This document shows, piece after piece, positions 1-64,000 of a DNA stretch of 64,000 nucleotides (position 1 is its first letter; every line of letters begins with the position of its first letter). The notes below the pieces were generated by a model. The model did no database searches, was not told where the DNA came from, and saw nothing but the letters and a program-made list of their open reading frames with translations. Position numbers and translations under genes: made by a program. The DNA comes from Thermodesulfobacteriota bacterium (GTDB taxonomy: Bacteria; Desulfobacterota; GWC2-55-46). The stretch is from the NCBI GenBank assembly GCA_030583865.1, contig CP129479.1, forward strand, positions 1,128,744 to 1,192,743. The letters are read 5' to 3'.

Positions 1-1
1 G

Positions 2-331
2 CTCGCCTGCAGGATAGCCGCCGAGCTCGGCGCCCACGTCGTCAAGACATACTACTGCGAGGACTTCGAGAAGGTAGTAAAGAGCTGCCCGGTGCCCATA
101 GTCATAGCCGGCGGCAAAAAGATACCCGAGAGGGAGGTGATCGACCTCTCCTATAACGCCGTCTCCAGGGGCGCCGTGGGCGTGGACATGGGGCGCAACA
201 TCTTCCAGTCCGAGCACCCGGTCGCCATGATAAAGACCGTAAGGGAGATAGTGCACAAGGACTTGAAGCCTGATAAGGCTTGGGACCTCTTCAATACCCT
301 GGCAGGCGAGAAGGAGACCGCCGCCCGTTGA
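2..331 (+). CDS. LsrF/DhnA-family class I aldolase or thiolase, C-terminal part
   Basis: Only the last ~109 residues are in the window; the 5' end lies to the left. The reading frame is open from base 2 and stops at 329-331. Segments such as [14 protein letters not shown] and [17 protein letters not shown] are, from memory, very close to the C-terminal half of E. coli LsrF (3-hydroxy-5-phosphonooxypentane-2,4-dione thiolase), a TIM-barrel enzyme of the DeoC/FbaB/LacD (DhnA) superfamily. The GGK and GVDMGRN segments form part of the phosphate-binding end of the barrel. The true substrate is uncertain: related proteins include archaeal-type fructose-bisphosphate aldolase and ADH synthase, and no other lsr gene is visible. 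Its stop overlaps the start of the next gene (TTGA), so the two are probably co-translated. Confidence 0.8.
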
Positions 332-1362
332 AGGCCGCCGTCTACTACAGCAACAGCGACATACGGATCGAGGAAAGGCCCGTCCCCTCCATAGGTCCCG
401 GAGAGGCGCTCGTGAGGATAGAGGCGAGCGGCATCTGCGGTAGCGACGTAATGGAGTGGTACAGGATAAAGAAGGCGCCGCTCGTCCTGGGGCACGAGAT
501 AGCCGGCACCATTGAAAAGACCGGCCCCGGCGTAAAGGGCTTCAAGCCCGGCGACCGTGTGACGGTCGCCCACCACGTGCCGTGCAATACGTGCAGGTAT
601 TGCCTGTCCGGGAACCATTCGGTCTGCGACACGCTCCGCTCGACCAACTTCGACCCGGGCGGATTTTGCGAGTTCGTGAGGGTCCCGGCCATAAACCTCG
701 ACAGGGGCACATTCGTCCTTCCGGACAATGTGAGCTCCGAGGACGCTACCTTCATCGAGCCGCTCGGCTGCGTTGTCCGGGCGTTCAGGTCGGCAAGGTT
801 CTCCCCCGGCATGAGCGTACTCGTAATCGGGAGCGGCATGTCCGGGCTCCTGCACATAAGGCTTGCGCGGGCCCTCGGCGCAGGTATGATAGCCGCCACT
901 GACATTAACGATTTTAGGCTCGATGCCGCTACCCGCTCGGGCGCGGACCTCGCGCTCGATGCGCGCACGGACGTGCCTGCAAGGATAAGGGAGGCCTTCG
1001 GAAGACCTGCCGACCTCGTCATAATATGCGCCGCAAGCGATCCGGCCATAACCCAGGGCCTAAAGAGCGTTGACCGGGGCGGCACTATCATCTTTTTCGC
1101 GCCCAAGGAGCCGGGCGGGACATACCCGCTCCCGCTATTCGACCTCTGGAGGGACAACATCACCATCGTCAATTCCTATGCCTCTCCGCCGTACGACACC
1201 CTCGTCGCCCTGGAGCTCATCGCCTCCGGAAGGGTCAGGGTCAACGACCTCATAACGCACAGGCTCGGCCTGGGTGAAGCGCAGGAAGGCTTCAGGGTCG
1301 TGGCCGGGGCAGGGGCCGGTGCCGGGGAATCGATAAAGGTCGTAATAGAGCCGCAGAGGTGA
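328..1362 (+). CDS. Zinc-dependent medium-chain alcohol/polyol dehydrogenase
   Basis: A 344-residue MDR-family dehydrogenase, NAD(P)-dependent. With the start at TTG 328, which overlaps the aldolase stop, the catalytic zinc ligands are Cys37 (ICGSD) and His56-Glu57 (LGHE). A structural zinc lobe has Cys86, Cys89, Cys92 and Cys100. The Rossmann motif is VIGSGMSG. The pattern fits sorbitol, threonine or butanediol dehydrogenases; the sequence does not fix the substrate. The ORF can be extended upstream to 280, but that would run far into the aldolase gene, and the overlap start is the natural one. The tight coupling suggests the dehydrogenase acts on the aldolase's substrate or product. The C-terminus has a short Gly/Ala run (GAGAGAGE). 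Confidence 0.85.
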
Positions 1363-1384
1363 CGCGGATCCAGAGGAGTCTCCT

Positions 1385-2248
1385 TTGAAGAGGTTAGGCC
1401 TCATAGTCAAGGTAAGCAACCCCGAGGCGATAAAGCTCGCCGACAGGGTGGCGGACTGGGTCGTCGATAGGGGCGGCAAGGTCTTTACCGACGAGGGGCT
1501 GGCCCTCATGATAAAGAACGCCGTTGCGGTCCCGGTAAAGGACCTCCCCGCGAGTATCGACATGATGGTCGTGCTCGGCGGCGACGGCACCATGCTCCAC
1601 GCCGCCAGGCTCATAGACGGCAGGCGGGTCCCCATCCTCGGGGTGAACATGGGGAGCCTCGGCTTCCTCACCGCGATAACCGTCAAGGAGGTCTTCCCCG
1701 TCCTTGAAAGGATAGAGCGGGACGACTTCATACTCGAGGAGCGCATGCTCCTTTCGGTCGAGCACGCGAGGGACGAAAAGGTCCTCTCGACCCACAAGGT
1801 CCTGAACGACGCGGTCATAAAGGGCGAGAGCGCGAGGCTCGTAAGGCTCGAGACTCGCATGAACAGGGAATATGTCAACACCTACAGGGCCGACGGCCTC
1901 ATCGTGGCCACGCCTACCGGCTCGACGGCTTACTCACTCTCCGCCAACGGCCCCATACTATACCCGACGATACATTCCATAATAGTGGCCCCCATATGCC
2001 CCTTCAACCTCACGAACAGGCCGGTGGTCATACCGGACTGGATGACTGTCGACGTGACCGTGAGCCCGGAGCAGTCGAACATCGAGCTCATACTCGACGG
2101 CCAGGTGAACCTCCCGCTCGAGAGCGGCGACATGGTCAATATAAGGCGCGCCGGCGAGAGCGTCTATCTCGTGAGATACGACGGAAAGAGCTATTTCGAG
2201 ATACTCCGCGAGAGGCTTATGTGGGAGGTCGGCATGGTGAGGAGCTGA
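1385..2248 (+). CDS. nadK: NAD kinase
   Basis: A 287-residue NAD(+) kinase that phosphorylates NAD to NADP in the cytoplasm. The GGDGT motif is at residues 65-69, followed by the family's LNDAVI segment (usually LNE) and DGLIVATPTGSTAYSLSANG, the typical nucleotide-binding and substrate-binding blocks. Length is normal for the family. The start is TTG at 1385, preceded by GAGGAG about 8 bases upstream. It lies 22 bases after the dehydrogenase gene on the same strand. A family A repeat begins immediately after its stop codon, so this is probably a transcript boundary or processing point. Confidence 0.95.
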   Translation: MKRLGLIVKVSNPEAIKLADRVADWVVDRGGKVFTDEGLALMIKNAVAVPVKDLPASIDMMVVLGGDGTMLHAARLIDGRRVPILGVNMGSLGFLTAITVKEVFPVLERIERDDFILEERMLLSVEHARDEKVLSTHKVLNDAVIKGESARLVRLETRMNREYVNTYRADGLIVATPTGSTAYSLSANGPILYPTIHSIIVAPICPFNLTNRPVVIPDWMTVDVTVSPEQSNIELILDGQVNLPLESGDMVNIRRAGESVYLVRYDGKSYFEILRERLMWEVGMVRS

Positions 2249-2419
2249 AGGCATCCTCTGAAAAATTGATCTTTTGCCCGGACTCTGTGTAGTTACGGTA
2301 ATGAAAATGCTCACATATTGACATATATGCTCCGCTTTTTATTCACGGCCTTCCTTGATTGCGGGCAAAATCTCTAATTTTTTTTGAGGTTGCAAAAATC
2401 TCTAATTTTTCAGAGAGCC
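2249..2419 (+). repeat. Dispersed palindromic repeat family A, copy 1 (right end duplicated)
   Basis: A ~140-base imperfect palindrome shared with copies at 36981, 42519, 54661 and 56896 and a half copy at 43537. The outer arms are related to CTCTAAAAATTGATCTTTT and its complement. The inner arms flank a conserved core containing GCTCACATATT and CATATATGCTCCGC. In this copy the right-hand arm (AAATCTCTAATTTTT) occurs twice in tandem, at about 2366-2393 and 2394-2419. The element starts directly after the nadK stop and ends just before recN. Function unknown. Confidence 0.85.
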
Positions 2420-2434
2420 TTACGGGCCCGTTCT

Positions 2435-4171
2435 ATGCTGCTTGAACTGAGTATCAAGGACTTCGCCATAATCGAATCTCTTTCCATCGGGTTCGGCCCG
2501 GGCCTTAACATCTTCACGGGCTCGACCGGCGCGGGAAAGAGCATAATCATGGACGCGCTCGCGCTGGTGCTCGGCGACAGGGCCTCGGGCGACCTCATCC
2601 GCGAGGGCAGCGTTGAGGCGCAGGTCGAGGCCCTCTTCGACATCTCGGGCGTAAGGGGGAGCGGCCTTGACGACATGCTCGCCGAGGCGGGCTTCCAGGC
2701 CTCAGACGAGCTCCTTATAAAGAGGGTCGTCCAGCGTGCCGGAAGGAACAGGATATACATAAACGGGAGCCTCTCGACGCTTGTGACATTAACGGAAGTA
2801 GGGCGTAGGCTCATAGACATATACGGCCAGAGCGAGCACCAGTCCCTCGCGAGGTCTGACGAGCACGTAGAGGTGCTTGATTCGTTCGGAGGCCTTCTTG
2901 ATAAGCGCGCCCGCATGGCATCGGCATACAGGGAAACGGCAGAGGCGAGGCGCGAGCTTGAGAAGCTCATCGCGGACGCGAAGGGGGGAAGGGAGAGAAA
3001 GGAATTCCTTTCCTTTCAGCTGAACGAGCTGTCTGCAGCCGGCTTGAAGCCCGGCGAGGAAGAGGAGCTTAAGGGCCTCAGGGAGAGGCTCCAGTCAGTA
3101 GGGAAACTCAGGGAGGCTGCCGAATTCGCCGGGCGGGCCGTATACTCGGAATCCGGCTCTGTTACCGAGAGGCTCGGGGCTGTCGCAAGGTCCTTGAAGG
3201 AGGTCTCCGGGCTCGACGAGCGGCTTAAGGAGGCGGCGGCGAGGGTGGAGGCGAGCCTCATCGAGCTTGAGGACGCAGGCGCCTTTTTTCGGGACTACGC
3301 CTCCTCGATAGAGGCAGACCCCGATGCCCTGGAAACGGCCTCCGAAAGGCTCGACCTCATCGGCAGGCTCAAGAAGAAATACGGCGGAAGCGTCGGTGAG
3401 ATGCTCCTTAAAAAGGAAGCGCTGGAAAAGGAGCTCGGGCTTCTTGAGAATACGGACTTGAGGCAGGCGGAGCTCGAAGCCAGGTTCAATGCCGCGCATT
3501 CAAAGGCTGCCGTGATAGCCGGCGAGCTTAACGCCGGGAGGCTTGAGGCCGCAAGGGGGCTCAAGGCCAGTATAGAGGAAGAGCTTGCGAACCTCGGCAT
3601 GAAAGGCGCGGTCTTCGAGGTCCTCGTCGAGGAGGACAGGGGGCACGACGGAGGCCCGAGGCTAACGGAAAAGGGCGCTGACAAGGTGAGCTTCCATATA
3701 GCCGCCAACAAGGGCGAGGGCCTCAAGCCCCTCGCAAAAGTCGCTTCCGGAGGCGAGCTTTCGAGGATAATGCTCGCCATAAAGAGCGTAATATCCTCGG
3801 GCAGGGTCCCGACAATGGTCTTCGACGAGATAGATACGGGCGTAAGCGGCGCAATGGCCCAGGTCGTGGGGCTCAAGCTCAAAGAGGTGTCCAGGGCCAA
3901 CCAGGTGCTTTGCATAACGCACCTTCCGCAGGTCGCGGCCTTTGCCGACAGGCACTTCGCGGTATCGAAGGAGGCAGCGGGCGAAAGGACGGTCACCAGG
4001 GTCAGGGAGGTAACTGGCGACAGCAGGGTGGACGAGATATCCGCCATGCTCGGCGGCCTCAAGGTAACGGAAACAACGAAAAAGCACGCTTTGGAACTCA
4101 TTCAGGCTGCAGGCAAGCTCGCCAGGCCGGGCAAGGCGCTGAAAAAGCCTTCTGAGGGAAACTTTCTGTAG
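2435..4171 (+). CDS. recN: DNA repair ATPase RecN
   Basis: A 578-residue SMC-like ATPase acting in double-strand-break repair. Walker A GSTGAGKS is at residues 29-36. A long coiled-coil middle is rich in E, K, L and R. The ABC signature SGGELSR is near residue 438, and Walker B MVFDEIDTGVSG lies near residue 462. I chose ATG 2435 because translation from there gives the canonical MLLELSIKDFAIIE start; the upstream in-frame TTG (2384) lies inside a family A repeat. No strong Shine-Dalgarno sequence is visible. The stop codon and the last few residues (GNFL) fall inside a family C repeat, so the C-terminus seems to have been remodelled by that element. Confidence 0.95.
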   Translation: MLLELSIKDFAIIESLSIGFGPGLNIFTGSTGAGKSIIMDALALVLGDRASGDLIREGSVEAQVEALFDISGVRGSGLDDMLAEAGFQASDELLIKRVVQRAGRNRIYINGSLSTLVTLTEVGRRLIDIYGQSEHQSLARSDEHVEVLDSFGGLLDKRARMASAYRETAEARRELEKLIADAKGGRERKEFLSFQLNELSAAGLKPGEEEELKGLRERLQSVGKLREAAEFAGRAVYSESGSVTERLGAVARSLKEVSGLDERLKEAAARVEASLIELEDAGAFFRDYASSIEADPDALETASERLDLIGRLKKKYGGSVGEMLLKKEALEKELGLLENTDLRQAELEARFNAAHSKAAVIAGELNAGRLEAARGLKASIEEELANLGMKGAVFEVLVEEDRGHDGGPRLTEKGADKVSFHIAANKGEGLKPLAKVASGGELSRIMLAIKSVISSGRVPTMVFDEIDTGVSGAMAQVVGLKLKEVSRANQVLCITHLPQVAAFADRHFAVSKEAAGERTVTRVREVTGDSRVDEISAMLGGLKVTETTKKHALELIQAAGKLARPGKALKKPSEGNFL

Positions 4172-4316
4172 AAAGGTTTCCCCCAGACACCTTCAAAGAC
4201 TTTTGTTCCTGAGCGGGCCCCCCTTTTAGGGGGGGCGCTCAGGAAGAACTGAAAGTTTTTGGAGAGAGTTTGAGAGGAACTTTTTACAAAAAGTTCCTCT
4301 CAAAAAGCGCTTTTCG
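4156..4316 (+). repeat. Dispersed multi-hairpin repeat family C, copy 1
   Basis: Shares long near-identical stretches with 60397-60622. Three hairpins can be drawn. The first is GGGAAACTTTC with GAAAGGTTTCCC. The second is CCTGAGCG with CGCTCAGG around a run of C and G. The third is GAGAGGAACTTTTT with AAAAAGTTCCTCTC. The recN stop TAG (4169-4171) lies in the loop of the first hairpin. Confidence 0.85.
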
Positions 4317-4363
4317 GCACTTTGCCGGGCGCGCAGGGCCGCACAGGAGGAAAAAGGGTAGAA

Positions 4364-4855
4364 TTGGTAAGGAAGGCGCTTCTTTCGGACGTAGAGAGCA
4401 TACACCAGATAGTCGAGGCGTTTGCCAGGCGGGGCATAATGCTCCACAGGTCGGCCTCGGACATCTGCGCGACGCTGAGGGACTTTTTCGTATACGAGGA
4501 GGGCGGGAAGATACTCGGGACCTGCGCCCTGCATATTGCTTCGCCGGAGATGGGCGAGGTGAGGTCGCTTGCCGTAAGGAGCGGGCACACCGGCAGGGGC
4601 ATAGGGACCAAGCTCGTGACCGCCTGCCTTGAAGAGGCCGTTGAGCTTGGATTAAGGAGGGTGTTCGCGCTCACCTACAAGCCGGGGTTCTTCAAGAAGC
4701 TCAGGTTCAAGTGCATAAGCAAGGAGGTACTGCCGCACAAGATATGGGGCGACTGCATAAAATGCGTGAAGTTCCCGAACTGCGACGAAATAGCCGTCAT
4801 AATCGAGCTCGCGGAAGGGCCGCGGGAAAGGGGGCAGCGTGAAGGGATTTCTTGA
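4364..4855 (+). CDS. argA: GNAT acetyltransferase, short N-acetylglutamate synthase type
   Basis: A 163-residue GNAT-fold protein, best matched by memory to the short stand-alone N-acetylglutamate synthases (first step of arginine synthesis: acetyl-CoA plus glutamate). The acetyl-CoA loop appears as SGHTGRGIGTKLV. The C-terminal motif LPHKIWGDCIKC...FPNCDEIAV, with its Cys residues, is characteristic of this subgroup. I favour TTG 4364, 13 bases after AGGAGG (4345-4350); the ORF stays open to 4322, but the upstream part touches the repeat. ArgJ at 11157 also makes N-acetylglutamate, consistent with a cyclic arginine pathway. The gene symbol is tentative. It overlaps the next gene by 17 bases. 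Confidence 0.78.
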   Translation: MVRKALLSDVESIHQIVEAFARRGIMLHRSASDICATLRDFFVYEEGGKILGTCALHIASPEMGEVRSLAVRSGHTGRGIGTKLVTACLEEAVELGLRRVFALTYKPGFFKKLRFKCISKEVLPHKIWGDCIKCVKFPNCDEIAVIIELAEGPRERGQREGIS

Positions 4856-6200
4856 TGATGCCGGCGCGGAAGAGGCTATAGGGAGGCTCAGGAAGCTCCT
4901 CAAGGGCAGGGCGGACTCGTACGAAATATATTTCTCGCTACAGAAGGGCCTGGGTGTCGAGGCCAAAGACGGGGCTGTGGACGCGTTGAAGGCCCGGTCG
5001 AGCAGGGGCGTGGGCTTGCGTACCATATCCGGGAAGAGGCTCGGGTTCGCATTTACCAGCGTACTGTCAGAGAGCGCGCTCTTGGAGCTGGTCGATAGCG
5101 CTATTTCAGGTAGCAGGGAGGCTTCCGAGGACGAGTATCTGAAGCTCCCCCTGCCGCAGCAGGGCCTTTCAGAGGAAGACCTGGGGCTGTTTGACGGCTC
5201 GTTCGGGACGAGGCCGGAAGAGGACCTCATAAAGGCCGCGGTTGAGATAGAGGAGGCGGCACTCTCATTCGACAAGAGGGTAAAGCGGGTGAGGAAGGCC
5301 TCCTTTTCCGAGTCCCTGGGCGCGGGAAGGCTCGTCAACTCGAACGGGGTGGACATCGTCCATGCCGCAACATATTACAGCGGGAGCGTCACCGCAGTAG
5401 CCGAGGGCGACGGCGAGGCCCAGATGGGCTGGGAGATGGGGACCGGCCACAAGGGAGCTGACGTGGACAGCCGGATAATCGGCAGCAAGGCCGCGGAGAA
5501 CGCCGTCAAGCGCCTCGGGGCAAGGACCATAAAGACCACGAGGTGCGGCGCGATGATAGAGAATACCGTCGCCTGCGAGCTCCTCGAGGCCCTTGCCGGG
5601 TCGTTCCTCGGCGACGGCGTCATAAAGGGGAAATCCATGCTCATAGGGAAGAAGGGGAAGAAGGTGGCGTCGGGCGCGCTCAATATATTGGACGACGGGG
5701 TCTTGAGGGGCGGATGGGCCACCTCCGCCTTTGACGCCGAGGGCACCGCATCGAGGAAGACCGCGCTCGTCCTCGAAGGCGTATGCCAGGGCTATCTCTA
5801 CGACACCTACTGGGCCGGAAGGGCGGGTGCCGCTTCGACGGGCAACGCGGTGAGGGGCGGTTACAAGTCAACGCCCGGCATAGGCATAACGAACCTCTAT
5901 ATCGAAAAAGGCGCAAGGGGGTTCGAGACTCTCCTGAAGGAGCTCGGAAGCGGGCTTTTCATAACCGAGCTCCTGGGTGTGCATACAATCAACGCCGTAA
6001 GCGGGGATTTTTCGCTCGGGGCCGCCGGCTTCCGTGTGGAGAACGGGGAGGCGGCCTACCCTGTGAGGGGGATGGCCGTCTCCGGCAACCTGCTTGGGCT
6101 TTTCTCGAGCGTGGCCGAGTGCGCCTCGGACCTGAGGTTCATAGGGTCCATCGGCGCTCCCAGCCTGCTGGTCGATGAAATCGAGGCGAGCGGAACATGA
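4839..6200 (+). CDS. pmbA: TldD/PmbA-family metalloprotease-associated protein (PmbA/TldE)
   Basis: A 453-residue member of the TldD/PmbA family. In E. coli the TldD-TldE (PmbA) heterodimer degrades unfolded peptides and matures microcin B17. This copy lacks the HExxxH zinc motif of TldD, so it is assigned to the PmbA/TldE side. The family's C-terminal blocks are present, for example GNAVRGGYKSTPGIGITNLY and ELLGVHTINAVSGDFSLG. It starts at GTG 4839 inside the end of the acetyltransferase gene and overlaps the next gene by ATGA. No tldD partner lies in the window, so it must be elsewhere if the heterodimer is formed. Confidence 0.9.
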   Translation: MKGFLDDAGAEEAIGRLRKLLKGRADSYEIYFSLQKGLGVEAKDGAVDALKARSSRGVGLRTISGKRLGFAFTSVLSESALLELVDSAISGSREASEDEYLKLPLPQQGLSEEDLGLFDGSFGTRPEEDLIKAAVEIEEAALSFDKRVKRVRKASFSESLGAGRLVNSNGVDIVHAATYYSGSVTAVAEGDGEAQMGWEMGTGHKGADVDSRIIGSKAAENAVKRLGARTIKTTRCGAMIENTVACELLEALAGSFLGDGVIKGKSMLIGKKGKKVASGALNILDDGVLRGGWATSAFDAEGTASRKTALVLEGVCQGYLYDTYWAGRAGAASTGNAVRGGYKSTPGIGITNLYIEKGARGFETLLKELGSGLFITELLGVHTINAVSGDFSLGAAGFRVENGEAAYPVRGMAVSGNLLGLFSSVAECASDLRFIGSIGAPSLLVDEIEASGT

Positions 6201-6874
6201 CTGACGTAAAGGAAGACGCAAGGAAGGTGAAGGAAGTCCTGGCCCTGAACCCGCTTTTCAAGGGCCTCGAGGACTTCTACATAACCGACCTCATCCCGAG
6301 GGCGGAATTAAGGTCGTGGCCCGGCGGCATCCAGGTAATCACGGAAGGCGACGAGGGCGACGCCGTATACTTCATCATCTCCGGCAAGGTGAAGGTCACG
6401 CTCTACGGCGAGGAAGGGCGAGAGATAGTGCTGGCGGTCCTGAAGAACGGAGACATGTTCGGCGAGATGTCGATAATGGACGACAAGCCCAGGTCCGCTA
6501 ACGTCGAGGCCGTTACCGACCTCTCCTGCCTGGTCATAAGCAAGTCCGCATTTCTGGAGTACCTCTCCAGGCACCACAAGGTATACATGAGGCTCTTCGC
6601 GTACCTTACGGGCAGGCTGAGGGAGGCGACGAGGAAGATAGGCGGGCTCGCGCTCCTGGACGTTTGCGGAAGGATCGCGCACACGCTCATCGGCATGGCG
6701 AACGCCGAGGGCTCCAGCGAAAAGGCCATAGCCATAGAGAGGCCCACCCACGAGGAGCTGGCCGCCATGATAGGCTCTTCCAGGGAAGTCGTGAGCAGGG
6801 CCCTCAAGAAGATGACCCAGGAGGGCTATATCAAGATAGAAAAAGGCAGGATACTCCTTTATCTCTCCGAGTGA
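6197..6874 (+). CDS. Crp/Fnr-family transcriptional regulator
   Basis: A 225-residue regulator. The N-terminal cyclic-nucleotide-binding beta-barrel (about residues 20-135) includes GDAVYFIISGKVKV and GDMFGEMSIMDDKPRSANVEA. A dimer helix follows, then a C-terminal winged HTH_Crp with THEELAAMIGSSREVVSRALKKM. The N-terminal cysteine set of oxygen-sensing FNR is absent, so it is a CRP-like or other effector-binding member; the ligand is unknown. The ATGA overlap with pmbA indicates translational coupling. No obvious target palindrome was identified. Confidence 0.92.
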   Translation: MTDVKEDARKVKEVLALNPLFKGLEDFYITDLIPRAELRSWPGGIQVITEGDEGDAVYFIISGKVKVTLYGEEGREIVLAVLKNGDMFGEMSIMDDKPRSANVEAVTDLSCLVISKSAFLEYLSRHHKVYMRLFAYLTGRLREATRKIGGLALLDVCGRIAHTLIGMANAEGSSEKAIAIERPTHEELAAMIGSSREVVSRALKKMTQEGYIKIEKGRILLYLSE

Positions 6875-7238
6875 CCCGGGTCACTGTCCAGGGCTGCCTG
6901 ATGAAGTATACTCATCCCGTGCCGCGGCCCGCCAGCGGGCTAAATAGCTTGACACTGGAGCGACGGGTATGCTAATCAATTTGCACTCGAAAAAGCACCC
7001 GCAATACCGGAATCCCCTGAGCCAGTACTTTTTATTCAAGTTTTTCCCTTGCGCGCCGATATGAACGGGCGGCGAAACACCGGGACCTTTCCCACCCGTT
7101 GAAAAGATTCCGGGCCGGAAAGGGCTCACCATGAGCGGCAGGCGTCCTTGGGCCGCGGCAATCACGCAATACGGCTTCAAGCCCTGGCTCTCCGGAAAAC
7201 CCCGGCAGAGCGAAAATCCTGGAAGGGAGGACCTCACG
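6875..7238. other. Intergenic region, 364 bases, no gene seen
   Basis: No plausible protein gene. It holds a possible sigma-70 promoter at 6949-6978 and a short GC-rich dyad (GCCCGCcaGCGGGC) near 6928. The ORF that begins at 7131 in this stretch is an upstream extension of the M23 peptidase gene and encodes low-quality sequence before the likely start. Confidence 0.5.
6949..6978 (+). promoter_or_regulatory. Possible sigma-70 promoter for the M23 peptidase gene
   Basis: TTGACA at 6949-6954, an 18-base spacer, and TAATCA at 6973-6978 with a TG one base ahead (extended -10). The -35 box is perfect and the -10 box is weak. Confidence 0.35.
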
Positions 7239-8159
7239 TTGGATAGGCGGTTTCTTACGCTCTTTGTCCTTGCGAACGACGCTTCCAAGCCGAGAAAGCT
7301 GAATATCCCCTTTAGATACCTCAAGGCCGCCGGAGCTCTTTCAGTCGTCTTTTCACTCGTCCTGGCCTTTATTGTGCTCGATTACATGAGGCTCAGGGTG
7401 AACCATGTCGAGTTCTCATCGCTCAAGAAGGAGAACGCCGAGCAGAAGGCAGTCCTCCAGGACTTCGCCTCCAAGATAAGCGGCCTCGAAAGCCAGCTCG
7501 CCAGGCTCAACCTCTTCGACAAGAAGATACGCATAATCGCCAATATCGAGAAGGACCCCAAGCCCGCCGGAGGCGCCGAGCAGGTGCTCGGCATGGGAGG
7601 AGATTCCTCTGTCGACGAGAGCGCGTTCCCGTCAGCCGGATCCAGGGTCGACGAGCTGGTCGAGAAGATGCGCTCCGATCTCCTGAACCTCGAATACCAG
7701 GCCGCCGAGCAGGAAGAGAGCTTCGTCGATCTCAACGACCACCTCGTGAAGAAGTCCGTCATGCTCGCCTCCACGCCTTCGATATGGCCGGCAAAAGGGT
7801 GGGTAACCTCCAGGTTCGGGAGCAGGATTTCCCCCTTCACAGGGGCGCCCCAGCACCATGCGGGCATGGACATAGCGAACAGCACGGGGACCCCGGTCAT
7901 CGCGTCGGCGGACGGGATAGTAGTCAAGGTAGCCAAGGAGGCGAACCTCGGCAGGGTCGTGGTCGTCTCGCATGGGTACGGGATAAAGACCACCTACGGG
8001 CACCTCGCCGAGACGGCGGTGGCCGTGGGCCAGAGGGTCAAGCGCGGAGCGAAGATAGGCGCAATCGGCAGCACTGGTCGTTCGACCGGTCCGCACCTCC
8101 ATTACGCCGTCTCCCTGAACGGGATAAACGTCAATCCTGAAAAGTACATACTCGATTGA
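7239..8159 (+). CDS. Membrane-anchored M23 (LytM) peptidoglycan endopeptidase
   Basis: A 306-residue envelope protein. One N-terminal membrane segment (about residues 20-48, KAAGALSVVFSLVLAFIVL) is followed by a coiled-coil region and a C-terminal M23 domain. The zinc motifs HAGMD (H-x3-D) and HLHY (HxH) are both intact, so it is likely a catalytically competent cell-wall hydrolase of the NlpD/EnvC/ShyA type. I chose TTG 7239 because GGGAGG sits 8 bases upstream (7225-7230) and the protein then starts just before the membrane helix; the ORF itself opens at 7131. A good intrinsic terminator follows. Confidence 0.9.
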   Translation: MDRRFLTLFVLANDASKPRKLNIPFRYLKAAGALSVVFSLVLAFIVLDYMRLRVNHVEFSSLKKENAEQKAVLQDFASKISGLESQLARLNLFDKKIRIIANIEKDPKPAGGAEQVLGMGGDSSVDESAFPSAGSRVDELVEKMRSDLLNLEYQAAEQEESFVDLNDHLVKKSVMLASTPSIWPAKGWVTSRFGSRISPFTGAPQHHAGMDIANSTGTPVIASADGIVVKVAKEANLGRVVVVSHGYGIKTTYGHLAETAVAVGQRVKRGAKIGAIGSTGRSTGPHLHYAVSLNGINVNPEKYILD

Positions 8160-8179
8160 ACCGGTCCACCAAGGCATGG

Positions 8180-8216
8180 AAGGCCCCCGGAGAGTTCCGC
8201 GGGGCCTTTTTATTTT
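8180..8216 (+). terminator. Rho-independent terminator after the M23 peptidase gene
   Basis: AAGGCCCCCGG and CCGCGGGGCCTT form a GC-rich stem with one bulge, followed by TTTTTATTTT. Confidence 0.88.
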
Positions 8217-8272
8217 GCCTGGAAGCCGCTCCGCGCTTTTAAAAATGATTTCGGCCAGTGTGGAAATATTGT

Positions 8273-8292
8273 TATAATTATGCTATTATAAT
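8273..8292 (+). promoter_or_regulatory. Possible secA promoter region
   Basis: Two TATAAT hexamers (8273-8278 and 8287-8292) lie in an AT-rich patch 130-150 bases before secA, downstream of the M23 terminator. No convincing -35 box could be assigned, so which hexamer is used is unclear. Confidence 0.35.
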
Positions 8293-8422
8293 TGTTTTCC
8301 GGACCAGGGCGAATCTGTGCCATAATAGCCGCTATATTGCGGATTTGATAAAGCGATATCCGGGCGGTTGCATAAGGGCGTTGAATCCCATGCCGCCCAA
8401 AAAATAGGAAAATCAGGGGAAT

Positions 8423-11140
8423 ATGTTAAACAGCCTGCTTAAAAAAGTTTTCGGCTCCAAGAATGAGCGCGAAGTCAAAAAGATGGCGCCCATAGTCGCG
8501 GAGATAAACTCGCTTGAGCCGTCCATGAAGGCCTTGAGCGACGAGGGGCTCAAGGACCTGACCTTGAGGTTCAGGGAGGAGCTTGCCTCCGGCAAGACCC
8601 TGGACGACATGCTGCCGAGGGCGTTCGCCGCTGTGAGGGAGGTCGCGTGGAGGCGCTTGAAGATGCGCCATTTCGACGTCCAGCTCATGGGCGGGTACGT
8701 GCTCAACAGCGGCAAGATCTCCGAGATGAAGACGGGCGAGGGAAAGACCCTCGTGGCCACGCTCCCGCTCTATCTTAACGCCCTGACCGGCAAGGGAGCG
8801 CACCTCGTTACCGTGAACGATTACCTCGCCAGGAGGGACAGCCACTGGATGGGGGCGGTATACCACGCCCTCGGCCTTACCGTGGGCATCATCCAGAGCG
8901 ACGAGAGCTACGTCTACGACCCTTCCTACACCGAAGGGCCGGGCACTTTCACACACCTCCGTCCCGTGACGCGTAAGGACGCCTATAACGCCGACATAAC
9001 CTACGGCACCAATAACGAGTTCGGGTTCGACTACCTCCGCGACAACATGAAGTTCTCGCTCGACGAGTACGTGCAGCGGGAGCACAACTTCGCCATAGTC
9101 GACGAGGTGGACTCCATCCTCATAGACGAGGCCAGGACACCGCTCATCATCTCCGGGCCGACCGAGGACTCCACCGACAAGTATTACGAGATAGACCGCA
9201 TAATGCCGGGGCTCAGGAAAGAGGACCACTTCACGGTCGACGAGAAGGCCAAGCAGGTCCTCCTTACCGAGGAGGGCATGAACAGGGTGGAGGAGCTCCT
9301 CGGCATAGATAACCTCTACGACCCGGCGCACATAGAAACGCTCCACCACGTGAACCAGGCGCTCCGCGCGCACGTCCTCTTCCACAGGGACGTGGACTAC
9401 GTCGTGAAAGAGGGCCAGGTCATAATAGTAGACGAGTTCACGGGCCGCCTCATGACGGGAAGGCGCTGGAGCGACGGGCTCCACCAGGCGGTGGAGGCCA
9501 AGGAGAAGGTCAAGATAGAGAGCGAGAACCAGACGCTGGCGACGATCACATTCCAGAACTACTTCAGGATGTACGAGAAGCTCGCGGGCATGACCGGCAC
9601 CGCCGACACCGAGGCCGCCGAGTTCCGGAACATCTACAATCTCGACGTGGTGGTCATCCCCACGAACAGGCCGCTGGCGAGGGTGGACGCGACGGACCTC
9701 GTCTACAAGACCAAGAAGGAGAAGTTCAAGGCCGTAATAAAGGACCTCGAGGAGTCCTACAGGCAGGGGAGGCCGGTTCTCGTCGGCACCATCTCCATCG
9801 AGGACTCCGAGCGCCTCTCCAAGATGCTCGCAAGCCACAAGATCCCGCACCACGTGCTGAACGCCAAGCAGCACGAGCGGGAGGCCGAGATAGTGGCACA
9901 GGCCGGCAGGCTCAAGGCCGTGACCATATCGACCAACATGGCCGGTAGGGGGACCGACATACTACTCGGCGGAAACCCCGAGTACCTCGCCGCCGCCCGC
10001 GCCGGGAAGGACGACACGAACCCCGAGTACAAGGCGGCGATCGAGAAGGCGAGGGCGCTCTGCGAGGAGGAGAAGGCCAGGGTCCTAGCCCTGGGAGGCC
10101 TCTACATCCTCGGCACCGAGAGGCACGAGTCCAGGCGCATAGACAACCAGCTGCGGGGCCGAGCGGGCCGCCAGGGCGACCCGGGCTCGTCAAGGTTTTA
10201 CATGTCCCTCGAGGACGATCTGCTCCGCATATTCGGCTCTGAGAGGATAGCCTCCATAATGGAGAGGATAGGCATGGAGGAGGACGTGCCCATCGAGCAC
10301 GGCCTCGTCTCCAAGGCCATAGAGAACGCGCAGAAGAAGGTAGAGGGCCATAACTTCGACATAAGGAAGCACCTCCTGGAATATGACGACGTCATGAACC
10401 AGCAGAGGACCGTCGTCTACGGGTACAGGAAGCAGATACTCGGGCAGCAGGGCCTCCGGGAGATGGTGAAGGAGTTCTCCGACGAGGCCGCGAGGGAGCT
10501 GGTCGGCACGCACGTCGACGAGAAGAGCCATGTCGAGGACTGGGACCTTAAGACGATAAACGACGCGGCCATGATGCAGTTCGGGATACACTTCGGCCCC
10601 GACGACATGCAGGGCGTGAACAGCCGCGAGGCGCTTGCCGAGGCCATAGCCGAGAAGGCATGGAAGTCATACGAGGAGAAGGTCGCTCTCGTCGGGAACG
10701 AGTCCTTCCTCCAGTTCGAGAAGGTGATACTGCTGCATACGCTGGATTCCCTCTGGAAGGACCACCTGCTTTCCATGGACCACCTTAAGGGCGGGATAGG
10801 GCTCCGCGGCTACGGCCAGAAGAACCCCCTGCAGGAATACAAGAAGGAAGGGTTCGAGCTCTTCGCGGGCCTCATCGCGAGGCTCCGGAGCGAGGTCTGC
10901 GAGCGGCTCTTCAAGGTGCAGATAAAGATGGAGGGGAACGCCGAGGCCGCCCCGCCTCCCCCGCAGCCCAGGCAGAGCCAGCAGAGGGTGAGGTACTCGA
11001 GGGGCGAGGAAGCGGATAAGGGCCCCGAAAAGGAGCAGCCTGTCGTAAGGGCCGGCGAGAAGGTGGGCAGGAACGACCCGTGCCCATGCGGGAGCGGCTT
11101 GAAATACAAGAGATGCTGCGGCATGACCGTGGCAAGATAA
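8423..11140 (+). CDS. secA: Preprotein translocase ATPase SecA
   Basis: A 905-residue SecA, the motor that drives unfolded preproteins through SecYEG. Walker A is in [14 protein letters not shown] (near residue 107). [29 protein letters not shown] and [23 protein letters not shown] are all present. The C-terminus carries an intact SEC-C zinc motif ([17 protein letters not shown]) for SecB or lipid contact, preceded by a Pro/Gln/Arg-rich linker. Length matches the family. ATG 8423 is preceded by AGGGGA. ArgJ follows after 16 bases on the same strand. Confidence 0.98.
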
Positions 11141-11156
11141 GGCGGCGGAAAGCGGG

Positions 11157-12368
11157 ATGGCGGATTTCACGAAGGCCGGCAGGCAGTTCGAGCTTAGGGT
11201 GCCGGGGTTCAGGGCCGCGGGCGCGGCTGCGGGCATAAAAAAGAACGGAAAGAAGGACCTTGCCGTAATCGTAAGCGACTCCCCGGCATCGGTTGCCGGG
11301 GTCTTTACGACCAATTCCGTCAAGGCCGCCCCGGTCCTCCTCGACATGAAGAGGATTAAAAAAGGGCTGGCGAGCGGGCTTATAGTGAATAGCGGCAACG
11401 CCAACGCGTGCACAGGAAAAGAAGGCATGCGGAACGCGGAGGCCATGGCCGAGATGGCCGAGCGCACGCTGGGCTTGAAGAAGGGGAGCGTGCTCGTGGC
11501 CTCGACCGGAGTCATCGGCGTGCCGCTCCCGATAGAGAAAGTGGAGAAGGGACTTCCTTTGCTTTCCAGGTCCCTCGGGTATGAGGGCCTGGGCCAGGCG
11601 GCGGAGGCCATGATGACCACCGACGCCTTTCCCAAGAAGACCGTGATGAAGGCGAAGATCGGCGGCGTTGAAGTAACGCTCGCCGGGATCGCGAAGGGCG
11701 CCGGCATGATATGCCCCGACATGGCCACGATGCTCGCCTTCTTTTTCACCGACGCCCGCATAAAAGCCCCGGCGCTTTCAAAGGCCCTGAAGGCCGCGGT
11801 CGACCTTTCCTTCAACAGCATAATAGTCGATAACGACACCTCCACCAACGACACCGTCCTCGCCTTCGCGAACGGCGCCGGGAACGGCGGCGAAATAAGG
11901 GAGGGCACAAGGGAGTTAGATTCCTTCACCGTGCTCCTCACGGCGGCCTCTACCGAGCTCGCCCACATGATAGTGAAGGACGGAGAGGGCGCGACAAGGT
12001 TCGTGGAAATAGAGGTCTCGGGCGCGGCAAGCGCGGCGGATGCCAGAAGGGCCGCCAGGACCGTCGCCGAATCATACCTTTGCAAGACCGCCTTTTTCGG
12101 AGGCGACCCGAACTGGGGGCGCATAATCGCCGCAATAGGCAGGGCGGGCGTCAGGATGAGGGAAGAGAGGACCGCCGTATCCTTTAACGGCGTGCAGGTC
12201 GTTCTAAAGGGGCTCGATACCGGCAAGGAAAGGGAAGCGGCAAGGGCCATGAAGAAAAAGGAGCTCCTGGTGCTGGTTGACCTGGGCGCGGGCAAGGCCT
12301 CGTCAAGGGTCTGGACGACCGACCTCACCTACGAGTACGTCAAGATAAACTCCGCTTACAGGACCTAA
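11157..12368 (+). CDS. argJ: Glutamate N-acetyltransferase / amino-acid acetyltransferase ArgJ
   Basis: A 403-residue ArgJ. It transfers the acetyl group from N-acetylornithine to glutamate (cyclic arginine pathway) and in bifunctional forms also uses acetyl-CoA. The self-cleavage site is conserved in KGAGMICPDMATMLAFFFTD; the Thr of MATML becomes the N-terminal nucleophile of the beta chain. The C-terminal block SRVWTTDLTYEYVKINSAYRT is typical. An argA-like acetyltransferase at 4364 suggests both routes to N-acetylglutamate exist. The stop codon lies inside the Shine-Dalgarno sequence of the next gene. Confidence 0.96.
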   Translation: MADFTKAGRQFELRVPGFRAAGAAAGIKKNGKKDLAVIVSDSPASVAGVFTTNSVKAAPVLLDMKRIKKGLASGLIVNSGNANACTGKEGMRNAEAMAEMAERTLGLKKGSVLVASTGVIGVPLPIEKVEKGLPLLSRSLGYEGLGQAAEAMMTTDAFPKKTVMKAKIGGVEVTLAGIAKGAGMICPDMATMLAFFFTDARIKAPALSKALKAAVDLSFNSIIVDNDTSTNDTVLAFANGAGNGGEIREGTRELDSFTVLLTAASTELAHMIVKDGEGATRFVEIEVSGAASAADARRAARTVAESYLCKTAFFGGDPNWGRIIAAIGRAGVRMREERTAVSFNGVQVVLKGLDTGKEREAARAMKKKELLVLVDLGAGKASSRVWTTDLTYEYVKINSAYRT

Positions 12369-12380
12369 GGAGGCAACCCC

Positions 12381-12803
12381 ATGGAACCTTTTCTTAAGGA
12401 AGCTGAAAAATGGCTGAGGCAGGCCGAATACGACCTGAAGGCCGCGGAGTGGACGCAGCAGGGCGGCTTCCACGCCCAGGCAACCTTCCTTGCGCAGCAG
12501 TCGGCCGCCAAGTCCCTCCGGTCCTTCCTCTTCTTAAGCAAGGAGGACGCCCGCGAGACACGCTCTGTCGTGGAGTTGATCGACAGGGCCATAGTCCACG
12601 AGGAGGAGTTCAGAAAATTCGTGGGTTCGTCCAGGAGCCTCGACCTCTATTACAAGACCTCGCGCTTCCCGGACGCAATCCCGGGCGGCATCCCCTCGGA
12701 AGTCATATCGGGCAAGGAGTCGGTCGAGGCGATACGCCAGGCAGCCGACATAATCGCCATAGTCGAGAAGAAAAGGAAGTCGGCCATTCCGGAAAGCCTT
12801 TAG
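12381..12803 (+). CDS. HEPN-domain protein without an adjacent nucleotidyltransferase partner
   Basis: A 140-residue all-helical HEPN protein, recognised from AEKWLRQAEYDLKAAEW and the helix HAQATFLAQQSAAKSLRSFL. HEPN proteins are often RNases in toxin-antitoxin pairs with MNT nucleotidyltransferases. Here the usual QQxxEKxLK core has Ala where Glu is common, and I cannot find the catalytic R-x4-6-H motif in the expected place (TRSVVELID). No MNT gene is adjacent. It may therefore be a non-catalytic or diverged member. AAGGAGG overlaps the argJ stop, 7 bases before ATG, so it is probably translated from the argJ transcript. Confidence 0.8.
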   Translation: MEPFLKEAEKWLRQAEYDLKAAEWTQQGGFHAQATFLAQQSAAKSLRSFLFLSKEDARETRSVVELIDRAIVHEEEFRKFVGSSRSLDLYYKTSRFPDAIPGGIPSEVISGKESVEAIRQAADIIAIVEKKRKSAIPESL

Positions 12804-12832
12804 ACGCGCGCCCAGCCGGGCGCCCCGGTCTT

Positions 12833-12993
12833 TTAGCAGGTTGCTGAAATACTCAAAATTTCATGAAGGCTGCTCAAAAAGCTCAAGATGCAAGGAGTCG
12901 AAAAATGAGGAATGAGGCGTACTTTCACTGTACGCCGGAATGTCCAATTTTGAAGACGACGCAGCAGATTGGGCTTTTTCAGCAGCCTGTTAA
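12833..12993 (+). repeat. Dispersed palindromic repeat family B, copy 1
   Basis: A ~160-base element bounded by TTAGCAGGttGCTGAAA and the inverted TTTCAGCAGCCTGTTAA. A central hairpin has GGCGTAC (12916-12922) paired with GTACGCC (12930-12936). Other copies are at 33048, 34913, 43369 and 49217. It ends 21 bases before the pilD start codon, which lacks a visible Shine-Dalgarno sequence. Confidence 0.88.
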
Positions 12994-13014
12994 GACGCGG
13001 TGTATATTTAGACG

Positions 13015-13794
13015 ATGTCCGTAGACATAATCCTTATACTGCCCCTCGTCTTCGGGGCCATAGTGGGCAGTTTCCTGAACGTCTGCATTCACAGGATCCC
13101 GCTCGGCGTATCGATAGTCTCTCCGCCTTCGAGCTGCCCGAACTGCACCAATCGCATACCCTTTTACCTGAACGTCCCGGTAATAAGCTACATATTGCTC
13201 CGCGGAAGGTGCTCCGCGTGCGGCGAGCCGTTTTCGGCGAGGTACCCCGTGGTCGAGGCCTTTACTGCTCTCGTCGCGCTGTTTACGTTCCTCAAGTTCG
13301 GCCCCACTCCGGAGGCCGCGGTCTATTTCGCGTTCCTCTCCGCGCTCATAGTCATAACCTTCATAGACCTCGACCTCAAGATAATACCCGACGTCATCAG
13401 CCTTCCGGGCATAGCCGCGGGGCTTCTGGCCTCGTTCTTTCTCCCTTACCCCGGGGTGCTGAATTCGTTCATCGGCGCCGCAGCCGGGGGCGGCGTACTC
13501 TTTGCCGTGGCCTGGGGGTATTACCTGGCGACCGGGCAGGAGGGCATGGGAGGCGGGGACGTGAAGCTCCTGGCCATGATAGGCGCGTTCCTCGGCTGGA
13601 AAGGCGTGATCCTTACGCTCCTCATCGGGTCTTTTACCGGCGCTCTCACAGGCGCTCTACTCATGCTCGCGCTAGGCAAGGGTTCGAGGTACGCGGTGCC
13701 GTTCGGCCCGTTCCTCGCCTTGGGGGCCGCGGCGCACCTTTTCTTCGGCGAGTCTATAATAAGCTGGTATCTACTCAAGGCCACGGGCGGCTAA
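13015..13794 (+). CDS. pilD: Type IV prepilin peptidase / N-methyltransferase
   Basis: A 259-residue integral-membrane aspartyl protease that removes the leader of type IV prepilins at the inner membrane and N-methylates the new end. It has the N-terminal domain GAIVGSFLNVCIHRIP and a zinc-type Cys array (CPNC ... CSAC). The two catalytic Asp motifs are IDLDLKIIPD and GGGDVKLLAMIG. About seven hydrophobic helices are predicted by eye. It heads the pilus region and would process the four prepilin-like proteins encoded downstream. The next gene starts one base after its stop codon. Confidence 0.95.
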   Translation: MSVDIILILPLVFGAIVGSFLNVCIHRIPLGVSIVSPPSSCPNCTNRIPFYLNVPVISYILLRGRCSACGEPFSARYPVVEAFTALVALFTFLKFGPTPEAAVYFAFLSALIVITFIDLDLKIIPDVISLPGIAAGLLASFFLPYPGVLNSFIGAAAGGGVLFAVAWGYYLATGQEGMGGGDVKLLAMIGAFLGWKGVILTLLIGSFTGALTGALLMLALGKGSRYAVPFGPFLALGAAAHLFFGESIISWYLLKATGG

Positions 13795-13795
13795 A

Positions 13796-15316
13796 ATGAA
13801 AAAAGGCCTCGGAATCCGTTTCCAGCTGACCGCGGGCATGGTCATAATGACCGTAGCTGGAATAGGCCTCATAGGGCTCCTCAGCGTAAAGATAGTCGAG
13901 AGGAGCGCGCTCATGTGGAAGGCGAGCCAGGCCGGGGACATGGTGAGCTTTGTCCGCGCCGCGTTCAGGGTCCAGAAAGAGGGGGCGCTTGCCGCAAGCA
14001 TCACCGGCGCCGCGTTGAGGGAAGCGGGGGTTTCTGCCTTCAGGCTCACCGGGCCTAACGGCAGGACGATAATAGCCGAGGGCTCCATGCCCCACGGGCC
14101 CGGCGAGCGGTTCGCGCCCCTGGAAGGGTTCGAGGCCTTCAGGTACGGCGGAGGGTGGTTCGAGGGCGCCGGAGACAGCCTAAGGATATCGGCCCCGGTA
14201 AGCTGGCCGGGGCAGGGGAACGGAAGGCTCGAGTTCGTCCTGGGACTTTCCGATATAAACGAAGATATGGCAGGGGCCAGGAGGTTCCTCCTCGTCTACG
14301 CCCTCCTCGACTCGGCCGTCATAGTCATATTCGGCCTCTTCCTCCTTTCGCGCTCCGTCGTTGGGCCGATTAAACGCCTCGAGGAGGCGGCCACAAGGAT
14401 AGCCGGGGGCAGGCTCTACGAGCGGGCCAGGGTCGACGTGGAGAACGAAATAGGGAGCCTCGCCGCCTCCTTCAACAGCATGGCCGGGAGGCTTGAGGAG
14501 GAGATAAGGTCGCTTGAGCGCGTGAACCTGGAGCTTACCACAGCGCAGGACGAGGTCCTGAGGTCCTCTACCCTTGCCGCCGTCGGAAGGCTGGCCGCCG
14601 GCATAGCGCACGAGATAGGGAACCCGCTCGGCGCGCTCAGGGGCTACATGGACCTCCTCGGGAAAGGCGGCCTTGACCGTTCCGAGGAGGCCGAGATAGT
14701 CGAGCGCGCCTCCAGGGAGGTGTCGAGGATAGATTCAATCGTGAGGGAGTTCCTGGAGGTGGCCCGGCCCCATCGTCGGGAAGGGGTTGCTATCGCGCCA
14801 GTGGACGTGAACGCGCTCGTCGAGGAGACGCTTGCGTCACTTTCCATGAGGGACGACTTCAGGGGGGTAAGGGCGGAGATGGACTTGAGGGAGGGGCTTT
14901 CGCCGGTTATGGCCGACGAGGGGAAGCTCAGGCAGGTATTCATGAACCTCCTACTTAACGCGGCGCATTCGATGGAGGGGATGGCTGACAGGCCTGTGAG
15001 GATATCGACGGGGACCGAGAGCAGGCCCAAAAAGGCCGGAAGGCGGAGAAGCGACCAGCCTCTGGGGACCGATGCCGCTGCCGCGGAGTTCGTGACGGTC
15101 TCTTTCTCGGACAGCGGCTCCGGCATATCAGATGAGGACGCGAAGAGGGTATTCGACCCTTTCTTCACGACCAAGGGCGCGGGCAGGGGCACGGGCCTCG
15201 GGCTTTTCGTCTCGCAGTCGATAATAGACGCGCACGGCGGGGAGATAGCGTTCAGGTCGGCCCCCGGCGAGGGCTCGGTCTTTACCGTCGCCCTCCCGTC
15301 CGGGAGGAACCGATGA
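13796..15316 (+). CDS. Membrane sensor histidine kinase (HAMP, HisKA, HATPase)
   Basis: A 506-residue kinase. It has a first membrane helix (about residues 10-32), a ~125-residue periplasmic sensor region and a second helix (about 165-185). A HAMP domain and HisKA follow, with phospho-accepting His272 in AAGIAHEIGNPLGAL, then HATPase with FMNLLLNAAHS and TKGAGRGTGLGLFVSQSII. The stop overlaps the start of the response-regulator gene by ATGA, so the two form a pair. Its position between pilD and the minor pilins suggests a PilS-like role, but it has two membrane helices, not the six typical of Pseudomonas PilS, so the signal probably differs. Confidence 0.92.
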   Translation: MKKGLGIRFQLTAGMVIMTVAGIGLIGLLSVKIVERSALMWKASQAGDMVSFVRAAFRVQKEGALAASITGAALREAGVSAFRLTGPNGRTIIAEGSMPHGPGERFAPLEGFEAFRYGGGWFEGAGDSLRISAPVSWPGQGNGRLEFVLGLSDINEDMAGARRFLLVYALLDSAVIVIFGLFLLSRSVVGPIKRLEEAATRIAGGRLYERARVDVENEIGSLAASFNSMAGRLEEEIRSLERVNLELTTAQDEVLRSSTLAAVGRLAAGIAHEIGNPLGALRGYMDLLGKGGLDRSEEAEIVERASREVSRIDSIVREFLEVARPHRREGVAIAPVDVNALVEETLASLSMRDDFRGVRAEMDLREGLSPVMADEGKLRQVFMNLLLNAAHSMEGMADRPVRISTGTESRPKKAGRRRSDQPLGTDAAAAEFVTVSFSDSGSGISDEDAKRVFDPFFTTKGAGRGTGLGLFVSQSIIDAHGGEIAFRSAPGEGSVFTVALPSGRNR

Positions 15317-16656
15317 GGATACTCATAATCGACGACGAGGAGTCGATGCGCCACATGCTTTCCGTCATCCTCAAGAAAGAGGGCTATGATACGGTCTCGG
15401 CCCGTGACGCCCAAGCCGGGCTTGCGCTCCTTGAAAAGGACGACTTCGATTTCATTCTCTCGGACATACGGATGCCCGGCATGGACGGGACCGGGCTCTT
15501 GAAGGCCGTGGCCGGCAAGGGCGTCGCCTCTCCGGTCATAATGATGAGCGCCTACGGCTCGATGGACTCGGCGATGGAGTGCATGAAGCTCGGGGCCTAC
15601 GACTACATATCCAAGCCCTTCAAGGCCGACGAGATAGTTCTCGTATTGAGGAAGGCCGAGGAGAGGGAGAGGCTCCGCAGGGAGAACAGGAGGCTCAAGG
15701 AAGAGGCCGCGAGGGAGTATGACGTGTCCGGCATAAGGACCTCCGACCCCGTTATGGGCGGGGTGCTCGGCCTCGTACGCAAGATATCGGACTATTCGAC
15801 CTCGGTCCTTATTACTGGCGAGAGCGGCACCGGCAAGGAGCTTGTGGCCCGCGCGATACACTACGGCGGCAGCCGCTCGGGCGGGCCTTTCGTGGTCGTC
15901 AACTGCGGGGCCCTCCCGGGGCCGCTCCTTGAAAGCGAGCTCTTCGGCCATGTGAAGGGCGCGTTCACCGACGCCCACAGGAGCAAGGCCGGGCTTTTCC
16001 AGGAGGCCGAAGGCGGCACAATCTTCCTCGACGAGGTCGGCGAGCTGCCGATGGAGCTCCAGGTAAAGCTGCTGCGCGTTCTACAGGAAGGCGAGGTGAG
16101 GAGGGTAGGCGACAACAGGCCGGTGAAGGTAGACGCAAGGGTCGTCGCCGCCACTTTAAGGGACTTGAAGCAGGAGATATCGAGGGGCGCTTTCAGGGAA
16201 GACCTTTTCTACAGGCTGAACGTCATAGAGGTCAAATTGCCGCCACTCAGGGAGCGTCAGGGCGACATACCGCTCCTTGCCGAATGGTTCGTCGAGAAGT
16301 ATGCGCGGAAATTCATAAAGCCGCCCAAGGCGATTTCCGCCGGGGCAATGGCGGCGCTTAAGGCGTATTCCTGGCCCGGCAACATAAGGGAGCTCGAGAA
16401 CGTCATAGAGCGGGCCATGATACTCGAAGAGACCGGGACCATCAGGGAGTCGTCCCTCCCGTTGCTTGCCGGACCAGAGGCCCCAGGGAGCGCCGGAGCT
16501 TCCGGCCTCTCCATCAAGAAGGCCCAGGAAACGATGGAAAGGGAGCTTATAAGGAAGGCGCTCGACCAGACCGGGAATAACAAGACAAAGGCCGCCATGC
16601 TCCTCGAAATCAGCCACAGGGCCCTCCTTTACAAGATAAAAAGTTATGGACTATGA
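15313..16656 (+). CDS. Sigma-54-dependent response regulator (NtrC/PilR type)
   Basis: A 447-residue activator with a receiver domain (phospho-accepting Asp51 in SDIRMPG), an AAA+ domain (Walker A GESGTGKE; FLDEVGELP as Walker B) and a C-terminal Fis-type HTH (GNNKTKAAMLLEISHRALLYKI). The sigma-54 contact loop reads GAFTDA (residues 216-221) where most members have GAFTGA; this variant exists in a subset of NtrC-like proteins. It is co-translated with the upstream kinase. The dyad that overlaps its stop codon and the sigma-54 promoter 66 bases beyond make the minor-pilin operon its likely target. Confidence 0.94.
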   Translation: MRILIIDDEESMRHMLSVILKKEGYDTVSARDAQAGLALLEKDDFDFILSDIRMPGMDGTGLLKAVAGKGVASPVIMMSAYGSMDSAMECMKLGAYDYISKPFKADEIVLVLRKAEERERLRRENRRLKEEAAREYDVSGIRTSDPVMGGVLGLVRKISDYSTSVLITGESGTGKELVARAIHYGGSRSGGPFVVVNCGALPGPLLESELFGHVKGAFTDAHRSKAGLFQEAEGGTIFLDEVGELPMELQVKLLRVLQEGEVRRVGDNRPVKVDARVVAATLRDLKQEISRGAFREDLFYRLNVIEVKLPPLRERQGDIPLLAEWFVEKYARKFIKPPKAISAGAMAALKAYSWPGNIRELENVIERAMILEETGTIRESSLPLLAGPEAPGSAGASGLSIKKAQETMERELIRKALDQTGNNKTKAAMLLEISHRALLYKIKSYGL

Positions 16657-16670
16657 AAAAAGTGCATAGT
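16650..16670. promoter_or_regulatory. Inverted repeat, candidate upstream activating site
   Basis: ACTATG, 9 bases, CATAGT; a perfect 6+6 dyad that overlaps the regulator's stop codon. Its centre is about 88 bases before the predicted sigma-54 transcription start, a normal distance for an NtrC-type enhancer. Only one copy was seen. Confidence 0.45.
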
Positions 16671-16703
16671 TTCGTGACACCCATCCTTAGCTGACCTTAA
16701 ATA

Positions 16704-16716
16704 AATCAATAACTTA
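16704..16716 (+). promoter_or_regulatory. IHF-type binding site
   Basis: AATCAATAACTTA matches the IHF consensus WATCAANNNNTTR at every position and lies between the dyad and the sigma-54 promoter, where DNA bending is expected. The local AT-richness raises the chance of coincidence. Confidence 0.55.
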
Positions 16717-16721
16717 AGTTT

Positions 16722-16737
16722 TGGCATGCTGCTTGCT
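16722..16737 (+). promoter_or_regulatory. Sigma-54 promoter of the minor-pilin operon
   Basis: TGGCATGCTGCTTGCT matches TGGCAC-N5-TTGCW with one change. GG (16723-16724) and GC (16735-16736) are separated by exactly 10 bases. The predicted start of transcription is near 16748, just before fimT. Confidence 0.75.
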
Positions 16738-16768
16738 TTTCTGAATTGGCATGAACAGGCGTCCTTTC

Positions 16769-17251
16769 ATGTGCATTCAGCGGGAGAAAGGTTTCTCGCT
16801 CGTAGAGGTCCTGGTGGTCATTGCCCTCATCGGCATCATGCTGGGCATAGGCGGCCCTGCGGTCATCTCTCAGATGTCGCACATAAAATTCACCAGGGCC
16901 GTAAGGGACGTCGCCACCGAGCTCAACGCGGCGAGGCTCAAGGCAATAGCGGAGAGCAAGCCCATGCAGGTCGCTTTCTCCGGGGCGACTTACAGGCTCA
17001 AGGAATGCAACTCGCCGCCGTGCGCCGACGACGAATGGACCGATTACCCGACAAGGGGGGCTCGCGAACTCGGGACCGGGGCGACCATAACGGCGCCGGG
17101 CTCAACCTTCACCGTCGCTTTCTTCGCTAACGGCACCGCGACCGCGACGCTCATCTGCATGAGGAACGCGTCTGACGCGGGCGACCAGATGGGCATAAGC
17201 ATTACTGGCACGACAGGCCTTATCAAAGTGACTACGGGATGCACGACATGA
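16769..17251 (+). CDS. fimT: FimT/GspH-type minor pseudopilin
   Basis: A small prepilin with a class III leader (MCIQREKG) and the conserved processing site and helix GFSLVEVLVVIALIGIMLG; the Glu at position +5 is present. The remainder is a ~130-residue GspH/FimT-like globular domain with two nearby Cys (CNSPPC) and another pair near the C-terminus. ATG 16769 is preferred because the mapped-by-eye sigma-54 start site (~16748) leaves almost no leader before the alternative ATG at 16751, which would add six residues. It is the first gene of the operon and would prime pilus assembly with PilV, PilW and PilX. Confidence 0.88.
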   Translation: MCIQREKGFSLVEVLVVIALIGIMLGIGGPAVISQMSHIKFTRAVRDVATELNAARLKAIAESKPMQVAFSGATYRLKECNSPPCADDEWTDYPTRGARELGTGATITAPGSTFTVAFFANGTATATLICMRNASDAGDQMGISITGTTGLIKVTTGCTT

Positions 17252-17745
17252 AGACTTTTCCTCACGACAAGGGGTTTACGCTGGTCGAGGTGCTTATCGC
17301 GATGACGATACTCTCGATAGGCATACTGGGCATAGCCGGGCTTGCAGGCACGGCCGTAAGGGCCGCGAGCTTCAGCGAGTCCATGACGCAGGCGAACAAC
17401 CTGGCGCAGCAGAAGCTGGAGGAGCTGCTGTCGGTCGATTACAGGAACCTCCATGTAACGGACACGGCGGCCACAATGGCTCCTTTAAGGAGGAACTGCA
17501 CCCTCACGACCTCCTCGTCCAGCAGGCCGGTCTACACCTGCACTCCGGTAGACCCGATTATCCAGCTTGAGGGCAAGCGCTTCAACTGGTCGTATACGGT
17601 AGCCTTCATCGACCTCGACGGCAGCGGCGAGGCGAACCAGAACCGTGACGGGCTCAAGAGGCTGGACATCACGGTCACGTGGACGGACAGCCTGTGGAGG
17701 AGCACGAAAAGCCTGACGCTTACAACCATGAGGACGAGGGGATGA
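17248..17745 (+). CDS. pilV: PilV-type minor pilin
   Basis: A 165-residue prepilin with leader MKTFPHDKG and GFTLVEVLIAMTILSIGILGIAGL, then a helix (SMTQANNLAQQKLEELLSVDY) typical of type IV pilus modification protein PilV. The start at 17248 overlaps the fimT stop by ATGA; an upstream in-frame ATG (17239) would add three residues. It probably joins the initiation complex at the pilus tip with FimT, PilW and PilX. Confidence 0.9.
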   Translation: MKTFPHDKGFTLVEVLIAMTILSIGILGIAGLAGTAVRAASFSESMTQANNLAQQKLEELLSVDYRNLHVTDTAATMAPLRRNCTLTTSSSSRPVYTCTPVDPIIQLEGKRFNWSYTVAFIDLDGSGEANQNRDGLKRLDITVTWTDSLWRSTKSLTLTTMRTRG

Positions 17746-17795
17746 TGAGAGCCGACCGAAATCCCGTTTTTCGCTTTAAAGTGCCAGGGGCTGGA

Positions 17796-20700
17796 ATGAA
17801 CGGCAGAGGGGGATACTCGCTGATCGAGGTCCTGATAGCGATATTCATAACCGGCGTGGTGGCCGTGTCTATATACTCCCTCTACAACACGTTCTTCATC
17901 CAGTCGCATACCCAGGACCTGAAGGTGGAGGCGCAGCAGAACGCCAGGGTGGCCCTGAACCTCATGGAAAGGGAGTTCATGAACGCGGGGTACGCGGCCT
18001 GCGACGGCAACGTGATCCAGGAGGCGACGTCGACATCGATACAGTTCGTCTACACCGACCCTGAGGAGGACGGGAGCCTGAGCGCCACGGCAGGTCAGTG
18101 CCTGAGGGTCATGTACGCGCTCCAGACTCTTGACGGAGTTCAGGTGTTGGTAAGAAGGGCCGATACCGGCTCAGGTAGCGGCTGGACGACCGGCACGACC
18201 GAACTCGTGGCCGAGCACGTGGACAATATCGTTTTCACCTACTATGACATCGACGGCAATCCCGCGAACACCTCAACGCAGGCCGAGAGGAACGCCATAA
18301 GGTTCGTCTCGGTGAACCTCGTGACCAAGACCAAGTCGGCTGTCCAGGGCATCGGCGCCCCTGCAACCTTCATGTCCGAGACGAATATAAGGCTCAGGAA
18401 CCTGGGGGTCGGGGCCTCGGCTTACGATACTACCGCGCCAGTGCAGACGACCGGACTCCAGGTAAGGGACCCCGGCATATGCGGCAGGCTCAATGTCAAG
18501 TGGACGAAGAACACTGAAGGCGACATCAGGGGCTATAAGGTCTACTACGGCGTCGCGTCCGGCTCGTACGAGGGCGTCGTTAATATCCCCGTGACCGTCC
18601 TTTCAGGGAACGAGCACAGTTGCACGGACACCGGAAGCGAGATCGAGTGCACTATAAGCCCCTCCAACCCTCCTCTGGCAAACAGCCCCGCTGACGGGAG
18701 CTCGACCACGACATATTACCTGACGGTCAAGGCCTACGACAACGCCCTTAACCACAGCGACCCTGCTGCGGAGGTCTACGGCAACCCTGACCCGAGCAGC
18801 TCCGAGTTCGATTCGGGCGCCGACGACTCGACCCTCAACTCCATAAGTCCCGTCCCGGTCACCGGCTTTTCCGGCGCCGACGGCCCCTCTGACGGACAGG
18901 TGCTCCTGAGCTGGACCCCGTATGACAGCTCGACCAACCCCGACGTCACCGGCTTCAGGATATACAGGTCCACGTCGCCGTTCACGAGCTATCCCATAGA
19001 CCATACGGCTTCGGGCATAGACTGGATAGCCGGCGAGCCGGGTAGCGGCAAGCCCGAAGTAGGCAAAAACGCCACGAGCTATACCGACTCAGGGGGCCTT
19101 ATCGGCTGCCGCATCTATTACTACGCCATAGCGCCTGTAGCCTGCGATACCACACTCCTTACCGACGCCGGAGGGGAGCTCAAGTACGCAAACGACGACT
19201 ATGACGCGACCTGCGGAGACGGAGAAGAGCCCTGCTCGCCCGGGACGGGCTTTGCGGCCTCCTCAGGCTCGGACACGGCACCGGCAAAGACGACCCCTCC
19301 CGGCGCGCCTACGATCGACGCCAGGGCCGGGTGGAAAAGGGTCGCGCTATCGCTTACGCAGCCCTCTGACGCGGACATAAAGCAGACATGCGTATACACC
19401 GAGGAGAGCGCAACCTACCCGTTCCTTTCCGACATCGTGAACGCGAGCGGGTGCTACGAGGTGACCCATCCCGGCCAGCTCATACCCGACTCCGGCGGCA
19501 TATTCACATCGGCTGAGCTTCCGCCCGCGCAGTCCACCTCTTTCTGGCATGATTCCATGGACGTGGAGAGCCCGGCGGAGCCGTCCCTTGCCGAGACGGG
19601 CACTTATTCGTACAGGGCGGTCTCCTTCGACAACTGCGGGAACGGCTCGGACATAACCGGCGCCCAGGCAACGACCATACTCTGCGGCGAGGACCCTCCC
19701 TCTGGCGAGAAGCCCCCGGCGGTCACGGACCCGACTGTCGGGTGCTGCGCCGGGCCGGTAACGCTTTCCTGGACCCCGGTGCCGAGCGACACCTCATCGC
19801 CGTCAAGCGTATCAAACCCTTACGACCTCGCGGGCTATAGGGTAATCAGGGCCGAGGACGCGGCTTTCACCATCGGCGCGCAAATCGTCTCGGGAAGCGC
19901 TCCGTTCTGGGGCTCGACATTCAGCGACAGCAGCGTCGAGGAGGGGAAGACCTATTACTACAGGATAGCCTCCACCGACTGCCCCTATGAGAGGGGAAAC
20001 CCGTCGGACGCGACGATAATAAGCCATGCGAATTCGGGCTACCTCAATTCCGTCACAGTCGGCCCCGTGAGGCCCGGAAAGCTCGACAGGGACGAGAAGA
20101 CCACAGACGTGCAGGACGACCACAGGGAGGTCCTGACCGGCGTGACAATCGCCGGCGACGGGTCAAGCGCGCCCACTGCAGGTTTTACGCACGACTCGGT
20201 CACCATGTTCCTCAATAACACGAGCACCGGCCCGATTACCGTTACAGGCGTGAGCGTTTCCTGGGTGAACCCGGCTGCATATCTCAGGGAGGTGACCATA
20301 GGCGGAGGCGACAGCTCCGTTGGCGCCACTACCACGAGCCTTGCCGCCGGGCTTACCGGCGCGTCCGGGACGTCCCCGTACACCAGGGCGGTGACCAGTG
20401 CCTCGCTCTCCAACGTCACGATTCCTGGCCTTGAAAACCACGTGCCCATTACATTCACATTCAAAGACTCGGGCGGGAACGCCATTGACATGAGGGACGA
20501 CCAGTTCCTCATAACCCTTGCGGCAACCAACGACTCTACAGGCTCGTCCTGCTCCTCTTACCTGACTGTTTCCGAGCTGCAGGAGGGAGTTTTCGTTCCG
20601 CTCGGCCCGAGCGTGACCGCTACACAGCAGAATAGCCCCATAAACCCCACCTTCGGCTATGCGGTGCCCGGCTCCACGGGGCTCAATACCGTCCCGTCCG

Positions 20701-22052
20701 GCTCGGACGCGGGAATAGTCGCGGATTCGGGCGTCCAGGTGGCCATATCCGCGAATATCGCAGGAAACACCACCGACGCGGTCACCGGAAACAAGGTGCC
20801 GGTCTCATCGGCGACGATCTATTACAGGGCGACGGCGAAAACGGTCACCACGGCTCCCGCCGGAGGCTATACCGCGGTTTCGATGTCGAACGTCGGCGGC
20901 GATATATGGTCCGGCAACATCCCCAACTTCGACGGCCAGCGCATCTGGTATTATGTCGTAGGCGCTGACGCTGACGGCAACTGGGACCGCGACCCAGAGA
21001 TAGCGCACGGCGCGTATGTCTACGACCAGGGCGAGTTCGAACTATGCGCCGTTACGCCGAGCGCGCCCACAGGGCTTGCCGCCACCGCGGTCGGGTCAAG
21101 CGTCACACTGACATGGAACCCTGTAACCACTTACTCGAGCGGCGCGGCGGTGGATACGGAAGAAGATGCGATACTCTACCGGATATTCAGGGACGGCGCC
21201 CAGGAAGGCTCCGACCAGGCCGGCACGAGCTACACCGACACTGTCCCCTTGAACGGCGTATACAGGTACACCGTAAGGGCGCTCAATTCCTGCGCTGACC
21301 CGGGGCCGAACGTAAGCTCTGACTCGAATACGGCCGCGACATGCGTCGGCATGAGCGGGCAGGCGACCATAAGCGTGAGCCCCACCACGATATACAGGGG
21401 CGAGAGCTTCACGGTCACTGTAGTGGACTGCCTGGCCCTCAGCACGGGCTATGAGACGACCCTGCAGACCTTGAACGTTGACAGCGGCTTCTCGACGTTC
21501 TATGTCAGGAGCGGCGTGCCTCATACTTACACCCCGCCTGTCATTGAAACGGGTGTTGCGACCGGCACGTTCGTAAAGACGATAGAGACCTCGGCCTCTT
21601 CGGAGGCCGGGAAGCTACAGACCCTTGCGTCGGATACGATCACGGCATTCTACACCTACGCCTCGCCGCAGACAGCGACCGTGAGCGTGATTGTCGACCC
21701 GTGCGCGAATACGCCCAGGGCGCCGGCTTCCCTCTCGGGCTCGAAGAGCGGCCAGAACATGACGCTAAACTGGAGCGCGGTATCGTTCAATACCGACGAC
21801 ACCTCCATAACCGACCTCGCCGGCTACAGGGTCTACGAGAAGGTCTGCAATGACGGGGCCCCGAACTGCACAGGCTCCAGCATACAGAAGGACTGGTTCC
21901 TGAGGACGTCAGTCGGCCCGGGCACTACATCGGTTACCCTTAGCGCCGACCAGGGCAACCTTAACCAGAGGATGTACCATTTCAGGGTGACTGCCTTCGA
22001 TTCGTGCTCCACCCCGAACGAGAGCAGCCCGTCGAGCGTGTGGTATGAATAA
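17796..22052 (+). CDS. Giant modular PilW-type minor pilin with a beta-sandwich/FnIII array
   Basis: A 1,418-residue protein. Residues 1-6 (MNGRGG) are a prepilin leader and YSLIEVLIAIFITGVVAVSIYSLYNTF is the pilin helix. The PilW-like part runs to about residue 215 (AQQNARVALNLMEREFMNAGY). After it come repeated beta-sandwich modules with FnIII hallmarks (VTLSW, AGYRVIRA, YTVRAL). Rough positions are 218-325, 356-455, 501-618, 640-735, 1087-1179 and 1305-1418. Two longer beta-rich segments lie at about 749-935 and 946-1078, and another at 1187-1302. Cysteines often come in pairs per module, suggesting periplasmic or extracellular disulfides. Ordinary PilW is about 300-350 residues. ATG 17796 follows AGGGG; the ORF opens at 17679 and another ATG at 17742 overlaps the pilV stop. 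Confidence 0.88.
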   Translation: MNGRGGYSLIEVLIAIFITGVVAVSIYSLYNTFFIQSHTQDLKVEAQQNARVALNLMEREFMNAGYAACDGNVIQEATSTSIQFVYTDPEEDGSLSATAGQCLRVMYALQTLDGVQVLVRRADTGSGSGWTTGTTELVAEHVDNIVFTYYDIDGNPANTSTQAERNAIRFVSVNLVTKTKSAVQGIGAPATFMSETNIRLRNLGVGASAYDTTAPVQTTGLQVRDPGICGRLNVKWTKNTEGDIRGYKVYYGVASGSYEGVVNIPVTVLSGNEHSCTDTGSEIECTISPSNPPLANSPADGSSTTTYYLTVKAYDNALNHSDPAAEVYGNPDPSSSEFDSGADDSTLNSISPVPVTGFSGADGPSDGQVLLSWTPYDSSTNPDVTGFRIYRSTSPFTSYPIDHTASGIDWIAGEPGSGKPEVGKNATSYTDSGGLIGCRIYYYAIAPVACDTTLLTDAGGELKYANDDYDATCGDGEEPCSPGTGFAASSGSDTAPAKTTPPGAPTIDARAGWKRVALSLTQPSDADIKQTCVYTEESATYPFLSDIVNASGCYEVTHPGQLIPDSGGIFTSAELPPAQSTSFWHDSMDVESPAEPSLAETGTYSYRAVSFDNCGNGSDITGAQATTILCGEDPPSGEKPPAVTDPTVGCCAGPVTLSWTPVPSDTSSPSSVSNPYDLAGYRVIRAEDAAFTIGAQIVSGSAPFWGSTFSDSSVEEGKTYYYRIASTDCPYERGNPSDATIISHANSGYLNSVTVGPVRPGKLDRDEKTTDVQDDHREVLTGVTIAGDGSSAPTAGFTHDSVTMFLNNTSTGPITVTGVSVSWVNPAAYLREVTIGGGDSSVGATTTSLAAGLTGASGTSPYTRAVTSASLSNVTIPGLENHVPITFTFKDSGGNAIDMRDDQFLITLAATNDSTGSSCSSYLTVSELQEGVFVPLGPSVTATQQNSPINPTFGYAVPGSTGLNTVPSGSDAGIVADSGVQVAISANIAGNTTDAVTGNKVPVSSATIYYRATAKTVTTAPAGGYTAVSMSNVGGDIWSGNIPNFDGQRIWYYVVGADADGNWDRDPEIAHGAYVYDQGEFELCAVTPSAPTGLAATAVGSSVTLTWNPVTTYSSGAAVDTEEDAILYRIFRDGAQEGSDQAGTSYTDTVPLNGVYRYTVRALNSCADPGPNVSSDSNTAATCVGMSGQATISVSPTTIYRGESFTVTVVDCLALSTGYETTLQTLNVDSGFSTFYVRSGVPHTYTPPVIETGVATGTFVKTIETSASSEAGKLQTLASDTITAFYTYASPQTATVSVIVDPCANTPRAPASLSGSKSGQNMTLNWSAVSFNTDDTSITDLAGYRVYEKVCNDGAPNCTGSSIQKDWFLRTSVGPGTTSVTLSADQGNLNQRMYHFRVTAFDSCSTPNESSPSSVWYE

Positions 22053-23325
22053 CATGATAAAACAGGCCGGAAGAGACGAACGGGGCTTTATCCTGGTGCT
22101 TGCGCTCGTGACCATGCTGGCCATGACCATAATCGGCCTCTCGGTCATCATGAACATGACGACGGACATGCAGCTTTCCCGTAACGAGCGGGACGCCAAG
22201 ATGGCGTTCCAGCTCGCCGAGGCCGGGGTGCACGAGGCAATGTCGAGGTTCCGGCTGGCGTCAGGGAACGCGAGATACACAGGGGAGAGCGCCGCTGATG
22301 CGGGCTACAGGGACCTGGCCACATGGAACTCCGACGGGTCGAAAGACTTCAGCTCCGGGAACGGCAACGCCGACAGGAGGAGCGCGGACAGCCTTAACTA
22401 CAACGTAACTGTCGAATACCTCGGCGAGGGCAACCCCGAGGGCTTCTGCGACGGCAATGGCGTGGGCCCTAACACCTCAGGCAACCATTCCGACCCTAAT
22501 TCGACCACCTGGACCTGTGATAACAGCCCCGAGGAGATAGTCATGTACGGCAGGGACTTTAACCTTGTCGACACAGCCACATTCGTGACCTGGGGCAAGC
22601 ATCCGGTCTACAAGGTAACTTCCATCGGTACCTCGAATAACATATCGAGGACCGTGGTGGCCTATGTGGGCGCGAGCAACCTCAATACCGATACAGAATT
22701 CGGCATAAACACCAACGGTTGCGTAAACGTGTCCGGAGGCGCCGCCGACATCGGAGCAGTAAAGCAGGGGCCGGGCTGCGGCTGCGACCCCAAGATAACC
22801 GACGGAGGCGGCTCCTGCGAGCCCAACAAAACCACCGAAGACGACATGAATACCTATCTCGGCGAGGACATATCCGAGATAATCGAGTTCGCCAACGAAA
22901 GGCACAGCTGCAAGAACGGCACCTGCAGCGCTCCGGGCGACGACATACCTTCGAGCGGCAAGATAGAGGGTGTTGTCCAGGACTGGGGAGACTACGCCGG
23001 GAATACCTATTCCACGATGATATACATAGACAACAAGGGAGGAAAAGAGGTGAGCCTTTCCGGCAACTTTACGGGAAGGGGCATACTCATCGTGACCGGC
23101 GACCTCACCTTGAGCGGCACGCTCGCCTACGAGGGGCTTATATACGTCTTCGGCACTGTGACTCTCTCCGGCGGCGGAAGCTCCATGAACGTCTTCGGCG
23201 GCCTCATGGCCGACAGCACCGTCTCGGTCAATGGAAATATCGACGTCGTATACGACCAGGACACGCTTAACGACGTCGCGAGGGAGAACTCAAAACCCGC
23301 CATAATACTCTGGAAGAGGCTGTAA
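22045..23325 (+). CDS. PilX-type minor pilin with Cys-rich insert and beta-rich C-terminus
   Basis: A 426-residue protein starting with leader plus GFILVLALVTMLAMTIIGLSVIMN and the PilX signature NERDAKMAFQLAEAGVHEAM. The centre (about residues 225-300) carries many Cys (CGCDPK, CEPNK, HSCKNGTC). The C-terminal ~110 residues have short beta-strand repeats (EVSLSGNFTGRGILIVTGDL, TLSGTLAYEGLIYVFGTVTL), resembling a small beta-helix. ATG 22045 overlaps the preceding stop; ATG 22054 is an alternative. PilX proteins usually sit beside PilY1, but no PilY1 gene follows. Confidence 0.85.
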   Translation: MNNMIKQAGRDERGFILVLALVTMLAMTIIGLSVIMNMTTDMQLSRNERDAKMAFQLAEAGVHEAMSRFRLASGNARYTGESAADAGYRDLATWNSDGSKDFSSGNGNADRRSADSLNYNVTVEYLGEGNPEGFCDGNGVGPNTSGNHSDPNSTTWTCDNSPEEIVMYGRDFNLVDTATFVTWGKHPVYKVTSIGTSNNISRTVVAYVGASNLNTDTEFGINTNGCVNVSGGAADIGAVKQGPGCGCDPKITDGGGSCEPNKTTEDDMNTYLGEDISEIIEFANERHSCKNGTCSAPGDDIPSSGKIEGVVQDWGDYAGNTYSTMIYIDNKGGKEVSLSGNFTGRGILIVTGDLTLSGTLAYEGLIYVFGTVTLSGGGSSMNVFGGLMADSTVSVNGNIDVVYDQDTLNDVARENSKPAIILWKRL

Positions 23326-23374
23326 CCGCAAGCTTCATCAAAAAGCAGCCCTTTCCTCAATCAGCACGAGTCCA

Positions 23375-23418
23375 ATCCAGGGGCCGCTGCCGGGCAGTCT
23401 GGCAGAGGACCCCTGGAT
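23375..23418. repeat. Nested hairpin after pilX
   Basis: ATCCAGGGG (23375-23383) pairs with CCCCTGGAT (23410-23418), and inside it CTGCC (23387-23391) pairs with GGCAG (23401-23405). No T-run follows, so it is not a simple intrinsic terminator; it could protect the 3' end of the transcript. Confidence 0.55.
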
Positions 23419-23589
23419 CACCGGCCCATCTCGGCTCTGCTCCCCTCAACACGACCAGGCACCCCGCGCGAAAAAAAAGTAAAAGGGCGGCACCTATTGG
23501 CGTCCCCGGGCCGGAATAAAAAAAGTCCTAAACTTATCCGGGTGTGCGCCGATATTATAGTTAATTATGTGCCAATTAGAAGAAATATG

Positions 23590-23619
23590 TTGACAATTAT
23601 GGCTCATTGGAGATAGATT
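23590..23619 (+). promoter_or_regulatory. Possible promoter of the XRE-pilMNOPQ operon
   Basis: A perfect TTGACA (23590-23595) followed after 18 bases by TAGATT (23614-23619). It lies about 95 bases before the XRE gene; the -10 box is weak. Confidence 0.4.
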
Positions 23620-23712
23620 GCAGCCAATCCAGCTCAGATTCGTAATTCCCGGTCAGCTAAAGCGGCTCTCCATCGAGACCATCCATACCCTTGTGACTAA
23701 AGTGCTTGTGCC

Positions 23713-23910
23713 ATGACGAGAAATAATCTAAAGAAGATACGTGAGGGCATGCTCCTCAGCAAATCCGAACTTGCCAGGAAGGCGGGGGTCTCCCCGCTTA
23801 CAATAGACAGGATAGAGAGAGGATACCCTTGCAGGCTCGAGACGAAACGGAAGCTCATATGCGCGCTGGGCCTCAAGGTCTCCGACAAGGGCAAGATATT
23901 CCTGGACTGA
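23713..23910 (+). CDS. Small XRE-family helix-turn-helix regulator
   Basis: A 65-residue single-domain DNA-binding protein. The HTH spans nearly the whole length: LKKIREGMLLSKSELARKAG, then SPLTIDRIERG as the recognition helix. There is no effector domain. It starts at ATG 23713 and ends 10 bases before pilM, so it is probably the first gene of the pilMNOPQ transcript and a candidate local repressor or activator of it. It has none of the toxin-antitoxin context often seen with XRE proteins. Confidence 0.85.
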   Translation: MTRNNLKKIREGMLLSKSELARKAGVSPLTIDRIERGYPCRLETKRKLICALGLKVSDKGKIFLD

Positions 23911-23920
23911 CGGGGGTAAA

Positions 23921-24988
23921 ATGAACTTTTCCTTCAGCAAGAAAAAGGACGCCGTGGCATTCGACATCGGCTCCAATTCAATAAAACTTGTGCAGATGAA
24001 CCGCACCAAGAAGGGCTGGGAGCTCGTGAAGATGGGCATGGCCAAGCTTCCTCCAGAGGCCATTGTCGACGGCTCCATCATCGATTCCATGACCGTCACC
24101 AACACGCTCCGCGAGCTCGCGAAGGAGCACGGCGTGAAGGTGAAGGACGCGGTCTCGTCGCTCACCGGCCATTCCGTCATCATAAAGAAGGTCAGCTTCC
24201 CGGCAATGACCGAGGACGAGCTGGCGGACTCCATCCAGTGGGAGGCCGAGCAGTACATCCCGTTCCCCATAAGCGACGTCAACATCGACTTCCAGATACT
24301 CGGGACCGACGCCGAGGGCAGGGGGCAGATGGACGTCATGCTCGTGGCGGTAAAGCGCGACGTCATAAACGACTACACCAATGTCATAAAGGAGGCCGGC
24401 CTGAACCCGGTCGTGATAGACGTGGACTCCTTCGCCCTCGAGAACATGATGGAGGTGAACTACCCGCTCGCTCCCGGCGAGAACATCGCCATGGTCAACA
24501 TAGGGGCGAGCATCACGAGCATAAGCGTGATACTCGGCGGCATCACCATATTCACCAGGTCCATCCCCATGGGCGGCAACCAGTTCACCGAAGAGATACA
24601 GAGGCAGCTTAACATAAGCTTCAAGGACGCCGAGGACCTGAAGACCGGGGCCAGGGAGCCGTCCGAGCAGGAGGCAACTGAGCTCGCGGCGGCGCTGGAA
24701 TCGGTCTCCACCAACCTCGCGTTCGAGGTCAAGAGGTCGCTCGATTTCTTCCTCGGCGGGGCGCACGGCTCCTATATCAGCAAGATATTCCTTTCCGGCG
24801 GAGGCTCCAGGGTCGCGGGCCTGCAGAACCTGATGCAGGAGAAGACCTCGGTCCCCGTAGAGCCGGTCGACCCGTTCAAGGGCATCGAGGCCAACCCGAA
24901 GCATTTCGGCCCCGAGGCGCTCAAGGAGGCCGCGCCGCTCTTCGGCGTGGCTGTCGGACTCGCCACACGGAGGTTCGCCGACAGATGA
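23921..24988 (+). CDS. pilM: Type IV pilus assembly ATPase-like protein PilM
   Basis: A 355-residue actin-like (ASKHA/FtsA fold) cytoplasmic protein that recruits PilN at the inner membrane. Typical blocks are VAFDIGSNSIKLVQM, ISFKDAEDLKTG and IFLSGGGSRVAGLQ. GGGGGTAAA before the ATG at 23921 provides a Shine-Dalgarno sequence. The stop overlaps pilN by ATGA. PilM, PilN, PilO and PilP form the alignment complex that links the pilus motor to the PilQ secretin. Confidence 0.97.
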   Translation: MNFSFSKKKDAVAFDIGSNSIKLVQMNRTKKGWELVKMGMAKLPPEAIVDGSIIDSMTVTNTLRELAKEHGVKVKDAVSSLTGHSVIIKKVSFPAMTEDELADSIQWEAEQYIPFPISDVNIDFQILGTDAEGRGQMDVMLVAVKRDVINDYTNVIKEAGLNPVVIDVDSFALENMMEVNYPLAPGENIAMVNIGASITSISVILGGITIFTRSIPMGGNQFTEEIQRQLNISFKDAEDLKTGAREPSEQEATELAAALESVSTNLAFEVKRSLDFFLGGAHGSYISKIFLSGGGSRVAGLQNLMQEKTSVPVEPVDPFKGIEANPKHFGPEALKEAAPLFGVAVGLATRRFADR

Positions 24989-25611
24989 TACGCATAAACC
25001 TGTTGCCCGTAAGGGCCGCCAAGAAAAAAGAGTCCATACGCCTCCAGCTCACGGTAGCCGGGCTGGCCACCTTCTTCGTCGCAGCCGTCTCGATAGCCGT
25101 TTACATCGTCGCCGCAGCCGAGGCGGGCGGGCTTCAGGACCAGATAACCTCCGGCAACCAGGAGCTCAACCAGCTCACGAAGAAGATAGGCGAGCTTTCA
25201 AAGATAAAGGAGCAGAAGAGGATAGTAGAGGAAAAGCTCGCAATAATAAACCAGCTTGAGTCCGACAGGACGGGCCCGGTAAGGCTCCTGAGGAACATAA
25301 GCGAGGCCATCCCGCAGAGGGCCTGGGTCAAGACGCTCAGGGACAAGGACTACCAGATCTCCATAGAGGGATACGCGTCAGACGACGAGGTGGTCGCGGA
25401 GTTCATGAGGGGGCTTGAGAGGGCGGGAATCGGCAAGGTCGAGCTCGAGGTGGCCAAGAGGGAGACGGAAAAGGAGTCCGGCTCCGAGGTGGTGAGCTTC
25501 GTTATCCGCCTGGAAAAGGAAAGGCCCGAGAGGGAGATGAAGGCCGACGCAAAAGGAATGGATAAAGGCAAGGCGGCCGGCAGGAAACCCGCGGCCAGGG
25601 AGAAAAAATAA
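24985..25611 (+). CDS. pilN: Type IV pilus alignment protein PilN
   Basis: A 208-residue bitopic inner-membrane protein. The N-terminal MIRINLLPVR is the conserved PilM-binding motif. A membrane helix follows (about residues 22-45, VAGLATFFVAAVSIAVYIVAA), then a coiled coil and a ferredoxin-like periplasmic domain (WVKTLRDKDYQISIEGYA). The C-terminal ~25 residues are very basic (Lys/Arg-rich), unusual but compatible with a tail. It is translationally coupled at both ends. Confidence 0.95.
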   Translation: MIRINLLPVRAAKKKESIRLQLTVAGLATFFVAAVSIAVYIVAAAEAGGLQDQITSGNQELNQLTKKIGELSKIKEQKRIVEEKLAIINQLESDRTGPVRLLRNISEAIPQRAWVKTLRDKDYQISIEGYASDDEVVAEFMRGLERAGIGKVELEVAKRETEKESGSEVVSFVIRLEKERPEREMKADAKGMDKGKAAGRKPAAREKK

Positions 25612-26252
25612 TGGCCTTTCCGATCAAGATAAACATCGACTCTGTATTAAAGCTCCCTCTCTCGAAGAGGATACTCATACTCGCGGGCGTGAACCTGGCC
25701 GTGGCCGGGCTTATGTACTGGTTCCTCATCGGCCCCAAGTACGCAAAGGTTGCTGAGCTTGACTCGGAACTTTCGGCGCTTACGGTCAAGCTCAACGAGA
25801 GCAGGCAGATCGCGGCGGACATACCGAAATACCTGAAGGAGAAGGAAGAGATGGAGGAGAAGCTCGCGGCAGCCGTCGCGCAGCTTCCGAACGCGAAGGA
25901 GATACCCGACCTCATCGACGGCATAAGCGGGGCCGGCGTCCAGGCCGGGCTGAAGATACTGCTCTTCAAGCCCGACAAGGAAGTCGAGAAGGGCTTCTAC
26001 GCCGAGGTCCCGGTGAAGATGACGGTCGAGGGCAGGTACGAAAGCCTCTATGACTTCAGCTTCAAGATAGGGAACCTTCCGAGGATAGTGAACCTCGGAA
26101 GCCTCGAGGTCGTCTCCCAGGGACATAAAAACCGCGTGCCCGTCCTGAAAACGGACCTGGTCGCGACTACCTTCAGGTTCCTCCCCGGGGATGCAGCCGC
26201 GGCAGTGCAGGAGGAAGAGGGAGACCGGAAAAAAGGAGACCGGAAAAAATAA
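25611..26252 (+). CDS. pilO: Type IV pilus alignment protein PilO
   Basis: A 213-residue partner of PilN. It has one membrane helix (ILILAGVNLAVAGLMYWFLI), a coiled coil with E/K repeats, and a periplasmic fold with KILLFKPDKEVEKGFYAEVPVK. The start ATG shares its A with the pilN stop TAATG. The last ~10 residues repeat GDRKK twice, a tiny tandem duplication at the DNA level (26219-26249). Confidence 0.94.
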   Translation: MAFPIKINIDSVLKLPLSKRILILAGVNLAVAGLMYWFLIGPKYAKVAELDSELSALTVKLNESRQIAADIPKYLKEKEEMEEKLAAAVAQLPNAKEIPDLIDGISGAGVQAGLKILLFKPDKEVEKGFYAEVPVKMTVEGRYESLYDFSFKIGNLPRIVNLGSLEVVSQGHKNRVPVLKTDLVATTFRFLPGDAAAAVQEEEGDRKKGDRKK

Positions 26253-26253
26253 G

Positions 26254-26769
26254 ATGAAAAGGAACCTTTTCATAGCGTTGGCGCTTTTTCTTCCGCTCCT
26301 CGCGGTCTCATGCAGCAAGACCGAAGAGGCGGCCGTTGAGAACGCGGCGAAGCCGGCGGCCAAAAAAGAAACTGTAAGGGACGCGGAAAAGGCCGTGCAG
26401 CCGTCCGGCGCGGAATCAGGCGGCACAACCGACCTGAGGAACCCTTTCCAGAGCCATCTAATCGCGTCCAGGGGCATCGAAGGCCCGGCCAGGATAAAGG
26501 GCCCGCTTGAGTGCTGCGAGCTCAACACTTTCAAGCTCATGGCCGTGGTCGTGGGCTCCGCCGATTCCGAGGGCTTCGCGCTCGTTCAGGCGCCTGACTC
26601 GAAACGGTATGTGATCAGAAGAGGGGACACGCTCGGCACGAGGGAAGGCAAGGTGGTGAAGTTCACCTCGAACTCAGTTGTCGTACGCGAGGTCTCAAGG
26701 GACGCGGAGGGCAAGGTAAGGTCCTCCGAGGACGTCGATTTCAGGCTGCCTGAAAAGGCTGGCGAATAG
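26254..26769 (+). CDS. pilP: Type IV pilus lipoprotein PilP
   Basis: A 171-residue lipoprotein with a short signal peptide and lipobox LAVSC (Cys20). An Ala/Glu/Lys-rich linker follows, then the HR-type PilP domain (LRNPFQSHL, ALVQAPDSKRYVIRRGDTLG). PilP tethers PilNO to the N0/N1 part of the PilQ secretin. ATG 26254 is one base after the pilO stop; the ORF is open upstream to 26191 but that part lies in pilO and lacks the signal peptide. Confidence 0.94.
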   Translation: MKRNLFIALALFLPLLAVSCSKTEEAAVENAAKPAAKKETVRDAEKAVQPSGAESGGTTDLRNPFQSHLIASRGIEGPARIKGPLECCELNTFKLMAVVVGSADSEGFALVQAPDSKRYVIRRGDTLGTREGKVVKFTSNSVVVREVSRDAEGKVRSSEDVDFRLPEKAGE

Positions 26770-26898
26770 ATTTTTCCGGAACGTCCGTCCTTCGCCCGGA
26801 ACCAGGGCGAGGGTCGAGAATGCCGGGCCTATCCCGGCCCTGGCGCAAGCGCTTGGCAGTTCCAGCCGCTCCCAAGGGAAACATAAACGGAGGTTTAT

Positions 26899-29766
26899 AT
26901 GAGTTTGAGAGATGTTCGGTTGAGGCGGGCCCTCATGGGTATCATGCTCGGAGGCGCCCTGACCGCGGCAGGCTGCGCTTCGACCGGCCCCAAGGATATC
27001 CAGGCAGAGCCGGTTTCCGAAGCTGCCGCGCCGGCGGCCTCTGCCGTATCGGTCGAATACATCGACGTGGTCGGAGAGGGGGACAGGGTGCTTATCGGGA
27101 CGACGGGCCCGGTCAAGTACACAGTCTTCAAGCTGTCTTCCCCGTCGAGGCTGATAGTCGACATGCCGGGGACAGGCCTTGAGAAGGTCGCCAAGACGCT
27201 TGCCGTCGGGAACGACTACGTCGGCGAGATAACAACGGCGGCATATGGCGATAACAAGGACATCGGCAGGATAGTGATAGGCCTCAAGGACGGCGTTGGC
27301 CACGACGTCAAGTCCAGCGAGAACAGCATACTCGTAAGCCTCAGCAAGCCAGGCGGCGAGGCAGTGGAGGCCGGCGCCATCAGGCTCGCCTCTGCGGACG
27401 CCGTCGTGGAAGAGGCCCTTCCTGACGCAGCGGAGCCGGCTGAAGGGCAAGCCGCCCAGGACGCGCCTGCCGCAATCGCAAGCGAGGCCCCGAGTGCGGA
27501 GCCTCAGGCGAATGCCGCCCCGGCCAAGAAGGCCACGAAGGTGACCGGCCTTGAGACAGCCGCGGAGGGCGAGAATACAGTCATAAGGGTATTGACCGAC
27601 GGCATGGCCGGCAACCACAACGCTTTCGTGCTCGCCAAGCCCGCGAGGATAGTCCTCGACGTATGGGGCGTGCGGAACTCCACGGGCAAGGACGCAAGGA
27701 GCCTGAATGACAAATACGTCAAGGCCGTAAGGATAGGGAGCTACCCTGACAAGGCCCGCTTTGTTTTCGATGCGAAGGCAGACAAGCTGCCTCCGCATTC
27801 CGTAAGGGTTGAAGACGGCGCAATCGTCCTTACAATGGGCCCCGGCGCACTGCAGGCCGCTGCCCCCGCGCCGGCCACGGTAAAGGCGGCGCTCCAGGCA
27901 GAACCGGAAACCGCGAAGCCGGTGGAAGCAGCGGCATCGAGCCCGGCGCTTCCGGCGGTCCCGGCAATCTCGACGCAAGACGAGCCTTCATCCGAAAAGA
28001 CCATATCCCTGAAGGATGAGGCTAAGGGAACCAGTATAGACAGGATAGACTACGCGAGGGTCGGAGACAAGGGAAGGCTCACCATAGCGGGTTCCTCGAA
28101 ACTCGAGTACAAGACGAGAGAAGGCAGGGACGGGAAGACGGTAGCCCTGGATATCAAGGGGGCCGTCATCCCCGATGCGCTTGTGAGGACGCTCGACGCA
28201 TCCAGGCTTAAAACGCCGGTCGCTTCAATAAGCTCCTATCAGGACTCGGTAAGCCCGAGCTCGGTCAGGGTGCTCGTAAAGCTCAGGGACAAGGCCGCGT
28301 ACAATGTCCAGGAGGCCGGGAATTCCCTGGTAGTCGACTTCTCGGAAACGGCAGCCGCAGCGGACAAGGCGGCCCAGGCCGAGCCCGCCGCACCGGTCTC
28401 CTCCGAAACAAGCGCGATTTCCCAGGAGCTCGATAAAGAAAAGCGCTACAACGGCAAGAAGGTAAACCTCGACATGATGGACGCCAATATAGCCGACGTC
28501 CTGAGGCTCCTTGCCGAGGTCAGCGGCATGAACATCATAGCCTCCGACGACGTAAAAGGGACCATCTCGCTCAGGCTCAAGAACGTCCCCTGGGACCAGG
28601 CCTTTGACATCATCATGAAATCAAAGGGCCTGGACAGCGTCCAGGAGGGGAACGTCATAAGGGTCGCGCCCGCGCAGAGGATAAGGCAGGAGAACGAGGC
28701 ACTGCTCGCCGCGAAGAAAGCCGGCGAGAAGCTCGAGGACATGGAGATCGAGTTCGTGGCCGTCAACTTCGCCAGCGCCGACGAGCTCAAGGACCAGGTG
28801 AAGAGCGTCCTTACGGACAGGGGCGAGGTCACGACAGACAAGCGCACCAACACCCTGGTGATAAGGGACATAAGGAAGGGCATAGAGGCAGCCAAGAACG
28901 TAGTAACCAGGCTCGACACTCCCATCCCGCAGGTGCTCATAGAGGCCCGCATCGTCGAGGCGTCCTCGAGCTTCGCCAGGGACCTCGGCATCCAGTGGGG
29001 CGTCGATTATTCGGCGGGGAACAGAAACCAGTTCAACACGCTCGGCAGCTCCACGAGCTTCGGGTCGGCAGCCCTAAGCCCTGACCGCAACATCACGGCG
29101 ATAGTCGAGGAGGGCGGGGCGTACCCTATCGAGAAAAAGGAATGGCCGGCCAGGCCCGGCGTGAGCAACTATGCAGTGAACATCCCGGCTACAGGCGCTG
29201 CCGGGCCGCTCGGCGCATTCGGCTTCATGTTCGGTAAAATCGGCGCTAACCCGCTCATCCTCGACCTGAGGCTCACCGCTGGCGAATCGCAGGGGCAGCT
29301 GAAGACCATATCGAGGCCGAGGGTCACGACCCTGGACAACAGAGAAGCCAAGATAGAGCAGGGCGAGTCCATACCCTTCGAGACCACGTCCGCCGCGGGC
29401 ACGGCTACGACCTTTATAGACGCGAACCTGAGCCTCACGGTCACCCCGCATATAACCCCGGACGGCAGCGTCCTTATGAAGATAAAGGCCTCGAGGAACT
29501 CCCTGGGCACGTTCAGGACGTCCGGCGGGCAGCCTTCCATCAATAAAAAGGAGGCCACCACCGACGTCCTCGTAAAGGACGGCGAGACGACCGTCATCGG
29601 CGGCATAGTCATAACCGACAAGAACAACAGCGAGCGCGGCATACCGTTCCTCAAGGACATACCGGTCCTGGGCTGGCTCTTCAAGGCGAAGTCGGTTGCC
29701 GACACCCAGACGGAGCTCCTGATCTTCATAACGCCGAAGATATTGAAGGAGAAGACCGTAGGCTAA
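26899..29766 (+). CDS. pilQ: Outer-membrane secretin PilQ, lipoprotein with three AMIN-like domains
   Basis: A 955-residue secretin through which the pilus leaves the cell. A signal peptide with lipobox TAAGC (Cys26) suggests a lipid-anchored secretin. Three AMIN-like beta domains can be seen, at about residues 48-155, 213-312 and 375-490, separated by Ala/Pro/Glu-rich linkers. An STN/N0 domain (MMDANIADVLRLLAEVSGMN), N1 (NolW-type) and the secretin core (ILDLRLTAGESQGQLKTISRP; TTVIGGIVITDKNNSERG) follow. Canonical PilQ has one or two AMIN domains. GGAGG precedes ATG 26899. A strong terminator follows. Confidence 0.96.
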   Translation: MSLRDVRLRRALMGIMLGGALTAAGCASTGPKDIQAEPVSEAAAPAASAVSVEYIDVVGEGDRVLIGTTGPVKYTVFKLSSPSRLIVDMPGTGLEKVAKTLAVGNDYVGEITTAAYGDNKDIGRIVIGLKDGVGHDVKSSENSILVSLSKPGGEAVEAGAIRLASADAVVEEALPDAAEPAEGQAAQDAPAAIASEAPSAEPQANAAPAKKATKVTGLETAAEGENTVIRVLTDGMAGNHNAFVLAKPARIVLDVWGVRNSTGKDARSLNDKYVKAVRIGSYPDKARFVFDAKADKLPPHSVRVEDGAIVLTMGPGALQAAAPAPATVKAALQAEPETAKPVEAAASSPALPAVPAISTQDEPSSEKTISLKDEAKGTSIDRIDYARVGDKGRLTIAGSSKLEYKTREGRDGKTVALDIKGAVIPDALVRTLDASRLKTPVASISSYQDSVSPSSVRVLVKLRDKAAYNVQEAGNSLVVDFSETAAAADKAAQAEPAAPVSSETSAISQELDKEKRYNGKKVNLDMMDANIADVLRLLAEVSGMNIIASDDVKGTISLRLKNVPWDQAFDIIMKSKGLDSVQEGNVIRVAPAQRIRQENEALLAAKKAGEKLEDMEIEFVAVNFASADELKDQVKSVLTDRGEVTTDKRTNTLVIRDIRKGIEAAKNVVTRLDTPIPQVLIEARIVEASSSFARDLGIQWGVDYSAGNRNQFNTLGSSTSFGSAALSPDRNITAIVEEGGAYPIEKKEWPARPGVSNYAVNIPATGAAGPLGAFGFMFGKIGANPLILDLRLTAGESQGQLKTISRPRVTTLDNREAKIEQGESIPFETTSAAGTATTFIDANLSLTVTPHITPDGSVLMKIKASRNSLGTFRTSGGQPSINKKEATTDVLVKDGETTVIGGIVITDKNNSERGIPFLKDIPVLGWLFKAKSVADTQTELLIFITPKILKEKTVG

Positions 29767-29791
29767 GCGGCGGCCGTTCAATCGAAACGCG

Positions 29792-29824
29792 AAAATGCAC
29801 CCTTCGGGGTGCATTTTTTTATTT
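29792..29824 (+). terminator. Rho-independent terminator after pilQ
   Basis: AAAATGCACCC, TTC, GGGGTGCATTTTTTT; a 9-10 bp stem followed by T residues. It closes the pilus block. Confidence 0.92.
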
Positions 29825-30057
29825 ATGGAAGGCCCGAAAAGTTATATAAATAATGGGTTGCGGGCGCAAACACCCGCCCCAGACAGGTCTGGCATGCCGC
29901 TGAAAAAGCGACCTGTCAAGCAATCAAGGATGGATCGCCAAATTGCGAGACTATCCAGGCCGGGCGATTTGCATGACTTGGACGAATTCACTTCCGCCAG
30001 GTCGCGGCTGAAAAGGCCGTATGGACTTTATCAGCATCCTATTGAAGGGGGCTTGAA

Positions 30058-31254
30058 ATGCTCAGATACCTTACTGCTGGCGAGTCGCACGGCCCGGAGC
30101 TTACGGCCATAGTCGAAGGCATGCCGGCGGGCCTTAAGGTCTCCTCGGCCGATATCGACGCGGACCTTAAACGGAGGCAGTCGGGATACGGCAGGGGCGG
30201 CAGGATGAAGATAGAGTCCGACCGCGTCGAGATAACGTCCGGCGTGAGGAACGGGCTTACCCTCGGCTCCCCGGTAACTCTCAAGATACGGAACCGCGAC
30301 TGGGAGAACTGGAAGGAGATAATGGCCGCCGATGGAGCCATATCCGACAGGACCGTCACGAGGCCGAGGCCCGGGCACGCGGACCTGACCGGAGGCTTGA
30401 AGTACGGGCACAGGGACCTCCGTAACATACTCGAGCGTTCCAGCGCGCGGGAAACGGCGATGAGGGTCGCCTCAGGCGCTCTCGCGAAGAGGCTCCTGAA
30501 GGAGTTCGGCATAAGCGTTTTTTCCTGGGTCGTCGAACTCGGCGGGGTAAAGGCCGGGAGCGCGGCCCCTGGCGGAGGGGGCGGGGCAGAGGCCCTTTTC
30601 CGGCGGGCCGAGGGGTCGCCGGTCCGGTGCCCTGATAAAAAGGCCGGAAGGGCGATGATGGCCCGTATCGACCAGGCGAAGGAGGCCGGGGACAGCCTCG
30701 GCGGCTCGTTCGAGGTCGTTGCGACCGGGGCCCCGCCCGGGCTCGGGAGCCACGTGCACTGGGACAGGAAATTGGACGCGAGGCTCTCTTTCGCCCTCAT
30801 GTCCATACAGGCCATCAAAGGCGTTGAGGTCGGACTGGGTTTTGGCGCGGCACGGCTACCCGGCTCCGAGGTGCACGACGAGATATACTACAGAAGCGGG
30901 GGCGCCAAGAGCAAATGGTGGCCCCGCTCGCCTAGGTTCCTGAGAAAGACCAATAACGCTGGCGGCATAGAAGGTGGCATGTCCAACGGCGAGGCCATAG
31001 TCCTAAGGGCCGCCATGAAGCCCATACCCACTCTTTACAAGCCGCTTAGGTCAGTCGATATCGAGACCAAAAGGCCTTTCAGGGCGAGCGTGGAGAGGTC
31101 TGACGTGACAGCGGTCCCGGCAGCCGCGGTCATAGCCGAATCGGTCGTGGCATTCGAGCTGGCAAGCTTCTTCCTTGAAAAGTTCGGCGGAGATTCGGTA
31201 AGGGAAATAGCGCGTAACTATTGCGCCTACCTTGACGACATAGCCGCATATTGA
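30058..31254 (+). CDS. aroC: Chorismate synthase
   Basis: A 398-residue enzyme that makes chorismate from EPSP (last step of the shikimate pathway), FMN-dependent. Signatures: [59 protein letters not shown] and [19 protein letters not shown] precedes ATG 30058. It begins an aro cluster after the pilus region; the 290 bases between the pilQ terminator and aroC hold no credible gene. Confidence 0.97.
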
Positions 31255-31328
31255 AGGACTTGAGCCGGTGGATAAGGGAATGCAGGCAAACGCATGATAT
31301 GCATGGATTTTAACCCGAAGCATTCTGG

Positions 31329-31853
31329 ATGGCGTCGGAAGTGAACATAGTCCTTTCCGGTTTCATGGGCACTGGGAAGTCGACGGTCGGGCGAATCCTT
31401 GCCAGGAGGCTCGGCCATAAGTTCGTGGACATGGACGAGCTTATCGAAAAGGAAGCCGGCATGCCCATATCGGATATTTTCGGGAAAGAAGGCGAGGCCC
31501 GCTTCAGGGAAATAGAGACAGGCATCATAAGAAGGATTGCCGCCGGGGACTTTGGCGGAAATATCGTGCTCTCTACCGGGGGAGGCGCCGTTGTCAATGC
31601 CGGGAACCGTGCCCTTTTCAGGTCCTGGGGCACGCTCGTATGCCTTGCGGCATCTGTCGATGAGATACTGAAGAGGGTAGGGGACAGGGACGACAGGCCG
31701 CTCCTTCCGGCTGGAGAGAGGCGGGAGGCCGCGCTGAGGCTCCTTCGCGAAAGGGAGCCGGCGTACAGGGACTGCGACCTCGAGGTGGAGACCACCGGAA
31801 AGAGCGCTGATGAGGTCGCGGATATAATTGAAAGATACGTGCGCGGCGTATAG
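31329..31853 (+). CDS. aroK: Shikimate kinase
   Basis: A 174-residue P-loop kinase. It has GFMGTGKST, the shikimate-binding DMDELIEKEAG and GGGA (LSTGGGAVVN) motifs, and the lid region DDRPLLP. ATG 31329; a pilQ-aro-aroB order is common in proteobacteria, and here aroC is inserted between pilQ and aroK. It phosphorylates shikimate two steps before the AroC reaction. Confidence 0.96.
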   Translation: MASEVNIVLSGFMGTGKSTVGRILARRLGHKFVDMDELIEKEAGMPISDIFGKEGEARFREIETGIIRRIAAGDFGGNIVLSTGGGAVVNAGNRALFRSWGTLVCLAASVDEILKRVGDRDDRPLLPAGERREAALRLLREREPAYRDCDLEVETTGKSADEVADIIERYVRGV

Positions 31854-31914
31854 GGTAATATTGTAATATCAAGTATTTGCAATTGATGTTTAAACCGGCT
31901 TCGCAAGGCGTGGA

Positions 31915-32994
31915 ATGGGAAGGATAAGGGTAGAACTCAAGGAAAGGTCGTACGACATCCATGTCGAGAGGGGCATCCTCAAAGACGTGGGCCGCCTCGT
32001 AAGGGACCTGGGCCTTAAGGGCAGGGCAGCCGTCATTACCAACCCCACTGTCGGAGGGCTTTACGGCGGGGCCGTAGCCGATGGCCTTGCCTCCGCCGGA
32101 CTAAGCCCCTTTTTCATTACGGTGCCTGACGGCGAGGAATACAAGAGCATTGAGGAGGCCTCGAAGATATACGACGCGCTCATCTCGGAGCGCCTTGAAA
32201 GGTCTTCACCGATAATCGCGCTCGGCGGCGGGGTCATAGGGGACATGGCTGGGTTCGTGGCCGCGACATATTTGAGGGGCGTGCCTTACATCCAGGTCCC
32301 TACGACGCTCCTTTCGCAGGTGGACAGCTCGGTCGGCGGGAAGACCGCGGTAAACCACCCGAAGGGAAAAAACCTGATCGGCGCGTTCTACCAGCCCAGG
32401 GCGGTCTTCATAGACCCTGACGTACTGAAGACCCTCCCTGAAAGGGAGGTGAAGGCGGGGCTTGCCGAGGTCGTAAAGTACGGGGTCATATGGGACGCGG
32501 GGTTTTTCTACTACCTCGAGGAGAACGCCTCGAAGCTCATGAAGCCCGGCCCCGAGATAGAGAGGGCCATAGAGGCCTCGTGCAGGATAAAGGCCGAGGT
32601 CGTGGGCCTTGACGAGAAGGAGGAGGGCCTCCGGGCCATCCTCAACTTCGGGCATACTTTCGGACATGCCATAGAGGCGCTCGCCGGGTACGGAGCGTAC
32701 AGGCATGGCGAGGCGGTCGCAATAGGCATGCGCATGGCGGCCCGCCTCTCGGAAAGGCTCGGGCTCTGCCGCGAATGCGGCCCGAGGCTGGAGGGGCTTT
32801 TGAAGGCCCTCGGCATACCTTTTTCGCCCCCGGCAATACCTTCGGCGGACTTCCTCGATGCCATGAGGCTCGACAAGAAGGTCGTCGGGAAAAGGATCAG
32901 GTTCGTGCTGGCCATAGAGCTCGGGAAGGTGGTCCTCCAGGAGGTCCCGGAGGAGGATATCCTCGGATTTCTTGGGTCTTGCACGCGCGCATGA
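31915..32994 (+). CDS. aroB: 3-dehydroquinate synthase
   Basis: A 359-residue NAD- and metal-dependent enzyme converting DAHP to 3-dehydroquinate. Signatures: ALGGGVIGDMAGFVAATYLRG, QVPTTLLSQVDSSVGGKTAVNHPKGKN (read in two parts), the metal ligand region GLAEVVKYG, and ILNFGHTFGHAIEA. ATG 31915. The 61 bases before it are AT-rich (TAATATTGTAATATCAAG) and might hold a promoter, but no clear boxes could be assigned. Confidence 0.97.
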   Translation: MGRIRVELKERSYDIHVERGILKDVGRLVRDLGLKGRAAVITNPTVGGLYGGAVADGLASAGLSPFFITVPDGEEYKSIEEASKIYDALISERLERSSPIIALGGGVIGDMAGFVAATYLRGVPYIQVPTTLLSQVDSSVGGKTAVNHPKGKNLIGAFYQPRAVFIDPDVLKTLPEREVKAGLAEVVKYGVIWDAGFFYYLEENASKLMKPGPEIERAIEASCRIKAEVVGLDEKEEGLRAILNFGHTFGHAIEALAGYGAYRHGEAVAIGMRMAARLSERLGLCRECGPRLEGLLKALGIPFSPPAIPSADFLDAMRLDKKVVGKRIRFVLAIELGKVVLQEVPEEDILGFLGSCTRA

Positions 32995-33047
32995 GCACGG
33001 GCGAGGAACCCCTTTTTATCTTGACTTGCCGCCGTTTCTTTAATAAT

Positions 33048-33208
33048 TTAGCAGTTTGCTGAAACACTCAAAATCACGTTCAGTCTGCTCAAAAAGCTCA
33101 AGATGCAAGGAGTCGAAAAATGAGGAATGAGGCGTACTTTCATTGTACGCCGGAGTTGCCAATTTTGAAGACGACGCCTTGAAGCGGGCTTTTTCAGCGG
33201 CCTGTTAG
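33048..33208 (+). repeat. Dispersed palindromic repeat family B, copy 2
   Basis: Same orientation as copy 1 and nearly identical to it over the segment GCTCAAGATGCAAGGAGTCG and the central GGCGTAC/GTACGCC hairpin. Ends TTAGCAG ... CCTGTTAG. It lies between aroB and the small TPR gene, 26 bases before that gene's ATG. Confidence 0.88.
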
Positions 33209-33233
33209 GACATTAAAACCTGGGCCGGAGAGC

Positions 33234-33446
33234 ATGAGTAACATAAAGGCCGGAGACGATATATTCTTCACGGCGACCATGGCCGAGGTCCTGGAAAAAC
33301 AGGGCCTTTACGAGGACGCCCTGATAGTCTACAAGATACTGGCGGATACGAACCCCTGGGACCAGTCCCTGAGTTTCAGGATAGAGCGGCTCAAGGCCCT
33401 GGCAGCCGGGCGCGGAAGGAAAAAGCCCGCCAGGGAAGAGAGCTGA
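33234..33446 (+). CDS. Small TPR-like protein
   Basis: A 70-residue protein. Residues 9-45 read as one helical TPR-like unit (TMAEVLEKQGLYEDALIVYKILADTNPWD), followed by a basic tail. Too short to hold a functional TPR array alone. It ends 11 bases before the roadblock gene and probably pairs functionally with it. No known family name can be given. Confidence 0.75.
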   Translation: MSNIKAGDDIFFTATMAEVLEKQGLYEDALIVYKILADTNPWDQSLSFRIERLKALAAGRGRKKPAREES

Positions 33447-33457
33447 GAGGGGGAAAG

Positions 33458-33817
33458 ATGCCTTTCAAGGGCATATTGAAGGAACTGGTCGAGGCCATCG
33501 ACGGCGGCGTTGCCGCGACCCTCATGGGCAAGGACGGCATATCCGTCGAGCAGCATATCAAATCCGGCGGGTATGACGTCGAGACAGTCGGGGTCGAGTA
33601 CGGCAAGGTGGTCGACGAGATAGGGAAGGCTTCCGACCTCCTTAATCTCGGGAGCGTCCAGGAGGTCATGGTCTCGACGGCCTCAGTGGACATACTCCTC
33701 AGGATGGCGTCAGAGGACTACTACATAGCCTTCGTCCTCGCGGGCGACTCCAATATCGGAAAGGCAAGGTATCTCCTCCGGAAGGCCGCCGTTGCGGCCT
33801 CCGATGGGCTTCGCTGA
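33458..33817 (+). CDS. Roadblock/LC7-domain protein (MglB-like fold)
   Basis: A 119-residue single-domain roadblock/LC7 protein, recognised from the pattern IDGGVAATLMGKDGISVE ... VMVSTASVDILLRMASEDYYIAFVLAGDSNIGKARYLLRKAA. Such domains form dimers and often regulate small Ras-like GTPases such as MglA. No GTPase gene is present in the window. It sits between the small TPR gene and an M24 peptidase gene (12 bases before it), in the place where aroQ is often found in aroB-aroQ-pepP-efp-accBC clusters. Confidence 0.85.
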   Translation: MPFKGILKELVEAIDGGVAATLMGKDGISVEQHIKSGGYDVETVGVEYGKVVDEIGKASDLLNLGSVQEVMVSTASVDILLRMASEDYYIAFVLAGDSNIGKARYLLRKAAVAASDGLR

Positions 33818-33829
33818 GAGGGCAGGCGC

Positions 33830-34915
33830 TTGGGGGCTAAGCGGGAACCGGACTACAGGGGGAGGCTCAGGGGCCTGAGAACGCTCCTCGGCGATAAACT
33901 TGACGCCCTCCTCGTAAGCGACCTCAAGAACGCCAGATACCTTTCGGGCTTTACCGGCTCGAACGCGTTCATCGTAGTTACGCGCGACGAGGCGTTCTTC
34001 CTTACCGACCCGAGGTACACGGCCCAAGCCAGGGAAGAGGTCCGGGGCTTCAAAAAGAGGATATTCAGGAAGGCGCTGGACGAGATATCCGCGCTTGTGC
34101 TTGAGAAAAGGATTAAGGCGCTCGGCTTCGAGGCCCCGAACCTCAGTTACGCTACGTACAGGAAGCTCGCAAAAGCGCTCCCAAAGGCAAGGCTCAGGCC
34201 CGCGGACGGCCTTGTAGAGCGCCTGAGGGAGAGGAAAGACCCTTTCGAGGTCGAGAAGATAAGGGCCTCGGCAAGCCTACTTGACAGCGGGTTCAGGAAG
34301 GCCGCGCGGCTTGTAAGGGCCGGCGCAATCGAGAATGAAGCTGCCTTCTCCATAGAAGCGGACCTCCGGAGGAGAGGGGCCGAGGCCATGGCCTTCGACA
34401 CCATAATCGCCTCGGGCGCGCGCGGAGCGCTCCCGCACGGCAGGGCCTCTGGGAAAAAGATAAAAAAAGGCGAGCTCGTCGTCGTTGACATGGGCGTCCT
34501 GATGGACGGGTACAACTCCGACGAGACCCGCACCTTCGCTACAGGCAGGCTCAAGCCCCGGCAGCGCGAGATATACTGCATAGTGAAGGACGCCCAGGCA
34601 GCCGCCATAAACGCCATAAGGCCTGGGGCAAGGGCGTCCGATGTGGACGGCGCGGCAAGGAAAGTAATAGAGAAGGCCGGGTATGGCAAGTTCTTCGGGC
34701 ACGGCACCGGCCACGGGGTCGGGCTCGACATCCACGAGCGCCCCTCGCTCGGGCCGCTCTCCGAGGACGTACTCGAAGAGGGCATGGTCGTCACGGTCGA
34801 GCCGGGCATATACCTCCCGGGGTCCGCGGGCGTGAGGATAGAGGATATGGCGCTCGTCACAAAAGGCGGATGCGAGCTGCTTACGAAGACGGCAAAGGAG
34901 CTGGCCGAGCTCTAA
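33830..34915 (+). CDS. M24-family aminopeptidase P / Xaa-Pro dipeptidase
   Basis: A 361-residue protein with an N-terminal creatinase-type domain (DALLVSDLKNARYLSGFTGSN) and a C-terminal pita-bread metallopeptidase. The metal ligands are all visible: DMGVLMDGYNSDETRTF (two Asp), HGTGHGVGLDIHE (His), TVEPGIY (Glu) and VRIEDMALV (Glu). It cleaves N-terminal Xaa-Pro bonds. TTG 33830 follows GAGAGGGCAGG. The stop TAA (34913-34915) coincides with the end of a family B repeat. Confidence 0.93.
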   Translation: MGAKREPDYRGRLRGLRTLLGDKLDALLVSDLKNARYLSGFTGSNAFIVVTRDEAFFLTDPRYTAQAREEVRGFKKRIFRKALDEISALVLEKRIKALGFEAPNLSYATYRKLAKALPKARLRPADGLVERLRERKDPFEVEKIRASASLLDSGFRKAARLVRAGAIENEAAFSIEADLRRRGAEAMAFDTIIASGARGALPHGRASGKKIKKGELVVVDMGVLMDGYNSDETRTFATGRLKPRQREIYCIVKDAQAAAINAIRPGARASDVDGAARKVIEKAGYGKFFGHGTGHGVGLDIHERPSLGPLSEDVLEEGMVVTVEPGIYLPGSAGVRIEDMALVTKGGCELLTKTAKELAEL

Positions 34916-35061
34916 GGGCTGCTGAAAAAGCCGTGAATGCGTCGTCTTCAAAATTGGACTTCCGGCGTACAAGGGAAGTTCGCCTCGTTTCTCGACTCAT
35001 TGCATCTTGAGCTTTTTGAGCAGCCTTTATGTGGGTCTTGATTTTTTCGGCAACCAGCTAA
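34913..35061 (-). repeat. Dispersed palindromic repeat family B, copy 3
   Basis: Reverse orientation relative to copy 1. Begins TAAgGGCTGCTGAAAAAGCC, overlapping the upstream stop codon, and ends TTCGGCAACCAGCTAA. The central hairpin is degenerate (GGCGTACaagggaagttCGCC). Confidence 0.82.
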
Positions 35062-35127
35062 GGGGGCGTTGGGGAAGGCAAGCGCATTTTTGAAATCGTT
35101 CTTGAGGAAGACGTCTGAGGAGGACCA

Positions 35128-35586
35128 ATGGACATAAAGGACATAAAAGCCATCTACAAGTTCCTGCGGGAAACGGATATCGTTGAGTTCGAGCTGGAGG
35201 GGCCGGACGGGAAGGTGAGGCTTAAGAGGGGGAACGCCTATGCCGCGCTCCCCGCGAGGGAAGCTGCCGTGGAAGCCGCGCCAGCCGGTGCGCCTCCAAG
35301 GGAACAGGTGAAGGAAGACGCCGGAAAGGCCAGGCCGGACAACATAAAGGTCATCACCTCGCCGATGGTCGGCACTTTTTACAGGTCGCCTTCGCCCGAG
35401 GCCCCGCCTTTCATCGAGGTAGGGACTGTCGTGAAGAAGGCCCAGACGCTCTGCATAATAGAGGCGATGAAGCTCATGAACGAGGTCGAAAGCGACTTCA
35501 ACGGCAAGGTCGTCTCCATACTCGTCGAGAACGGCCAGCCCGTAGAGTACGGCGAGCCCCTCTTCCACATAGAGGTCTCGAAATAA
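35128..35586 (+). CDS. accB: Acetyl-CoA carboxylase biotin carboxyl carrier protein
   Basis: A 152-residue BCCP. The N-terminal helical part ([18 protein letters not shown]) is joined by an Ala/Pro linker to the biotinyl domain, whose biotin site is Lys115 in EAMKLMNEV. It carries CO2 from AccC to the carboxyltransferase in the first step of fatty-acid synthesis. GAGGAGGACC precedes ATG 35128. accC follows after 30 bases. Confidence 0.97.
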
Positions 35587-35616
35587 ACCCGCGCCGGGAA
35601 ACCGCAAAGGATAAGG

Positions 35617-36951
35617 ATGTTCAACAAGATACTGATAGCGAACAGGGGTGAGATTGCGGTCAGGATAATCAGGGCCTGCCGCGAGATGGGCATAAAGACG
35701 CTGGCTGTCTACTCCGAGGCCGACAGGGAGGCCCTGCACACGAGGCTTGCCGACGGCGCGATATGCATTGGCCCGGCAAAAAGCAAGGACAGCTACCTGA
35801 ACATCACCTCGCTCATAAGCGCGATGGAGGTGGCGGACGCCGAGGCCGTGCACCCCGGCTACGGCTTCCTTGCGGAGAACGCCGGCTTTGCCGAGGCCTG
35901 CGAAAAGTGCGGGATCAAGTTCATCGGCCCGGCCTCGAACACCATGCGCCTCATGGGCAACAAGGTGCAAGCCAAGCGGCTCGCAGAAGAGCTTAAGGTA
36001 CCGGTGCTGCCCTGGAGCAACCGCGGCCTTTCCGACGAGAAGGAGGCCCTGGAGGTGTCGAGGAAGATAGGCTTCCCGGTGCTCATAAAGGCCGCTTCCG
36101 GCGGAGGCGGCAGGGGCATGAAGCTCGTGCACACGCAGGCCAGCCTCGCGAGCGCCTTCAACACCGCCAAGTCCGAGGCGGTCGCCGCCTTCGGCGACGG
36201 CGAGGTCTTCATAGAGAGGTTCTGCGAACTACCCCGCCACATAGAGATACAGGTCATGGCCGACGAGCACGGCAACATAATCCACCTCGGGGAGAGGGAG
36301 TGCTCCATACAGAGGAGGCACCAGAAGATACTTGAGGAGTGCCCGTCTCCAGTGGTTGACGCGAGGCTCAGGCACAAGATGGGCGAGTCAGCCGTGAGGC
36401 TCGCCAAGGGCATCGGCTACTCGAACGTCGGCACGGTCGAATACCTCCTCGACAAGAACAAGAACTTCTATTTCATGGAGATGAACACCAGGGTGCAGGT
36501 CGAGCACCCGGTCACCGAGATGGTCACGGGCGTGGACCTCGTGAAATCGCAGATAAGGATAGCTCTCGGAGAGAAGCTCCGCCTCAAGCAGAGGAACGTC
36601 ACGATGAAGGGGCATTCGATAGAGTGCCGCATAAACGCGGAGGACCCCAAGACGTTCATGCCATGCCCCGGAAAGATAACCGAGCTTGTCATGCCCGGCG
36701 GCCTCGGGGTGAGGGTCGATACGGCCATATACTGCGGCTACAACGTGCCCCCGCACTACGATAACCTCCTTGCCAAGCTTATCGTGCACGCCGACACCCG
36801 GGAGGAGGCCATCGCCAGGATGACCAGGGCGCTTGAGGAGTTCCACATAGGCGGCATAAAAACGAACATACCGCTCCACCTGAGGATAATGAGGGACCAC
36901 GACTTCATAGCAGGGAACACCAATATAGACTTCCTCTCGCGGTTCACCTAA
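35617..36951 (+). CDS. accC: Acetyl-CoA carboxylase biotin carboxylase subunit
   Basis: A 444-residue ATP-grasp enzyme. It has [20 protein letters not shown], the glycine-rich ATP loop [19 protein letters not shown], and [15 protein letters not shown]. Length is normal for AccC. It carboxylates biotin on AccB and is co-transcribed with accB. A family A repeat starts about 30 bases after the stop. Confidence 0.98.
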
Positions 36952-36980
36952 CTTGCTGCTGTAAGGCCTGTTGCCGTAAA

Positions 36981-37121
36981 CGCAACCTCTAAAAATTGAT
37001 CTTTTCCCCGGACTCTGCGTCAGGCCGTGAATAAAAATGCTCACATATTATCATATATGCTCCGCTTTTTATTCCCGGCCTTCCTTGATTGCAGGAAAAA
37101 TCTCTAATTTTTAGAGGTTGT
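36981..37121 (+). repeat. Dispersed palindromic repeat family A, copy 2
   Basis: The cleanest copy. The outer arms CAACCTCTAAAAATT (36983-36997) and AATTTTTAGAGGTTG (37106-37120) are perfect 15-bp inverted repeats. Inner arms GGCCGTGAATAAAAATGC (37023-37040) and GCTTTTTATTCCCGGCC (37064-37080) form a second stem with few mismatches. Confidence 0.9.
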
Positions 37122-37203
37122 TTAAATCAAAGACTATGGAACCGTAGGCCCCGCCTGAACGTGGGCGGATGGATTTTTCCAGTATCCCTTCCGGAGAAGC
37201 CCT

Positions 37204-37998
37204 ATGGACTGGAGGCTTATCATAGACGGAGACCTGCCGGGCCAGGTGAATATGGCCCGGGACTCCTCCATACTCAAGTCCCTCGAATCGGGGAGCGGCC
37301 GTCCTACGCTCAGGCTCTATGGCTGGGACCGGCCCACCATATCCCTCGGCTACCTGCAGGACCCCGCCCCTTTTCTGTGCCTTGGGCTCCCTGTGGTGAG
37401 GAGGGTCACCGGCGGCAGGGCGGTCGTCCACTGGCACGAGGTCACCTATTCGGTCGCCGGGCTCTCGGACGACGCGCTCTTTTCAGGCGGCATAACAGGC
37501 GCGTATGCCGTTATAAGCGGGTGCATAGCCTCGGCCCTCAAGGACGCGGGTGTCGAGGCCGCGCTCTTCAAGGGCAAATCCGGCCCGGGACGGAGCAGCG
37601 CCTGCTTCCGGTCTCCGTCCCGGTTCGAGGTCCTGGCCGGCGGCAGGAAGCTCGTCGGGAGCGCCCAGAGGCGCTTCAGGCGCGCATTCCTCCAGCACGG
37701 CTCAATACTCGTGAGCGCAGACCTTGAGCTGAATGAAAAGGTCTTCGGCCCGGGGCTGGCCTCGGCTATTGCCGCGGTGGATGAGTGGAGCGGAATAGGG
37801 GCCGGAGAGCTTAAAGACCTTCTTGTCAAAAGGTTTTCCGAGGGGTTCAGGGCGTCCTTTGAGCCCTCCGGGTTCTCGAGCGGGGAAGCGAGGCTCGCGG
37901 GGGAGCTCGAAGACGGCCTTCTCCTTGCCTGTCCCGGGAGCGTTGAGCCAGGCCGGGCCCAAGCCGTTGATTTTCCACGTATAAAAAATATGTTATAA
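37204..37998 (+). CDS. Biotin/lipoate protein ligase family protein, probable octanoyltransferase (LipM/LplA-like)
   Basis: A 264-residue BPL/LplA-fold protein. Family motifs: RLYGWDRPTISLGYLQ, RRVTGGRAVVHWHEVTYSV, and GRKLVGSAQRRFRRAFLQHGS. A Cys in SSACFRSPS is in the position of the LipM acyl-acceptor cysteine, which favours an octanoyltransferase (octanoyl-ACP to lipoyl domains) over an ATP-dependent lipoate ligase. Biotin ligase is a less likely alternative despite its place after accBC. ATG 37204 lacks a strong Shine-Dalgarno sequence. Confidence 0.85.
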   Translation: MDWRLIIDGDLPGQVNMARDSSILKSLESGSGRPTLRLYGWDRPTISLGYLQDPAPFLCLGLPVVRRVTGGRAVVHWHEVTYSVAGLSDDALFSGGITGAYAVISGCIASALKDAGVEAALFKGKSGPGRSSACFRSPSRFEVLAGGRKLVGSAQRRFRRAFLQHGSILVSADLELNEKVFGPGLASAIAAVDEWSGIGAGELKDLLVKRFSEGFRASFEPSGFSSGEARLAGELEDGLLLACPGSVEPGRAQAVDFPRIKNML

Positions 37999-37999
37999 T
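37972..37999 (+). promoter_or_regulatory. Possible promoter of the large TPR gene
   Basis: A perfect TATAAT (37994-37999) at the very end of the preceding gene, with TTTCCA (37972-37977) 16 bases upstream as a weak -35. The next start codon is 70 bases downstream. Confidence 0.4.
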
Positions 38000-38068
38000 T
38001 TTTCTGAATTCAGCCCTTTGGATTTCGACGGAACTGCCGATATTTCGATATGGTAGTATCGGGGGTAT

Positions 38069-40393
38069 ATGGCTCTTAAGGAAAAACTCATAGACAAGGC
38101 CCAGAAGCTCGTCCAGAAGGGCTATCTGGACAAGGCCATAGCCGAGTACAGGGCGGCGGTCGACTCAGACCCCAGGGACGTCTCCATACGCTTGAAGATC
38201 GGCGACCTCTTCGTGAAGCTCGGGAGGAAGGAAGAGGCCATAAAGGAGTATACCGAGGTCGCCAAGGCCAACGCCCAGAGGGGCTTCTACCTCAAGGCCA
38301 TAGCCGTCTACAAGCAGATACTGAAGCTTGACGACTCCATCGAGGTCCACAACAAGCTCGCCGAACTCTACGCCAAGCAGAGGCTTATCGCCGACGCGAT
38401 AAGCGAGTACAGCTATATCGTCACCTACCTGGAGCGCCGTGGAAAATCCACCGAGGTGCTCGATCTCCTTAAAAAAATGGTCGAGGTGGACCCCGACAAC
38501 ACCGGGGTGCGCCTGAAGCTAGCCGAGATATACCAGCGCATGTCGTTCGACAAGGACGCCATGTCCGAGTATTCTCTTATATTCGACAGGCTCGTCTCAC
38601 AGGGCAAGCTCGACAGGGCCGAGAAGATGTACCAGGGCCTCTATAACAGCAGCCCGGGAAACGAGCAGGTCATTGCAGGCCTTGCCGAGTTATACAGGCT
38701 CAAGGGCGATAATACCCAGCGCCTGAAACTCCTCAAGGCGCTCCTTAAGTCTTATAACGCGTCCGCCAGGACCGAAGAAGCGAAAAAGACCGCCCTGGTA
38801 ATAAGCGAGATAAGCCCGGACGACCCTGACGCTTCGGTCTTCCTCAAAAAGACAGAGGAGGACGGGTGGGCAGGGCAGGACCCGAAAGCCGGACCTCAGG
38901 CCGGCGCCGCCGTTGAGGCTCCGTCCGATGAAGCCGAACTTGTTTCCTGGCCCGAGGAGGAGATAGCAGTCCCTGTCGAGGCCGTTACAGAAACCAATGC
39001 GCGGAAGGACGGGGCGGCCCTGGAGACCGAGTTCGAGGCGGATGCGGCCATAGAGCCGCCCACCCCGTTAGTGGAGGCTCCGGTCGAGCCGCCTGCGAGT
39101 GTTTCCGATGCTTACTCGCCGCCTGCGGCCGGCGTCGAGGCCGGGCCGGGCGAGGTTGAAATCGATATCCAGGACCTCCTTAATGGAGAGCTGCCGTCCG
39201 CTGCCGGAACCGAAGGCCTGGAAACGCCACAGGAAACCGGCGCCCCTTCCGTTGAGGCAAGCGTAGACAGCGCGCCCGATGCAGGCCCTGAAATCGCTTC
39301 CGAGATAGAGATCGAGGTAGAGGCTGAGCCGGAGGAAACGCTTCCTTCCGGCGGGCCGGTTGAGGCCGGGGCGGATGAGGGGAGTGGGGAAGAGGAAATT
39401 GAAATAGAGATGATGCCGGAGGCCGGGATTGAGGAGGCAGCGGTCGAAGAGGCCGCTAATTTTGAAACGCCGTCCGCTTTCCCCGAGCCTTCAGAGGAGG
39501 CCCTGCCTGAGACTGCAATCGAGGCCGAAACCCCCGGTGGCGATGCTGTCGAGGTGCCCGGCGAAGCGCCTTCCGTAACGGTGGAAGAGATTCCGCCGGT
39601 CGAGGCGGAAGAGGAATATGCCGCCTCGCCGGTCGAAGCAGTTCCCGTGGCCGAAGCGACAGAACCGGAGGTCATCGCCGAAATACCCGGCGAGGCAGCG
39701 CCAGACGGGGAGGAAGAGGCTTCGGAGCAGGTTTTGGCCGATCTCGAGGAGTCGCAGGAGGACATCTCATCCGCCATAAAGGAGCTCATGGAGAAGATCG
39801 AGCCCGAGGCTGCGGACGGGGCGGCAAAGAGGGAGGACTACGTCGACCTTTCCGCGGAGCTCGGCATGGAGGAGGCGCTTACGGACCTCGCGGGCTCGTG
39901 GGGGAGCGAGGAGAAGAAGGATACTTTCGACGAGTTCAAGAGCGGCATAGGAAACCAGCTCAGCAAGGAAGACTCCGAGACCCATTATAACCTCGGGATA
40001 GCCTATATGGAGATGGAGCTCTTCTCCGAGGCCTCGAAGGAGTTCAAGATAGCGCTGAAGGACCCCCGCCTTGAGTTCAACTGCTATACCAGGCTCGGCC
40101 TCTGCGCGATGGCCCAGAACGAGCCCCAGGAAGCTGTGACATATTACCTTAAAGGCATCAAGGTCGAAGGCCGCTCCATAGAGGAACGGATAGGCATGAT
40201 GTACGAGCTTGGGCTGGCTTACGAGGCTGCCGGCGAAATCGAAGAGGCGGAGGAGCTCTTCAAGGGCATTCACGAGCTCGCGCCCTCGTTCAGGGAGGTC
40301 GCCGGCAAGGTCAGGACCAGCATGCAGGCGCGTTCGAGCCCGCCGCCCTTCGTGCCGCTCGAAGACGGGCTCCTGGAAGTGGAGCTCATGTGA
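38069..40393 (+). CDS. Large TPR protein with a long acidic Ala/Pro/Glu-rich linker
   Basis: A 774-residue protein. The N-terminal TPR array (about residues 1-265) begins MALKEKLIDKAQKLVQKGYLDKAIAEYRAA and contains six or more units. A ~320-residue low-complexity region (about 275-595) is rich in E, A, P, G and V with recurring short patterns (EIDIQDLL, EIEIEVEAEPEE, EIEIEMMPEAG). A C-terminal TPR pair (about 640-760) ends it. No signal peptide, so it is probably a cytoplasmic scaffold. Related TPR proteins in deltaproteobacteria are linked to motility or polarity, but no function can be assigned here. Confidence 0.88.
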   Translation: MALKEKLIDKAQKLVQKGYLDKAIAEYRAAVDSDPRDVSIRLKIGDLFVKLGRKEEAIKEYTEVAKANAQRGFYLKAIAVYKQILKLDDSIEVHNKLAELYAKQRLIADAISEYSYIVTYLERRGKSTEVLDLLKKMVEVDPDNTGVRLKLAEIYQRMSFDKDAMSEYSLIFDRLVSQGKLDRAEKMYQGLYNSSPGNEQVIAGLAELYRLKGDNTQRLKLLKALLKSYNASARTEEAKKTALVISEISPDDPDASVFLKKTEEDGWAGQDPKAGPQAGAAVEAPSDEAELVSWPEEEIAVPVEAVTETNARKDGAALETEFEADAAIEPPTPLVEAPVEPPASVSDAYSPPAAGVEAGPGEVEIDIQDLLNGELPSAAGTEGLETPQETGAPSVEASVDSAPDAGPEIASEIEIEVEAEPEETLPSGGPVEAGADEGSGEEEIEIEMMPEAGIEEAAVEEAANFETPSAFPEPSEEALPETAIEAETPGGDAVEVPGEAPSVTVEEIPPVEAEEEYAASPVEAVPVAEATEPEVIAEIPGEAAPDGEEEASEQVLADLEESQEDISSAIKELMEKIEPEAADGAAKREDYVDLSAELGMEEALTDLAGSWGSEEKKDTFDEFKSGIGNQLSKEDSETHYNLGIAYMEMELFSEASKEFKIALKDPRLEFNCYTRLGLCAMAQNEPQEAVTYYLKGIKVEGRSIEERIGMMYELGLAYEAAGEIEEAEELFKGIHELAPSFREVAGKVRTSMQARSSPPPFVPLEDGLLEVELM

Positions 40394-41877
40394 GCGGAAA
40401 AGACGACATCGAGCGAACGGGCCGAAGCGATTCGGCCCGTTCGTTTTTGAGGCGCTTCGAAGGCCTCGCCCAATTGGCTGAAGACAGGGTGGTAAAAGGG
40501 GTTTTCTCGGCAGCCGGGGCCGGGGTCTGGCTCGTCGGTGGGGTGCTCCGGAATATCGCCCTTTCAGCCCCGCCCGCGCCGGACTATGATTTCGCCGTAA
40601 TGGGCGATACAGCCGAGTCCGCGGAGAAAGCGGCGTCCGTGTTCGGGGGCACCCCTTTTGCCCTTGACGAGGAAGCCGGCGTGTACAGGGTTGTCGTGAA
40701 GGGCGACGGCGCGTCCACGCTCGATTTCACGCCCCTCTCGGAAGGCGGCATTGCAGAGGACCTCGCGAAGAGGGACTTCACTGTGAACGCCATGGCAGTC
40801 GAGCTCCGAAGCCTTTTCGAGGGAGGCAGAGAACTCATAGACCCATTCGGCGGGCTCGACGACGCGGGGGCCGGGTTATTAAGAACGGTCTCAGCCGGGG
40901 CCTTTGACAGCGACCCTCTGAGGATGCTCAGGGCAGTGCGCATTTCAAGCCAGTACGGGCTCCGCATAGAGGAGGGGACCTGTTCCCTTATAAGGGAGAA
41001 GGCAGGACTTATTGAAAGGTCTTCGCCGGAGAGGGTAAGGGACGAGCTCAAGGCGCTTTTCGCCAATGACGGGACCGGGAAGGGGATAAGGCTCCTCTAC
41101 GATACAGGGCTGGTAAATACCGTTATCCCCGAGATAGGCGGCTGGTCTGACGTGGACGGGTATGACCTCCTTTCCCATTCGCTTTCGGTTCTGACGGAGG
41201 CTGAGCGCATCCTCGGGAACATGAGGGAATGGGCCTTCCCGGGCTTCTCCGAAAGATTGATTGATTATTTTAACGAGCGCGAAGTGGAGCTTCCGAACCA
41301 TGCCGTATTCAAGCTCGCGGCCTTTCTGCATGATTTCGGAAAGCCGCTGGCCCTGTCCAGGGAAGAGGGGAGGCTACGCTTCATAGGGCACGATACCAAA
41401 GGCGCGGAGGCCGTAAAGGGCCTTCTGGAAAGGCTCAGGTTCAGCAGGAAGACATCCAACGCCGTTTCTTCCTTTGTGGCGAACCACCACCGCGCTTTCA
41501 TGCTCGCCGGGCTCAAGGAGCGGAGCTACCGCGCAAAGGGGCACTTCTTCAGGGCGTCCGGCGGCCCGGGCGGACTGCTTCTGCTTTGCCTCGCGCTTGC
41601 GGACGCAAGGGCGACAAGGGGCGGCGAGGACCCGGAGCTCTTTTCCGTTGTCATGGAGATGCTGGAGTTCTATTACGGGCCGTACTCCAGGAAAAAACCG
41701 AAGCCCCTCCTTACCGGGAACGAGATAATGGAGGCCTTCGGGGTCAGGGAGGGGCCGATAGTTGGGGATATAATCAGCGAGCTTGACAACGGGGTCGAGC
41801 GGGGGGAGATACGGAACAGGAAGGATGCGCTAAGGCACATAAGGGAGTGGCTCAGGCGCGGGCCCCGGCGGGGTTGA
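40390..41877 (+). CDS. CCA tRNA nucleotidyltransferase / poly(A) polymerase family with HD domain
   Basis: Class II nucleotidyltransferase. It has VWLVGGVLRN, the DxD metal motif in DYDFAVMG, the RRD-type block KRDFTVNAMAVE, DSDPLRMLRAVRISSQ, and a C-terminal HD phosphohydrolase domain (AAFLHDFGKPLAL, VANHHRAFML). It adds CCA to tRNA or poly(A) tails; the two cannot be separated by eye. The longest ORF (495 aa, ATG 40390 overlapping the previous stop) contains a perfect intrinsic terminator in codons 9-19, so a TTG at 40474 or 40447 may be the true start. Confidence 0.88.
   Translation: MSGKDDIERTGRSDSARSFLRRFEGLAQLAEDRVVKGVFSAAGAGVWLVGGVLRNIALSAPPAPDYDFAVMGDTAESAEKAASVFGGTPFALDEEAGVYRVVVKGDGASTLDFTPLSEGGIAEDLAKRDFTVNAMAVELRSLFEGGRELIDPFGGLDDAGAGLLRTVSAGAFDSDPLRMLRAVRISSQYGLRIEEGTCSLIREKAGLIERSSPERVRDELKALFANDGTGKGIRLLYDTGLVNTVIPEIGGWSDVDGYDLLSHSLSVLTEAERILGNMREWAFPGFSERLIDYFNEREVELPNHAVFKLAAFLHDFGKPLALSREEGRLRFIGHDTKGAEAVKGLLERLRFSRKTSNAVSSFVANHHRAFMLAGLKERSYRAKGHFFRASGGPGGLLLLCLALADARATRGGEDPELFSVVMEMLEFYYGPYSRKKPKPLLTGNEIMEAFGVREGPIVGDIISELDNGVERGEIRNRKDALRHIREWLRRGPRRG
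40414..40448 (+). terminator. Perfect intrinsic terminator at the TPR / CCA-polymerase junction
   Basis: CGAACGGGCCGAA (40414-40426), loop GCGA, TTCGGCCCGTTCG (40431-40443), then TTTTT. A 13-bp perfect stem. It begins 21 bases after the TPR stop but inside the longest reading of the next gene. Confidence 0.88.
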
Positions 41878-41902
41878 CATTAAAGTCCCTTTGGGGTTTA
41901 CT
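41874..41902 (+). promoter_or_regulatory. Sigma-70 promoter of the cyclophilin gene
   Basis: TTGACA (41874-41879), a 17-base spacer, and TTTACT (41897-41902). The -35 box overlaps the stop of the upstream gene. The expected start near 41909 leaves a 25-base leader with GGAGGAG before ATG 41934. Confidence 0.6.
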
Positions 41903-41933
41903 GTAGCTTTCATAACACGGGACCGGAGGAGAT

Positions 41934-42515
41934 ATGAGACGCTTTCTTTTGGTTTCACTGGTCATTATGATCATGGCGGCCTTGCCTGCCTTGATTAACG
42001 CAAAGGAAGGAGCAGGTAAGAGGATGGGAGAGGCAAAGGAGAGGAAGGCCGTAATAGAGACCAAGTACGGCGAGATGGAGTTGAGGTTTTTCCCGGAAGT
42101 CGCGCCCGGGCACGTAGAGAACTTCCTTAAGCTCGCAAGGGAGGGCTTCTACGACGGCACGATATTCCACCGGGTGATACCCGGCTTCATGATCCAGGGC
42201 GGCGACCCCAACACCAAGGGGAACGACAAGGGCACCTACGGCACCGGCGGGCCGGGCTGGCACGTAAAGGCCGAGTTCAACGACAGGCCCCACAAGAGGG
42301 GCGTATTGTCGATGGCGAGGTCCCAGCACCCGGACAGCGCGGGCTCGCAGTTCTTCATAGTGGTCAAGGACTCGAACTTCCTCGACGGTCAGTACACGGT
42401 CTTCGGCGAGGTCACGAAGGGCATGGAGGTCGCGGACAAGATAGTGAACCTCCCGAGGAACCCCAGGGACCTCCCGAACGAGAGGGTAGAGATGAAGGTG
42501 AAAGTGGTGGAGTAG
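41934..42515 (+). CDS. Periplasmic cyclophilin-type peptidyl-prolyl isomerase
   Basis: A 193-residue protein. An N-terminal signal peptide (MRRFLLVSLVIMIMAALPALINA) is followed by a cyclophilin domain: FHRVIPGFMIQGGDP, RGVLSMAR, DSAGSQFFIVVKDSNFLDGQYTVFGEV. Active-site Arg and Phe/Gln residues are present. It would assist folding of exported proteins. It is a single-gene unit with its own promoter, followed three bases later by a family A repeat and then a bidirectional terminator. Confidence 0.93.
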   Translation: MRRFLLVSLVIMIMAALPALINAKEGAGKRMGEAKERKAVIETKYGEMELRFFPEVAPGHVENFLKLAREGFYDGTIFHRVIPGFMIQGGDPNTKGNDKGTYGTGGPGWHVKAEFNDRPHKRGVLSMARSQHPDSAGSQFFIVVKDSNFLDGQYTVFGEVTKGMEVADKIVNLPRNPRDLPNERVEMKVKVVE

Positions 42516-42518
42516 GTC

Positions 42519-42664
42519 AAAGGCACCCTCTAAAAATTGATCTTTTCCCCGGACTCTTTGTCTGGCCGTGAATGAAATGCTCACATATTGGCATATATGC
42601 TCCGCTTTTCATTCCCGGCCTTCCGGGAAAAGCGGGAAAAGTCTCAAATTTTTAGAGAATGCCT
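42519..42664 (+). repeat. Dispersed palindromic repeat family A, copy 3
   Basis: Outer arms GGCACCCTCTAAAAATT and AATTTTTAGAGAATGCC; inner arms GGCCGTGAATGAAATGC and GCTTTTCATTCCCGGCC. It differs from copies 1, 2, 5 and 6 after the core (CCTTCCGGGAAAAGCGGGAAAA in place of CCTTCCTTGATTGCGGGAAAA), a variant shared with half copy 4. Confidence 0.88.
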
Positions 42665-42683
42665 GAACTGGATAGAGTCGGTG

Positions 42684-42722
42684 ATAAGGAAAGGCCCCTT
42701 ACGGGGCCTTTCCTTATTTTTA
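42684..42722. terminator. Bidirectional intrinsic terminator
   Basis: ATAAGGAAAGGCCCC (42684-42698), loop TTAC, GGGGCCTTTCCTTAT (42703-42717): a 15-bp perfect stem with T residues on the right for the + strand and A residues in the left arm that serve the converging minus-strand gene. Confidence 0.92.
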
Positions 42723-43343
42723 CTTTTTCGGTTTTGTCTTCGGCTTCGGCTTCAGTTTCCTGAGTTCCTTCTCCGTTATGTCGAAGAGCGCCCGTACTTC
42801 CTTCTTCTGCGTCTCGTAAAGGGAGGGCACCTTTACGCCCTTCGGGACCTTCTCCTTTGCCTTGCAGTTCTTCTTAAGCGGCGTGTCGATGAAGAGCCTG
42901 CCCCTGTGCCAGGTAATGGGATAGGTCCTGCATATGGTAGGCACTATCCTCTTCGGCAGACCCTTGACGGCCCAGAGATAGAAGAGCGAGCAGCCCTTTG
43001 AGCCCCTGAGGTGAAAGGCGCAGATGTCGTCTTCTTTCCTCACGGCAGTCTCCCTGAACGAGCCGCCGATGTAGTCGCCGTCCTTTTTAAGCTCTGTCGA
43101 GAAGCAGTCCTCGACCTTCGCCCCTATGAGGGGCTCGATTAGCGCCCTGTATTTCAGGATGAGCTTGTAGGTCGCGTAGTCAACGTCGCAGCCCCAGCCG
43201 CAGCACTCGTCCTTGCAGGCGCACCCGTAGCAGCCCTCGTCGAAGAGGCCGTTATGCTCGGTTATCCTGGGGTCAATCTCGGTGATGCGTATCTTCCCTG
43301 TCCTTTTTTTCGCTCCGGGCCCTTTGCCCGCGCTTTTTGCCAT
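42720..43343 (-). CDS. Cysteine-rich YkgJ/DUF3109-like metal-binding protein
   Basis: A 207-residue protein on the minus strand. A Cys-rich centre (CYGCACKDECCGWGCDVDY, then CFSTEL, CAFHL, GCSLFY, CRTYPITWHRG, KKNC) fits the zinc/iron-chelating CxxxCxxCC class. No signal peptide; the C-terminus is basic (KLKPKPKTKPKK). ATG 43343 is chosen because the 30 codons upstream in the ORF come from a family B repeat; GGAGG lies 12 bases ahead of this ATG. The exact role is unknown. It lies downstream of the BON gene on the same strand. Confidence 0.75.
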   Translation of the reverse strand: MAKSAGKGPGAKKRTGKIRITEIDPRITEHNGLFDEGCYGCACKDECCGWGCDVDYATYKLILKYRALIEPLIGAKVEDCFSTELKKDGDYIGGSFRETAVRKEDDICAFHLRGSKGCSLFYLWAVKGLPKRIVPTICRTYPITWHRGRLFIDTPLKKNCKAKEKVPKGVKVPSLYETQKKEVRALFDITEKELRKLKPKPKTKPKK

Positions 43344-43368
43344 CTTAAGCCAAGCCTCCGTCGTAGAT

Positions 43369-43534
43369 TTAGCAGGCTGCTGAAAAAGTCCATTTGCTTC
43401 GAAGGCTACGTCGCTGGCTACGAAGGCGTACACGAAAAGTACGCCTCATTCCTCGCTCCCCTATTCCAACGGGGCCTAGCATCTGGAGCTTTTTGAGCAG
43501 CCTGAATAAAAACTGAGTTTTCCAGTAAGCTGTT
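43369..43534 (-). repeat. Dispersed palindromic repeat family B, copy 4, diverged
   Basis: Begins TTAGCAGGCTGCTGAAAAAG and includes GCATCTGGAGCTTTTTGAGCAGCC near the end, in reverse orientation to copy 1. The middle is diverged, with an apparent internal duplication (GAAGGCTACG / GAAGGCGTAC). It joins directly to a half copy of family A. Confidence 0.75.
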
Positions 43535-43536
43535 TG

Positions 43537-43606
43537 CCGTATATGCTCCGCTTTATTCCCGGCCTTCCGGGAAAAGCGGGAAAATCCTGAATTTTTGGAG
43601 CTTGCC
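43537..43606 (+). repeat. Dispersed repeat family A, copy 4 (right half only)
   Basis: Matches the right half of copy 3 from CATATATGCTCCGC-like sequence to the outer arm (AATTTTTGGAGCTTGCC). The left half is missing or replaced by the adjoining family B element. Confidence 0.78.
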
Positions 43607-43640
43607 TATATGCGTTTTGTATTCAAAGGTGTGCTGGTAT

Positions 43641-44333
43641 TCAGGGCAGCTTGTGTATGCTGGCCGCGTCTATTATGATGTTGTTCACGACCCCGTTTAC
43701 GCCCCAGGTGAACCATGCGTCGTCCTCCGCTGCCTCCCTGCTCTCAGCGCTCGCCAGAACGCCTTCGAGGGTCACTACCCAGTCGCGGGTAAAGACCCTC
43801 AAGCTCGAGGCGTCGACGAGCCTGTCTTTTTCGAGTATGAGCCTTATCGCGTCGCTCACTTCATCGTCCGAGTCAGCCTCCGCCGGCACGACCTCTATGC
43901 TGTTTATGACGTCCGTCGAGCCGGGCACCCACCAGGCGAGCGCGCCGGCAAGGCGCTTGTGGCTCAGGGACCAGACCTCGCCCTCGAGGTCCACGACACC
44001 CCCGTTAACCTCGGGCTCGATGCGGAGGCTCTTCAAGGCGCTTTCCTCGGAAAGGGCCCTTCTGACATGGTCCCGTATCTCGTCGTCGGACATGTGGACC
44101 GAGGGGCGCACCCGGAGCCTGTCTATAACGCCTGAGACGCCTTCATAGCCCATCGCGAAAAGGAGCGCCCTCTTTTTCTGGGATATCTTCTCGACCATGC
44201 CCTCGATGAGGACGGAGCCGTCCTCGGACCTCACCTCGACAGGGTAGATTGCTGGGTCGAGGTGCAGCTCGTTTACGAGCGCGGCCTTTACGGCCTTCGC
44301 TATGTCGTGCGGGGTGTTTTCTTTCGGGGTCAT
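43641..44333 (-). CDS. Protein with three BON domains
   Basis: A 230-residue protein made almost entirely of three BON domains (about residues 8-75, 80-150 and 155-225), each with the D/N-x-V-x-L-x-G strand (SVLIEGMVEK, VVDLEGEVWS, VVTLEGVLAS). BON domains bind phospholipid or other hydrophobic surfaces, usually in the periplasm; this protein has no visible signal peptide, so it may be cytoplasmic. It starts at 44333 on the minus strand and has a good upstream promoter. Confidence 0.85.
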   Translation of the reverse strand: MTPKENTPHDIAKAVKAALVNELHLDPAIYPVEVRSEDGSVLIEGMVEKISQKKRALLFAMGYEGVSGVIDRLRVRPSVHMSDDEIRDHVRRALSEESALKSLRIEPEVNGGVVDLEGEVWSLSHKRLAGALAWWVPGSTDVINSIEVVPAEADSDDEVSDAIRLILEKDRLVDASSLRVFTRDWVVTLEGVLASAESREAAEDDAWFTWGVNGVVNNIIIDAASIHKLP

Positions 44334-44398
44334 TATGATTTCAAGGCGCCTGGGCCGCCTGTAGCCGTGGCTTAAGCTAAAATTTAAAATTGCTGTTG

Positions 44399-44427
44399 AG
44401 TATAGCAGAGCATATCTCCTTTAACAA
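44399..44427 (-). promoter_or_regulatory. Sigma-70 promoter of the BON gene
   Basis: On the minus strand: TTGTTA (44427-44422), a 17-base spacer, TATACT (44404-44399). It is divergent from the rimP promoter. Confidence 0.65.
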
Positions 44428-44517
44428 GCTGTATTTGGGGCATTGCGCGTCCGTTGCCTCGCGATGCTACCGTCCGCGGAATGCCATGATTCGGCTCGAA
44501 AAAACCAAAATTTGGCC

Positions 44518-44546
44518 TTGCAAAGGCGGTTATTGTGTGTTAAATT
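44518..44546 (+). promoter_or_regulatory. Possible sigma-70 promoter of the rimP-nusA-infB operon
   Basis: TTGCAA (44518-44523), a 17-base spacer, TAAATT (44541-44546), four matches of six in each box. Correctly placed before the leader hairpin and rimP. Confidence 0.5.
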
Positions 44547-44575
44547 GTATTTAATTAAAAACCCTCTTACATCTA

Positions 44576-44600
44576 AAGTGGGCCTTTGCTCACTTTTTTT
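44576..44600 (+). terminator. Terminator-like hairpin in the rimP leader
   Basis: AAGTGGGC (44576-44583) pairs with GCTCACTT (44588-44595) with one G-U pair, followed by a run of seven T. It lies about 65 bases before the rimP start and after the promoter, so it could attenuate the operon. NusA, made by this operon, acts on such hairpins. Confidence 0.7.
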
Positions 44601-44664
44601 GTTTGGGAGGAAGTTCTCCAGGGCGTTCGGTATTTCAGCGTCTCGCTGCGGGGGCGGAGGAAGG

Positions 44665-45129
44665 TTGAAGCCGGAAGGCGTCGAGGACAGGATAAGGGAG
44701 CTGGCCGGGCCTGTTGCAGAGGGCTTCGGACTTGAGCTCGTTGACGTCGCGTACGCCTCGGAGTACGGCAGGAGGGTACTCCGGATCTACATAGACAAGC
44801 CGGGCGGCATCACGGTCGAGGACTGCGAGCGCGTGAGCCGGGAATTGAGCGCCATACTCGATGTCGAGGACCCTATACCGCAGAGCTACAACCTCGAGGT
44901 CTCGTCCCCCGGGCTCGACAGGCCCCTTAAGACCGAAGCGGATTTTTCAAGGTTCAGGGGCAGGAAGGCCAGGATAAAGACAAGAGAGCCCATCGAGGGC
45001 AGGAGGAACTTCAAGGCCGCTATAGACGAGGCCAGGGACGGCGAGGTGCTCGTAACCGACTTCGACGGCAAAAAGTTCACGATAGCCATCAGCAATATTG
45101 ATAAAGCCAGACTCGAAATAGAGATTTGA
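44665..45129 (+). CDS. rimP: Ribosome maturation factor RimP
   Basis: A 154-residue 30S maturation factor. It has LELVDVAYASEYGRRVLRIYIDKPGGITVEDCERVSREL (read in parts), the YNLEVSSPGLDRPLKT signature, and a C-terminal SH3-like domain. I chose TTG 44665 because GGAGGAAGG lies 4 bases upstream; the ORF is open to 44443 but the extra 74 codons cover the promoter and leader hairpin and are not RimP-like. Confidence 0.95.
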   Translation: MKPEGVEDRIRELAGPVAEGFGLELVDVAYASEYGRRVLRIYIDKPGGITVEDCERVSRELSAILDVEDPIPQSYNLEVSSPGLDRPLKTEADFSRFRGRKARIKTREPIEGRRNFKAAIDEARDGEVLVTDFDGKKFTIAISNIDKARLEIEI

Positions 45130-45163
45130 AAAATTTCAAGGTAGAATCCGGAGGATTTTGTAA

Positions 45164-46477
45164 ATGCTAAACTTGGCCAATATAATCGACCAGGTCGGCA
45201 AGGACAAGGGGATCGACAAGCACATCCTCATCGAGGCGCTTGAGTCCGCGATGCTCAAGGCCGCCGAGAAGAGGTTCGGCCCGAACAAGGTCATAGAGGC
45301 GCACTACCAGGAGGAGATGGGCGAGATAGAGCTATTCCTCTTCAAGGAAGTGGTCGAGGACGTTGCGGACCCGGACACGCAGATAAGCTTCGAGGACGCC
45401 AGGGAGCTCGACCCGGAGGCCGCGCTCGGCGACAGCCTGGGCGTCAAGCTCGACTCCAAGGAGTTCGGCCGCATAGACGCGCAGACCGCGAAGCAGATCA
45501 TCATACAGAAGGTCCGCGAGGCGGAGAGGAACATAGTCTATAACGAGTACTCGTCCAAGCGCGGCGAGATAGTGACCGGCATAGTCCAGAGGTTCGAGAA
45601 GGGCGACATTATCGTGGACCTCGGGAGGGCCGAGGCGCTCCTTTCCAAGAAGGAACAGGTGAGGCGCGAGGGCTACAGGCAGGGCGAGAGGATAAGGGGC
45701 GTGATACTCGAGGTCAAGGTAGAGGCCAGGGGTCCGCAGATAATCCTCTCGAGGACGCACCCGGCGTTCATAATCAAGCTCTTCCAGATGGAGGTCCCCG
45801 AGGTATACGAGGGCATAGTCGAGATAAAGGGCGCGGCCAGGGAGCCCGGCGACAGGGCTAAAATAGCGGTGGTATCTCATAACTCCGACGTCGACCCGGT
45901 CGGCGCCTGCGTGGGCGTGAAGGGCTCGAGGGTGCAGGCCGTGGTCCAGGAACTGAAGGGCGAGAAGATAGACATAGTCCACTGGTCGGACGACCCGGCC
46001 ATATACGTGAAGAACACCCTTTCGCCTGCCCAGATATCGAGGGTCATAGTCGACGACGAGGAGCACGCGATGGAGGTCATAGTACCGGACGACCAGCTCT
46101 CTCTCGCCATAGGGAAGAAGGGACAGAACGTAAGGCTTGCGGCCAAGCTCACCGGCTGGAAGATAGACATACGGACGGAGAGCGAGTCCAAGGGCGTAAA
46201 GGAGAAGCTCTCCCCCGAGGAGGCGCTCCGGAAAGAGGTCCAGGCAGCCGGCGAAAGGGAAGACCGCGAGAGGGCTGCCGCGGCAAGCGATATCGGCGCA
46301 ACGCTGGGTCTCTCACCCGAATTGGCGGCCAAGCTTGCCGCCGCGGGATACGTGAGCGCGGACAGCCTCACCCATGTGACGAGGGAAGAGCTTGAGAAGA
46401 TAGAGGGGCTTGACGGGGAGGAGATCGAGGCGGTTCTCGGCGCCGTCTCCGAGCGCTCCGAGAAGGGTAATGCCTGA
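45164..46477 (+). CDS. nusA: Transcription termination/antitermination factor NusA
   Basis: A 437-residue NusA. The N-terminal RNAP-binding domain is followed by S1 (GEIVTGIVQRFEKGDIIVDLG) and two KH domains (VGACVGVKGSRVQAVVQEL; LAIGKKGQNVRLAAKLTGW). A C-terminal helix-hairpin-helix segment (about residues 375-435) takes the place of the two acidic repeats of E. coli NusA. GGAGG precedes ATG 45164. The stop overlaps ylxR by 8 bases. Confidence 0.97.
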   Translation: MLNLANIIDQVGKDKGIDKHILIEALESAMLKAAEKRFGPNKVIEAHYQEEMGEIELFLFKEVVEDVADPDTQISFEDARELDPEAALGDSLGVKLDSKEFGRIDAQTAKQIIIQKVREAERNIVYNEYSSKRGEIVTGIVQRFEKGDIIVDLGRAEALLSKKEQVRREGYRQGERIRGVILEVKVEARGPQIILSRTHPAFIIKLFQMEVPEVYEGIVEIKGAAREPGDRAKIAVVSHNSDVDPVGACVGVKGSRVQAVVQELKGEKIDIVHWSDDPAIYVKNTLSPAQISRVIVDDEEHAMEVIVPDDQLSLAIGKKGQNVRLAAKLTGWKIDIRTESESKGVKEKLSPEEALRKEVQAAGEREDRERAAAASDIGATLGLSPELAAKLAAAGYVSADSLTHVTREELEKIEGLDGEEIEAVLGAVSERSEKGNA

Positions 46478-46739
46478 GAGGACGTGCCTGGGCTGCAGGT
46501 CGATCCTTCCGAAGTCCTCCCTTGTAAGGCTCGCGATGGACGGGGAAGGGCGGCTCCGGCCCGACCCTTCGGGAAGGCTCGGGGGCAGGGGGGCTTACAT
46601 ATGCCCGGACGAGGCCTGCCTCAAGGCGGCCTTGAAGAAGAACGCGTTTCACAGGGCTTTGAGGTCGGTCCCATGTGTCCCGGCCGCCGACGCTTTGTGG
46701 GAAGAGATAAAAGGCCAGGCGAGACCGGCTAAGGCTTAA
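46470..46739 (+). CDS. ylxR: YlxR-family RNA-binding protein
   Basis: An 89-residue DUF448/YlxR protein. MPERTCLGCRSILPKSSLVRLA and GRGAYICPDEACLKAALKKNAFHRAL contain the family's CxxC and Arg/Lys-rich surface. ATG 46470 sits within the end of nusA, preceded by GAAGGG; a longer reading from 46410 would lie in nusA. The nusA-ylxR-infB order is conserved in most bacteria. Confidence 0.93.
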   Translation: MPERTCLGCRSILPKSSLVRLAMDGEGRLRPDPSGRLGGRGAYICPDEACLKAALKKNAFHRALRSVPCVPAADALWEEIKGQARPAKA

Positions 46740-46805
46740 AACTTAAGAGCATTGCATCCGGAGACCGGGTGCAAAAGTCCTGGCAATAATATTCGGGCGA
46801 GGAAA

Positions 46806-49220
46806 ATGACACAAAAAGAAAAAGAAAAAGAGATACAGCAGGGCGGAGAGGTCGTTGAGAAGCGGATAAAGCCTTCCGTAATAAGAAGGAGGACCGCGCC
46901 AAAGCCGCCAGCGCCTGAAAAGGCAGCCCCGGAAGCAAAGGCTGAAGACGCGAAGGCGGCAGTCGCGGAAGCGCAGCCTCAGCCGGCAAAGGAGGCCAGG
47001 GGGCCTGAAGCCGCAGCCCCGGCAGCCACGCAGGAGGCCGCCGCCCCCGCAGCCCCGAAAGCCAAGGACGAGAAAAAGGACGATAAAAAGGGCAGGCCCG
47101 TAAGGGGAAGGGGCAAGGCCGACGAGAAAAAAGAGGCCCCGAGGAAGACCTCCACCAGGAAGGTAAAGGAAAAATCCGCCGCAGAGATACTCGCCGAGCT
47201 TACGGTAGAGGAGGAGCTTGAAAAAGCGGCCCCTGAGCCCGCGGAGGCGGCCGCTCCCGAAGTCCAGGCCGAGGCCGCGCCCACGGAGGCCCCTGCCGCC
47301 GCCCAGCCTTCTGTCAAGAAAGAGAAGGTCTTCGAGAAGGAGCCTGAGCTTAAGAAGTTTTTCTCAAGGCGCCCCCAGAAGAAAGACAGGTATCAGAAGG
47401 ACGCGAAAAAGGCGTCGGCCCAGGCCAGGCCCATGAAGAAGACCGAGATAACGGTCCCGAAGGCCGCCAAAAGGGTAATAAGGATAGTCGACGCCATAAG
47501 CGTTGCCGACCTCTCGCAGAAGCTCGGAGTCAAGGCGGGAGAGATAATAAAGAAGCTGATGGGCCTCGGGATAATGGCGACAGTAAACCAGCTCATCGAC
47601 CTGGACGCGGTCACGCTCATAGCCCAGGAATACGGCCATGAGGTCGAGAGCACCGCTGTCCTGGAAGAGAACCTCATGGAAGCCGGTGTAGAGACCCCGG
47701 AGGGGGAGCGCATAACCAGGGCCCCGGTAGTCACGGTCATGGGCCACGTCGACCACGGCAAGACCTCTCTCCTTGACGCCATAAGGAAGACCAACGTCGT
47801 AAGCGGCGAGGCGGGCGGAATAACCCAGCACATAGGCGCGTACCACGTGCACCTCGACAAGGGTGACGTAACCTTCCTCGACACGCCCGGCCACGAGGCG
47901 TTTACCGCCATGAGGGCCAGGGGGGCGAAGGCTACCGACCTGGTCATCCTGGTCGTCGCGGCTGACGACGGCGTCATGCCCCAGACGGTCGAGGCCATAA
48001 ACCACGCCAAGGCCGCCGGGGTCCCGATAATCGTAGCGGTAAACAAGATTGACCTCCCACAGGCCGACGCCGGGAAGATAAAGCAGGAGCTTACGGGCTA
48101 CGGCCTCGTATCCGAGGAATGGGGCGGGGACACCATGTTCGTCGAGGTCTCGGCCAAGAAGGGCATAAAGATAAAAGAGCTCCTCGAGATGATACTCCTC
48201 CAGGCCGAGGTGCTGGAACTGAAGGCCAGCCCTGACTCCCCGGCGAGGGGCATAGTGGTCGAGGCGAAGCTCGACAAGGGGCGCGGCCCGGTCTCCACGG
48301 TCCTCATACAGGACGGCTCGCTTAAGGTAGGGGACGCCATAGTCACGGGCATGCACTACGGCAGGGTAAGGGCAATGATAAACGACTGGGGCAAGCGCGT
48401 CGATAGCGCGGGCCCCTCGATGCCCATCGAGATACTGGGCCTTTCCGGGGTGCCGCTTGCCGGGGACACCTTCGTCGCGGTAAAGGACGAGGCAACGGCC
48501 AAGCAGATAGCCGCCATAAGGGAAAGGAAGAGCGTCGAGAAGGAGCGCCTTAAGACCGCCAAGGTAAGCCTCACCGACCTCTACGACAGGATAAACAAGG
48601 GCGAGGTCAAGGAGCTGAACCTCATCATAAAGGCGGACGTCCAGGGCTCGATAGAGGCCGTCAAGGAAACCCTCGGCAAGCTTTCGACCGAGGCCGTCAA
48701 GATAAAGGTCATCCACAGCGCCGCGGGCGGCATAAACGAGGGCGACGTCATGCTCGCCGCCGCATCCAACGCGATAGTCATAGGCTTCAATATCAGGCCT
48801 GACGCAAAGGCGCAGGCGCTCGCCGAGCGCGAGAACGTGGACCTACGCCTCTACGACATCATCTACAACCTCGTCGACGAGATAAAGGCCGCGATGGAGG
48901 GCATGCTCTCGCCGGTCGTCAGGGAAGAGGTGCTGGGCAGGGCGTCCGTACGCGATGTCTTCCGCATAACCAAGGTCGGGAACGTCGCCGGATGCTTCAT
49001 GACCGACGGAAAGGCCGTAAGGGGGGCCAAGGCCAGGCTCGTAAGGGACAACGTCGTCATATACGACGGCAAGCTATCGTCCCTCAAGCGCTTCAAGGAC
49101 GACGTTAAAGAGGTCGCCTCCGGGTTCGAGTGCGGCATGACCATAGAGGGCTATAACGATTACAAGGTGGGCGACGTAATAGAGCTTTACGTCCTCAAGG
49201 AAGAGGCCGCCAAGCTGTAG
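46806..49220 (+). CDS. infB: Translation initiation factor IF-2
   Basis: An 804-residue IF-2. A long Ala/Lys/Glu/Pro-rich N-terminal extension (about 1-205) leads to the IF2_N domain ([16 protein letters not shown]). The GTPase follows, with G1 GHVDHGKTS near residue 312, [16 protein letters not shown] and NKIDL, then domains II-IV. ATG 46806 follows GCGAGGAAA; an earlier in-frame ATG at 46752 lacks such a signal. The stop codon TAG is part of the TTAGCAGG-type end of a family B repeat. Confidence 0.97.
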
Positions 49221-49358
49221 CAGGCTGCTGAAAAGGCCCGAACTGCTGCGTCGTCTTCAGATTGGACACTCCGGCGTACAATAAAAGTACGCCCCGTTTT
49301 TCGACTCCTTGCGTCTCGAAGTTTTTTGAGCAGCCTGAATGCTTCAGCGACCTGATAA
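49217..49358 (-). repeat. Dispersed palindromic repeat family B, copy 5
   Basis: Begins GTAGCAGGCTGCTGAAAA, providing the infB stop, and ends TTCAGCGACCTGATAA. The central hairpin is GGCGTACaataaaaGTACGCC, compensating the loop changes seen in other copies. Reverse orientation relative to copy 1. Confidence 0.87.
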
Positions 49359-49416
49359 AGGCATGCCGGGCTTTTTTAGCCGGAGCCGTTCAATCCAAGC
49401 GGACGCTCGGAGCGCA

Positions 49417-49704
49417 ATGGTAATCGGGGTATCGAGAGTAACTCTAATCGTGCATGAGAGCCGGTCTCTGAAGGACAAGAGGCAGGCGATCAAGAGCGTA
49501 ATCGGAAAAGTCAAGAACAGGTTCAACGTCTCCATTGCGGAAGTGGCTGACAACGACTCGTGGCAGAGGGCCACTCTCGGGATAGCCGCGGTGGGGAACG
49601 ACAGGGCCTTCGTAAACTCGGTCCTCGACAAGACGCTTTCCTTCATAGAGGGCCTGCACCTTGCCGAGGTCACGGACACGACCATCGAGATGATGAACCT
49701 TTAG
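49417..49704 (+). CDS. DUF503 (YlxP-like) protein
   Basis: A 95-residue DUF503 protein: VIGVSRVTLIVHESRSLKDKRQAIKSVIGKVKNRFNVSIAEVADNDSWQRA (read in parts) is the family hallmark. It often lies between infB and rbfA, as here; the molecular role is unclear. ATG 49417 follows GGAG 5 bases upstream. An upstream in-frame start (49339) would lie in the repeat. Confidence 0.92.
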   Translation: MVIGVSRVTLIVHESRSLKDKRQAIKSVIGKVKNRFNVSIAEVADNDSWQRATLGIAAVGNDRAFVNSVLDKTLSFIEGLHLAEVTDTTIEMMNL

Positions 49705-49771
49705 TAACAGGCACTCCGGTCTGCCGGCTCTAATCCCTGTTCTATATCTTCCAAAGGACAAGTAAATTTCC

Positions 49772-50128
49772 ATGAGCTACAAGCGTTCCGAACGGGTGGC
49801 CGACCTCATAAAAGAGGAGGTCGCCTCAATGGTCCTTTACGGCGAAATAAAGGACCCGAGGATTGGTTTCGTGACCATCACCAAGGTCGAGCTCACCCCG
49901 GACCTCAAGGAGGCCAGGATATTCTTCAGCCAGCTAGGAAGTCCCGGGGACAGGGAAAAGAGCCGCAAGGGGCTTGAGAGCGCGAGCGGGTACATCAGGA
50001 GAAACCTTGCAAAAAAGCTGGATTTGAGGCATATTCCTAAAATCACCTTCCTTTTCGACGAGTCGCTCGAATACTCGGAAAAGATAGAGAAGATGATAAG
50101 GGACATGAAAAAGGAAGGGGACCTTTAA
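49772..50128 (+). CDS. rbfA: Ribosome-binding factor A
   Basis: A 118-residue KH-like 30S maturation factor: KRSERVADLIKEEVASMVL, IKDPRIGFVTITKVELTPDLKEARIFF, and RRNLAKKLDLRHIPKITFLFDESLEYSEKIE (read in parts). Full length for the family. Confidence 0.96.
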   Translation: MSYKRSERVADLIKEEVASMVLYGEIKDPRIGFVTITKVELTPDLKEARIFFSQLGSPGDREKSRKGLESASGYIRRNLAKKLDLRHIPKITFLFDESLEYSEKIEKMIRDMKKEGDL

Positions 50129-50178
50129 CGGGCGGACCGCCGTGGCATCGGCGCCTTGAGGCCCGCTAAAGACAGGAC

Positions 50179-51165
50179 ATGGACAGAAGGTTTGACGATA
50201 TAAAACCCGAGATAGAGAAGGGTAGGAAGTTCCTTGTGGTCTCGCACGTAAGCCCTGAGGGCGACGCGATAGGGTCGCTCCTGGGCCTTGCCCTGGCCTT
50301 GAGGGCGCACGGCAAGGAGGCGGTCGCCTATCTCGAGGACCAGGTCCCGGACCTTTTCAAGTTCCTCCCCGGGGCCGACACGATCGTCCACAGTCTCGAT
50401 GGGGCCGGGCCGTTCGACGCGACCTTCGCGGTGGACTGCGGCCAGAAAGAAAGGCTCGGAAAGGGCTTCGTGGGGCTCAAGGAGCCTGGCAAGGTCATTA
50501 ACATAGACCACCACGCGACGAACGACTCATTCGGCGACTATAACGTCATAGAGCCGGGCGCGAGCGCCGCAGGCGAGATGGTCTACGACCTCTGCAAGGC
50601 CGCGGCCCTCCCTATCACCAAAGAGGTGGCCGTGAACCTTTACGTCGCGATACACACGGACACCGGCTCTTTCCATTACTCTTCGTCCACTCCGGAATCA
50701 TTCATAAAGGCGGGCGAGCTCGTGAGGCTCGGCGCGGAGCCCTGGGAGGTCTCCAAGCGGGTCTACGAGAACCACCCGGCAAGGAAGTACAAGCTCCTCG
50801 GCATGGTGCTTTCGACCCTCGATGTGGTGGGCCTGAACGGCGGCGGAAATGCCAAGGCCGCCACACTTGTCGTAACGCAGGAGATGTTCAGGAAGGCCGG
50901 CGCGGAAAAGGACCTTGCCGACGGGTTCGTCAACTACGCGAGGGGCATCGAGGGCGTGGAGGCGGGGGTCCTCTTCAGGGAGGCCGGAGAGCTCGAATAC
51001 AAGGTGAGCCTCCGCTCGAAAGGCGGGCTGGACGTTTCGGCGGTCGCCATGCGGTTCGGGGGCGGCGGCCACAGGAACGCCGCCGGGTTCATGCTCAAGG
51101 GGAGCCTCGAGACCGTTAAGGCGAAGGTCATAGAGGCGCTTAGAGGCGAATCCGGCAGGGTATGA
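50179..51165 (+). CDS. nrnA: DHH/DHHA1 phosphoesterase, NrnA-type nanoRNase/pAp phosphatase
   Basis: A 328-residue phosphoesterase. It has HVSPEGDAIGSLLGLALAL, DATFAVDCGQ, NIDHHATNDSFG and HTDTGSFHYSS, the Asp/His ligand set of the DHH family. The C-terminal DHHA1 domain has MRFGGGGHRNAAGFML. It degrades 2-5-nt RNAs and/or dephosphorylates pAp. The rbfA-nrnA-truB order is conserved in many bacteria. Confidence 0.93.
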   Translation: MDRRFDDIKPEIEKGRKFLVVSHVSPEGDAIGSLLGLALALRAHGKEAVAYLEDQVPDLFKFLPGADTIVHSLDGAGPFDATFAVDCGQKERLGKGFVGLKEPGKVINIDHHATNDSFGDYNVIEPGASAAGEMVYDLCKAAALPITKEVAVNLYVAIHTDTGSFHYSSSTPESFIKAGELVRLGAEPWEVSKRVYENHPARKYKLLGMVLSTLDVVGLNGGGNAKAATLVVTQEMFRKAGAEKDLADGFVNYARGIEGVEAGVLFREAGELEYKVSLRSKGGLDVSAVAMRFGGGGHRNAAGFMLKGSLETVKAKVIEALRGESGRV

Positions 51166-51205
51166 AAACGCAGGCCGGGCCAGGGGCGCGGTTTCTTATA
51201 GAGGC

Positions 51206-51946
51206 GTGAAGGCGCTTTCCGCGGGATATAACGGCGTCCTGGTAATAGACAAGCCCCAGGGCTGGACATCGCATGACGTCGTCCAGCACGTAAAGAGGAA
51301 GCTCAAGGCAAGGAAGGCCGGGCACCTGGGCACCCTTGACCCCATCGCGACCGGCGTGCTGGTGCTGGTGCTGGACTCGGCTACGAAATACGCGTCGACC
51401 CTGGGCGCCGGCGCCAAGGAATACCTGGCCGCGTGCAAGCTCGGCGAGGAGACCGACACCTACGATAGCGAGGGCAGCGTCGTAAGGGCCCCCGGCACGG
51501 GAGGCCTTGCCGGCGATGATGTCAGGAAGGCCTTGGATGGGTTCAGGGGGCGCATAAGCCAGGTCCCGCCAATGTACTCGGCCGTGAAGAGCAAAGGCAC
51601 GCCGCTTTACAAGCTCGCGAGAAAGGGCGTCACGGTCGAGAGGGAGCCAAGGGAGGTAACGGTCCACGAGCTTGAAGTGACGTCCATGGACCTCCCGGTG
51701 CTGGAGTTCAGGACCGTCTGCTCCGCCGGGACCTATGTGAGGTCCATTTGCCACGACCTCGGCGAAAGGCTCGGGTGCGGGGGTCACCTTCAGGCCCTCC
51801 GGAGGACGAGGTCAGGGGCTTTCCGCATAGACGAGGCGGCGCACCCGAAACTTCCGGCGGAGGAGCTCGCTGAAAGGATAATCCCGCTGGATGAGGCCCT
51901 GAAGAGGGCCGCGCTGGAAGCCGGGCCCCAGGGTCCTGAAGCATAG
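51206..51946 (+). CDS. truB: tRNA pseudouridine(55) synthase, short form
   Basis: A 246-residue TruB that makes pseudouridine 55 in the T-loop of tRNA. The catalytic Asp45 is in GHLGTLDPIATGVL. GNGVLVIDKP-type N-terminus, AACKLGEETDTYDSEG and RTVCSAGTYVRSICHDLG are present. It is shorter than E. coli TruB (314 residues): the C-terminal PUA-like domain is missing or reduced to ~25 residues. Start GTG 51206. Confidence 0.95.
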   Translation: MKALSAGYNGVLVIDKPQGWTSHDVVQHVKRKLKARKAGHLGTLDPIATGVLVLVLDSATKYASTLGAGAKEYLAACKLGEETDTYDSEGSVVRAPGTGGLAGDDVRKALDGFRGRISQVPPMYSAVKSKGTPLYKLARKGVTVEREPREVTVHELEVTSMDLPVLEFRTVCSAGTYVRSICHDLGERLGCGGHLQALRRTRSGAFRIDEAAHPKLPAEELAERIIPLDEALKRAALEAGPQGPEA

Positions 51947-52144
51947 ATTTTCCTTTTATTATCTAAAAAGAGGTGTTACTATCGTTTTGCCCGTTTGCCG
52001 CACGTCGCGGGCTTTCCGCAAAAAGCGGCGCGGCTTAAGGAAGACAGGACTTTTTGAATCGCCGGAACGCTCTCGTTTTCAAGCCCCTGAGAGATTACCC
52101 ATACGCATTCAGTCATGAGAGAAAGGAGGTAGTAAAAAGTTCAG

Positions 52145-52411
52145 ATGCTGGCTACCGAAAAGAAACAGGAGATAATAACGTCCTTCAAGACGCACGAGAA
52201 GGATACCGGGTCGCCCGAGGTGCAGATAGCGCTCTTGAGCGAGAGGATCAACAGCTTGAGCTCGCATTTCAAGACCCACAAGGCTGACCACCATTCGAGG
52301 AGAGGCCTCCTCAAGATGGTCGGTCAGAGGAGAAGGCTTCTCGACTACGTCAAGAAGAAGGACGTCGAGCGCTACAAGGGCATAATCGAAAAGCTCGGTC
52401 TCAGGAGATAA
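52145..52411 (+). CDS. rpsO: 30S ribosomal protein S15
   Basis: An 88-residue S15: [51 protein letters not shown] (read in parts) is diagnostic. ATG 52145; AGGAGG is 15 bases upstream, rather far. The ~200-base leader (51947-52144) has a possible TACTAT -10 box at 51974 and a GC-rich hairpin (GCCGC/GCGGC), and may include an S15 autoregulatory site. Confidence 0.97.
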
Positions 52412-52450
52412 AGGACGGTTGGGGGCGGCTCGTTCCGCTTCTCTCGCCGG

Positions 52451-52548
52451 GCGGCCGCTTACCGGCCGCGCATCCCGTGTCATGGAGGCCCCTATTCAGG
52501 GTCTCCCTTAAAACGAGGGCGCAGGGCGCTTGTGCGCTTTGGGCCCTG
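52451..52548 (+). promoter_or_regulatory. Structured rpsO-pnp intergenic region with three hairpins
   Basis: GCGGCCG/CGGCCGC (52451-52469), GGAGGCCC/GGGTCTCC (52482-52504) and CAGGGCGC ... GCGC ... GCCCTG (52522-52548). None ends in a T-run. In E. coli the pnp leader hairpin is cut by RNase III for PNPase autocontrol; an analogous role is possible. Confidence 0.55.
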
Positions 52549-52587
52549 TAGTATTTTGTCCACAAAACTTAGGAGAATGGGATCAGA

Positions 52588-54666
52588 ATGAGTAAATACG
52601 AAACCACATACGCCGGCAGACCGCTCACTATAGAGACTGGCAGGATGGCCAGGCAGGCGCACGGCTCTTGCACCGTGAGATACGGCGATACGGTCGTGCT
52701 GGTCACGGCCTGCAGGAACGACGCCCCCGCAGCGGGTGTCGATTTCATGCCGCTCACGGTCAATTATACAGAGATGACATACGCCGCCGGCAAGATACCA
52801 GGCGGCTTTTTCAAAAGGGAAGGAAGGCCGAGCGAGAAGGAAGTGCTGGGCTCAAGGCTCATAGACAGGCCTCTTCGCCCGCTCTTCCCGGAAGGGTATT
52901 ACAACGAGACCCAGGTAATAGCGACCGTGCTTTCGGTAGACCAGGAGAACGAGCCTGAGATCGCGGCCATGATAGGCGCGTCGGCTGCCCTCGGCATCTC
53001 GGATATCCCCTTTGGCGGCCCCATAGCCGGCATCCGCGTGGGATACGTTAACGGCGAACTCGTCGCCAACCCTTCCTTGAAGCAGCAGAAGGAGAGCGAG
53101 ATAGACCTCTTCGTGGCCGGGTCGGACGGCTCGATAATAATGGTCGAGGCAGGCGCGAAGTTCGCCTCCGAGGAGCTCCTCGTAAAGGCCCTCGCCTTTG
53201 CGCAGAGCGAGATGCAGGGCGTGATCGAGCTCCAGAAAAGGATGGCTTCCGAGCTGGGAAAGGCCAAGATGGCGGTAAAGGCCGCGGAGGCGGACCCGGA
53301 GCTTGATGCAAGGGTGAAGGAACTCGCCGTCGAAAGGCTTAAGGCGGCCCTCCGCATCCCTGTCAAGCAGGAGAGGTATGCGGCGGCAGGGGCCTTGAAG
53401 GACGAGATAAAGGCCGCTCTCGCCGAGGCCTTCCCCGGGAGGGAAAAGGAGATAGACTCCATCTACGGGGACTTGAAATACAACCTCATGAGGGAGATGG
53501 TCGTAAACGAGGGGAGAAGGGTGGACGGCAGGGGGCCGAAGGACATCAGGGCCATAACCTGCGACGTGGGACTCCTTCCGAGGACACACGGCTCGGCCCT
53601 GTTCACCAGGGGCGAGACCCAGGCCATGGTCGCCACGACCCTCGGCACCTCTGAGGACGAGCAGAAGATAGACGCCCTCTCCGGGTGGGAGTACAAGACG
53701 TTCATGCTCCACTATAACTTCCCGCCGTTCAGCGTGGGCGAGGTGAAGTTCCTCCGCGGGCCCGGAAGGCGCGAGATAGGCCACGGCGCGCTGGCCGAGA
53801 GGGCCGTAAACAAGATACTGCCGCAGGAGGGCTTCCCCTACACAATAAGGGTCGTCTCCGACATACTCGAATCGAACGGCTCGTCCTCGATGGCGACCGT
53901 CTGCGGCGCCTCCCTTTCGCTCATGGACGCCGGAGTGCCGACGCTCGGGCACGTTGCGGGCATAGCAATGGGCCTTATAAAGGAAGGCGGCAAGGTCGTG
54001 ATACTCTCCGACATACTCGGCGACGAAGACCACCTTGGCGACATGGATTTCAAGGTCGCGGGCACCGCGGAGGGAGTGACCGCCCTCCAGATGGACATCA
54101 AGATAAGCGGCGTGACCGCCGAGCTCCTTAAGGACGCGCTCGAGCAGGCCCGCGAGGGAAGGCTCCACATACTCGGGAAGATGAGGGAAGCCATCGAGAC
54201 GCCGAGGGCCGAGCTCTCCGCCTACGCGCCGAGGATAACGACCATATACGTCAAGCAGGAGAGGATAAAGGACGTCATCGGGCCCGGCGGCAAGAACATC
54301 AAGGGCATCATACTCGAGACTGGCGTCAAGATCGACATAGACGACACCGGCAAGGTGAACATCGCCTCCGTTGACGGCGCGGCAGCCGAGAGGGCCATTG
54401 CAATGGTCAAGGGGCTTACGCAGGACGCCGAGATAGGCAAGGTCTACATGGGCAAGGTAAAGAAGGTGATGGACTTCGGGGCCTTCGTCGAGATATTCCC
54501 CGGGACCGAAGGCCTCGTCCACATCTCGCAGCTCGCCCATGAGCGCGTAAAGAACGTAAGGGACGTGGTCAAGGAAGGCGACGAGGTCCTCGTCAAGGTG
54601 ATCGACATCGACAGGGACGGGAAGATACGGCTTTCGAGGAAAGAGGCGCTCGGAGAGACGCTCTAA
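52588..54666 (+). CDS. pnp: Polyribonucleotide nucleotidyltransferase (PNPase)
   Basis: A 692-residue 3'-5' exoribonuclease. It has two RNase PH domains ([36 protein letters not shown]), a KH domain ([17 protein letters not shown]) and an S1 domain ([27 protein letters not shown], read in parts). Length is normal. ATG 52588 follows TTAGGAGAATG. The stop TAA at 54664-54666 lies in the outer arm (CTCTAAAAA) of a family A repeat. Confidence 0.98.
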
Positions 54667-54798
54667 AAAATCGATCTTTCCCCCGGACTCTGCGCCGGGC
54701 CGGGAATAAAAATGCTCACATATTGTTCACATATGCTCCGCTTTTTATTCCCGGCCTTCCTTGATTGCGGGAAAGATCTCTGATTTTTAGAAGTTGCC
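54661..54798 (+). repeat. Dispersed palindromic repeat family A, copy 5
   Basis: CTCTAAAAAATCGATCTTTC ... GAAAGATCTCTGATTTTTAG are the outer arms and GGGCCGGGAATAAAAATGC/GCTTTTTATTCCCGGCC the inner arms. The left outer arm overlaps the final codons of pnp. Confidence 0.9.
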
Positions 54799-54828
54799 TG
54801 ATTTTATCCGGCTTAAGGAAGATCAGCC

Positions 54829-54847
54829 CGGGGCCTGAACGGCCCCG
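54829..54847 (+). promoter_or_regulatory. Hairpin just before the M16 peptidase start
   Basis: CGGGGCC (54829-54835), loop TGAAC, GGCCCCG (54841-54847), ten bases before ATG 54857. No T-run and no Shine-Dalgarno sequence between hairpin and start, so it might limit or position translation. Confidence 0.4.
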
Positions 54848-54856
54848 AGAAAAGCA

Positions 54857-56128
54857 ATGTCCATTATCAAGAAGACCCTTCTCGGAAGCGGGATCCCCGT
54901 CATCACGGAGGAGATGCCTGACGTCGAGTCGTCATCCATAGGCATCTGGGTGAACACCGGCTCAAGGCACGAGACCCCGGAGATAAACGGGGTTTCCCAT
55001 CTCGTAGAGCACCTCCTGTTCAAAGGCACTGAAAGAAGGACGGCCCTCGACATCTCGATGGAGATCGAGAGCGTCGGAGGCGTCCTTAACGCCTTCACAG
55101 GCAGGGAATACACCTGCTTCTATTCCAAGACACTCAATAAGGACCTTCCGAAGGCGATAGACCTCCTCTCCGACATCTTCATAAACTCGAAGTTCGACCG
55201 CAGGGATATGGAGAAGGAGAAGCTCGTAGTCCTCCAGGAGATAAAGATGGTGGAGGATACGCCGGACGACCTCATCCACGACCTCTTCGCAGAGAGGTTC
55301 TGGGACGGGCACCCGCTCGGCTGGTCCATTCTCGGCCCCTCGAAGACCATAGAGTCGATGACGAGGTCGAGCGTCCTTAAGTATTTCAGCGCGCAGTACT
55401 CCCCGCAGAACGTCTTCATAACGGCCGCCGGCGGCCTCAGCCACAGGAGCGTTGTGCGCCTGCTTAAGCCCTTTTTCGAGGGCCTTGGGAAGGCAGGGAC
55501 GCCCTCGGGACGCACCGCGCCGAAGGCGCTCCCCGGAGTAAAGCTCGTCAAGAAGGAATTAGAGCAGGTGCACATGTGCATCGGCGTTCCCATGCCGCCC
55601 CAGCCGCACCAGGACCGGTACAGGGTCTATCTCATCAACACGATCCTCGGCGGCGGCATGAGCTCAAGGCTCTTCCAGGAGATAAGGGAGAAGAGGGGGC
55701 TTGCCTATTCCGTCTATTCCTACTTGAACCTCTGCAAGGACGCGGGGGCCCTTACCGCGTACGCCGGGACGTCCGCCGAGAAGTTCTCCGATGTCGCGGG
55801 GCTTGTCTTGCGGGAGTTCGAGAGGTTCCCGAAGGACGTAACCGCCTCGGAGCTAAGGAACGCGAAGGAGCAATTGAAGGGCGGGATGCTCCTGGGCCTC
55901 GAGACCAGCGACAGCAGGATGATGAAGCTTGCGAGGGACGAGTTCTACTTCGGCAGGTCTGTGCCGGTCAGGGAAATAGTCAAGCACATAGACTCGGTGA
56001 CGCTTTCGAGCCTCAAGAAGCTTGCAAAGGAGCTCCTTTCGCCCGAAAGGGTCACGATGGTCGCGATGGGGAAGGTGAGCAACCGCAGCCTTCCGACGCA
56101 GTTCAGGGCACAGGCCGGCAGGCATTGA
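54857..56128 (+). CDS. M16 (insulinase/pitrilysin-like) zinc peptidase
   Basis: A 423-residue processing-peptidase-like protein with the inverted zinc motif HLVEH (His48, Glu51, His52) and downstream Glu in the expected helix (ALDISMEIESVGG). The second half includes INTILGGGMSSRLFQEIREKRGLAYSVYSY, the typical R/Y substrate-binding region. No signal peptide, so cytoplasmic. M16 genes often follow pnp, as here. Length fits the single-chain YmxG-type family. Confidence 0.94.
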   Translation: MSIIKKTLLGSGIPVITEEMPDVESSSIGIWVNTGSRHETPEINGVSHLVEHLLFKGTERRTALDISMEIESVGGVLNAFTGREYTCFYSKTLNKDLPKAIDLLSDIFINSKFDRRDMEKEKLVVLQEIKMVEDTPDDLIHDLFAERFWDGHPLGWSILGPSKTIESMTRSSVLKYFSAQYSPQNVFITAAGGLSHRSVVRLLKPFFEGLGKAGTPSGRTAPKALPGVKLVKKELEQVHMCIGVPMPPQPHQDRYRVYLINTILGGGMSSRLFQEIREKRGLAYSVYSYLNLCKDAGALTAYAGTSAEKFSDVAGLVLREFERFPKDVTASELRNAKEQLKGGMLLGLETSDSRMMKLARDEFYFGRSVPVREIVKHIDSVTLSSLKKLAKELLSPERVTMVAMGKVSNRSLPTQFRAQAGRH

Positions 56129-56170
56129 ATCGCGGGGCCGTATATGTTAAATTTATAAGCGGAAACAGCC

Positions 56171-56842
56171 ATGAGGATACTCGTAGTAGAAGACGAAAAG
56201 AAGGTCGCGGCGTTCATAAAGAGGGGGCTTGAGCAGGAGAGCTACGCCGTTGACGTGGTCGAGGACGGCGCCGAGGGTCAGAACTACGCCGAGATGAACG
56301 ACTATGACGCGATCATCCTCGACATCATGCTCCCGGGCAAGAACGGCCTCGAGGTCCTTAAAGACCTGAAGGCAGCCGGCGTGAGCTCGCCGGTCCTCCT
56401 ACTTACCGCCCGCGATTCGGTCGAGGACAGGGTCAAGGGCCTGAATGTCGGCGCCGACGACTACCTTACGAAACCCTTCGCGTTCGAGGAGCTGCTTGCG
56501 AGGCTCCGGGTCCTCATGAGAAGGGGCGGGTACGGCGCGCCTGTGCTAAAGTTCGCCGACTTGAGCCTCGACCCTGCCACACGCAAGGCCAAAAGGGGCG
56601 GAGTGGAGGTCGAGCTTACGGTAAAGGAATACGCGCTACTTGAATACCTCCTCCGGAACCCGAACAGGGTGCTCACGAGGACCCTCATCGCGGAGCACGT
56701 ATGGGACCAGTCCTTTGACAGCGAAACGAACGTAGTGGACGTCTACATAAACCATCTCAGGAGCAAGGTGGACAAGGACTTCCCCCAGAAGCTCATCCAC
56801 ACCGTAAGGGGCGTGGGGTACGTCCTGAAGACCGAAGAGTAA
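56171..56842 (+). CDS. OmpR/PhoB-family response regulator without adjacent kinase
   Basis: A 223-residue regulator. The receiver domain has phospho-accepting Asp51 (IILDIMLPGKNGLEVL), Lys of LTKPFAFEEL and Thr/Ser of LLLTARDS. The winged-helix DNA-binding domain has NRVLTRTLIAEHVWDQSFDSETNVVDVYINHLRSKVD (read in parts) and a C-terminal VRGVGYVLK. A histidine-kinase gene normally follows; here the stop is followed by a family A repeat and a small HhH gene. Confidence 0.95.
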   Translation: MRILVVEDEKKVAAFIKRGLEQESYAVDVVEDGAEGQNYAEMNDYDAIILDIMLPGKNGLEVLKDLKAAGVSSPVLLLTARDSVEDRVKGLNVGADDYLTKPFAFEELLARLRVLMRRGGYGAPVLKFADLSLDPATRKAKRGGVEVELTVKEYALLEYLLRNPNRVLTRTLIAEHVWDQSFDSETNVVDVYINHLRSKVDKDFPQKLIHTVRGVGYVLKTEE

Positions 56843-56895
56843 CCAGGCCCCGCATCCGCCCTGCCGCCCTTCTTGGATCAGCCTCCCAGTGATTT

Positions 56896-57042
56896 AAGGC
56901 AACATCCCTTAAAAAGTGATCTTTTCCCCGGACTCTGTGTCGGGCCGGGAATAAAAATGCTCACATAATGTCATATATGCTCCGCTTTTTATTCCCGCCT
57001 TCCTTGATTGCGGGAAAATCTCTAGTTTTCAGAAATTGCCTT
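56896..57042 (+). repeat. Dispersed palindromic repeat family A, copy 6
   Basis: AAGGCAACATCCCTTAAAAAG at the left, inner arms GGGCCGGGAATAAAAATGC and GCTTTTTATTCCCG, right arm ending AATTGCCTT. AAGGCAA and TTGCCTT mark the outer limits best here. Confidence 0.88.
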
Positions 57043-57155
57043 ATAATTAAATCATGTAGGGGCCGTTAATCCGGCTTTATGCGTTTTTACGCCCGCAGCT
57101 CTGGTGATAATCTCCACAGGGCAGCCGGTTTTTATACTCTATTGCAGGAGGGGGC

Positions 57156-57416
57156 ATGGAGCGGCACTGCAGCATAAACGAGGCAAGGCCTGAAGACCTT
57201 ACCCATATAAATGGCATAGGCATAGAGACCGCAAGGAACATAATCGAGTACAGGAACAGGCGCGGCCGTATAAACGACTGGGAGGAGCTCCGGGGCGTCC
57301 CGGGCGTGACCGACAGGGCCATCGAGGAGATGCGTAGCGAAGGGTGCACGCTCGGCCGCTACGGCGGCGAAAGGGAAGGTTTCCTTAGAAGGCTCCTCAG
57401 GACATTCGGGCGTTAA
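57156..57416 (+). CDS. Helix-hairpin-helix (ComEA-like) protein
   Basis: An 86-residue protein with one tandem HhH domain: SINEARPEDLTHINGIGIETARNIIEYRNRRGRINDWEELRGVPGVTDRAIEEM (read in parts). This matches the DNA-binding C-terminal part of competence protein ComEA, but there is no signal peptide or membrane anchor, so it is cytoplasmic. The tail is basic (FLRRLLRTFGR). ATG 57156 follows GGAGGGGG. Confidence 0.85.
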   Translation: MERHCSINEARPEDLTHINGIGIETARNIIEYRNRRGRINDWEELRGVPGVTDRAIEEMRSEGCTLGRYGGEREGFLRRLLRTFGR

Positions 57417-57420
57417 AGCC

Positions 57421-57583
57421 GCGGCCCATGACAGCGATCCGTGTAAGATCGTAAGCGAACGGAAACGGCATGGGACGGCCGGCGCGGTCGAGCCAGTCCG
57501 GCAAAATACAGACACGGTCACGCCGCGTTTGGGCATAGCTACCCGTACTGCGCAAGGACTGCCCGCGCCTTTTTTTGTTTTTT
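57421..57583 (+). ncRNA. Candidate structured RNA with terminator, family unknown
   Basis: A 160-base stretch between the HhH gene and glcD with several possible stems: CCCATG (57425-57430) with CATGGG (57469-57474), enclosing CGATC/GATCG; CGGCG (57480-57484) with CGCCG (57521-57525); GGGCA (57531-57535) with TGCCC (57560-57564). A run of T (57570-57576, then more T) follows. It contains A-rich single-stranded patches (GGCAAAATACAGACACGG). No Rfam family was recognised; it may simply be the 3' UTR of the HhH gene. Confidence 0.35.
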
Positions 57584-57602
57584 CTCCGATTAGTAGTATA
57601 AT
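57575..57602 (+). promoter_or_regulatory. Sigma-70 promoter of the glcD-glcF operon
   Basis: TTGTTT (57575-57580), a 16-base spacer, TATAAT (57597-57602). Its -35 overlaps the T-run of the preceding terminator. Confidence 0.6.
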
Positions 57603-57609
57603 GAGACGA

Positions 57610-57632
57610 GCGCCAGGAATCGATACTGGCGC
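57610..57632. promoter_or_regulatory. Perfect dyad at the glcD transcription start
   Basis: GCGCCAG, 9 bases, CTGGCGC. It begins 7-8 bases after the -10 box and ends 15 bases before the glcD ATG, a suitable place for a repressor operator or a 5' mRNA hairpin. Confidence 0.55.
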
Positions 57633-57647
57633 GCCTGGGGCCGTGTA

Positions 57648-59069
57648 ATGCTCTCGAATCTCGTAAAAAACGGGCTTGGCAGGATTGTCGGAGAGGCGAA
57701 CTGCTCTTTTTCCAAAGAGGAACTCCTCTGTTACTCCTACGACGCCACGAACACGCTACACCAGCCTGATGCCGTCGTATTCCCGTCAGGGCCCGAAGAG
57801 GTCTCTCTCATCCTCAAGATGGCCAACTCCGAGGGATTCCCGGTAATACCAAGGGGCGCGGGCACGGGTTTCTCCGGTGGGAGCCTCCCGGTCGAAGGGG
57901 GTGTGGTAATATCCTTCGAGCGGATGAGGAAAATACTCGAGATAGACACGGAAAACCTCGTGGCAGTCGTAGAGCCGGGGGTCGTCACATGGGACCTCCA
58001 GCAGAAGGCGGAAAAGCTCGGCCTTTTCTACCCCCCCGACCCGTCGAGCCTCAAGTTCTCGACCATAGGCGGCAACATAGCCGAGTGCGCGGGCGGGCCG
58101 AGGGCCGTGAAATACGGCGTGACCAGGGACTACGTCCTCGGGCTCGAAGCCGTGCTCCCGACCGGCGAAATAATCAACACTGGCGTTAGGACCGCGAAAG
58201 GCGTCGTCGGCTACGACCTTACGAGGCTCCTCGTAGGCTCGGAAGGCACGCTCGGGATAGTCACGAAGGCCGTCCTTAAGCTCCTGCCCATGCCCGAGGC
58301 GACGGTAACCATGCTGAGCCTGTTTAATGACTTGAGGGACGCGGCAAGGGCCACCTCGGCAATAATAAACGCCAAAATAATCCCATCGACGCTCGAAATT
58401 ATGGACAGCGTGTCCATAAAGTGCGTGGAGGGGTTCGCAAAGACGGGCCTCCCTGAGGCCGGGGCACTCCTCCTCATAGAGGTGGACGGGCACATGGCGG
58501 CAGTCGATGCCGAGGCCGAATCAGTACGCAAGGTCTGTCTTGAGAACGGGGCAAGCGAATTCAGGCGAGCTGCGGACAAAAACGAGGTAAAGGACCTCTG
58601 GAAGGCAAGGAGGGCCGTATCCGCGGCCCTCTACAAGGCCCGGCCCGGAAAGATAAACGAGGACATAGTGGTCCCGAGGTCGAGGATACCCGATCTAGTT
58701 GACGGGCTCAGGGGAATATCCGAAAAATACGGCGTCCTCATAGCGAGCTTCGGACACGCCGGGGACGGGAACATCCACGTGAACATAATGCATGACAAAA
58801 AGACGCAGGCTGAATCTGCCCTGTCCGCTGCCGAGGACGTCTTCAGGCTCGCCTTGAGCCTCGGCGGGACCATCTCCGGCGAGCACGGCGTTGGCGTGGC
58901 GAAGGCCCGCTACCTGGATATGGAGCTTAAGCCTGAAGCGATAGAAGCAATGAGAAGGATAAAAGAGGCGTTCGACCCCAAAGGGATATTAAACCCCGGG
59001 AAGATATTCCCTGGTCCACGAATCTCAGTGCGTGCGCCAGCCGGCGCCGGATTTGCCGGCAAGACTTGA
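57648..59069 (+). CDS. glcD: FAD-linked 2-hydroxyacid oxidase subunit (GlcD-like)
   Basis: A 473-residue flavoprotein. The PCMH-type FAD domain has FPSGPEEVSLILKMANSEGFPVIPRGAGTGFSGGSLPVEGGVV (read in parts), with TIGGNIAECAGGPRAVKYGVTRDYV and GSEGTLGIVTKAVL. A C-terminal FAD-oxidase C domain includes SFGHAGDGNIHVNIM and SGEHGVGVAK. It would oxidise glycolate or D-lactate and pass electrons to the adjacent Fe-S subunit. Substrate is not decided by sequence; there is no GlcE, so a two-subunit D-lactate or glycolate dehydrogenase is likely. Confidence 0.93.
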   Translation: MLSNLVKNGLGRIVGEANCSFSKEELLCYSYDATNTLHQPDAVVFPSGPEEVSLILKMANSEGFPVIPRGAGTGFSGGSLPVEGGVVISFERMRKILEIDTENLVAVVEPGVVTWDLQQKAEKLGLFYPPDPSSLKFSTIGGNIAECAGGPRAVKYGVTRDYVLGLEAVLPTGEIINTGVRTAKGVVGYDLTRLLVGSEGTLGIVTKAVLKLLPMPEATVTMLSLFNDLRDAARATSAIINAKIIPSTLEIMDSVSIKCVEGFAKTGLPEAGALLLIEVDGHMAAVDAEAESVRKVCLENGASEFRRAADKNEVKDLWKARRAVSAALYKARPGKINEDIVVPRSRIPDLVDGLRGISEKYGVLIASFGHAGDGNIHVNIMHDKKTQAESALSAAEDVFRLALSLGGTISGEHGVGVAKARYLDMELKPEAIEAMRRIKEAFDPKGILNPGKIFPGPRISVRAPAGAGFAGKT

Positions 59070-59096
59070 AGCGCCGTAGCGTTCCGGTCCTCTAAG

Positions 59097-60359
59097 ATGA
59101 AGCCGTTAGAACTACTCAAGCACGAAATAGACAAATGCGTCCGCTGCGGCACGTGCAGGTCTACCTGCCCGACCACAAAGGTGCTCGGAATCGAGACCGC
59201 CTCCCCCAGGGGGCGGGTATCGCTGGTGTCCGCTTTCTCGAAAGGGGAGATAGGGCTTTCCGAGACCTATTTGAAGCACTTAAGGGAATGCACGCTCTGC
59301 GGGGCGTGCCGGACCAACTGCCCCAATGACGTAGACACAGTTTCCATCTTCGCGGCGGCAAGGGCAGGGGCAATGGAGAAGCAGGGCGTGCCCCTGGCCG
59401 CCTCGCTCGCATTCAGGGGCCTCAAGGACCCGGGCGGCATCGTCGGCATGGGGCTTAAAATCGCGAGCAGGCTCCAGGGGCTTCTTTTCAAGGATGCCAC
59501 GGCCGGGCCCGGCCTGGTCTCGAGGTTCTCGCTGCCGCTCGTCGGAAACGGCAGGCTCGTGCCGCCCCTTGCGAAGACCTTCTTCCTCGACCTCCCTGAG
59601 GTGAAGTCGCTCTCAGGGACCGTGGAAGGGAACAGGCCCAGGGTCGCCTTCTACGCGGGCTGCGGCGTAAATTACCTTATGCCGTGGGTCGGGACCAAGT
59701 CCATCGAGCTCATAAATAAGGCCGGGGCGGGCGTAGAGGTGCCAGGAGGCCAGGCCTGCTGCGGCATGCCCGCATACGCGATGGGCGACCTCGCCTCCGC
59801 AAGGGAGATGGCGCTCAAAAACCTCGAAGCCCTGGAGTCGTCAGGCGCTGACTTCATAGCCACGTCGTGCGCCACCTGCGGTCACGGCCTGAAGGCCATA
59901 ATGCCGGAGCTCCTCTCCGGAGCCCCGGCCCTCAAGCTAAGGGCCGAAAAGGTCGCGTCCAGGGTAAGGGACATATCCGAGCTCCTTCTTAACGAACTCG
60001 GGTTCAGGGGCAAGGGGTCCGGAGACGGACCGAAGACCATCGTCACCTACCACGACCCGTGCCACCTCGGCAGGGCCCAGGGCTTGAGGGAAGAGCCGCG
60101 CGAGCTTATAAAGATGGGCAGGGGGACTGCCTTAAAAGAGATGAAAAACCCCTGTCTCTGCTGCGGACTCGGCGGCGGGCTCATGTACACGAATTACGAG
60201 CTTTCAATGGAGATAGCCGGGAAAAAAGCCGAGAACATAAAAAAGTCCGGCGCGGACGTCGTTGCCACCGCGTGCCCCGGCTGCATCATACAGCTCAAGG
60301 ACGGCCTCCACAGGGCCGGCATCCAGACCGAAGTCAAACACGTCGTAGAGCTCCTGTAA
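59097..60359 (+). CDS. glcF: Iron-sulfur oxidoreductase subunit (GlcF-like, two CCG domains)
   Basis: A 420-residue protein. Two [4Fe-4S] motifs are intact: CVRCGTCRSTCP (Cys14, 17, 20, 24) and CTLCGACRTNCP. Two CCG domains follow (AGCGVNYLMP ... ACCGMPAY; HDPCHLGRAQG ... CLCCGLGGGL), as in GlcF, LutA and heterodisulfide reductase subunits. It accepts electrons from the GlcD flavoprotein and probably feeds the membrane quinone pool. It starts 27 bases after glcD. Confidence 0.94.
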   Translation: MKPLELLKHEIDKCVRCGTCRSTCPTTKVLGIETASPRGRVSLVSAFSKGEIGLSETYLKHLRECTLCGACRTNCPNDVDTVSIFAAARAGAMEKQGVPLAASLAFRGLKDPGGIVGMGLKIASRLQGLLFKDATAGPGLVSRFSLPLVGNGRLVPPLAKTFFLDLPEVKSLSGTVEGNRPRVAFYAGCGVNYLMPWVGTKSIELINKAGAGVEVPGGQACCGMPAYAMGDLASAREMALKNLEALESSGADFIATSCATCGHGLKAIMPELLSGAPALKLRAEKVASRVRDISELLLNELGFRGKGSGDGPKTIVTYHDPCHLGRAQGLREEPRELIKMGRGTALKEMKNPCLCCGLGGGLMYTNYELSMEIAGKKAENIKKSGADVVATACPGCIIQLKDGLHRAGIQTEVKHVVELL

Positions 60360-60396
60360 GACCGCTCAACGGGAGATCGTTGGAATGAGCCTTTCC

Positions 60397-60622
60397 GGGG
60401 GAACCTTTCTGTAGAAAGTTTTAACTGGGAGTGCGAACCAAGGTGGTTCTTAAGTCGATGTGTCTTAAAGACCACTAAGGTTTGCAATCTCAGTTGACCC
60501 CCTTCAAAGACTTTTAGTTCCTGAGAGCACCCCCTTAAGGGGGTGCTCTCAGGAAGAACTGAAAGTTTTTGGAGAGAGTCTGAGAGGACCTTTTTACAAA
60601 AAGGTCCTCTCAGAGACTCCTT
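60397..60622 (+). repeat. Dispersed multi-hairpin repeat family C, copy 2, with a nested palindrome
   Basis: Same three hairpins as copy 1 (4156-4316): CCTTTCTGTAGAAAG region, CCTGAGAGCACCCCC/GGGGGTGCTCTCAGG, and GAGAGGACCTTTTT/AAAAAGGTCCTCTC. Between hairpin 1 and the CCTTCAAAGACTTTT segment it has an extra 73-base palindrome (60423-60495) absent from copy 1. Confidence 0.87.
60423..60495. repeat. Nested palindrome inside family C copy 2
   Basis: Left arm AACTGGGAGTGCGAACC...GGTGGTTCTTAAG, right arm CTTAAAGACCACTAAGGTTTGCAATCTCAGTT: a long imperfect inverted repeat, AACTG/CAGTT at the tips. It looks like a separate small element inserted into the larger one. Confidence 0.75.
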
Positions 60623-60686
60623 CCCGACGAACCCTGTCGAACGGTCTCGCAGGATGTTCATAACTCTCCGGGGGTTTATTTTTCAA

Positions 60687-62786
60687 ATGACCTATTTTGT
60701 CTTTTGCATCCACAACCACCAGCCGGTCGGCAATTTCGACAGCGTCATGGAAGAGGCCTACCGGGACTCGTACTGGCCTTTTCTTGAGGCGCTCTCAAGG
60801 CATCCGGCCATAAAGCTGTCGCTCCACAACACGGGGTTTCTCCTCGACTGGATAGCCGAGAAGCACCCGGAGTACATAGAGCTTTTGCGTTCAATGGCTG
60901 CGACCGGGCAGGTCGAGATCATGGGCGGCGGCTATTATGAGCCGGTCCTGTCGGTAATACCCGAGGAGGACAGGGTCAGGCAGGTCACCATGCTCTCCGA
61001 GAGGATTGAGGAGCTTTTTCGCGTGCGTCCCAGGGGCATATGGCTCGCGGAGCGCGTCTGGGAGCCCACGCACCCGAGCATCATAAAAAAGGCCGGGCTC
61101 GAATACCTGGTGGTCGACGACTACCATTTCGTGAAGGCGGGCCTTGAGAAGGACGAGCTCGGAGGGTATTACACGACCGAGGACCAGGGCGACCTCATAA
61201 AGATATTCCCCGGAAACGAGGCGCTGAGATATCTTATTCCGTTCAAGCCGGTCGAGGGCTTCGAGGAGTACATGCTCGGGATAAGAAACGGCTTTTTCAG
61301 GCGGGGGAACGCGGCCATATACGGCGACGACGGAGAGAAGTTCGGCGTGTGGCCGGGCACCAGGAAATGGGTTTTCGACGACGGCTGGCTTGAAAGGTTC
61401 TTTGAGTCGATCGAGAGGAACCTCGACTGGATAAAGCCCTCGACCCTCGGCGGGTATCTCGACCATGAGGAGCCGGTCGGGCATACGTATCTGCCGAATA
61501 CATCTTATATGGAGATGGGCGAGTGGGCGCTCCCGGCGGGCGCGTCAAGGGACTACATGCGTCTTATAGAGGAACTCGGCCGTCTTGGCGAGACCGGAGG
61601 AAGGCTCAGGAGGTTTTTGCAGGGTGGCACCTGGAGGAACTTCCTGGCCAAGTACCCGGAGTCGAACTGGATGCACAAGCGCATGCTCATGGTGAGCAGA
61701 GAGCTTAAAAAAGGCGCGAGCGGCAACGGCGGACGGGATGAGGCTGAAAGGCATTTATACCGGGCGCAGTGCAATGACGCTTACTGGCACGGGGTCTTCG
61801 GCGGGCTTTACCTTCCGCACCTCAGGACCGCGGTCTACGAAAATCTTATCCTGGCCGAAGGGGCGGCCCTCGAAAAGTCCGGTAAAGGGGTCGAGATATC
61901 AGCTTCAGACCTGGACGCGGACAACCACGAGGAGGTCGTCGTGAGGTCCTCGGACCTGAGCGTCTTCCTGAGCCCGTTTAACGGCGGGGCTCTCTTCGAG
62001 CTCGACTACAGGCCAAAGGGCGTAAACATCCAGAATACGCTTACGAGATACCAGGAAGGCTATCATTACAAGCTCGAGGAGTCTGGCGGCGGGGATGAGA
62101 ACAACGGGGCCAAGTCGATACACGAGATGGTGAAGGTAAAGGAGGAGGGGCTCCTTGATTATCTCAAGTACGACCGGAACCGCCGGGCCTCTTTCATCGA
62201 CCATTTCCTCGACGCAGGCCTGACCCTTGATGAATTCTATTCGCACACATACCGGGAGCTTGGGGATTTCGCCTGGAGGAAGTACGAAAAGGGTCTCTTT
62301 CCCGACAAGGTCGTGATGCAGAGGTCCGCGGACGTTCTGGGGTCGCCATATACGGTCAAAAAGACGCTCTCGATTGATGGCGGCAACGCCTTGATCATGG
62401 CCTACGAGGTAAGCGGCGGGGCGGATAGGGAGAAAAGCGGCCTTTTCGGCGTCGAGCTTAATCTCATCCTCCCGGGGTGCGACGGCCCGGCCTGCTGGTA
62501 TGAGTCTAATGCCGACCTCGGGAGCGGCGGCATAGGCCTCGGGAGCAGGGGGAGGGCGGAAGGCGTCGAATGGCTCCGGCTCGTCGACTCATGGAAGGGC
62601 ATTGCCGCCTCCATTGGAATCGACAGGCCCGCTGCCCTCCTCAGATACCCTGTCCACACGGTCTCCCTTTCCGAGGGCGGTTTCGAGAAGATATACCAGG
62701 GCTCGTGCCTCCTTTTCCTTTTTCCTGCCGGGAGCCGCCCGCTCCGCCTGTCCTTCAGGCTCGCGGTCGAAGGCCTTTCAAAGTAG
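60687..62786 (+). CDS. GH57 4-alpha-glucanotransferase / alpha-amylase
   Basis: A 699-residue glycoside hydrolase family 57 enzyme acting on alpha-1,4-glucans such as glycogen. The (beta/alpha)7 barrel opens with FCIHNHQPVGNF. The nucleophile is Glu122 in WLAERVWEP and the acid/base Asp214 in YGDDGEKFGVWP; these positions agree closely with the Glu123/Asp214 pair of Thermococcus litoralis 4-alpha-glucanotransferase, which supports the start at ATG 60687. DUF1925/DUF1926-like C-terminal beta domains follow. Longer readings from 60654 or 60543 include repeat sequence. A cytoplasmic protein, no signal peptide. Confidence 0.92.
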   Translation: MTYFVFCIHNHQPVGNFDSVMEEAYRDSYWPFLEALSRHPAIKLSLHNTGFLLDWIAEKHPEYIELLRSMAATGQVEIMGGGYYEPVLSVIPEEDRVRQVTMLSERIEELFRVRPRGIWLAERVWEPTHPSIIKKAGLEYLVVDDYHFVKAGLEKDELGGYYTTEDQGDLIKIFPGNEALRYLIPFKPVEGFEEYMLGIRNGFFRRGNAAIYGDDGEKFGVWPGTRKWVFDDGWLERFFESIERNLDWIKPSTLGGYLDHEEPVGHTYLPNTSYMEMGEWALPAGASRDYMRLIEELGRLGETGGRLRRFLQGGTWRNFLAKYPESNWMHKRMLMVSRELKKGASGNGGRDEAERHLYRAQCNDAYWHGVFGGLYLPHLRTAVYENLILAEGAALEKSGKGVEISASDLDADNHEEVVVRSSDLSVFLSPFNGGALFELDYRPKGVNIQNTLTRYQEGYHYKLEESGGGDENNGAKSIHEMVKVKEEGLLDYLKYDRNRRASFIDHFLDAGLTLDEFYSHTYRELGDFAWRKYEKGLFPDKVVMQRSADVLGSPYTVKKTLSIDGGNALIMAYEVSGGADREKSGLFGVELNLILPGCDGPACWYESNADLGSGGIGLGSRGRAEGVEWLRLVDSWKGIAASIGIDRPAALLRYPVHTVSLSEGGFEKIYQGSCLLFLFPAGSRPLRLSFRLAVEGLSK

Positions 62787-62845
62787 ACCTGGCCCGCGGT
62801 ATTGTGGTAAAAAATAGCGATGAAAAGACCGTGGAGGCCGTTCCG

Positions 62846-63379
62846 ATGCCAGTATCCCCGACCATAGCCGAGAAGATAAAGGCGGTGAAGCTCGCCATTT
62901 TCGACGTGGACGGAGTGCTTACCGACGGGCGCATAATCTTCGACGCGCACGGGACCGAGACCAAGTTCTTTGACGTGAAGGACGGGCACGGGATAAAGCT
63001 CCTCATGCGCTCGGGTATCGACGCCGCAATAATAACCGCAAGGGAGTCGAAGGTGGTCCAGCTCCGGGCCGATGACCTGGGCATCTCGCTCGTCTACCAG
63101 GGCATGAAGGACAAGAAAGCGGCGCTTGAGAGCATATCAGAGCGGACTGGCCTTCCCGTTTCGGCAATGGCGTACATGGGTGACGACATAATCGACCTCC
63201 CTGTCATTAGGAGGGTCGGCTTCTCGGCGGCGGTTTCGGACGCGGTCCAGGAGGTGAAGGAGGCGGTGGATTACGTTGCCGGAAAGCCCGGAGGCAAGGG
63301 GGCGGTAAGGGAGCTTGCGGAGCTTATCCTCAAGGTGCAGGGCAAATGGGACGATGTTATGAGGCAATTCCTCGTTTGA
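62846..63379 (+). CDS. kdsC: 3-deoxy-D-manno-octulosonate 8-phosphate phosphatase
   Basis: A 177-residue HAD phosphatase without cap domain: IFDVDGVLTDGRI (nucleophile Asp), IITARES, and YMGDDIIDLPVI with GAVREL-type C-terminus. It dephosphorylates KDO-8-P in LPS core synthesis. ATG 62846 follows GGAGG by 9 bases; the ORF is open to 62570 but that part lies in the GH57 gene. lptC lies downstream, as is common. Confidence 0.94.
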   Translation: MPVSPTIAEKIKAVKLAIFDVDGVLTDGRIIFDAHGTETKFFDVKDGHGIKLLMRSGIDAAIITARESKVVQLRADDLGISLVYQGMKDKKAALESISERTGLPVSAMAYMGDDIIDLPVIRRVGFSAAVSDAVQEVKEAVDYVAGKPGGKGAVRELAELILKVQGKWDDVMRQFLV

Positions 63380-63510
63380 TGCATCAAGCCCCTTCTTCCG
63401 GCCATCACCTGCGAGTTTTGAAAATCCTGCGTTCTCCAGGGCGCTCATGCCTCTTATAAACACCCCCGATTGCTCGGCCCCGGCCCTCCCCGAATCTGGG
63501 GACAAAAGCC

Positions 63511-63539
63511 TTTACAGTGTTATTTCCGGATGGTATAAT
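63511..63539 (+). promoter_or_regulatory. Sigma-70 promoter of lptC
   Basis: TTTACA (63511-63516), exactly 17 bases, TATAAT (63534-63539). Five of six and six of six matches. Predicted start near 63546, 78 bases before lptC. Confidence 0.78.
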
Positions 63540-63623
63540 TTTTGCTATATATGCCTATTGATTCAACAATTAGTTGCAAGCAGTTGAAATATTTTGTTTT
63601 TACGGGCTGTCGAATGCTTGCCG

Positions 63624-64000
63624 ATGAACCGAAAGCTTAGGGCCTCGCTCTCCGCCTTCATAGTCCTCTCCATAATGGGGCTCGCTGTCCTGGTCTTTAT
63701 CCATTACAAGACTAGGGAGCTTCCCCAGGAGGACTTCGTGGAGGACGAGAAGGTAGAGGTAAGCATAGACAGGATACATTACTCAGGCACCAAGGACGGC
63801 AGGGTCGAGTGGGAGCTCGATGCCAGGTCGGCCAGCCGCTCGCGTGAGGGCGACCTTACGCTTTTCGAGGACGTAAAGGCGACCTTTTACGCAAAGGACG
63901 GCTCGTCATATACGCTTACGGCCAGGGAAGGCACGCTCCGCGAGCTCTCGGGCGAGATAGGCGTCTCAGGCGACGTTGTAATAGAGTCCGGCGAGGATGG
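63624..64000 (+). CDS. lptC: LPS export protein LptC, N-terminal part (3' end outside window)
   Basis: Open from ATG 63624 to the end of the window (125 codons). It has a single N-terminal membrane helix (LSAFIVLSIMGLAVLVFIHY) and the start of an LptC/OstA-like beta-jellyroll: VSIDRIHYSGTKDGRVEWEL, ARSASRSREGDLTLFEDVKATFYA. LptC sits in the inner membrane LptBFGC complex and passes LPS to LptA. Its place after kdsC agrees. No strong Shine-Dalgarno sequence is seen. Confidence 0.87.
   Translation, partial: MNRKLRASLSAFIVLSIMGLAVLVFIHYKTRELPQEDFVEDEKVEVSIDRIHYSGTKDGRVEWELDARSASRSREGDLTLFEDVKATFYAKDGSSYTLTAREGTLRELSGEIGVSGDVVIESGED

Follow-up and report, generated by a model that had tools for sequence, protein, structure and literature searches.

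Type IVa pili are generally held to carry PilY1 as their tip protein. In M. xanthus, the pilus is primed by PilY1 together with the minor pilins FimU, PilV, PilW and PilX, and their complex was placed at the pilus tip (PMC7541494). Modular pilins are known from other bacteria; PilB and PilC of Streptococcus sanguinis combine one N-terminal pilin module with C-terminal grafts, and PilB is a 50 kDa protein with one vWA module (PMC8179133). The 2021 survey of modular pilins lists FnIII (IPR003961) as one of the 15 most frequent grafts, and its longest protein has 860 residues (PMC8179133). CofB of the ETEC type IVb pilus and ComZ of T. thermophilus are also large minor pilins with extra β domains and a proposed tip role (PMC8179133).

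Here we analyzed one 64,000-nucleotide stretch of DNA (the window) from a Thermodesulfobacteriota bacterium, whose genome is 2.75 Mb in size and assembled in one contig. The window encodes one giant PilW. Like S. sanguinis PilB and PilC, it has a pilin module at the N-terminus and grafts at the C-terminus; different from PilB and the surveyed proteins, the giant PilW proteins are ∼1400–1900 residues in length, they have about nine predicted modules, the carrier is PilW, and the cassette is exchanged with PilY1. The cassette resembles the PilY1/PilC clusters with FimU-PilV-PilW-PilX of M. xanthus (PMC7541494) and P. aeruginosa in its minor-pilin types and proposed tip role, and it has the same chromosomal site and promoter as the PilY1 cassette of its relatives. 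However, it contains neither PilY1 nor PF05567, the large exposed part would reside on PilW, and its PilX is 426 aa in length, compared to 152 aa. CofB and ComZ, as described, carry other domain types, are far shorter and belong to other pilus classes. Modular pilins and FnIII as a graft are already known; what is new is the size, a PilW as carrier within a minor-pilin cassette of type IVa, and the one-locus exchange with PilY1. No open-licence paper combining PilW, fibronectin type III and minor pilin was found, which says little, most subscription papers being outside the scope of the search.

The giant PilW gene, its neighbors and its orthologs

All features described below are located on the forward (+) strand. 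The giant modular PilW gene (17796–22052) was assigned by ORF, leader, Pfam, orthologs and AlphaFold2; it is a single unbroken ORF of 1418 codons (1418 aa). The initial annotation had read MNGRGG before YSLIEVLIAIF as a prepilin leader, and this was borne out: it is a class III signal with Gly preceding the cleavage site and with Glu5 present, and the Pfam N_methyl score (25.7 bits) is above the cut-off of 21.2. The usual PilW length is ∼300–350 aa and canonical copies in the relatives are ∼300 aa, which the giant PilW does not match; size is a usual trait of PilW, not a defining one.

Upstream of the cassette are argJ, one histidine kinase (13796–15316; HAMP, HisKA and HATPase_c in Pfam) and one NtrC-type sigma-54 response regulator (15313–16656; Pfam), which is conserved in the relatives as the flank to the left of the cassette. 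The left border is marked by a sigma-54-like promoter element, TTGGCATGCTGCTTGC (16721–16736), which is of the form TTGGCAT-N5-TTGC and begins 64 nt past the regulator stop; it recurs 62–65 nt past the regulator stop in most relatives, in both cassette types. The cassette then encodes one FimT/GspH-like minor pilin (166 aa, 16751–17251; N_methyl, GspH above cut-off), PilV (168 aa, 17239–17745; NCBIfam TIGR02523 pilV, 55.3 bits versus 52.2), the giant PilW and one PilX-type minor pilin (426 aa, 22045–23325; PilX_N, 41 bits). Mature position 5 of PilX is Leu, which agrees with the absence of Glu5 described for PilX and GspK (PMC7541494). Profile searches and locus comparison both gave the gene order FimT-PilV-PilW-PilX; an FnIII-rich, very long modular PilW inside such an operon, as initially annotated, is upheld by the ORF, the profiles and the models. 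Homology to the relatives with PilY1 cassettes resumes at 23516–23920, which contains a small HTH ORF, and is followed by pilM (23921–24988; Pfam, NCBIfam), the first gene of the pilMNOPQ block, in which the pilQ secretin gene is located at 26899–29766 (Pfam). PF05567/PilY1 searches found no PilY1 hidden in or near the giant cassette, and the sole PF05567 match of the host lies outside it. The host genome encodes seven long ATPases of the T2SSE type, along with several further pilin clusters.

Orthologs, either full-length or fragmentary, are present in 25 of the 63 class genomes, with lengths up to ∼1900 aa and identities from 79% to ∼31%; the fusion is conserved and not a one-off. The count includes G024, on the strength of a C-terminal fragment beside pilM, and leaves out G055, which has the pilin part alone. 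The gene order in G055 is FimT-PilV-PilW(270)-PilX-pilM, therefore an unfused PilW exists in the same gene order. Outside the class, a version of 1386–1407 aa occurs in three genera, all of one family of the phylum; at the one such locus that was read fully, the kinase, regulator, FimT, PilV, PilW and PilX are in unchanged order. In the remaining phylum genomes, the pilin part alone was matched, by ORFs of 204–298 aa. The lineage is uncultured, and its named near relatives are 'Deltaproteobacteria' assembled from metagenomes, among them GWA2_55_10 and UBA5799. The contig search with the single protein found no relatives; the search with the alignment found 15 loci.

Compared to G004, the giant gene has a dN/dS value of 0.16, and genes outside the cassette have values of 0.06–0.13; in the ortholog alignment, conserved residues are spread along the whole chain. 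By this measure, the giant gene is under purifying selection. Apart from the rarity of pilins so long, nothing favors an assembly or frameshift artefact that joined PilW to a separate FnIII protein. The identical fusion recurs across many independent assemblies; since these contain full-length orthologs, a frameshift fusion is excluded, and we regard the probability of such an artefact as negligible.

Predicted modules of the giant PilW

Two overlapping AlphaFold2 models, one of the N half and one of the C half, were built with the window and relative sequences as input. The residue numbering of the models starts at the Gly that precedes the cleavage, and the module boundaries were placed by eye from the strands, confidence and alignment. 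The N-half model (mean pLDDT 79) contains the α1 helix, the pilin sheet and four modules; the C-half model (mean pLDDT 75) contains five further modules. The predicted α1 helix is 58 residues in length (residues 4–61), and the pilin β-sheet reaches residue ∼194. N_methyl, AlphaFold2 and structure matches place the prepilin leader and one PilW/GspJ-type pilin domain of ∼200 residues at 17796–18422; of the PilW-like first ∼215 residues proposed initially, the domain type stands, and the boundary is closer to residue 204. The best structural matches of the pilin domain are TTHA1219, XcpW and EpsJ, with Z of 12–13 and rmsd of 2.9–3.4 over ∼140–148 residues. Although the predicted N-terminal fold is like that of XcpW/EpsJ and T. 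thermophilus TTHA1219, those chains are 159–198 residues in length and have no C-terminal array.

D1 (18423–18785, residues ∼205–325) is predicted to be FnIII-like, with several FnIII matches of Z ∼10 and rmsd 2.2–2.6. D2 (18798–19142, residues ∼330–444), of lower confidence, is also FnIII-like according to the model and fold matches; it is followed by one linker (19143–19301) that is predicted to be disordered, with pLDDT of 26–35 across most of its length and the low-confidence stretch at residues ∼449–494. D3 (19302–19646, residues ∼498–612) and D4 (19647–20045, residues ∼613–745) are both FnIII-like in the model, D3 with fold matches in addition, and both are low in identity to G001. D5 (20187–20558, residues ∼793–916) and D8 (21354–21698, residues ∼1182–1296), the least confident module, are β-rich in the model and were given no fold class. 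Lying between them, D6 (20604–21044, residues ∼932–1078) appears Ig/FnIII-like and, with Z of 11.4 and rmsd of 2.6, matches an Ig-like domain from peptidylarginine deiminase, while D7 (21045–21353, residues ∼1079–1181) is FnIII-like according to the model and fold matches. D9 (21699–22049, residues ∼1297–1413) is modeled as FnIII; its match to the FnIII domain of chitinase A1 (1k85) has Z of 11.8, rmsd of 1.6 and 31% identity, and its Pfam fn3 match is sub-threshold. Cysteines are conserved and recur in most modules.

In the AlphaFold2 models, the pilin domain is followed by about nine β-sandwich modules, mostly FnIII-like, where the initial annotation had looked for six or more. Disorder after residue ∼215, which would have spoken against it, is not seen; pLDDT values below 50 are confined to about residues 445–497 (the linker), ∼735–792 and short loops. 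In the giant PilW itself, Pfam fn3 is sub-threshold (22.3 bits versus the cut-off of 25), therefore the FnIII assignment is based on the predicted structure and the orthologs; fn3 was found in 5 of 18 orthologs at E up to 0.001, the best being 3.5e-7. Pfam and NCBIfam gave no grafted domain above cut-off in the giant PilW, profile searches recognized no obvious binding domain (vWA, lectin) among the modules, and the PilY1 β-propeller PF05567 had no match in it. The viral fold library gave nothing beyond generic FnIII-bearing tail proteins, matches that we read as shared fold.

Exchange with PilY1 and divergence of the central modules

In other genomes, the alternative occupant of the site is a PilV-PilW(300 aa)-PilX-PilY1 cassette. 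As judged from coordinates, the position directly upstream of pilM holds the giant gene in 19 genomes, PilY1 in 14 and both in none. G005 belongs to the same genus, and its PilM and regulator are 97% and 96% identical, respectively. The DNA homology to G005 (89–91%) ends at window position 16775 and restarts at 23516; between these breaks, G005 carries PilV-PilW(300)-PilX(152)-PilY1(1070)-Big9 protein-pilin. On the PilM tree, which is not an independent species marker because PilM neighbors the cassette, the site type switched at least 6 times, or 8 times including contig-broken or moved cases.

Among the 63 genomes, the giant gene occurs alone in 18, PilY1 alone in 25, both in 7 and neither in 13. 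This avoidance has a Fisher p of 0.005, with many of the genomes incomplete and kinship ignored. In kinship-independent pairs, which are few, the two traits never moved the same way; the median p is 0.125, which is not significant. Nearly complete genomes with the giant cassette alone include G002, G009, G014 and G016. In the seven genomes with both genes, this one included, PilY1 is always elsewhere, and each cassette has a separate pilin set. The second cassette of the host, with PilY1, is located at about 1889–1896 kb and adjoins its own sigma-54 activator. The PilY1 cassette of G000 has one 8.2-kb block in common with G001 (95%) and G004 (84%); the flanks compared for the G000 cassette do not match, with short matches only in G001 and G004, therefore the PilY1 cassette shared by these genomes seems to sit at differing places. 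A search for plasmid spread of the giant cassette gave zero matches in the plasmid collection.

The DNA flanks are about 93–96% identical to those of G001, a near relative. Within the giant PilW, the identity to G001 is 85–95% for residues 1–480, 30–42% for residues ∼520–800 and 78–90% for residues ∼1040–1200, and it is variable afterwards. In sequence, the central modules of G001 look like a replacement by a divergent allele; alternatively, the divergence may be due to fast local change. The reading frame of the G001 giant gene is interrupted once, at about residue 1200, perhaps through an assembly error.

A candidate PilY1-independent tip and its alternatives

We propose that the giant PilW probably serves as carrier subunit in a type IVa pilus tip of an alternative kind, which would be independent of PilY1 and have exposed, diversifying modules. 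Somewhat less firmly, we favor a wider reading, in which the type IVa pili of this lineage would have two interchangeable tips that swap at one sigma-54-controlled site: the PilY1 tip and a PilY1-free PilW stalk of ∼1400–1900 residues, the central modules of which would diversify by recombination. For the giant PilW as a tip adhesin, we infer both the binding of ligands and the position at the tip. The analogy to S. sanguinis PilB (PMC8179133) and the exchange with PilY1 suggest that the modules may act in adhesion; the same-site exchange, together with the GspJ/PilW-like carrier fold, strengthens the case for a tip adhesin.

FimT, PilV, PilW and PilX would form the priming/tip complex, and PilX, which lacks Glu5 as GspK does, would cap it. 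PilW would be at the GspJ-like position, owing to which the array at its C-terminus would extend outward from the tip; the projecting chain could be a thin stalk, very roughly 30 nm long, and pass through PilQ lengthwise. In place of the variable N-terminal part of PilY1, the modules would bind surfaces, cells or polymers, and the exposed specificity would vary as entire cassettes and internal modules are exchanged. Where both cassettes are present, the bacteria may switch from one tip to the other via the separate sigma-54 regulators. Several points count against such a tip: the modules include no obvious binding domain, the avoidance of PilY1 is not significant once kinship is corrected for, the giant cassette may be insufficient alone in the seven genomes that retain PilY1 elsewhere, and in M. 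xanthus bulky sfGFP on PilW3 blocked function (PMC7541494).

FnIII domains often act as spacers and no module is a recognized binding domain, so the array could serve not as a binder but as a spacer, or have a mechanical task such as halting retraction at PilQ in the manner of a plug; its variation would then reflect relaxed constraint or escape from pilus-tip phages. We consider this unlikely, though less so than the alternatives below, since the gene is under purifying selection by dN/dS, residues are conserved along the entire chain, and the cassette replaces PilY1, a protein with relatives that function in adhesion (PMC7541494, PMC8179133). The GspJ-like pilin domain, the seven T2SSE-type ATPase genes and the other pilin clusters of the genome would also suit a minor pilin from another filament, of type II secretion or a competence pilus, whose gene simply happens to adjoin pilMNOPQ. 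However, the giant gene adjoins pilMNOPQ in 19 genomes, the cassette is exchanged with the PilY1 cassette, and the PilV and PilX partners are of type IVa pilus type; such an assignment is improbable.

More improbable still, in our view, is that the giant cassette cooperates with PilY1 coded elsewhere, as a second adhesin and not a replacement. The seven genomes that contain both are in its favor. On the other hand, no PilY1 was detected in 18 genomes with the giant gene, some of them nearly complete, and each cassette has its own pilin set where both occur. If the PilY1-independent tip is true, PilY1 can be dispensable for both the priming and the tip of a type IVa pilus in a diderm. This genome and G005 are a natural pair, in which the whole tip cassette differs and the flanks are ∼90% identical; therefore, the question of what the tip decides is directly testable.

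A second, PilY1-type cassette

In addition to the giant-PilW cassette of the window, the same genome (G000) carries a second cassette, which is of the PilY1 type and has its own sigma-54 activator (positions 5160–13570 of the fetched locus L040, corresponding to about 1889.2–1897.6 kb of G000:C1). Cassette and activator together form an 8.2-kb block that is common to the relatives G001 and G004, and the fetched flanks of the block do not match. The block is possibly a portable unit.

PilY1 cassettes also encode one ~350-residue protein with a weak match to bacterial Ig (Big_9) (L040, 5617–6690; L042, 13270–14298), and its gene is followed by a further prepilin gene.

Minor pilins of the giant cassette

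PilX of the giant cassette (window 22045–23325) has an extra C-terminal part; in relatives' giant cassettes PilX is about 410–560 residues in length, compared to ~150 in PilY1 cassettes. FimT (window 16751–17251) is the most rapidly changing cassette gene relative to G004, with 50% amino acid identity and a dN/dS of 0.36; the tested genes outside the cassette are 83–95% identical to their G004 counterparts.

In G055, PilW is unfused and 270 residues long, and the gene order is as in the giant cassette (L082, 4453–7398); a search of this genome did not find PilY1. This arrangement may represent a pre-fusion or a reduced state.

HTH ORF and dispersed repeat

One small XRE-like HTH ORF (window 23714–23911) is located between the giant-PilW cassette and pilM; its DNA is conserved in relatives with a different cassette.

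One dispersed repeat of ~155 bp lies at window 12836–12990, and is absent from the equivalent position in the relatives compared (G005, G004 and G002). Its ends are palindromic-looking (AGCAGGTTGCTGAAA ... TTTCAGCAGCCTG), partial copies are located at window 33051–33177, 34938–35027, 43436–43503 and 49221–49336, and it looks like a small REP/MITE-type element.
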